Source of the DNA: a virus
Length of the DNA: 23,308 nucleotides
Virus record (IMG/VR): IMGVR_UViG_3300042882_000986
Span: 1 to 23,308 of that record
Reading direction: 5' to 3' (one strand)
Positions 1 through 23,308 of the stretch are shown one piece after another. The notes under the pieces were generated by a model. The model saw only the letters and a list, made by a program, of their open reading frames with translations, did not search any database and had not been told where the DNA came from. Position 1 is the stretch's first letter, and each line of letters opens with the position of its first letter. Made by a program: the position numbers and the translations under genes.

Positions 1-335
1 CCAAGACCTTTCTGAGCTAGACCAATAAAGCTCTGACGATTGTTCATGCCACTCATGCTGGAACTAGATGGGGTAAGACCAGTCTCCAGCACAAAAAATG
101 CCGAAGTTCCGCCACCTAAGTCTTCGTTGCCACGAAAACCAAGTCGGTTGAGAGTTTGACCATTCTGACCAAATTGTTCAGTCGTGCTGGTATTTGTTGC
201 TGTGGCTGGTGTGCCTTTGAGAGTCTTGCCGAGCAATCCCATGTCCATGATACCATAAATGGCAACAGAACTTTGCGCCTGAGCCAAGGTAGTCACACCA
301 AGAGACAACACCAAAGTTGCTAATAGTTTTTTCAT
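1..335 (-). CDS. Gram-negative trimeric porin, N-terminal 111 residues (runs off the left edge)
   Basis: The frame is open from an ATG at 335 to the window edge. The start MKKLLATLVLSLGVTTLAQA is a Sec signal peptide with a likely cleavage after AQA. The mature part begins QSSVAIYGIMDMG, followed by RLGFRGNEDLGGG and later FFVLETG and NRQSFIGLA. This is the order of first strands in the betaproteobacterial Gram_neg_porin family (typical pattern SSVTLYGxxDxG ... SRLGFRGxEDLGGG ... RQAFVGL). The product should form an outer-membrane diffusion pore. An AAAGGA Shine-Dalgarno lies about 10 nt upstream. The gene follows the tmRNA terminator and so needs its own promoter. A porin next to T4-like genes suggests a host-derived accessory gene. 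Lambdoid phages give precedent: phage PA-2 carries the lc porin. Family is sure; phage ownership is inferred from neighbours. Confidence 0.85.
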   Translation of the reverse strand, partial: MKKLLATLVLSLGVTTLAQAQSSVAIYGIMDMGLLGKTLKGTPATATNTSTTEQFGQNGQTLNRLGFRGNEDLGGGTSAFFVLETGLTPSSSSMSGMNNRQSFIGLAQKGL

Positions 336-411
336 GCTTGAAATTTCCTTTATAAAGAATGCTGGGTGAACACCCAACAGTATATTATTTAGTGGGCTTG
401 ATTGATGGCCA
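336..411 (-). promoter_or_regulatory. Porin leader with stem-loop and possible promoter
   Basis: On the minus strand a weak sigma70-like pair, TTGGCC-17-AATAAT, lies between the tmRNA terminator and the porin. A near-perfect inverted repeat at 361-378 (GTTGGGTG / CACCCAGC) would fold into a stem-loop in the 5' untranslated region. The Shine-Dalgarno AAAGGA follows it, about 10 nt before the ATG. No T-run follows the hairpin, so it is more likely a leader structure than a terminator. The promoter call is tentative. Confidence 0.35.
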
Positions 412-413
412 AC

Positions 414-440
414 AAAAAAGCCTGGTTTTCCCAGGCTTTT
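414..440 (-). terminator. Intrinsic terminator of the tmRNA gene
   Basis: A G+C-rich stem GCCTGG/CCAGGC (420-425 with 431-436) is extended by AAAA/TTTT and has a 5-nt loop. On the minus strand it is followed by a run of six T. It directly follows the coding piece of the tmRNA and separates it from the porin. The A-run on the other side would let it act in both directions. Confidence 0.9.
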
Positions 441-480
441 CTGAACTAGTTTGGGTAACAAGGCATAGTTGCCCCGGAGA

Positions 481-522
481 TCATGCCGCTAAGGCAAAAA
501 CCTCGTCATTAGATGCGTTTGC
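481..522 (-). other. tmRNA tag reading frame (ANASNDEVFALAA, stop TGA)
   Basis: The resume codon is GCA at 522-520, and the frame reads thirteen codons to TGA at 483-481. The start of the tag region, GCAAACGC, resembles the GCAAACGAC of the E. coli tag region. The hydrophobic end ALAA is the ClpX-recognised type of degron, and FALAA is a common ending of proteobacterial tags. With the alanine carried by the tmRNA, the appended peptide would be AANASNDEVFALAA. Confidence 0.93.
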
Positions 523-708
523 ATTTAATAAAGGTGCTTGATTTACAGTCATCGCCTACTGTGTAGATCCTGTTCATACTTGTTGCCACGTCGAAACTGT
601 GTATGGCCCATCATAAAAACACAGTATGCTCTTATGGTGGACCATTCGGGCACTGCCCCCGAGTCCGCAACACCTTTCTGTCAAGGCATTAAACTACAAT
701 TCTTTAAT

Positions 709-737
709 ATTATACGACACACCTATTTATGTGTCAA
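709..737 (-). promoter_or_regulatory. Consensus sigma70 promoter of the tmRNA gene, with an embedded late-like motif
   Basis: TTGACA (732-737), a 17-bp spacer and TATAAT (709-714) match the bacterial housekeeping consensus exactly. Transcription should start near 702, which fits the expected 5' end of the acceptor piece. The spacer (724-731) also contains CATAAATA, a match to the NATAAATA late motif of T4-like cyanophages, so the gene may be read by both unmodified and phage-modified host polymerase. Confidence 0.9.
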
Positions 738-754
738 CTAGATCCGTCCTACCA

Positions 755-774
755 CCAATTTTGATCAAAATTGG
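755..774. repeat. Perfect 20-bp palindrome upstream of the tmRNA promoter
   Basis: CCAATTTTGA is followed directly by its reverse complement TCAAAATTGG, with GATC at the centre. It starts 17 bp upstream of the -35 box of the tmRNA promoter and just downstream of the stop of the preceding mini-gene. It could be a binding site for a dimeric regulator or a 3'-end stem-loop. There is no T-run, so a standard intrinsic terminator is unlikely. Confidence 0.6.
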
Positions 775-777
775 AAA

Positions 778-858
778 CTACAAAATCAACAAAAACACAA
801 CAGCTACCACAACTACACCAATGGCAAAACTATAATCTTGATTCATTTCATTGTTCAT
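778..858 (-). CDS. Mini membrane protein, 26 aa
   Basis: The frame starts ATG at 858 and encodes MNNEMNQDYSFAIGVVVV and so on, ending in FLLIL before a TAG. After a polar N-terminus of about nine residues, the rest is one hydrophobic stretch of some 17 residues, a single transmembrane helix that runs to the C-terminus. The start overlaps the stop of the previous mini-gene by 11 nt. An internal ATG at codon 5 is an alternative start. The function is unknown. Small hydrophobic proteins of this kind are common in T4-like phages; I support this one by its helix, its tight packing and the shared direction. Confidence 0.55.
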   Translation of the reverse strand: MNNEMNQDYSFAIGVVVVAVVFLLIL

Positions 859-931
859 CCTGATGTTCGTTGACCCACATGATGCCATAACACATGATCA
901 TGGCCAACAAGGCAAAAAATATCAACCACAT
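848..931 (-). CDS. Mini membrane protein, 27 aa
   Basis: The frame starts ATG at 931 and encodes MWLIFFALLAMIMCYGIMWV followed by NEHQDEQ and TGA. About 19 hydrophobic residues form one transmembrane helix, and the polar acidic tail suggests an N-out or signal-anchor topology that I cannot decide. An AAGG Shine-Dalgarno lies 9 nt upstream, inside the end of the preceding gene, whose stop is separated from this ATG by a single base. The function is unknown. The two adjacent mini membrane proteins look like a translationally coupled pair. Confidence 0.6.
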   Translation of the reverse strand: MWLIFFALLAMIMCYGIMWVNEHQDEQ

Positions 932-932
932 G

Positions 933-1112
933 TTAATTGTACCTTTTTACGTTTTTGCCGTCAATGGCAGGATTGCCTTTTGCAACCATATTTTCAAGTC
1001 GACGAGCACGATTGCGTTCGGGTGGCAACGGGCCACAACCCAATCTTTTCCACTCGTCTTCTGAGTAGTAGTAGCTTTCCACTGGTGTTTTTTTATGCTG
1101 TTCCACGGTCAT
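933..1112 (-). CDS. Small hypothetical phage protein, 59 aa
   Basis: The protein is polar and basic, beginning MTVEQHKKTPVESYYYSEDEW and including RNRARRLENMVAKGNPA. There is no signal peptide or membrane segment and I recognise no family. An upstream ATG at 1130 would overlap the last base of the tRNA; the ATG at 1112 is preferred because AAGG lies 7 nt before it. It directly follows the tRNA gene and may be translated from the same transcript after tRNA processing. The function is unknown. Confidence 0.55.
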   Translation of the reverse strand: MTVEQHKKTPVESYYYSEDEWKRLGCGPLPPERNRARRLENMVAKGNPAIDGKNVKRYN

Positions 1113-1129
1113 GATATTTACCTTGTGCA

Positions 1130-1206
1130 TGGTGGGCCTTGTTGGACTTGAACCAACGACCCAGCGATTATGAGTCGCTTGCTCTGACCAACTGAGCTAA
1201 AGGCCC
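1130..1206 (-). tRNA. tRNA-Ile2 with CAU anticodon (alternative: tRNA-Met)
   Basis: All four arms fold: acceptor GGGCCTT/AAGGCCC, D-arm GCTC/GAGC, anticodon stem AGCGA/TCGCT with loop CTCATAA, and T-arm GTTGG TTCAAGT CCAAC. Discriminator A and CCA are encoded. The anticodon CAU could be Met or the minor Ile that reads AUA after lysidine modification by TilS. The anticodon arm and T-arm closely match E. coli tRNA-Ile2, and acceptor pairs C4-G69 and C5-G68, which E. coli TilS uses for recognition, are both present. I therefore favour Ile2. Confidence 0.92.
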
Positions 1207-1214
1207 TGATCTAC

Positions 1215-1243
1215 AGTATAGCATCAAGGCTGGTAGTTGTCAA
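1215..1243 (-). promoter_or_regulatory. Sigma70 promoter of the tRNA gene
   Basis: TTGACA (1238-1243), 17 bp and TATACT (1215-1220). The predicted start lies 2-3 nt before the mature tRNA 5' end at 1206. The -35 box overlaps the last codons of the upstream gene, which ends at 1224. Confidence 0.85.
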
Positions 1244-1595
1244 GAAATTGTTCGAGATTTCCATACAAGTTGACCATGACAGCTTCTTTGGATCCAAAAA
1301 ACACAATTTTTTTAGGTATGCCTTTGGTGGCTGAAATGTAGTAAGGCATCTGGATTTTTCTATCCAAGGCCAGAATCAAGTGTTGATTGAATTGGTGTGG
1401 ATCCAGGATTGGCCACTCGTAGCGTGCTAGATCCAATTGTTCTGTAAACACCGTGTAACCGGGTCCAGTCAATCTCATGCCGCCGTTTTTTCTTATGTTG
1501 AACCACCAGGTGTGCATGGCTCGTTTGACTGTGATTCCCAGGTCGGGATCCAGTTGCTTTACCAACTCCTCAGTGAGTTTTCTTTTGTCTCGCAC
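1224..1595 (-). CDS. Conserved T4-like phage hypothetical protein, 123 aa
   Basis: The start is GTG at 1595, two bases after the TGA of the upstream gene, so reinitiation is likely. The C-terminal segment KKIVFFGSKEAVMVNLYGNLEQFLDNY resembles a small conserved protein I recall from T4-like cyanophages. The N-terminal half is basic (MRDKRKLTEELVKQLDPDLG) and contains an aromatic patch, HTWWFNIR. There is no signal peptide or membrane segment. Its function is unknown; neighbours on the right are also T4-like phage genes, which supports a phage core region. Confidence 0.8.
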   Translation of the reverse strand: MRDKRKLTEELVKQLDPDLGITVKRAMHTWWFNIRKNGGMRLTGPGYTVFTEQLDLARYEWPILDPHQFNQHLILALDRKIQMPYYISATKGIPKKIVFFGSKEAVMVNLYGNLEQFLDNYQP

Positions 1596-1596
1596 T

Positions 1597-1884
1597 TCAC
1601 GGATATACCTGGTCGCCGGCCTGAAGCAACACCACCGTGAACCTATCGGTCTTGAATTGTGTGTTGAGTTTCTTGGCTAGGTTTCTGGCATGCCCGGGAT
1701 TTGAGAAACTGACCTTTTTGTATTTGGGTCCGGGATACTGCACCAGGAGATTGGATGTTTTGAGATTGATGGGTTTGGCATCATAGAACACAGCCCATAC
1801 ACCTTCACTGGCCAACACTTGTTCAGTCTTGTAGGTGCTCTTGTTTGTTACTTCAATCAATACTGTGGGTTTGGGTCGGCTCAT
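1597..1884 (-). CDS. Conserved T4-like phage hypothetical protein, 95 aa
   Basis: The chosen start MSRPKPTVLIEV at 1884 has an AGGAG Shine-Dalgarno 7 nt upstream; a longer frame from 1944 would read through that site and the promoter. The body has YKTEQVLASEGVWAVFYDAKPI, followed by QYPGPKYKKVSFSNPGHA and ending FTVVLLQAGDQVYP. This pattern recurs, to my recollection, in T4-like cyanophages. It looks like a small soluble alpha/beta protein. The function is unknown. A late-type motif at 1902-1909 precedes it. Confidence 0.8.
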   Translation of the reverse strand: MSRPKPTVLIEVTNKSTYKTEQVLASEGVWAVFYDAKPINLKTSNLLVQYPGPKYKKVSFSNPGHARNLAKKLNTQFKTDRFTVVLLQAGDQVYP

Positions 1885-1901
1885 CAATAAACTCCTACAT
1901 T

Positions 1902-1909
1902 TATTTATG
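1902..1909 (-). promoter_or_regulatory. T4-type late promoter motif CATAAATA
   Basis: CATAAATA matches the NATAAATA late motif used by sliding-clamp-activated polymerase in T4-like cyanophages (T4 itself: TATAAATA). A start about six bases downstream would give a leader of roughly 12 nt that still carries most of the Shine-Dalgarno of the gene at 1884. Confidence 0.5.
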
Positions 1910-1927
1910 CCAAAATATAGGTATATT

Positions 1928-2137
1928 TTAGAACTGGCCGCCACCTATTTGGACCTGTACTACTTCACTGTTGTTGGTTTTTGTTGCCTGTTCTTGTAGG
2001 GTCTGTAGACTGAGCAACAGTCGCGTAATGTCGGCATGCAGATCCTTGGCTTCGTTCATGGTCATCACAAAGTCTCTGGCTCCACGGGCTTCGTGACCAC
2101 GCACACGATCAACGAATTTCTGTAAGTGCATGGTCAT
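1928..2137 (-). CDS. Conserved T4-like phage hypothetical protein, 69 aa
   Basis: A perfect AGGAGG lies 6 nt before ATG 2137, which fixes the start as MTMHLQ. The middle, MNEAKDLHADITRLLLSLQTLQEQ, is an amphipathic helix with heptad-like leucines, probably a coiled coil. The same KDLHxDITxLLL pattern occurs, as I recall, in short proteins of T4-like cyanophages. It overlaps the end of the upstream gene by 29 nt. The function is unknown; a helix of this kind suggests an oligomer or a partner-binding peptide. Confidence 0.8.
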   Translation of the reverse strand: MTMHLQKFVDRVRGHEARGARDFVMTMNEAKDLHADITRLLLSLQTLQEQATKTNNSEVVQVQIGGGQF

Positions 2138-2573
2138 CGGCTGCCTCCTGGGTCAAGAATGGTCCTGCGTGAGCATAGCGTTGTAAAACTATGAGCTTGG
2201 GTGCCAACATCGTGGTCCACGTACGACCTCGGCGCACACGATACCATCCAGCGGCAAACCAACTCTTGCTCTTGGCTGTCTTGGTGTACACTGGCAACTG
2301 CTGAGTGACATCCCACATGGGATTGTAAACTCGACCACTGATGGGATATCCATGCACCTGATCCATGGTGGCCTTGGGTTTGGTAGTGCGTATTGCAGGT
2401 TCAAACTGTATGTTGATTCGTTGAGCTGCCATCTTGATAGTTTTAAATTGCGCCACTTGATTATTGAGCCGTACCTGGTAGCCACCGGCACAGGCCTCCA
2501 CATTGCCGACCTTGCGATTGTTTTCTTGCAAGATCCAGAACTGTTTGTCTATCACGGGTTTAGCTACTAGCAT
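2109..2573 (-). CDS. Conserved T4-like phage hypothetical protein, 154 aa
   Basis: It begins MLVAKPVIDKQFWIL and ends with WYRVRRGRTWTTMLAPKLIVLQRY. The middle has VHGYPISGRVYNPMWDV, then LPVYTKTAKSKSWFAAGWY. I recognise this arrangement from conserved proteins of T4-like cyanophages, where the function is not known. An AAGGAG lies 6 nt before ATG 2573. The gene overlaps the end of the RNase H gene by 14 nt, so the two are probably co-transcribed from the promoter at 3574. There are no membrane segments. Confidence 0.82.
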   Translation of the reverse strand: MLVAKPVIDKQFWILQENNRKVGNVEACAGGYQVRLNNQVAQFKTIKMAAQRINIQFEPAIRTTKPKATMDQVHGYPISGRVYNPMWDVTQQLPVYTKTAKSKSWFAAGWYRVRRGRTWTTMLAPKLIVLQRYAHAGPFLTQEAADDHALTEIR

Positions 2574-3567
2574 TCAATACTCCTTTGTAGGTTTCATTCA
2601 TCCAACGACCAAAGCTGTCGGCTGATTCCGAACATTTGTTCAGTTCATACTTGCCACAGAACTGCATGAATCTCACACCCACCTGACCCACATCCTTGTG
2701 GCTAATCTGTTCACGTATGGCCGCATCCACTACAGCCTTGATTTCTTCAGGTTGTGCCGTCAAGTCAATCAAGGTCCTGTTGCGTTCATAGTCATCCAGC
2801 ACACGATGTTCCGCACCGTCGGGATCTGACCAGCGTTGCAACATCATGTTGTTCCAGTTGTAGCCTTTTTTGTCTTTGTCCGCAAACGCTTCCTGGAGTC
2901 CAACCTTGTTCTTAGTGCCCTTTGTTCTGACACCGGGATACGCTGAGAAGACGTTATCCGAGCTATCTCCTCGCATACACTTTTCAAAGAGTAGCCATTG
3001 GGGGTTCGGCGTTGACTTAGGTTCTTTAGTTTTCTTGTCGATAACCGCTTTGCCTTTGGCATCGAAAATTCCTTCTATAGTGATTAGTTCGTCGGTGATT
3101 CCATTGTACTGCTGGACATTGGGTGCTACCAGTTGAACAAAATCAGTGTCACTGCTGACTATGACATGTTCGTCTTGGGGATGTAGTGCGATCCAACGAG
3201 CTATGATATCGTCGCCTTCGGCTATAGCACAACGAATCACGCTACAGTTGGTTTTCTCACTCAAGTATTTAGTCAGATTATCATAGGTTTCCCAGAACAT
3301 TTTGTCTTCTTCTTGTTCTGCTTCTGTCAGGGCTTGCCTAGCTACAGCACGATTGTTTTTGTAGGGTTTGTACAGGTCTTTGCGCCACGACCTACCTTCC
3401 AGGGCAAATACCATGTGATCGGCTTCAAAACGCCGGGCCATCTTGTTGGCCGCCATGAGTGTGACGTGCAGGGCAAAGCCCACTTTTTCCCAGGTATCAC
3501 TGGCTCTAAAAGCACCGTGTCTAGCCCGGAAGAACATGTTGGCTGTATCAATTAGGACATATTTCAT
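2560..3567 (-). CDS. rnh: T4-type RNase H, 5'-3' exonuclease of the FEN/XPG family
   Basis: The protein has 335 residues; T4 RNase H has 305. It would remove RNA primers and adjacent DNA from lagging-strand fragments. The N-terminal strand MKYVLIDTANMFFRA holds the first metal-binding Asp (D7). EGRSWRKDLYKPYKNNR is the basic/helical-arch region. AEGDDIIARWI and VSSDTDFVQL carry the clustered acidic residues, and RGDSSDN is the helix-hairpin-helix side metal motif. A segment near residues 195-205 (KGKAVIDKKTKEPKS) looks like a charged surface insertion. The start at 3567 is natural because the fold begins at once. The promoter -10 box ends only 6 nt before this ATG, so the mRNA may be leaderless. 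Confidence 0.92.
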   Translation of the reverse strand: MKYVLIDTANMFFRARHGAFRASDTWEKVGFALHVTLMAANKMARRFEADHMVFALEGRSWRKDLYKPYKNNRAVARQALTEAEQEEDKMFWETYDNLTKYLSEKTNCSVIRCAIAEGDDIIARWIALHPQDEHVIVSSDTDFVQLVAPNVQQYNGITDELITIEGIFDAKGKAVIDKKTKEPKSTPNPQWLLFEKCMRGDSSDNVFSAYPGVRTKGTKNKVGLQEAFADKDKKGYNWNNMMLQRWSDPDGAEHRVLDDYERNRTLIDLTAQPEEIKAVVDAAIREQISHKDVGQVGVRFMQFCGKYELNKCSESADSFGRWMNETYKGVLNASS

Positions 3568-3573
3568 ACTATG

Positions 3574-3602
3574 AGTATAGCATGATCTAGTATCAAAGTC
3601 AA
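3574..3602 (-). promoter_or_regulatory. Sigma70-type promoter of the RNase H gene, abutting the ATG
   Basis: TTGACT (3597-3602), 17 bp and TATACT (3574-3579). Only six bases (CATAGT) separate the -10 box from the ATG at 3567, so transcription should begin at or next to the start codon. The -35 box overlaps the stop codon of the upstream SGNH gene. Confidence 0.8.
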
Positions 3603-4303
3603 ACGAATTTGTGTTTGATTATGTAATCTAAAATAAAACGGAAAAATGCATTGTGTCCCTCTGGTCCAAAATGCCAAGAACCGGGCATGACTGTTTGTAT
3701 TCCTTTGGATCGAATACAGGCATCATAGGTCATGTCAGCATCATAAGGTCCAATGTAGTTGGTACCCCAATCTTTTTGATTTTGGATTTTACTAAAATCG
3801 TTGTTGCCATTGAAAAAAACGTGACGTATGTTTTGAGCAGTCAATTCTTGATGGAATTCCCAAATTTCTTGGTGTGCGTCTTGAGTTTTTTGTTGCCAAT
3901 CAATGCCAACAATATAATTGCGATATCTTTCTGCGGCTTCAGCGGGCACACTGTCGGTACCACTTGCACCCACTTGATAATAAATGCCATCGTACAACCA
4001 CTCTTCGCGCTCCCAGGTGCTCCACTGTATGACGACCAACTGATCTGAATGTTGCAGACCACCGCCAGCCAACCAGTCTCGTGTGGTGCGTATGATTCTG
4101 GAGTTGGAGCTGGCACTTTCTGCATCACACCGCAGTCCTGCTCGTAAAGCAAGACTAAGTTGTTTGCCCCAACTCACAGCAAGATTTTCTGGGTGTGGAG
4201 CTCGACCTAGATAAAAAAATGCCGAGTCGTCTTCGGCGAACGCATGTGGAACTACTGCTTCGGCTGCGGCGGTGTGACTGTCTCCGTTGACAAATAATAT
4301 CAT
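3599..4303 (-). CDS. SGNH/GDSL-like hydrolase-fold protein, 234 aa (copy 2 of a tandem pair)
   Basis: MILFVNGDSHTAA carries the block I GDS nucleophile motif. SASSNSRIIRTT fits block II, FFNGNNDF fits block III, and SWHFGPEGHNAFF near the C-terminus fits the block V histidine region. Family members are esterases or O-acetyl hydrolases; here the usual Asp before the catalytic His is not clear, so activity is uncertain. WSTWEREEWLYDGIYYQV and IGPYDADMTYDA are shared with the paralog upstream. There is no signal peptide, so it acts in the cytoplasm or on virions. It overlaps its paralog by ATGA. Similar VNGDSHTAA proteins occur, as I recall, in T4-like cyanophages. Confidence 0.72.
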   Translation of the reverse strand: MILFVNGDSHTAAAEAVVPHAFAEDDSAFFYLGRAPHPENLAVSWGKQLSLALRAGLRCDAESASSNSRIIRTTRDWLAGGGLQHSDQLVVIQWSTWEREEWLYDGIYYQVGASGTDSVPAEAAERYRNYIVGIDWQQKTQDAHQEIWEFHQELTAQNIRHVFFNGNNDFSKIQNQKDWGTNYIGPYDADMTYDACIRSKGIQTVMPGSWHFGPEGHNAFFRFILDYIIKHKFV

Positions 4304-4947
4304 ATGATGTTGTGTTTATTGATATATTCGATCAAAAACTCAGCCCAGCAAAGTTGTGCAAGTTCTGTATGATGATAATTATTATCTGCAATGTATCCTT
4401 GTTTTTTGAGAAACCAATAATAGCTTAGATCATTTTCATAAGGCCCAATAAAATTATGTTTCCAATCAAATCTCAATTCTGAATTAGAAAGAACTTCGTG
4501 TTGAAATGGCATCAATGCATTAAAAAATAAATGTTTTACATTTAAGGTTTTAAGCATAAGATGGAGATCAATAATTTCTTTGTGTAGTTGTCTTGATTTG
4601 TTGATCTGACAGATGGCTTCTTTGTCAGCTATCCAATTCGTGTATCTGGTTTTTAATTCCTCTGGAACTGTGTCTAGCCCGCTGGCATTTACCTGATAAA
4701 ATTGATCTTGGAAAAACCATTCCTCTCTTTCCCAACTAGTCCAACCAATTACAACAAAGAAGTCGCATGCAGTGTCTGCATGGTTTCTAAAAAATTCATA
4801 TGTGGTTCTTAAAATTCTAGGATTGCTTCCACCACTGGACGCCTGATTAATGGTGTCGCAATTTAGATAATTTTGTAGTTTTTCAGTCCAAAATTTGCCG
4901 TCGGCGCGATTCGCAGAGTTGCTATCACCATTGACATACAGTATCAT
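4300..4947 (-). CDS. SGNH/GDSL-like hydrolase-fold protein, 215 aa (copy 1 of a tandem pair)
   Basis: MILYVNGDSNSANR has the block I GDS; NQASSGGSNPRILRTTYEFF fits block II; LFFNALMPFQ fits block III with Asn; NNYHHTELAQLCWAEFLIEYI supplies C-terminal histidines. WTSWEREEWFFQDQFYQVNASG is closely shared with the next gene, so the two are diverged paralogs. It lacks the 20-30-residue insertion that follows block I in the neighbour. The gene is visibly richer in A+T than its paralog, so it may have been acquired separately. The ATGA overlaps on both sides suggest translational coupling. The substrate is unknown. Confidence 0.7.
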   Translation of the reverse strand: MILYVNGDSNSANRADGKFWTEKLQNYLNCDTINQASSGGSNPRILRTTYEFFRNHADTACDFFVVIGWTSWEREEWFFQDQFYQVNASGLDTVPEELKTRYTNWIADKEAICQINKSRQLHKEIIDLHLMLKTLNVKHLFFNALMPFQHEVLSNSELRFDWKHNFIGPYENDLSYYWFLKKQGYIADNNYHHTELAQLCWAEFLIEYINKHNII

Positions 4948-5333
4948 GACACTTCACTGCGACCATCTCCGATATCTCTGGTCTTGACCACGCGGTCACG
5001 TTCTGGAGTCATGGCTTCGTATTGCTCATAGGTTTCCAACACAATATTGCGGCACACCGTGGTAAACCAACGGTCCACTATATCGGAGTCGGTGTCTTTG
5101 GCATCCATCTGATAGCCTGCACGAACAAGATTAGCTACAAACTTTTCATTCCAGTCCAACTCAAAGCTACCTTGTTGGATGTTGTTGGGGTCTATCTCCA
5201 TGCTGAGTATGGCCACATAAGGCTCGCTGCGTTCGGTGGCTAATTCTTTGGCAGTTTTTTCTGATTTTTTAGGCCGTGGCTCGGCCTTGGTTTCAAGTTT
5301 TTTCTTTTTGAAAAAACGGTCAAATAGGCCCAT
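4944..5333 (-). CDS. Conserved T4-like phage hypothetical protein, 129 aa
   Basis: The N-terminus MGLFDRFFKKKKLETKAEPRPKKSEK is basic and low in complexity. The conserved body runs KELATERSEPYVAILSMEIDP, then NIQQGSFELDWNEKFVANLVRAGY and DIVDRWFTTVCRNIV. I recall this layout (MGLF, a lysine-rich stretch, then ELDWNEKF) from many T4-like cyanophages, without known function. AAGGA lies 6 nt upstream of the ATG. It follows the UDP-sugar dehydrogenase gene by 8 nt and overlaps the SGNH gene by ATGA, so it is an internal operon member. Confidence 0.82.
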   Translation of the reverse strand: MGLFDRFFKKKKLETKAEPRPKKSEKTAKELATERSEPYVAILSMEIDPNNIQQGSFELDWNEKFVANLVRAGYQMDAKDTDSDIVDRWFTTVCRNIVLETYEQYEAMTPERDRVVKTRDIGDGRSEVS

Positions 5334-5341
5334 TGGATTCC

Positions 5342-6580
5342 TTATAGTCTGGTATTACCGTAGTGTACAACAGATATACCCGGCATGTCAACAGGTAATT
5401 TGCGCCACGGATCAACTATGATACTACCAGGTTGAATTTGGCAGTATGGTTGTGTGTCAGGTGTGTTGCCGGTATACTCGTAAGTGATTTTACGATTGTG
5501 TGCCCATAAAAACACTGCTGGTTGATCAAAATCATTGACCACATCGGTTGTATCATCAGCCAAGGGATCCACATAATAACAACGATGACCGGCTTCGGCT
5601 ACATAGAATCCGATCAAGGTGCTGTAACTACCTATGCAGTATTCAACGTCGGGCTTGTAGGCCTTGCCGTGGATCACAATGGGTAACTTGTTTTTCTTGG
5701 CTTGCTCGACCAAGAACAAGGCCAAGTTCTTTGCTTGGATTTCGCGAGCATGCATGACTGTGTCAAACAGGTCGTAACCAATGTTGTATTCTTCAGCCAA
5801 CCAACGTAGTGCAATATTATCACGGGGGTGACAAGCACCGGCATCACCCATGCCGGCAGTCATATATTTAGGACCCATGATGCGCATGGTTGATCGTGCC
5901 AGAGCATTTGTGACCACATCGACATTGATGTGACCAATCCGCATGGCAAAGTCTTGAATCATGTTGACAAGCCCAACCTTGGCGCTAATAAATGTGTTAT
6001 AGAAAATCTTGATGGCTTCGCACTCATCCCATGTGCCAACTTCGTAGCGTGGATTATTCTGCATGATTGTTTCATACAAGTCTCGCAGTTCACCAGCAAC
6101 TCCGGTTAGATTGCCATCTTCGGTACCTAACATGATCATTTCTGGATTGACCATGTCCCATTTCACTGAGCCCATGGCGATCAAGTAAGGATTGTAAACA
6201 AACTGATGTCGAGGATCGAGCAAAGGCACAAACTTTTTGCGAGTTGTTCCTGGCAACACAGTGCTGATTAATACTACTTTTTTAGGTGCCGTAGCAAATT
6301 GATTAATCTTATTGATGGCATCAATCACAGCATCGTGTCCAAAATCTCTGGGAGTCATGTGGCTTGATGGAACACTGCCATCGTAGCCCTCGGCATGCGG
6401 AGTGGGCACAGCAATAAAGATCCACTCGCTTTCTGCGACTAATTCTTTGATATCACATACTTTTACACTATTGCTGGTTCGTGGGTAAATGTCGTAACCG
6501 CGTACCTCGTGTTTTTCTGCAAAAACTTCGGCACAGTCTAGGCCTAATTTTCCAATTCCTACAAATCCAATTTTTGCCAT
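5342..6580 (-). CDS. UDP-glucose/GDP-mannose dehydrogenase family protein, 412 aa
   Basis: Family enzymes oxidise a nucleotide-sugar C6 alcohol to the uronic acid in two NAD+-dependent steps. The N-terminal Rossmann motif is GFVGIGKLG (5-13). IAVPTPHAEG (57-65) and STVLPGTTRKK fit the NAD domain. ECEAIKIFYNTFISAK (187-201) carries the Lys/Asn pair of the active site, and GMGDAGACHPRDN supplies the catalytic Cys at about residue 250. GKAYKPDVEYCIGS in the C-terminal domain fits the usual GxxYKxxxxDxR(E)S region with changes. The length is normal. An AAAGGA Shine-Dalgarno precedes the ATG. The exact sugar (UDP-Glc, UDP-ManNAc or GDP-Man) cannot be told from sequence alone. It would feed acidic sugars into surface glycans. 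Confidence 0.9.
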   Translation of the reverse strand: MAKIGFVGIGKLGLDCAEVFAEKHEVRGYDIYPRTSNSVKVCDIKELVAESEWIFIAVPTPHAEGYDGSVPSSHMTPRDFGHDAVIDAINKINQFATAPKKVVLISTVLPGTTRKKFVPLLDPRHQFVYNPYLIAMGSVKWDMVNPEMIMLGTEDGNLTGVAGELRDLYETIMQNNPRYEVGTWDECEAIKIFYNTFISAKVGLVNMIQDFAMRIGHINVDVVTNALARSTMRIMGPKYMTAGMGDAGACHPRDNIALRWLAEEYNIGYDLFDTVMHAREIQAKNLALFLVEQAKKNKLPIVIHGKAYKPDVEYCIGSYSTLIGFYVAEAGHRCYYVDPLADDTTDVVNDFDQPAVFLWAHNRKITYEYTGNTPDTQPYCQIQPGSIIVDPWRKLPVDMPGISVVHYGNTRL

Positions 6581-6630
6581 GTTTTCCTTTAATCAGTATG
6601 TCACTAATTTATCTGGAGAATCGGCAGAGA

Positions 6631-7386
6631 CTAAGATTTTTTGAACACCGGAATTGGTTGCATTTTGTGTAAGCTACGAGCACGCAGAGCTTGATACTTT
6701 TGCAAGCGTTCTAGTTCCAGACCATTTTTGACTAGTTTACTACCTTCGTCTTGGGCCATGGCCAACTCAAGTTCAGCATAGGTCAGTCCACCCAATTGGT
6801 CTTGATCAGTGCGTCCATCATCCCATAGTCCATCTGTGGGCGCCGCATTGATGATATCTTGCAGGATACCTAACTCACGACCCAAATCCCAAACTTCGGT
6901 TTTTAGCAGATCACCAATGGGACTTATATCTACGCCACCGTCGCCGTACTTGGTATAAAATCCCACACCAAAGTCTTCCACTCGGTTACCAGTGCCCACC
7001 ACAATACCTTGAACGCTTTGAGCAATTTGATACAAGGTAACCATGCGCAGTCGACTACGACTGTTGGCCATGCCCAACAAATTAGGATAGGTGTTAAGCC
7101 GCTGTTCAAACTCATCAAAGGTTGAAGTCAAATCAATGATCTCATGCCGCACATTATCAAAGTTTTGCCCTAACCAGAGCCCTTGACGCATGCTGAGATC
7201 GTGTAGATCTGGGCGTTGACGGATAGGCATGGTCACTGCTACTGTGTTCAATCCAGTTCGGGCGCACAGTGCGCTGACCACAGCACTGTCAATACCGCCA
7301 CTAATGCCCACGACCAGTGACTGTATGCCAGCATTGTTGGCATAGTTCTTGATCCATTCTGTGATTTGATTTGCAAGTTGTTTCAT
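6631..7386 (-). CDS. nadE: Ammonia-dependent NAD synthetase, 251 aa
   Basis: It amidates nicotinate adenine dinucleotide to NAD+ using ATP. SGGIDS (29-34) is the ATP-pyrophosphatase P-loop. GTGNRVEDFGVGFYTKYGDGGVDISPIGDLLKTEVWDLG is the family signature for NaAD and ATP binding (given here as key residues within about 130-170). No glutaminase domain is present, so it uses free ammonia, like the short bacterial form. SGGIDS could suggest QueC, but the GNRVED...YGDGGVDI block and the lack of a C-terminal zinc cysteine set rule that out. AAGGAA lies ahead of the ATG, overlapping the previous stop. A phage copy would restore NAD+, for instance against NAD-depleting defence; this role is inferred. 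Confidence 0.95.
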   Translation of the reverse strand: MKQLANQITEWIKNYANNAGIQSLVVGISGGIDSAVVSALCARTGLNTVAVTMPIRQRPDLHDLSMRQGLWLGQNFDNVRHEIIDLTSTFDEFEQRLNTYPNLLGMANSRSRLRMVTLYQIAQSVQGIVVGTGNRVEDFGVGFYTKYGDGGVDISPIGDLLKTEVWDLGRELGILQDIINAAPTDGLWDDGRTDQDQLGGLTYAELELAMAQDEGSKLVKNGLELERLQKYQALRARSLHKMQPIPVFKKS

Positions 7387-7390
7387 AATT

Positions 7391-7624
7391 TTATTCCTTT
7401 AGTTGCCACATTAAATGTTCCTGGCGATCATGCCATTTGTATTCAATCACGGGTGTTCCTGGGCCGGTCCAGGTAGCAATACCACGATAGGCCATGGTTC
7501 CGGGCCATAGTCTACGTCCGGTGATCTCACAGGTCTGGGGCCATACCACCCTGCATAGTTTCCATTCAGCTCGAATGTAAAAACTGCCATTGGGGCGATC
7601 GATGCGTTCTGGAATTGGACTCAT
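7391..7624 (-). CDS. Small conserved-type hypothetical protein, 77 aa
   Basis: The start MSPIPERIDRPNG at 7624 overlaps the queE stop by ATGA; a longer frame from 7645 is less likely. Sequence features are RAEWKLCRVVWPQTCEITGRR and TWTGPGTPVIEYKWHD; it is rich in Trp and has two cysteines about ten residues apart. There is no signal peptide or membrane helix. It lies between queE and nadE in one operon. I do not recognise the family; the compact Trp-rich pattern suggests a small beta protein. Confidence 0.7.
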   Translation of the reverse strand: MSPIPERIDRPNGSFYIRAEWKLCRVVWPQTCEITGRRLWPGTMAYRGIATWTGPGTPVIEYKWHDRQEHLMWQLKE

Positions 7625-8496
7625 TTGCCCCAGCCGTTGCCCCACAAGTCCACGTGCAATCTAGGACTGTAGTTCCAGCCCTGGGCACAGCAAATGTCTG
7701 CTATGCGCTTTTTATTTTTATCATAGGGTTCGACTACACCGCCCTGTGGCATCAAGTAGATCACACCAGTAAATCCTGCACGGCGATAGGCATCTGTGGC
7801 ACGTATGGCTTCCGCAATGTGCTCATCGGTTTCAACCACAAACTTCAAGTAAGTATGTCCGATGTCAGCATAGCTCATCACAACGTCTGGACAGATGGCG
7901 TCTTCCCAAGACTCGCCACTTGCACTAAGTTTGGCACTGACACTAAAAGTCAGTGCTCCTGGTCCTCGTTTGCCCAGGCGTGGATTTAGTGTCCAGTCCA
8001 ACAAGAAGTGACGAAAATCATCATGTAGTTCTTGAGTACCATTGGTCTCAAATGTGATATTCTTCAAGTCACGCATGCGATCATGGCCGAGCAGTTCTGC
8101 ATAGGCACGTTGCCAGCCCAGCAAAGGTTCTCCACCTGTGATCACAAGATGCACGTCGTTGCCATTGTTCTGTTGCCACATGTTGTTGGGGGTCAAGGCC
8201 AACATGCGTTCTACCAACTCTTCTGTGGTCTGCGTGGGGCTCAAGTGTTTGAATGCTGGATGCCAACTGGCATACGAATCACAACCGGTTTCCACCAAGG
8301 GCAGTTCTTCAAACCGGTTGTATAAATGCACCACTTCGGCCACATCGTCGGCACCTGTTGACTTTTCACCGGGCTTGCAACCAAACCCGCTACAAGTAAA
8401 GTTACAACCATAGGTTCGCAAGAACACACTGGGTACACCCACAAAGCGTCCTTCGCCCTGTAGACTATAAAATATTTCGCTGACTTTTATTTTCAT
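7621..8496 (-). CDS. queE: QueE-like radical SAM 7-carboxy-7-deazaguanine synthase, 291 aa
   Basis: QueE converts 6-carboxy-tetrahydropterin to 7-carboxy-7-deazaguanine, the step after QueD. The N-terminus SEIFYSLQGEGRFVGVPSVFLR is the QueE signature. The cluster cysteines are C31, C35 and C40 (CX3CX4C), not the usual CX3CX2C. ITGGEPLLGW is the SAM-binding GGE motif, and FETNGTQ follows. The insert with TGCDSYASWHPAFKHLS is typical of the longer phage-type enzymes as I recall them; E. coli QueE has 223 residues. The C-terminal LMPQGG also fits the family. The start overlaps the upstream small gene by ATGA. The product may go to DNA modification or to preQ0. Confidence 0.9.
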   Translation of the reverse strand: MKIKVSEIFYSLQGEGRFVGVPSVFLRTYGCNFTCSGFGCKPGEKSTGADDVAEVVHLYNRFEELPLVETGCDSYASWHPAFKHLSPTQTTEELVERMLALTPNNMWQQNNGNDVHLVITGGEPLLGWQRAYAELLGHDRMRDLKNITFETNGTQELHDDFRHFLLDWTLNPRLGKRGPGALTFSVSAKLSASGESWEDAICPDVVMSYADIGHTYLKFVVETDEHIAEAIRATDAYRRAGFTGVIYLMPQGGVVEPYDKNKKRIADICCAQGWNYSPRLHVDLWGNGWGK

Positions 8497-8687
8497 TCTT
8501 TAACCTTTACCGGAACACCCTTGTATGAATAATGTATAACTTTATCTTTTACCGTTCTATCAAAATTGCTGTAATTGGCGTTAAGCTCTTCATCTGACAA
8601 CTCAAAATAATCAATGGGTTTTTTGGTGTCACGAATAGCGTCTGCCATTTGTTCTAACAACGTAGGTTTTCTATAATGTATCTTCAT
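8493..8687 (-). CDS. Small hypothetical protein, 64 aa
   Basis: The start MKIHYRKPTLLEQMADAIR at 8687 overlaps the phosphoribosyltransferase stop by ATGA, and is preferred over a longer frame from 8723 that runs inside that gene. The protein is charged, with a helical N-terminal half and a VIHYSYKGVPVKVKE C-terminal strand pair. There is no signal peptide or membrane helix. It sits between a phosphoribosyltransferase and queE and is probably co-translated with both. The family is not recognised. Confidence 0.72.
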   Translation of the reverse strand: MKIHYRKPTLLEQMADAIRDTKKPIDYFELSDEELNANYSNFDRTVKDKVIHYSYKGVPVKVKE

Positions 8688-9193
8688 TTCCACCAATCTT
8701 CCCAAGGAAAAACAATCCAACAATCTTCTTCAGCTTTATTTAGATCAACTGCACTGTAGCTCACAGGAATTTCATTCTTGCTTGACTCATTGTCGACCAG
8801 CACAGCCACACGCACATTGTGACCCCAGACTTCATTCCAGCGTGGATTGTCAGGAAAACAGCCGCTAGGCCAATCCTCATGTATATAATTTAATGTGGCG
8901 CCAGTGTCATTGATGTCATCTACGATCAAGATATTTTTAGGCTGTTCCATGTCATGCCCATATGCATCCTCGGCCATCCACAAGTTGCTTTCGCATTCGT
9001 TGCCGTCACGCAAACTAACTTTGAGGGTTTCCATCCTGCAACCAAGATATTGGCTGATCAAGTTGGCTGGAACCAGGCCGCCACGTGTGAGTCCGACCAC
9101 ATAGTCTGGCTGCCAGGCGTCTAAATGGATCTGTCGTAGAATTTCTTGTGTCTGGCTTTCTACGTCTTGCCAAGTATGATAGATTTTTTTCAT
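8684..9193 (-). CDS. Type I phosphoribosyltransferase, 169 aa (xanthine/hypoxanthine-guanine type likely)
   Basis: ILIVDDINDTGAT (88-100) is the PRPP-binding loop with the paired acidic residues of type I phosphoribosyltransferases. YVVGLTRGGLVPANLISQYLG (31-51) is the N-terminal strand and PPi loop region. The length is close to that of E. coli Gpt. It would transfer a purine or related base to PRPP. Its place in front of queE raises the possibility of a role with deazaguanine bases, but this is inference. The -10 box of its promoter ends only 5 nt before the ATG, so translation may start at the very 5' end of the mRNA. Confidence 0.88.
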   Translation of the reverse strand: MKKIYHTWQDVESQTQEILRQIHLDAWQPDYVVGLTRGGLVPANLISQYLGCRMETLKVSLRDGNECESNLWMAEDAYGHDMEQPKNILIVDDINDTGATLNYIHEDWPSGCFPDNPRWNEVWGHNVRVAVLVDNESSKNEIPVSYSAVDLNKAEEDCWIVFPWEDWWK

Positions 9194-9198
9194 ACTTT

Positions 9199-9228
9199 AT
9201 TATACAATAATCCGACCCTGGTTGTCAA
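9199..9228 (-). promoter_or_regulatory. Sigma70 promoter abutting the phosphoribosyltransferase ATG
   Basis: TTGACA (9223-9228), 18 bp and TATAAT (9199-9204), followed by only five bases before the ATG at 9193. Both boxes are exact. The predicted start falls at the start codon. The promoter begins a transcription unit that runs through queE and nadE, and perhaps further to 3.6 kb. Confidence 0.87.
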
Positions 9229-10167
9229 TTAACGTGTGAGCCATTCAGGATTTGCCTGATACCATTCTACCGTTTCGGTCAACCGTTGTTCATGGGTTTT
9301 GGGTGCTTGCCACCCTAGTTCATATAATTTTTCTGGATCAACACTGAAACACAAGTCATGTCCAGGGCGATCAACTGGAATCAACTGATATCGTAATTCA
9401 CGATCCAGAATCTGGGCAATGTGTTGCGCAAATTCAAGATTATTGATAAACTTGTTGCCTGCACTATTCCATTTTTCACAACGGGTCAATTGTGTTTCCA
9501 GTATAAATCTAGTATGGCTGGCCACATCGCCGGCATAGAACCAACGACGTCCACCAATCAATTCGCTGGGGCCTACATGTATATCCAAAGTTTCGTTGTT
9601 GAGTAATTTGCGTATGATAATCACCGGCAAGCGATTGCTTTGACAACGTGGACCAAAAGTGTTGTTGATGTGTATGATGCTGGCAGGAACATTAAACGAA
9701 TTGGCATAGGCCAGGCACAGTTCTTCACCCGCGGCTTTGCCGGCCGCATAAGGGCTATTGCTGTTGTAGGCATCGTTGGGCTGACTATCCTGTCCAATAG
9801 ATATAGGGCCAAACACTTCGGCACTGCTATAATATACAAATCTTTCAACTCCAGTATGACGGGCATGTTCCAACAGGTTCAATGTGCCCAGCACGTTGTC
9901 CATGATAGATGCTGTGGGATCACTCAAGCTGTCGGCTGAACTGGGGTTGGCACCAGCATGTAATATAATGTCTGTTGCTGGCAAGTGTCTACAAGAATTT
10001 TTGATGTCGTGCTCAATCACAGTGACACGATCCCGCAAGTGATTGATCCGTTCCATATTGACCGAACCTGGTCTAACCACGCAGATAACACGATGGTCTT
10101 CTGCAAATTCTTCTACTAGGTAATGGCCAATAAATCCATTGGCTCCGGTAATCAATGCTGTTTTCAT
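9229..10167 (-). CDS. NAD-dependent epimerase/dehydratase (extended SDR), 312 aa
   Basis: The start MKTALITGANGFIG at 10167 overlaps the previous stop by ATGA; a longer frame from 10188 lies inside that gene. TGANGFIG is the NAD(P) motif, YYSSAEVFG carries the catalytic Ser/Thr region, and SPYAAGK gives the YxxxK pair. NTFGPR and the C-terminal DPEKLYELGWQAPKTHEQRLTETVEWY are typical of nucleotide-sugar 4-epimerases and 4-reductases. As the last gene of the sugar operon it may epimerise or reduce the product made by the dehydratase and ThDP enzymes. The exact reaction is not decided by sequence. Confidence 0.88.
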   Translation of the reverse strand: MKTALITGANGFIGHYLVEEFAEDHRVICVVRPGSVNMERINHLRDRVTVIEHDIKNSCRHLPATDIILHAGANPSSADSLSDPTASIMDNVLGTLNLLEHARHTGVERFVYYSSAEVFGPISIGQDSQPNDAYNSNSPYAAGKAAGEELCLAYANSFNVPASIIHINNTFGPRCQSNRLPVIIIRKLLNNETLDIHVGPSELIGGRRWFYAGDVASHTRFILETQLTRCEKWNSAGNKFINNLEFAQHIAQILDRELRYQLIPVDRPGHDLCFSVDPEKLYELGWQAPKTHEQRLTETVEWYQANPEWLTR

Positions 10168-10838
10168 GGTTGGTATTTGTAAATGCAATCGGTCATGTTG
10201 GTCATGATTTGGCGGTAGCCGAGATCACTCAACAATTTCTCAAATTGTTCTGAACTCACGCCATATCTTTTGGCCCAGGGTTCACACCATTCTAACATCA
10301 GCAAAGGATGATATCGTTCAATGGTACGTCGGGCTCCCAACAAGGCAAAATATTCGTAACCTTCAATGTCTAACTGTATGAGATCACAGGCCGGCAGATC
10401 CATGTCATCAATGATCACTGTGTGTATGTTACCTGTACCGCTTACGTGAATAGCGCCCGAATCATGGCCTTTGCTTATGTTTACAAATTTTCTTTCATTG
10501 CCCACACAGGCCTGTGTTTTTATCACATTGTTACCGCAGTTCAAAGTCAAACACAAAAAATTTGTTGGATCGGGTTCAAATGTATACACAGTGTCAAATC
10601 GTTGACTGAACTGCCTCACATACTGTCCACAGTTGCCACCGGCTTGTATCATGACCGCGGTGCCAGTGACATGCGTCATTAATTCATCAAAAAATTCTGG
10701 GGTTATGCGATACTGATGCATGTAATTCCACATGCCCTGATCGTATTGCGGCCACCACAGATTTTTTAATTCTGGGTACTGTGAACTGTCTCTTAGTTCA
10801 ACAAAATTTTCTAAGCCTGGAATTTTTTGGTTTGTCAT
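10164..10838 (-). CDS. FkbM-family methyltransferase, 224 aa
   Basis: VMIQAGGNCGQYVRQFS is the SAM-binding glycine loop, YTFEPDPTNF has the acidic residue binding the SAM ribose, and LIQLDIEGYEYFALLGA is the FkbM-type signature. Family members O-methylate sugars or small molecules. In this operon it probably methylates a sugar of the surface glycan. The C-terminus LSDLGYRQI is the usual end of the fold. It begins 6 nt after the ThDP C-subunit gene and is followed by the SDR with an ATGA overlap. Confidence 0.88.
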   Translation of the reverse strand: MTNQKIPGLENFVELRDSSQYPELKNLWWPQYDQGMWNYMHQYRITPEFFDELMTHVTGTAVMIQAGGNCGQYVRQFSQRFDTVYTFEPDPTNFLCLTLNCGNNVIKTQACVGNERKFVNISKGHDSGAIHVSGTGNIHTVIIDDMDLPACDLIQLDIEGYEYFALLGARRTIERYHPLLMLEWCEPWAKRYGVSSEQFEKLLSDLGYRQIMTNMTDCIYKYQP

Positions 10839-10844
10839 GGTGTT

Positions 10845-11585
10845 TTAAATTTTAACAATCATTTCGCGAGCAAGTTCTTCGTCACTAAGGAATGGTGTCA
10901 TATCGTGCAGGCCTGCTTGACGGCCATTCTTTAATGCCTGTGCCGGAAGGATTTCTTGATCGGTGTGGCAACGGCAATCAATGATGCAAGGACCTGCTCT
11001 GGCAAGGATTTCTGGAAACCGGTCTAGGTCAGCCGCTGATCGCATGTCAGTATAACTCATGCCAAAAGCAACCGCGATGTTCTTAAAGTCAGGAAACCAC
11101 AGGCCAGTTTCAGAGCTGGTACCATGTACACGACCATTGAAATATTTTGTTTGTGTATTTTTGATGCTCAAGTAACCTGCATTGTTGAGTATGACAAATT
11201 TGATATTGAGTCCATGTTGCTTGACTGTGGCAAGTTCTTGGATATTGCTCATAAAACTACCATCACCTATGATGCTGATGATGGGCTGATTGCTGGCCAT
11301 GCTGGCACCAATGGCAGCAGGAAGTGCCCAGCCCATGTCTGCCTGTGCTGGACTAAAAATAAAACGTTGACCTGGCTTGGCATTCAGCGCAACAGGACCT
11401 GCATAACTGATACTACCAGCATCACCCATGAGAATATCTTCGGGAAGACTGTGCTTGTTGATCGCATCAAGTACGGCATAGATATTCAACGAGTGATCAT
11501 TTTTGTTGGCACGGTATTCATCTTGCATCACAGGCCAAATGGCTTTCCAGTGATTGCATTTGTCTATCCAGTCTTGTCTGTTCAT
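10845..11585 (-). CDS. ThDP-dependent enzyme, C-terminal (ThDP-binding) subunit, 246 aa
   Basis: GDGSFMSNIQELATVKQHG ending in LNN is the GDG-(26)-NN diphosphate/Mg2+ motif of ThDP enzymes. GDAGSISYAGPVAL and MGWALPAAIGAS match the acetolactate-synthase-like fold, and about 35 N-terminal residues form a linker (WIDKCNHWKAIWP). It has only the third of the three usual domains; the other two are on the gene upstream, overlapping by ATGA. The two ORFs together have 581 residues, the normal length of a single-chain ALS-like enzyme of LPS clusters. Near an RfbH-like dehydratase, a YerE-like role (adding a two-carbon unit from pyruvate to a 4-keto sugar) is the best guess. Confidence 0.85.
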   Translation of the reverse strand: MNRQDWIDKCNHWKAIWPVMQDEYRANKNDHSLNIYAVLDAINKHSLPEDILMGDAGSISYAGPVALNAKPGQRFIFSPAQADMGWALPAAIGASMASNQPIISIIGDGSFMSNIQELATVKQHGLNIKFVILNNAGYLSIKNTQTKYFNGRVHGTSSETGLWFPDFKNIAVAFGMSYTDMRSAADLDRFPEILARAGPCIIDCRCHTDQEILPAQALKNGRQAGLHDMTPFLSDEELAREMIVKI

Positions 11586-12589
11586 ACCATGCTCCTGAAA
11601 AATTGTTGCAAATCAACACTGAGTTTTTCATCAATCTTAACGATATCTTTTTTCAATTCGTCAACATCTAAGTCTACAATAATTTTATAACTTGCAGGAC
11701 TAAACTGTGCAGGATCGTATCCAATCACACTTGATCCAAGACTGCTACCCAATACAAGCAACAAGTCTGCGTTCTGCATGGCAAAGTTACCTGCACGGCT
11801 GCCTTTGATACCCACAGCACCAATACTCAATCTATGATCGTCGGCTGTGTAATCTCTTGCTCCGTAGGTACTGACATAAGGAATCTGATAATGTTCGATA
11901 AACTTGACAAAATCTTCAACAGTGTTGCTTTGACGTATACCGTAGCCTGCCAACACAACCGGGCGCTTGGCATCGGCAATGGCTTGTTTGACTCTAGCAA
12001 AGTCGGTCATTGAATCTGACAGACCAGCGGCGGTGTACTGGGCATAGTTCTCGGGCATCGGTGCTGTTTGAATGTCTCCAGGGATATCAATCCATACAGG
12101 ACCAGGACGGCCGGTTGTGGCCAGGTGTATTGCATATTGTATGTTATATGCTACGTCTTGTACATTGTCAACGAAACAACTTAATTTGGTCATGGTCTTG
12201 TAAGTGTCAACAACATGGTGCTCTTGGATGCCGTACTTACGAATGTTGATGTTGTTTTTTTTGTTAATGTGTCCGCTACAGGTCGCTAATCTGACATTGC
12301 CTGACAGGAACAACACAGGCACGCTGTCTTGCCAGGCATTTAACACTGATGTGGCACAGTTAGTTCCGGCACAGCCTGTTGTAGGGTTAACCACAGCAAG
12401 TTTGCCAGTAAATTTGCTTTCGGCTGTGGCTGCATGTCCTGCACCTTGCTCGTGATGATAGCAGATATAGGGCATGCCTTGTTTGATAAATCCATCATTG
12501 AGTCCGCTGGCGCCGCCGCCCATCAATCCGTGTACTCGTTTGACACCGATAGATTTTAAGTAATCAGCGATCCAATCACATACTCTCAT
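11582..12589 (-). CDS. ThDP-dependent enzyme, N-terminal (pyrimidine plus central domain) subunit, 335 aa
   Basis: Residues 1-170 form the pyrimidine-binding domain: GLMGGGASGLNDGF, then YHHEQGAGHAATAESKFTGK with the catalytic Glu, and NPTTGCAGTNCATSVLNAW. The central domain follows (RPVVLAGYGIRQSN, LLLVLGSSLGSSV, IIVDLDVDELKKD). The ORF stops just where the linker to the ThDP-binding domain would start. The next ORF supplies that domain and overlaps by ATGA, so this is a clean subunit split and not decay. Family relatives are acetolactate synthase and the yersiniose enzyme YerE. The true substrate is not proven. Confidence 0.85.
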   Translation of the reverse strand: MRVCDWIADYLKSIGVKRVHGLMGGGASGLNDGFIKQGMPYICYHHEQGAGHAATAESKFTGKLAVVNPTTGCAGTNCATSVLNAWQDSVPVLFLSGNVRLATCSGHINKKNNINIRKYGIQEHHVVDTYKTMTKLSCFVDNVQDVAYNIQYAIHLATTGRPGPVWIDIPGDIQTAPMPENYAQYTAAGLSDSMTDFARVKQAIADAKRPVVLAGYGIRQSNTVEDFVKFIEHYQIPYVSTYGARDYTADDHRLSIGAVGIKGSRAGNFAMQNADLLLVLGSSLGSSVIGYDPAQFSPASYKIIVDLDVDELKKDIVKIDEKLSVDLQQFFRSMV

Positions 12590-13752
12590 TTGGTTCCCAA
12601 TGCTTGGTAAATTCTATTCAGTCCTTGTTGAATGTTTTCACGACTGGTCGCATAACACAATCTAATATAGCCTTCTCCGTGTTGTCCAAAACAATGTCCA
12701 GGCAAGGTCACTACTCCGGCAGACATTAACTTTTCAACAACTTGGTCACTTGATAAACCTGTGCCTGTGATGTTGGGAAACACATAAAATGCACCTCCTG
12801 GTTTAAGGCATGTGACGCCCTTGACACGATTGAGTCCGTCGACCAGCAGGTCTCTGCGTGCTTGATATTCTGCCATCATGTTGGTCACTGCTTCTTGGCT
12901 GCCGCGAATGGCTTCAATGCCGGCACGCTGAACAAACGTGCTCACACAACTTGATGTGGTTTGTAACAGTGCCGCCATGCGTTCAATGACCTTGGCCGGT
13001 CCGATCAGTGTGCCCAATCTCCAACCAGTCATGGCAAATGCTTTGCTGAAGCCGTTGCTGAGAATCACATGTTCCTTGCAATGATCGTAGATGCTGGGAC
13101 TGGCAAAACCAATTGGCTCGTAGTTCATGCGTGCATAAATCTCGTCACTGTAAACATATATGTCATGCTTCTTGGCAATTTCATAAATGCGTTTGACTTC
13201 GTCGGTGGTCAGCACACTGCCAGTGGGATTTTGCGGACTGTTGATAATGATCAAGCGTGTCTTGTCTGTGATGGCCGCTTCGATGTCGTCGGGACTCATA
13301 CGGAATTCGTTTTCTTCTTTGAGTGGCACACGCACAGGCACAGCACCACACATTTTGATGTTGCTGTAGTATGTGCTGAAGCCAGGATCTGGCACAATGA
13401 CTTCAAAGCCAGGATCCACCAAACAAAACACAGCATAGTAGATGGCAATGTTGGCACCCGGGGTAATCAACACTTGATCTAAGTCAGGACGGAATCCTCT
13501 GCTGCGTTCTGTGGCAAACTGCACAGCTTCCCTAAACTCTTGCAACCCAAAACTACTACCGTAGTGTGTTTCTCCATTGGACAAAGATTGCACAGCGGCC
13601 CATGTAACATTTTTGGGTGTGTCAAAGTCTGGCTCACCTATCTCCATGTGTACGAGATGTTGGCCCCGGGCCTCCAGGGCCTTGGCCATGTCCAGGTACT
13701 TGAACATTGGCTGACCATCAATCTTGGCGGTTACTTGGCTAAGACTTTTCAT
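12586..13752 (-). CDS. Class I/II PLP aminotransferase (aspartate/alanine type), 388 aa
   Basis: SNGFSKAFAMTGWRLG carries the PLP lysine (K237) and the phosphate-binding Arg. NSPQNPTG has the Asn contacting PLP, and YSDEIYARM the Asp that pairs with the pyridine nitrogen. GYIRLCYATS near the C-terminus holds the substrate carboxylate Arg. The length is standard. It acts on amino acids, unlike the sugar aminotransferases of DegT type. Between the dehydratase and the split ThDP enzyme, it could supply pyruvate from alanine as the two-carbon donor; this is inference. It overlaps both neighbours by ATGA. Confidence 0.9.
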   Translation of the reverse strand: MKSLSQVTAKIDGQPMFKYLDMAKALEARGQHLVHMEIGEPDFDTPKNVTWAAVQSLSNGETHYGSSFGLQEFREAVQFATERSRGFRPDLDQVLITPGANIAIYYAVFCLVDPGFEVIVPDPGFSTYYSNIKMCGAVPVRVPLKEENEFRMSPDDIEAAITDKTRLIIINSPQNPTGSVLTTDEVKRIYEIAKKHDIYVYSDEIYARMNYEPIGFASPSIYDHCKEHVILSNGFSKAFAMTGWRLGTLIGPAKVIERMAALLQTTSSCVSTFVQRAGIEAIRGSQEAVTNMMAEYQARRDLLVDGLNRVKGVTCLKPGGAFYVFPNITGTGLSSDQVVEKLMSAGVVTLPGHCFGQHGEGYIRLCYATSRENIQQGLNRIYQALGTK

Positions 13753-15068
13753 AGATACAAGCTCATAAATCCATCAACCTTCTCTCCAATGTACTCAATC
13801 TGTTCAGGAGTGATCACTGGACTGCATCCATGGAAGTAGGTGTTCTTCATGGTGAATGTGGCCACAGGGTAGTTGTCACGTGCCTCTGCAGGATCCATCA
13901 GGTGACTATATGCAGGTTGCAACATGATGTTGCCAGCAAAGTATGGGCGTGTCTGTATCAAGTTTTCTTCAAGATAGTCAACGATGTCCATGCGTGAGAA
14001 CGGTGCACCTTCACGTATGGTCAATGGGAAAGCAAACCAACTTACATCGGCTTTGTCTCGGGCACGGGGCAAGTGGAAGAACTGTTCATACTTTTCATAG
14101 ATAGCAAACAGTAGATTGTAGTTGCGTTGACGTAAAGCATGTATCTCTGGCAATTTCTTGATCTGTTCTAAGCCCATGGCTGCTTGTAGTTCAATGGGCT
14201 TCAAGTTATAGCCAATTTCATCATACACATATTTGTGATCAAAAATCTGATCTGGCATTTCGGGAATCCACTCATTGAATCGCTTGCCACAGGTGCCACA
14301 TTTCAACTTGTTGGCTTCGGGTCCTACGCAATAACAGCCACGGCCCCATTCACGCAGGCTACGCACGATGATTTCTTGCTGTGGATCGTTCATGGCCACA
14401 AAGCCACCCTCGCCCATGGTCATGTGATGTGCTGGATAAAAACTGCATGACGCCATTAGACCAAAACTTCCCAAGGGCTTGCCATCATAGGTGGTACCAA
14501 GTCCATCACAACAATCTTCCAACAAGATTAAATTATACTTGTTGACCAAGTCCATGACCCGGTCCATGTTGGGCGGGTTACCCAACACATGGGCAAAAGT
14601 TATAATCTTGATGTCTGGATCTGCCGCAAGCAACCGCTCTGCGTGATCTAGGTCAATGTTTAGGGTATCAATTTCAATGTCGCAGAACACTGGCGTAAAT
14701 TGATTTTGTATGGTTGGATTCAGTGTGGTTGGGAATCCTGCAATAGGCATCAATACCTTGGTGCCTGGTGGAAAGTTGTGTCCACGCTTGCTCTTCATTG
14801 CGGTCATCATCAAGAGATTTGCACTGCTACCACTGTTGGTCAATACTCCGCGAGTCTTGCCAAATTCTCGGGGGAACTTTTGTTCAAAGCGTAGGCTCTT
14901 GTTGCCCATGACCAGCCAGCCGTTGAGCAAGGCTTCTGCGGCTGCCACATACTCGTCAGACGAAAAATGTGGACCTGCATAGTTCACAAAGTCCTTGCCA
15001 GCTACCCAGGTCTTGGCAGATTGTTTTTGTTCGATGTATTGCTTGATCAATGTTAAAATTTCATTCAT
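13749..15068 (-). CDS. rfbH: RfbH/AscC-like PLP-dependent 4-keto-6-deoxyhexose 3-dehydratase, 439 aa
   Basis: It has the DegT/DnrJ/EryC1 fold, but the PLP lysine is replaced: SFYPAHHMTMGEGG has His214-His215 at that place, the mark of E1-type 3-dehydratases such as RfbH, AscC and ColD. GRGCYC (C245, C247) and KCGTCGKRF (C257, C260) correspond to the [2Fe-2S] cysteines of CDP-linked E1; the spacing is CX1CX9CX2C, wider than in Salmonella-type enzymes (CxCx3Cx3C). NSGSSANLL and the C-terminal region SWFAFPLT and RPYFAGN also match RfbH. It would remove the C3 hydroxyl, leading to 3,6-dideoxy sugars. No E3-type flavin/iron-sulfur reductase is seen in the window. It overlaps the previous gene by 8 nt. 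Confidence 0.92.
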   Translation of the reverse strand: MNEILTLIKQYIEQKQSAKTWVAGKDFVNYAGPHFSSDEYVAAAEALLNGWLVMGNKSLRFEQKFPREFGKTRGVLTNSGSSANLLMMTAMKSKRGHNFPPGTKVLMPIAGFPTTLNPTIQNQFTPVFCDIEIDTLNIDLDHAERLLAADPDIKIITFAHVLGNPPNMDRVMDLVNKYNLILLEDCCDGLGTTYDGKPLGSFGLMASCSFYPAHHMTMGEGGFVAMNDPQQEIIVRSLREWGRGCYCVGPEANKLKCGTCGKRFNEWIPEMPDQIFDHKYVYDEIGYNLKPIELQAAMGLEQIKKLPEIHALRQRNYNLLFAIYEKYEQFFHLPRARDKADVSWFAFPLTIREGAPFSRMDIVDYLEENLIQTRPYFAGNIMLQPAYSHLMDPAEARDNYPVATFTMKNTYFHGCSPVITPEQIEYIGEKVDGFMSLYL

Positions 15069-15795
15069 AGTGAACTCCGAGTTCTTGGCACAGCTCTTTC
15101 ATCATGCTGATCACTCGGCTACTGCCTCGGCTGGCACAAAAATGCAAAATGTTTGCATCACCGATCGGCACTCCAGAATTCCAAAGTCTAGTAGATTCTA
15201 TTTCAGCAGGATGGTCGCTTCTTAAGTTATGGCACATGTAATTCATTTCTGGATGTAGTCGATCTGTTTCTGGAATATCTTGCGACCAAAACATTGCGTT
15301 GTGTCTTAGTTGGTCAAATCCCCATAGGCGATCTGGATGTGTTTCTCTTTGCTCCCAGTATTTTTCACCTAGGTCCCATGTTTCTTTTGACATGGTGTGT
15401 GGATAATATTGCACGTCGTCATTGAAATGATGTCGAAATTCTCTGTGGTTGCGTGGCTCTGTATAGTTGAACAATCTGTATTCCCGGTAGCGGTCGCCAA
15501 ACAAACTGGTAGGTCGAATCATGAAAGTATCAGCTCCGGCCCAGAAAATGTTGCAGGGTTCTTTGTGCCATAATGCTTTGATCTCTTTCCAGTTGTCTAC
15601 TGTATAGGTATCACTGTCCTTGGTAGGTTCGGTCCATAATACATCCTCAAATGGTTCTTGACAAAATTTACGGAATGATGCCAATCTCATTTGGTACATT
15701 TCCCCATAGGCCTTGTACAGGTCTTGGTTTTTTTCCATGTGCCACCCATTCTGGATTGGCCGCACAGCTGATACTAGATAATTTTTAACTGTCAT
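15061..15795 (-). CDS. Putative glycosyltransferase, 244 aa
   Basis: CNIFWAGADTFMIRPTSLFG (from about residue 80) resembles the acidic nucleotide-sugar site in capsule/galactosyl-type GT-A enzymes (for example DADTLF), though here only one Asp is in the motif. RLWGFDQLRHNAMFWSQ and YMCHNLRSDHPA are further conserved-looking blocks. There is no signal peptide or membrane helix. Its place within the sugar operon, overlapping the methyltransferase by TAATG and the dehydratase gene by 8 nt, supports a glycan role. The family call is tentative; it could be a hypothetical with another function. Confidence 0.5.
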   Translation of the reverse strand: MTVKNYLVSAVRPIQNGWHMEKNQDLYKAYGEMYQMRLASFRKFCQEPFEDVLWTEPTKDSDTYTVDNWKEIKALWHKEPCNIFWAGADTFMIRPTSLFGDRYREYRLFNYTEPRNHREFRHHFNDDVQYYPHTMSKETWDLGEKYWEQRETHPDRLWGFDQLRHNAMFWSQDIPETDRLHPEMNYMCHNLRSDHPAEIESTRLWNSGVPIGDANILHFCASRGSSRVISMMKELCQELGVHYE

Positions 15796-16469
15796 TATAG
15801 TCTACCCAAAATAGCACCACTGTTTTGTCTGTATCCTTGGTTGTTGAGTATCTCGTATCCTTGTAAAAGTAAGTAAGGAATTACTGCGGAACACTTGCCA
15901 ATGAACACTCCTTCATTGGGATGATACCAAGTGTCATCACATACTATGATACTTTTTTTAGTCATCAAAGGCATCAATCGCATGGCCTGCAACAAATGGG
16001 TTTTTTGACTGTTGATGTTGGTCATCTCAGTGCCCATGTAATCTCTGTAGTGTTGTTTTTGCGCAGGAACGAAAGATTCTTCTTGGCCGCCCACCCAATA
16101 GTCCCAATCAAAGTTGTCAAGATATACCAACGAAAATTTCTTGTCAGGATTGTCACGTGCAAATTGTTCTAGAAAATTTTCACCAAAGGCATGTACTAGT
16201 TCTATGTGATCTGGCAAAGGGCCTGGCGCCAAACGAAATTGACCATCGTTGCCCAGGACCATTTTTCCTTGGGCTGACAGCACTGTTCTAGCTCGGGTGA
16301 TTTGATTTTCATCGGCATCAACCCCATAAAACTTGATGCCTTTTGTTTTTGCTATGTCAGCAAAGAACTTGGTACTGCCTTCGCCACGGTCAACACCGAT
16401 TTCAACCCAGGCACCGGATGGATCGACTGCATCTATAAATCTTTCTACTTCTCTATAATATGTTCCCAT
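15795..16469 (-). CDS. Class I SAM-dependent methyltransferase, 224 aa
   Basis: AWVEIGVDRGEGSTKFFADI is motif I with its glycine-rich SAM loop, and KFYGVDADENQITRA has the acidic residue for the ribose. FSLVYLDNFDWDYW is the post-motif II strand, and SIIVCDDTWYHPNEGV resembles CmcI/cephalosporin-hydroxylase-type and TylF-type methyltransferases, in which the Asp pair binds metal. It probably O-methylates a sugar. It starts 3 nt after the RmlB-like gene and ends with a one-base overlap (TAATG) with the next. Confidence 0.78.
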   Translation of the reverse strand: MGTYYREVERFIDAVDPSGAWVEIGVDRGEGSTKFFADIAKTKGIKFYGVDADENQITRARTVLSAQGKMVLGNDGQFRLAPGPLPDHIELVHAFGENFLEQFARDNPDKKFSLVYLDNFDWDYWVGGQEESFVPAQKQHYRDYMGTEMTNINSQKTHLLQAMRLMPLMTKKSIIVCDDTWYHPNEGVFIGKCSAVIPYLLLQGYEILNNQGYRQNSGAILGRL

Positions 16470-16472
16470 GGA

Positions 16473-17423
16473 TCACCAAATAAAATTTAACAAGTAATAC
16501 TCTATAACTCTTTGTAGTTCTTGATCAAAGTCCGCTGTCGGTTGCCAGCCCAGAGCCTTGAGTTTAGAGTCATTGATTGCATAGCGCACATCTTGGCCTT
16601 GTCGATGGCTGCCAATGATGTAATCTTCCCAACAATCTTCGGCTCCGTTGCCAGGATAGTAGTGCAAAATCTTCTTGATAACTTCTTTGTTGGGCATTTC
16701 TGCATTGCCCGAAATGTTGTAGATTTCATTGACTTTGCCGTGATCAATCACGGTCATGGCTGCACGAGCAGTGTCTTCGACATGCAACCAGGTCCTCCGA
16801 GGCTCACCACGATCATGCAGGTCAATTTTCCTGCCTATTTTGAGATACTTGATTGACTTGGGGATTAATTTTTCAACATATTGACCAATGCCATAGTTGT
16901 TGGTAGGACGCACAATCACATATCGGATGCCATAGGTCCTAGCCCAGGCCAGGATCAACATGTCGGCAGCTGCCTTGGATGCTGAATAAGGATTGCTGGG
17001 TTTGAGTAGATCAGTTTCGGTGTGGGCACCTGAATCAATATCTCCATAGACCTCGTCGGTTGAAAAATGCAACAATGTTGGTTGCTTTTGAACAGGTTGT
17101 TGTCGGATCAATTCTAACAGACGGTGCACTCCGTTGATGTTGCTATGCAGAAATACCTCGGAACTTATGATTGAGTTGTCCACATGGGTTTCAGCTGCTG
17201 TGTTTATGATATAATCGCAATCATACAACCGGTCAAGGTCATTGATATCTTTGTGCTCAAATTTAAATGTATCGTATTTTTGGAACTCATTTAAAAAATC
17301 AAAATTGCTGGCATAGGTACCTTTGTCTACACCGATCACATGCCATCCACGTGCCAGACATTGTCGTGTGACATGTACTCCTATGAATCCCAAACAACCT
17401 GTGACATATACAATTTTTTTCAT
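16473..17423 (-). CDS. dTDP-glucose 4,6-dehydratase-like SDR (RmlB-like), 316 aa
   Basis: VTGCLGFIG (7-15) is the NAD+ motif, NTAAETHVDNS (74-84) matches the RmlB AAESHVDRS block, HFSTDEVYGD has the catalytic Thr-Asp-Glu (122-124), and NPYSASK has Tyr146 and Lys150. RPTNNYG follows as in RmlB. RmlB removes water from dTDP-glucose to give the 4-keto-6-deoxy sugar, the substrate type for the 3-dehydratase downstream. Because CDP-glucose dehydratases usually have STDKVYGN, the sugar carrier would be dTDP by this motif, whereas RfbH normally uses CDP; this mismatch is unresolved. It overlaps the glycosyltransferase gene by ATGA. Confidence 0.88.
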   Translation of the reverse strand: MKKIVYVTGCLGFIGVHVTRQCLARGWHVIGVDKGTYASNFDFLNEFQKYDTFKFEHKDINDLDRLYDCDYIINTAAETHVDNSIISSEVFLHSNINGVHRLLELIRQQPVQKQPTLLHFSTDEVYGDIDSGAHTETDLLKPSNPYSASKAAADMLILAWARTYGIRYVIVRPTNNYGIGQYVEKLIPKSIKYLKIGRKIDLHDRGEPRRTWLHVEDTARAAMTVIDHGKVNEIYNISGNAEMPNKEVIKKILHYYPGNGAEDCWEDYIIGSHRQGQDVRYAINDSKLKALGWQPTADFDQELQRVIEYYLLNFIW

Positions 17424-18241
17424 TTCATTTTTATTTGGAATTGACGCATCTGATTGTTTACATCATTTTCTCTTAGTCGTTGCCATGGATCTTGTTGTTG
17501 AGATTTGACGGCATCCCACCAGGTGGGATTCTGCCCTATGGTTTTCAAATAGTCATTTAATTTGTCACACTCACGCATGCGTTTCCAGGTCTGGTCTGGA
17601 TGATGGAAGTCTCTAGGGTTACTGGGATTGCCCTCCAAGAGTTCGCGTTGTTTGTAAGTGGCGTCGAGATTGTTGCCGGTGAGATCAGCACGATCGTGTG
17701 TGACATGCACGTCAATACGCTGGTAGATGTCTACACAGTAGGCATTTTGACTCAGCCAGGCGTCATTCATGCTGTGCAGGCTCAGATGTCCGATCACATC
17801 CAACCATGCTTTGGGCACTATAGGGAATATGCTATAGGGATGGTCATTGTGAGTATGAACCGCTAACAATTTAAACTGGCCAGTGTGCTTGATTATTTCT
17901 GAGTCCCAGTCTTGCGTTTCCATTATAGCATCGTCGTTCCAAAAAAACATCCAATCTGCTGAACTAGCCCGGGCCAGGGTGTTTACATAATCGTGTAATT
18001 GACTATAGCCCATGGGCTCAAAAGACATGGCGGTATAATCCACACCCATGTCGTCTAGTCTGGGTTGTAGTTGTTGTTGGAAATGTTCGATGCCCACAGT
18101 GTCATCGGTGTCAAGTCCTAGCAGAACCTGTATGCTGTCTAGATCTGCGGCCTTTTCTAGCAAGCCAATCAGGCTACGATCTAGTGCGTCTGTTCTACCA
18201 CGTGTGGGAAGTAATATTGCTATTTGATATTTGTTTGACAT
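17420..18241 (-). CDS. GT-A (family 2-like) glycosyltransferase, 273 aa
   Basis: IAILLPTRGRTDALDRSL is the opening beta-strand and nucleotide-binding loop of family 2 glycosyltransferases. LLGLDTDDTV and WMFFWNDDAIM supply acidic residues, the latter in the place of the metal-binding DxD. There is no transmembrane segment, so it is a cytoplasmic enzyme. The C-terminal 80 residues (WKRMRECDKL to QIKMK) are helical and charged. It is the first gene of the sugar operon. There is no Shine-Dalgarno before ATG 18241 and a promoter-like TATAAATA ends 7 nt upstream, so the mRNA may be leaderless. Confidence 0.78.
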   Translation of the reverse strand: MSNKYQIAILLPTRGRTDALDRSLIGLLEKAADLDSIQVLLGLDTDDTVGIEHFQQQLQPRLDDMGVDYTAMSFEPMGYSQLHDYVNTLARASSADWMFFWNDDAIMETQDWDSEIIKHTGQFKLLAVHTHNDHPYSIFPIVPKAWLDVIGHLSLHSMNDAWLSQNAYCVDIYQRIDVHVTHDRADLTGNNLDATYKQRELLEGNPSNPRDFHHPDQTWKRMRECDKLNDYLKTIGQNPTWWDAVKSQQQDPWQRLRENDVNNQMRQFQIKMK

Positions 18242-18248
18242 AGGCTGA

Positions 18249-18256
18249 TATTTATA
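18249..18256 (-). promoter_or_regulatory. T4-type late promoter motif TATAAATA before the sugar operon
   Basis: The eight bases match the T4 late consensus exactly. Seven bases separate it from the ATG at 18241, so a transcript would start at or beside the start codon. A weak sigma70 pair (TTGTTT-17-TATAAA) overlaps the same site. It would place the surface-sugar operon under late control. Confidence 0.6.
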
Positions 18257-18282
18257 TACGCCGTTTACTGTGCAAACAAATA

Positions 18283-18732
18283 TTATCCTTCGTAGATGGC
18301 ACTGTTGGCACCGTGCTCAGCACATTCCGCCCTGACGCAATAGCAACGACCATTGGTCTTTTTGCGGATTAATTTGTCTGCAAATCGAAAAGCATGTTCA
18401 GCAAATTTCTCAGCACCAACTCCATCAAACATTCGGATCTCTGCCAGTCCCAATGCTTGTAATTCTTCAAACTTGGCCAAGTGTGGATCTGCACGATCCA
18501 GGGCCAGCTTGTGATCAAAGTGATCTTCCAGCCAGGCTTTTAGTTCTTTGAGTCCACCAAAGTCCACTGCCCAGTTTTTATCATCCAGCTGATCACAACC
18601 AAAAGTGAATGTGAATGCCAGACTGTAACCATGTAACAAGTGACAGTGACTGTGATCAGCATTGGGCTGTCTGAACACAGCACTCAATCCAATGTTGTGT
18701 CCGTAGTGTTTTGTTGAAAGATACTTTGCCAT
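18283..18732 (-). CDS. queD: QueD-family 6-carboxy-tetrahydropterin synthase, 149 aa
   Basis: QueD makes 6-carboxy-5,6,7,8-tetrahydropterin from dihydroneopterin triphosphate, the product of FolE. HSHCHLLHGYSLAF holds the probable catalytic Cys30 and His34; NWAVDFGGLKELKAWLEDHFDHK is the family core with the Asp-His pair, and VRAECAEHGANSAIY is the C-terminal substrate-binding end. Two usual zinc histidines are changed: the first (in FSAAHR) is LSAVFR here and the third (HGH) is HGY. I recall the same variant in phage-type QueD proteins, so His27/His29 may be substitute ligands. AGGAG lies 7 nt before the ATG. It has its own promoter. Confidence 0.88.
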   Translation of the reverse strand: MAKYLSTKHYGHNIGLSAVFRQPNADHSHCHLLHGYSLAFTFTFGCDQLDDKNWAVDFGGLKELKAWLEDHFDHKLALDRADPHLAKFEELQALGLAEIRMFDGVGAEKFAEHAFRFADKLIRKKTNGRCYCVRAECAEHGANSAIYEG

Positions 18733-18750
18733 TTTATTCTCCTATGTTAG

Positions 18751-18779
18751 ATTATAGCACGGGCGGCAGAGTTTGTAAA
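18751..18779 (-). promoter_or_regulatory. Sigma70 promoter of queD
   Basis: TTTACA (18774-18779), 17 bp and TATAAT (18751-18756). Predicted start near 18744, leaving a leader of about 12 nt that retains the AGGAG Shine-Dalgarno. Confidence 0.83.
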
Positions 18780-18815
18780 GCGGGAGTGTTGCCACGAGAT
18801 CGTTTAAAGAAATAT

Positions 18816-19949
18816 TCATGCTGTTATTAAATTCCATATTTTATCAAAATCTAAATTCCTAGAAGCACAAATGGTTCTTAGATAGTTTTGTAATATATTA
18901 TTGTCTTGTAGTTTTAAACTAAGCAAATGATTAACCGCGTAGTTTTTGACCTTATTTAAATCTTGATTTAGTGTGATAGCATTTAATTTGTTTATTGATT
19001 TTTCTATTGTATCTTTTGGCAAGCTATCGCAACTTAAAAAATTTGGATCGTTCAAATGCCAAATCTCGACTCTGTTGGTTTTATTGTTGAGATACAACAG
19101 TAATTCATCTAGATGCAATGCTGTCAACGCACTTAATCCTATATTATATGTAATTTCTCCACGAGTGCTCATCCATTGAGCCGAGATTTTTTCAAATTCT
19201 TTCCAGGTGCCAGGATAACGAACAAATTCGTTTATATCTTTACTTCCGTCAACACTTAATCTAATGGTATAATGATTAAATTGATCTAATAGAGTAACAA
19301 TATCTTGATCAAAGATTCTACAATTGGTTGTAAAATGTATTTCTAATGTAGGAGAGATAGGCAACAACATTTCTAATATAGTTTTAGTCAATGGATTGAT
19401 TGTAGGTTCGCCGCCAAGTAGAACAATTTTTTGCGGATTCAGTTTTATAATATCCGCCAATACTTTTTCTAATAGTTTGATATCACTGGCCCACCATTGG
19501 CTGTTTAATGCTTGGCTGGAATTGAATTCTTTGGTAAAGTTGATGAATTCTTTACTATCATATAAATTTAAATCTCGCCATTCTTGTGCTATCTTACTGC
19601 TTTGGTAAGGATTACACGTAACACAAGCATTGTTACACAAGTTTCCGATGTTTAGTTGTACAACTATCGGCCGAGATATGTCCTCATTCAATGATCGTTG
19701 TCTAAGACTTTCTTTTCCTAATTTTTCTTCTTGATAACAATTTTTACATCTTAAATCGTATCCTTTTACATTTATATTGTTATCAAATTTTTTCAACCAC
19801 TCACTGTTGTAATACTCTTGAATGCTGATATCTTTGACGTTGGGACTTTCTCCAGTTGATACATGATTCCAACTTTGATAACACGGTACTAGTTGTCCGT
19901 GATTAGATATGTAAAGACCATTTTGTATTAAGTTACATGGATTTTTCAT
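18816..19949 (-). CDS. Twitch/SPASM-type radical SAM protein, 377 aa
   Basis: LNIGNLCNNACVTCNPY carries the CX3CX2C cluster motif (C105, C109, C112), and VLLGGEPTINP is the GGE SAM-binding motif. Cysteines before the core (C5, C23, and CKNC at 68-71) suggest an auxiliary iron-sulfur cluster of the twitch kind, here N-terminal; a further TCNRIF lies mid-protein. Members modify peptides, sugars or nucleotides; the substrate is unknown. The gene is clearly more A+T-rich than its neighbours, which suggests recent transfer. No Shine-Dalgarno is visible. An extended -10 (TGGTATGAT) lies about 20-30 bases upstream within a decayed HIT fragment. Confidence 0.85.
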   Translation of the reverse strand: MKNPCNLIQNGLYISNHGQLVPCYQSWNHVSTGESPNVKDISIQEYYNSEWLKKFDNNINVKGYDLRCKNCYQEEKLGKESLRQRSLNEDISRPIVVQLNIGNLCNNACVTCNPYQSSKIAQEWRDLNLYDSKEFINFTKEFNSSQALNSQWWASDIKLLEKVLADIIKLNPQKIVLLGGEPTINPLTKTILEMLLPISPTLEIHFTTNCRIFDQDIVTLLDQFNHYTIRLSVDGSKDINEFVRYPGTWKEFEKISAQWMSTRGEITYNIGLSALTALHLDELLLYLNNKTNRVEIWHLNDPNFLSCDSLPKDTIEKSINKLNAITLNQDLNKVKNYAVNHLLSLKLQDNNILQNYLRTICASRNLDFDKIWNLITA

Positions 19950-19951
19950 AT

Positions 19952-20032
19952 CTAGTTGTTAATTATTTGTGGAGGTATCATACCACGAACACCACCCACC
20001 GGATCTTATACATCTCTCCGTCTACTGTATAG
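19952..20032 (-). pseudogene. Decayed C-terminal fragment of a second HIT protein gene
   Basis: In one frame the minus strand reads SRRRDV, a TAA stop (20008-20006), then DPVGGVRGMIP and a TAG. The intact HIT gene nearby ends RRTGDVEDPVGGVRNTIPG. The Glu codon GAG of the intact gene is the TAA here. Several codons differ silently (CCA/CCG, GGC/GGT, AGG/CGT), so it is the remnant of a related but diverged HIT gene, not a recent copy. No full-length frame extends upstream. Confidence 0.7.
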
Positions 20033-20086
20033 TTGCAACATCGACGACATTTTATGGATTTGTATGGTGTTCATTGTTGAGTATAC

Positions 20087-20269
20087 TTATTTGGTCGTGA
20101 CTGGCTCACATTTGAAATCGGCATCACAGCGTTCAAAGGTGCCATTTTGTGTGTTCATCCTTATGATCTGACCGTTGTGAACTGTAAATGTATATTTGGC
20201 ATTGTCTACTGCTGGCATGCTGACCTGATAGGTTAAAAGAGCGCACATGAGTGCTGTGAGTGCTATCAT
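20087..20269 (-). CDS. Small secreted or membrane-anchored protein, 60 aa
   Basis: MIALTALMCALLTYQVSMPAVDNAKYTF is a short hydrophobic N-terminus that could be a signal peptide or anchor. The rest, VHNGQIIRMNTQNGTFERCDADFKCEP, has the look of a small beta protein with two cysteines six residues apart, which could form a disulfide outside the cytoplasm. The start overlaps the HIT stop by ATGA. I recognise no family. It probably acts at the envelope. Confidence 0.68.
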   Translation of the reverse strand: MIALTALMCALLTYQVSMPAVDNAKYTFTVHNGQIIRMNTQNGTFERCDADFKCEPVTTK

Positions 20270-20634
20270 TTTTTGTAATTTCCTTTGCCTGGTATAGTGT
20301 TCCTAACGCCACCCACTGGATCCTCTACGTCTCCAGTTCTTCGTGGTATAAGGTGTATGTGTGGATACATCACAGTTTGACCTGCTGCCACACCATTGTT
20401 GTAACCAATGTTGAATGCGTCGCATTCACCAGATGCAACCATGTGGGTACCATCAGTCAAGGCCTCCTCAAAGGCTCGCACGATCCAGTTAGGATTGTCG
20501 TTGTCCTTGGGCACATACAATCTGTGTCCGGGTGTGCAGGGATACCGGTCAAGATAAACAACCACTTGAGATCGATGGTCTATCTCGTTGTCCCATGGTG
20601 CTATGCCGGCCTGTTGTGCTTCTACAAGTTTCAT
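20266..20634 (-). CDS. HIT-family (histidine triad) protein, 122 aa
   Basis: NIGYNNGVAAGQTV and HIHLIPRR form the HIT nucleotide-binding end. Compared with the usual GQTVxHxHxHxIPR, the first His of the triad is Tyr90 and the other two (His92, His94) remain, so the catalytic His is kept. CTPGHRLYVPK is the family's N-terminal block. DVEDPVGGVRNTIPGKGNY is the typical C-terminus of phage and bacterial HIT proteins. It would hydrolyse or transfer nucleoside phosphates such as Ap4A-type compounds. It starts 1 nt after the lipoprotein stop. Confidence 0.86.
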   Translation of the reverse strand: MKLVEAQQAGIAPWDNEIDHRSQVVVYLDRYPCTPGHRLYVPKDNDNPNWIVRAFEEALTDGTHMVASGECDAFNIGYNNGVAAGQTVMYPHIHLIPRRTGDVEDPVGGVRNTIPGKGNYKK

Positions 20635-20635
20635 G

Positions 20636-23080
20636 TTAATCTATCCAAAATCTAAGTTCGGTCATTGCGCGATACTGTCCTGCGGTGGTACTCATGGCAC
20701 TCAACCTTAACTGGGAGTGTTTGGTCAGTTGATTGGTGTACAAGGCTCGCACATAACCTGTGGTTTGATTTTGCACTTGCAATGTTTTGTTAGTATATAC
20801 TATGTTTCCGCCCATGTCAACGGCTGTGGGTATGCGGGCTTGTACCGAACCAGATAAGACCACGGGTTTGACACCGGCATATATGCCCATGTCACCGGCA
20901 CGTCGGGCATCACCAAATCTGTATCCGGATTCGGCCCATGCACCCCACATGTTGTCTACTCGAGTGATCAAGCCCGGTTGTATGTTTGTGGTCACGTGCA
21001 TGGCACTGGCTTGTGCGGAGAATCCATTCCGTCGGTAGGTGACCACATTGTCCATGATACCGCTTCCATTGATCTCACCCCAGGCACCACCAAAGGCCAT
21101 CCAAGGATTGCTGTTGAGATAGGTGTATTGTGTGCCCACACTCCAGTTGCCTTTCGAATACCACCTGGGCACACCCACTGTGTATTGTTTGGGTTTGTTA
21201 AGACCCTGGCCGGTGTTGTCACGGCCGGCAAAATCATTGCCAAAGCGTAGATTGCCCACAGTGGTCAGGGCGCCATTGACCAGGTATTCGGCATGGCTGG
21301 TCAGTTCATATTGATCATTGTGTTCGGTATTGTATCCAAACGCATTCATGGCAGTGATGTTCATGGGTTTGATATTGGTAGTGAATGCACGACCCAGGCT
21401 GTCGGTGACCACAGCTGCTCCGTCACCAATGTTCAGGCCTGTGATATAACCACGTATGGGTGCGATGCCACCGGTAGCAAGAGGTATGCCCAAGATGCCG
21501 ATGGGCTGGAATGCTTTTTCTGGATCCAACACATTCATGCCAAACCATGTGGTCGAACTCTGGGCCAACACTGTGTTGATCTGGCCGTCACTCATCCAAG
21601 GCCAAGCCTGTTTGATTGCTGCAGCAGTGGCCTGAGCATTAGCGGCAGTGGAACCTAGCTTGCTGAGATAAATGGCCTTTTGTTGCACACCGCTACTGAC
21701 ATAACTGACTGCAGTGGCTAGATACATATTGCCATCGGGTCCTTTGACAAATATTATGCCATTGGCTCCTGTTTCGGCACTGGCATTGATGGCCTTTTCC
21801 AAGGCTAAAGACTGTCCAAGAAAAGCATCGATCACTGTGCCATAACTGGCCACATATTTGTGTTCTTTGGTGTGTATCAACACCTGTGCCCCAGTGCCGC
21901 TGGTCCAACTGGTTCCGCCCAACACAATGTCAATGAGACCATCGTTGTTCACGTCCATTAGTTTGGGATTGTAGTGTTGTGAAGATGTATTTGTGTTATA
22001 CCCAACCAAGGTCGAGTCTGTGACGTCTGCAAACGTGCCACCACCGCGGTTTTTCAAGAACTGTATTTCACTGTAGTCGGGCCAGGTGTATCCGCCGGTG
22101 CCGTTGGCTTTAAGGGGTCGGCTGAATATGACAGCACTGGTAAGTCCTGAGTTGTCAAAGTCAAATGCCAGAGCTCTGTAGTCGTGGCTACCAGCGAATC
22201 CGTACCCACTCCATTTGGGCAACAAGAATCTAGAATTAGGCAGGGTGGCTATCAAGTTCAATTCAAAATCCTGTGTGGGTCTGCCACCATTGACCATGCT
22301 CCAACTATACAGTCGATTGTTTCCAGCCTGCCAGGCATTTTGATCAGTTAAAATGATAGTGCTACCGCCATTGCCCATGAAGTCTGCTATGGCCACTGAA
22401 CCGGCTGTGCCACCATAGTTTTGACCAGTGACCCAATGGGTGCTAAAAGTTCGATCAGCATTGCCAAAATTCACACGACTGCCAGTGGTAAAGATATCAC
22501 TGCGACCGTCGCCGTTGATATCATAAACTGCACTGTCGTGGCCATGTATGCCAAGATTCAAATCCACTCGGGTAAACCTGGTACCGTTGTTGAAAAATAC
22601 CCAACCGGATCCGGTTGAGCTGGCATCAGTATTGGGTGCCACGTACATGTCTTTGCGACCATCACCGTCGAAGTCAGCAAATTTAACGCTGGGTTCTGTG
22701 CCCAAGATAACGTTGTCTGTGCCTGAAAACCACTGACTGGTTCGATTGACTAAAGTACCATTGCTCCAACCAAACACATTGAGGTTAGATGTGGGATAGG
22801 ACCCTTGATTGCTGGTACCGGATCTGCCGGCTGTGATTAATTCTTCACCGTTGCCACTGAGATTTTCAGCAAACATGGCACTGGAATCATATTCTCGTGC
22901 GGTGCTGTTTATGGGATTGACTGATCCAACTCGCACAGGAGTGGAATATGGAACTTGTCTAAGTATAGGGTTAGGGCTGTTGTATGGACTACCACCTCCA
23001 CCACCTCCACCACCTCCTCCACAACCAGTGATTACTACAACTGTGCCAAAAAGACAAGTCCAAAGCAATTTGCGCCGCAT
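20636..23080 (-). CDS. Large outer-membrane-type FG-GAP lipoprotein, 814 aa
   Basis: MRRKLLWTCLFGTVVVITGC is a lipoprotein signal with lipobox ITGC (Cys20), then ten glycines (21-30). Residues about 70-390 contain FG-GAP/VCBS beta-propeller repeats with calcium-type loops: ADFDGDGRKDM, DINGDGRSDI, ADFMGNGG, DFDNSG, DVNNDGLIDI. A helical segment (about 420-505) is followed by WFGMNVLDPEKAFQPIG and DSLGRAFT, a pattern like the linker of subtilase autotransporters, and a C-terminal part rich in alternating aromatic and polar strands ending in MTELRFWID that could be a beta-barrel or beta-sandwich. It may coat the infected cell or take part in adsorption or exclusion. The barrel call is inference. 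An exact sigma70 promoter precedes it. Confidence 0.85.
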   Translation of the reverse strand: MRRKLLWTCLFGTVVVITGCGGGGGGGGGGSPYNSPNPILRQVPYSTPVRVGSVNPINSTAREYDSSAMFAENLSGNGEELITAGRSGTSNQGSYPTSNLNVFGWSNGTLVNRTSQWFSGTDNVILGTEPSVKFADFDGDGRKDMYVAPNTDASSTGSGWVFFNNGTRFTRVDLNLGIHGHDSAVYDINGDGRSDIFTTGSRVNFGNADRTFSTHWVTGQNYGGTAGSVAIADFMGNGGSTIILTDQNAWQAGNNRLYSWSMVNGGRPTQDFELNLIATLPNSRFLLPKWSGYGFAGSHDYRALAFDFDNSGLTSAVIFSRPLKANGTGGYTWPDYSEIQFLKNRGGGTFADVTDSTLVGYNTNTSSQHYNPKLMDVNNDGLIDIVLGGTSWTSGTGAQVLIHTKEHKYVASYGTVIDAFLGQSLALEKAINASAETGANGIIFVKGPDGNMYLATAVSYVSSGVQQKAIYLSKLGSTAANAQATAAAIKQAWPWMSDGQINTVLAQSSTTWFGMNVLDPEKAFQPIGILGIPLATGGIAPIRGYITGLNIGDGAAVVTDSLGRAFTTNIKPMNITAMNAFGYNTEHNDQYELTSHAEYLVNGALTTVGNLRFGNDFAGRDNTGQGLNKPKQYTVGVPRWYSKGNWSVGTQYTYLNSNPWMAFGGAWGEINGSGIMDNVVTYRRNGFSAQASAMHVTTNIQPGLITRVDNMWGAWAESGYRFGDARRAGDMGIYAGVKPVVLSGSVQARIPTAVDMGGNIVYTNKTLQVQNQTTGYVRALYTNQLTKHSQLRLSAMSTTAGQYRAMTELRFWID
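22991..23020 (-). repeat. Poly-glycine codon repeat behind the lipobox
   Basis: Ten glycine codons made of GGA and GGT include a 9-bp unit (GGAGGTGGT) present three times. It encodes a flexible tether after the lipid-modified Cys20. Unit length is a multiple of three, so copy change would alter tether length but not the frame. Confidence 0.85.
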
Positions 23081-23113
23081 CTAGCATCCATGAGAGTAAT
23101 TAATAATACAACT

Positions 23114-23142
23114 ATTATAACACTGCGGGTATTTTGTGTCAA
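23114..23142 (-). promoter_or_regulatory. Consensus sigma70 promoter of the lipoprotein gene
   Basis: TTGACA (23137-23142), 17 bp and TATAAT (23114-23119): both boxes and the spacer are ideal. The start should be near 23107, giving a leader of about 26 nt before ATG 23080, with only a weak GGA Shine-Dalgarno. Confidence 0.88.
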
Positions 23143-23159
23143 ACTAGGTTAGTGCGTAC

Positions 23160-23308
23160 TTACCTGGGTGCAAACTCTTGCTGTAGCTTGATATTGTCCA
23201 TGAACTCTTTTTTAGTTGCTGGATCGGTCTTGAACGCACCTTTGAGCACCGTGGTCTGAGTCAATGAACTGTGTGCCATGATTCCGCGATTCTCACAGCA
23301 ACCATGTG
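23160..23308 (-). CDS. folE: GTP cyclohydrolase I, C-terminal 48 residues (runs off the right edge)
   Basis: The frame reads HGCCENRGIMAHSS, then LTQTTVLKGAFKTDPATKKEF and ends in QEFAPR and TAA. The His-x-Cys near RGI, the downstream Ser/Thr stretch, the G-x-F and the final EF helix are the C-terminal pattern of FolE, where this Cys is the third zinc ligand. FolE makes dihydroneopterin triphosphate from GTP, the substrate of QueD. With queD and queE in the window it points to 7-deazaguanine synthesis. Only the end is seen, so the length cannot be judged. Confidence 0.8.
   Translation of the reverse strand, partial: HGCCENRGIMAHSSLTQTTVLKGAFKTDPATKKEFMDNIKLQQEFAPR

Follow-up and report, generated by a model that had tools for sequence, protein, structure and literature searches.

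A 23,308-nucleotide stretch of viral DNA (here referred to as the window), a piece of a large freshwater phage with a 337-kb T4-type virus as its relative, contains a gene cassette with which the phage most probably makes a C-branched 3,6-dideoxyhexose. Its gene content, domains, conserved residues, and phylogenetic placement, together with the exchange of one of its enzymes among related viruses, are observed directly; there is no biochemical evidence for the route. C-branched 3,6-dideoxysugars are known from bacterial LPS and antibiotics, and no report of a phage YerE-like enzyme was found in the open-access literature searched.

Layout of the cassette and its neighbors

The four ORFs of the cassette lie where the original prediction had placed them, all on the minus strand (Table 1). 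They run in the order E1, aminotransferase (AT), ThDP chain 1 (TN), and ThDP chain 2 (TC), with a 4-bp ATGA overlap at each of the E1-AT, AT-TN, and TN-TC junctions.

Table 1. Predicted genes of the cassette and its surroundings
Feature	Coordinates	Strand	Basis
Extended SDR	9229..10167	-	PF01370, 135 bits; TIGR01181, 160 bits, far below cut-off of 365
FkbM-family methyltransferase	10164..10838	-	PF05050, 47 bits; TIGR01444, 49.5 bits (cut-off, 37.7)
YerE-like ThDP chain 2 (PP domain, GDG...NN)	10845..11585	-	PF02775; AlphaFold2 model
YerE-like ThDP chain 1 (Pyr and central domains, catalytic Glu47)	11582..12589	-	PF02776 and PF00205; tree
Fold-type I class I/II amino acid aminotransferase	12586..13752	-	PF00155, 241 bits
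E1, RfbH-type PLP(PMP), [2Fe-2S] NDP-4-keto-6-deoxyhexose 3-dehydratase	13749..15068	-	NCBIfam NF011936; PDB 3bcx/3bb8; conserved motifs
Glycosyltransferase-like protein, GT-A fold	15061..15795	-	AlphaFold2 model and Foldseek
Methyltransf_24-like protein, upstream of cassette	15795..16469	-	Weak: PF13578, 24.3 bits, under cut-off of 26.3
RmlB-type NDP-glucose 4,6-dehydratase	16473..17423	-	TIGR01181, 305 bits, under equivalog cut-off of 365
Putative second glycosyltransferase	17420..18241	-	phrog_14945 "glycosyltransferase," 40.7 bits

The first cassette protein had been described as a DegT-fold enzyme with His in place of Lys and with iron-sulfur cysteines, and this description was borne out. 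E1 scored 430.5 bits against the NCBIfam RfbH model (cut-off, 423), a cut-off that it exceeds only narrowly. The PLP Lys is replaced by His (SFYPAHHMTMGEGG), and the cysteines of the EDCC, CYC, and CGTC motifs line up with those of the solved E1 structures 3bcx and 3bb8 (E ≤ 4e-96). Both the His and the Cys motifs are kept in 120 of 120 viral homologs.

The probable supplier of the E1 substrate is the RmlB-type dehydratase, which carries TDE and YxxxK, reaches only 70 bits with the CDP-type model TIGR02622, and has homologs in 66 of the 80 viral E1 loci. The extended SDR also has YxxxK but carries SAE at the site of the TDE of 4,6-dehydratases, so we infer from its sequence that it is more likely a reductase or epimerase than a 4,6-dehydratase. 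Its gene starts with ATG and overlaps the FkbM gene by 4 bp; O-methylation of the sugar is a possible role for the FkbM enzyme. The glycosyltransferase-like ORF overlaps the start of E1 by 8 bp, and its AlphaFold2 model (pLDDT, 89; pTM, 0.90) gave glycogenin as the best Foldseek match (E = 4e-6), with the PBCV-1 capsid glycosyltransferase 2p73 at E = 1.1e-5. The protein is a candidate transferase for the branched sugar.

The original prediction also proposed searching the flanks for a glucose-1-phosphate nucleotidyltransferase and an E3 reductase. This search came back empty: neither an NTP_transferase (glucose-1-phosphate nucleotidyltransferase/cytidylyltransferase) nor the Fer2 domain of an E3 reductase was found in 12 related viral contigs, which may be incomplete. 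A host reductase may serve as the partner of E1.

The two ThDP chains probably form a split YerE-like enzyme

The two ThDP ORFs match TPP_enzyme_N and TPP_enzyme_M (chain 1) and TPP_enzyme_C (chain 2), and their 335 and 246 aa add up to the length of a normal single chain, in agreement with the earlier view of an ALS-like enzyme carried by two ATGA-linked ORFs. The break falls in the interdomain linker between the Pyr and central domains and the PP domain; the joined pair has the Pyr-central-PP domains of the decarboxylase superfamily, but lacks the single-polypeptide layout of YerE-like lyases. Split pairs form one clade and are present as 70 viral gene pairs (32 nonredundant), all 70 of which retain the catalytic Glu and the GDG...NN motif. 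The exact ATGA overlap between TN and TC is found in 27 of 31 nonredundant relatives. Because the same linker split recurs in viral loci of many metagenomes, it is not a product of chance or assembly error; an assembly frameshift was excluded as its cause, since the overlapping start/stop arrangement recurs across many assemblies.

Neither the 80 top-scoring bacterial loci nor 369 genomes from a single class yielded a split form, and the strongest matches there (37 to 42% identical) all lay in long single frames; neither search was exhaustive. The E1-TN-TC arrangement was not found in cultured phages. ALS matches among cultured phages resemble bacterial contamination. Structure prediction covered chain 2 alone and not the two-chain complex; the AlphaFold2 model of this chain (pLDDT, 81) had JanthE chains as its top seven PDB matches (TMq, 0.73 to 0.82).

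In comparison with PDB entries, the joined chain scored 276 bits with JanthE (8rph), to which it is ~30% identical, 194 bits with 5ahk, which we take to be PpYerE, and 193 bits with AHAS. The tree placed the pair with JanthE (SH-aLRT, 99) and PpYerE (SH-aLRT, 97) and outside Escherichia coli IlvB, IlvI, Gcl, PoxB, and Oxc. The exact position of PpYerE is unsure owing to long branches, and because the bacterial sequences were chosen for their resemblance to the query, the tree has limited power to exclude alternatives. Within this limit, the tree led us to reject glyoxylate carboligase, pyruvate oxidase, and oxalyl-CoA decarboxylase as identities of the pair.

JanthE is a characterized YerE-like lyase that accepts ketones (PMC12188165). 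At the column of its P293, AHAS has Arg, whereas the split enzymes have Ser, Pro, or Thr; at the V121 column they mostly have Ile, and Y297 is retained. The K567 column holds Ala or Ser, and a change of this kind raised the tertiary-alcohol yield of JanthE fivefold (PMC12188165). Two residues that contribute to FAD binding in JanthE, Y268 and P293, are replaced by Lys and by Ser or Pro, respectively, so FAD binding may differ from that of JanthE.

Automatic models call both halves acetolactate synthase, and AHAS belongs to the same superfamily, ~80 bits behind JanthE. On this reading, the pair would be a split acetolactate synthase, or another enzyme of central metabolism, serving to enhance the amino acid or pyruvate metabolism of the host, and its position beside E1 would be incidental. 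However, the tree position outside IlvB/IlvI and the absence of the AHAS Arg led us to reject acetolactate synthase itself, no regulatory subunit gene adjoins the pair, and the link to E1 recurs across bacterial phyla and in phages with another ThDP superfamily. We regard this reading as very improbable. The evidence supports a split YerE-like enzyme, with ketone-accepting activity inferred. Two outcomes that would have refuted the original prediction did not materialize: the ThDP ORFs do not group with an unrelated decarboxylase, the tree joining them to JanthE and PpYerE and away from acetolactate synthase, and, as far as the alignments tell, no active-site residue is lost in any of the 70 pairs.

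Related viruses exchange the ThDP enzyme that follows E1

Among 80 viral loci selected by E1, the slot after E1 is occupied by a split YerE-like enzyme in 22, a single-chain YerE-like enzyme in 13, a transketolase-like pair in 19, an E1-alpha/beta-like dehydrogenase pair in 16, and none of these ThDP types in 8. A ThDP enzyme lies at most 6 ORFs after E1 in 70 of the 78 untruncated loci; the other 8 have no ThDP gene nearby. E1 proteins that are 97 to 98% identical adjoin different ThDP superfamilies, and the occupant changes 28 times on the E1 tree. In one related phage, a 70%-identical JanthE homolog fills the same slot directly after an E1 that is 90% identical to that of the window. These superfamilies, YerE-like, alpha-ketoacid dehydrogenase, and transketolase, are the three for which ketosugar branching is known or proposed (PMC12247030). 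That relatives swap three unrelated ThDP kinds into one slot suggests that the viruses really use such sugars; if the product were of no consequence, refilling by three superfamilies with one chemistry would be difficult to account for.

Whether the LPS-type genes of T4-like phages are working genes or stuffer DNA is an open question, and Sullivan et al. (2010) considered that the LPS gene clusters of cyanophages might be the latter (PMC3037559). The cassette could likewise be genuine host-derived LPS or capsule machinery carried as cargo without a role in infection. Intact catalytic motifs in every split pair and every E1 gene (70/70 and 120/120), refilling of the slot with functionally parallel enzymes without decay, and a tight, overlapping gene order leave this account with little credibility.

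Bacterial relatives show the same association. An RfbH-type E1 lies within 10 kb in ~40 of the best 80, and the E1-ThDP link is repeated across bacterial phyla.

The aminotransferase and donor supply

The best PDB matches of the aminotransferase are the aspartate/aromatic aminotransferases 1gd9 and 1dju, and its homologs carry the PLP-Lys motif in 37 of 41 cases and the C-terminal Arg motif in 36 of 41. In class-I aminotransferases, this Arg binds the alpha-carboxylate. In bacteria, homologs (48 to 61% identical) adjoin a single-chain ThDP gene. Roughly half of the split loci lack the enzyme, which is thus accessory. It probably makes the donor 2-oxo acid, a role that is inferred.

The branched sugar might instead be made first and aminated afterwards, with the aminotransferase acting on the branch ketone rather than supplying the donor. 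Kibdelomycin has a transaminated branch (PMC12247030), and the aminotransferase and ThDP genes overlap as parts of a single operon-like array. We consider this order of events unlikely, though still worth keeping in mind: the enzyme is of the class-I amino acid type with the C-terminal Arg motif, unlike DegT-type sugar aminotransferases, and other loci instead hold 4-hydroxy-2-oxovalerate enzymes, which make donor. Two loci (L104 and L051) encode such enzymes with scores above equivalog cut-offs.

Proposed pathway

With donor supply as the preferred role of the aminotransferase, the RmlB-type enzyme would convert host NDP-glucose to NDP-4-keto-6-deoxyglucose, and E1 would strip the C3 hydroxyl, with a host reductase of the ferredoxin or flavodoxin type as the electron source. 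Together, the two ThDP chains would make up a single YerE-like carboligase; after decarboxylating a 2-oxo acid, it would transfer the acyl group to the C4 ketone and so create a branch with a tertiary alcohol. The donor 2-oxo acid would come from an amino acid through the aminotransferase or, in other phages, via acetaldehyde dehydrogenase and 4-hydroxy-2-oxovalerate aldolase. The SDR may then reduce, and the FkbM enzyme O-methylate, the branched product, which the neighboring GT-A-fold transferase could put on a virion protein or a glycan. Among related phages, E1 stays while the carboligase slot is exchanged among three ThDP superfamilies. Every reaction here, including carboligation to the 4-keto-3,6-dideoxy sugar, is inferred, and so are the identities of donor, nucleotide, and glycan target. 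Of the yersiniose-like route first envisaged, a branched 3,6-dideoxy sugar is supported by the grouping with JanthE and PpYerE, the preserved active site, and the bacterial relatives beside RfbH-type E1; yersiniose itself is not demonstrated. The dehydratase is of the RmlB and not the CDP-glucose type.

More broadly, we lean toward the view that a widespread group of large T4-type freshwater phages has a modular locus for sugar branching, in which the 3-dehydratase is constant, the ThDP carboligase can be exchanged among three superfamilies (one of them represented also by a split YerE-like form specific to viruses), and the donor-making enzymes are exchangeable as well, such that related phages each make a chemically different branched deoxysugar and diversify the glycan on virions or the infected host. 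Branched sugars may alter the surface glycan or phage particles. The split enzyme would add a two-chain architecture new to the decarboxylase superfamily and could provide biocatalysts that accept ketones.

Comparison with known systems

The cyanophages S-SM2, P-TIM68, and S-H68 are likewise T4-like and carry nucleotide-sugar genes in LPS-type clusters. An E1 homolog (39%) occurs in S-H68, and a transketolase-like gene occurs in S-SM2 and P-TIM68; neither a YerE-like enzyme nor an E1-ThDP neighbor pair was found in these three. YerE of the yersiniose pathway also comes after an E1 3-dehydratase and belongs to the same branch of the ThDP superfamily, but the phage enzyme is 30% identical to it, lacks the Arg that 5ahk has at the P293 column, and is split where the bacterial enzyme is a single chain. 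Unlike the yersiniose pathway, the phage cassette has no CDP-glucose genes or E3 alongside, and its dehydratase is RmlB type. JanthE (Janthinobacterium sp. HH01) is the best match in sequence and structure, with the same Pyr-central-PP order, catalytic Glu, and PP motif; the phage enzyme differs in its low identity, its two chains, its canonical GDG in place of the CDG of JanthE, its FAD-contact residues, and the K567 position. A Methylophilaceae cluster (L139, strain LSUCC0401; rfbF-rfbG-rfbH-AT-ThDP-SDR) has the E1-AT-ThDP order of the window, but its ThDP enzyme is encoded by a single ORF (38% identical) and it has its own cytidylyltransferase and CDP-glucose dehydratase. KbDH-alpha/beta and the split transketolases of Streptomyces are ThDP enzymes that are likewise encoded by two genes and for which ketosugar branching is known or proposed (PMC12247030). 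Their superfamilies also occupy the phage slot in related loci but differ from that of the split phage enzyme, a decarboxylase-superfamily chain cut before the PP domain.

Gene array and other genes of the window

The window is a linear 23.3-kb IMG/VR contig. From the gene for a conserved 244-aa protein through that for an SDR, neighboring genes (see the table) overlap by 4 to 8 bp or lie 6 bp apart; the overlap of the FkbM and SDR genes, 26 bp as listed, falls to 4 bp with the likely ATG start of the SDR. Because of this tight spacing, the array looks, as far as sequence can tell, like one operon. A 337-kb contig (L003) that encodes a terminase and a T4-type gp23 capsid protein has almost the same gene order, with 90 to 96% identity for most cassette genes.

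Elsewhere in the window, a truncated Gram-negative porin gene (PF13609, 52.8 bits), with a homologue 68% identical in viral locus L105, hints at a Gram-negative host. The FG-GAP protein is kept in related phages at variable identity. The four genes flanking the cassette possibly serve 7-deazaguanine and NAD functions, and the Radical SAM/SPASM gene, where GC content drops to 0.33 to 0.35, is likely a recent insertion.

Features of the window and of two donor-enzyme loci
Feature	Locus	Positions	Strand
Porin, truncated	window	3-461	-
DUF6071 tandem pair	window	3599-4303, 4300-4947	-
NAD synthetase-like	window	6631-7386	-
QueE-like	window	7621-8496	-
Phosphoribosyltransferase	window	8684-9193	-
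SDR (likely ATG start)	window	9229-10167	-
FkbM methyltransferase	window	10164-10838	-
ThDP chain 2	window	10845-11585	-
ThDP chain 1	window	11582-12589	-
Aminotransferase	window	12586-13752	-
E1	window	13749-15068	-
Conserved 244-aa protein	window	15061-15795	-
Methyltransferase-like ORF, weak	window	between 244-aa gene and RmlB	-
RmlB-type dehydratase	window	16473-17423	-
Putative glycosyltransferase	window	17420-18241	-
QueD-like	window	18283-18732	-
Radical SAM/SPASM	window	18816-19949	-
Lipoprotein-like 814-aa protein, FG-GAP repeats	window	20636-23080	-
Acetaldehyde dehydrogenase and 4-hydroxy-2-oxovalerate aldolase	L104	13122-15075
Acetaldehyde dehydrogenase and 4-hydroxy-2-oxovalerate aldolase	L051	6519-8422

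A split YerE-like enzyme beside an E1 3-dehydratase

The window E1 scores 430.5 with the RfbH equivalog model, over the cut-off of 423, and its closest solved structures, 3bcx and 3bb8, are both E1. The histidine replacing the PLP lysine and the iron-sulfur cysteines are retained in 120/120 viral homologues examined. In the ThDP enzyme, the Pyr and central domains are both on chain 1 and the PP domain is on chain 2, the split falling in a length-variable linker ahead of the first PP helix. Among 31 non-redundant relatives, the chains overlap by an exact ATGA in 27, and 17 have an SD-like motif 5' of the overlap. Both ORFs are on the minus strand, and the catalytic motifs (HHEQ/HNEQ and GDG...NN) are kept in 70/70 split pairs. 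The split enzyme and E1 of the original prediction are real.

The split form is a single clade of 32 sequences, all viral (SH-aLRT 95), sister to two viral single-chain enzymes (100). This group joins JanthE (99), the characterized ketone-accepting lyase of Janthinobacterium sp. HH01, and PpYerE (97), leaving Escherichia coli IlvB, IlvI, Gcl, PoxB, and Oxc outside. The exact place of PpYerE is unsure, given the long branches of some references and the quick search that produced the tree. JanthE was also the top structural match of the predicted chain-2 model (TMq 0.82).

A natural control for the cassette is L104, a 141-kb viral contig. Its E1 is 90% identical to that of the window, and the gene after E1 encodes an enzyme sharing 70% identity with JanthE. 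Genes for acetaldehyde dehydrogenase and 4-hydroxy-2-oxovalerate aldolase (each scoring over its equivalog cut-off), a reductase, a GT17-like glycosyltransferase, and RmlB lie 3' of it. The same dehydrogenase and aldolase accompany the split enzyme in L051, and JanthE accepts 4-hydroxy-2-oxovalerate as donor. L104 is called viral on the authority of IMG/VR, since no gp23 or terminase match was found on it.

The slot after E1 is exchangeable

Across 80 viral loci selected on E1 similarity alone, the slot held split YerE with (14) or without (8) the aminotransferase, a single-chain YerE-like enzyme (13), a transketolase-like pair (19), or an E1-alpha/beta-like dehydrogenase pair (16); 8 had no ThDP enzyme within reach and 2 were truncated. 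Pairs were classed by BLAST against representatives checked in Pfam and NCBIfam. Matches were clear for Transket_pyr (55.9 bits) and E1_dh (55.7 bits), weaker for the transketolase PP half (24.9 bits with DXP_synthase_N and 71 bits with a model for transketolase), and slightly below cut-off for the dehydrogenase Pyr half (25.3 against 27). The loci share origins in part; reduction at 98% E1 identity left 54 of 76 usable loci, with every slot class still present. The E1 tree implies no fewer than 28 changes of occupant, and different ThDP superfamilies adjoin E1 proteins 97 to 98% identical. Two loci (L028 and L030) carry the dehydrogenase pair followed by the split enzyme. Exactly the three ThDP superfamilies that fill the slot are listed as known or proposed formers of branched ketosugars (PMC12247030). 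This exchangeable slot exceeds the original finding.

Transketolase-like or E1-alpha/beta-like pairs occupy the window's split-enzyme position in L061, L063, L082, L085, and others, and each kind merits separate study. A NeuB-family gene lies between E1 and the single-chain enzyme in L097, L099, L111, and L123. The cultured cyanophages S-SM2 (L225) and P-TIM68 (L226) have a transketolase-like gene amid nucleotide-sugar genes, matching the dehydrogenase-pair PP half at ~38%.

Proposed pathway and comparison with known systems

Host NDP-glucose would be converted by the RmlB-type 4,6-dehydratase, its product 3-deoxygenated by E1, and C4 branched by the two-chain enzyme, which would draw on a 2-oxo acid; the branched sugar would then be reduced and O-methylated. 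Last, a GT-A-fold enzyme would transfer the sugar to an undetermined target (LPS, capsule, virion, or DNA); the predicted fold of the 244-aa protein, 5' of E1, resembles glycogenin and the PBCV-1 capsid glycosyltransferase. Neither a nucleotidyltransferase nor a Fer2-type E3 was found among 12 long viral contigs, and therefore host enzymes would have to provide both. SpnQ-type enzymes use host reductases. As a kind of chemistry, the pathway first proposed is well supported; the support does not extend to yersiniose itself.

The alignment column of JanthE P293 is occupied by Ser or Pro in split enzymes and by Thr in the sister single-chain forms; in AHAS, Gcl, PoxB, and 5ahk (which we take to be PpYerE) it holds Arg, which in AHAS presumably binds the acceptor. 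Y268 and P293, thought to hold FAD in JanthE, are not conserved in split enzymes, so their FAD use is uncertain. Y297 is retained. The JanthE substrate pocket has been mutated experimentally: Ile at V121, the residue in most split enzymes, is tolerated, and an Ala/Ser-type change at K567, where split enzymes have Ala or Ser, gives fivefold more tertiary-alcohol formation (PMC12188165).

The best 80 bacterial relatives of the split enzyme match as one chain (33 to 41% identity), and in about 40 of them an RfbH-type E1 is encoded no more than 10 kb away. In eight, an aminotransferase 48 to 61% identical lies immediately 5' of the ThDP gene, and the bacterial locus of Methylophilaceae LSUCC0401 reads rfbF-rfbG-rfbH-aminotransferase-ThDP-SDR.
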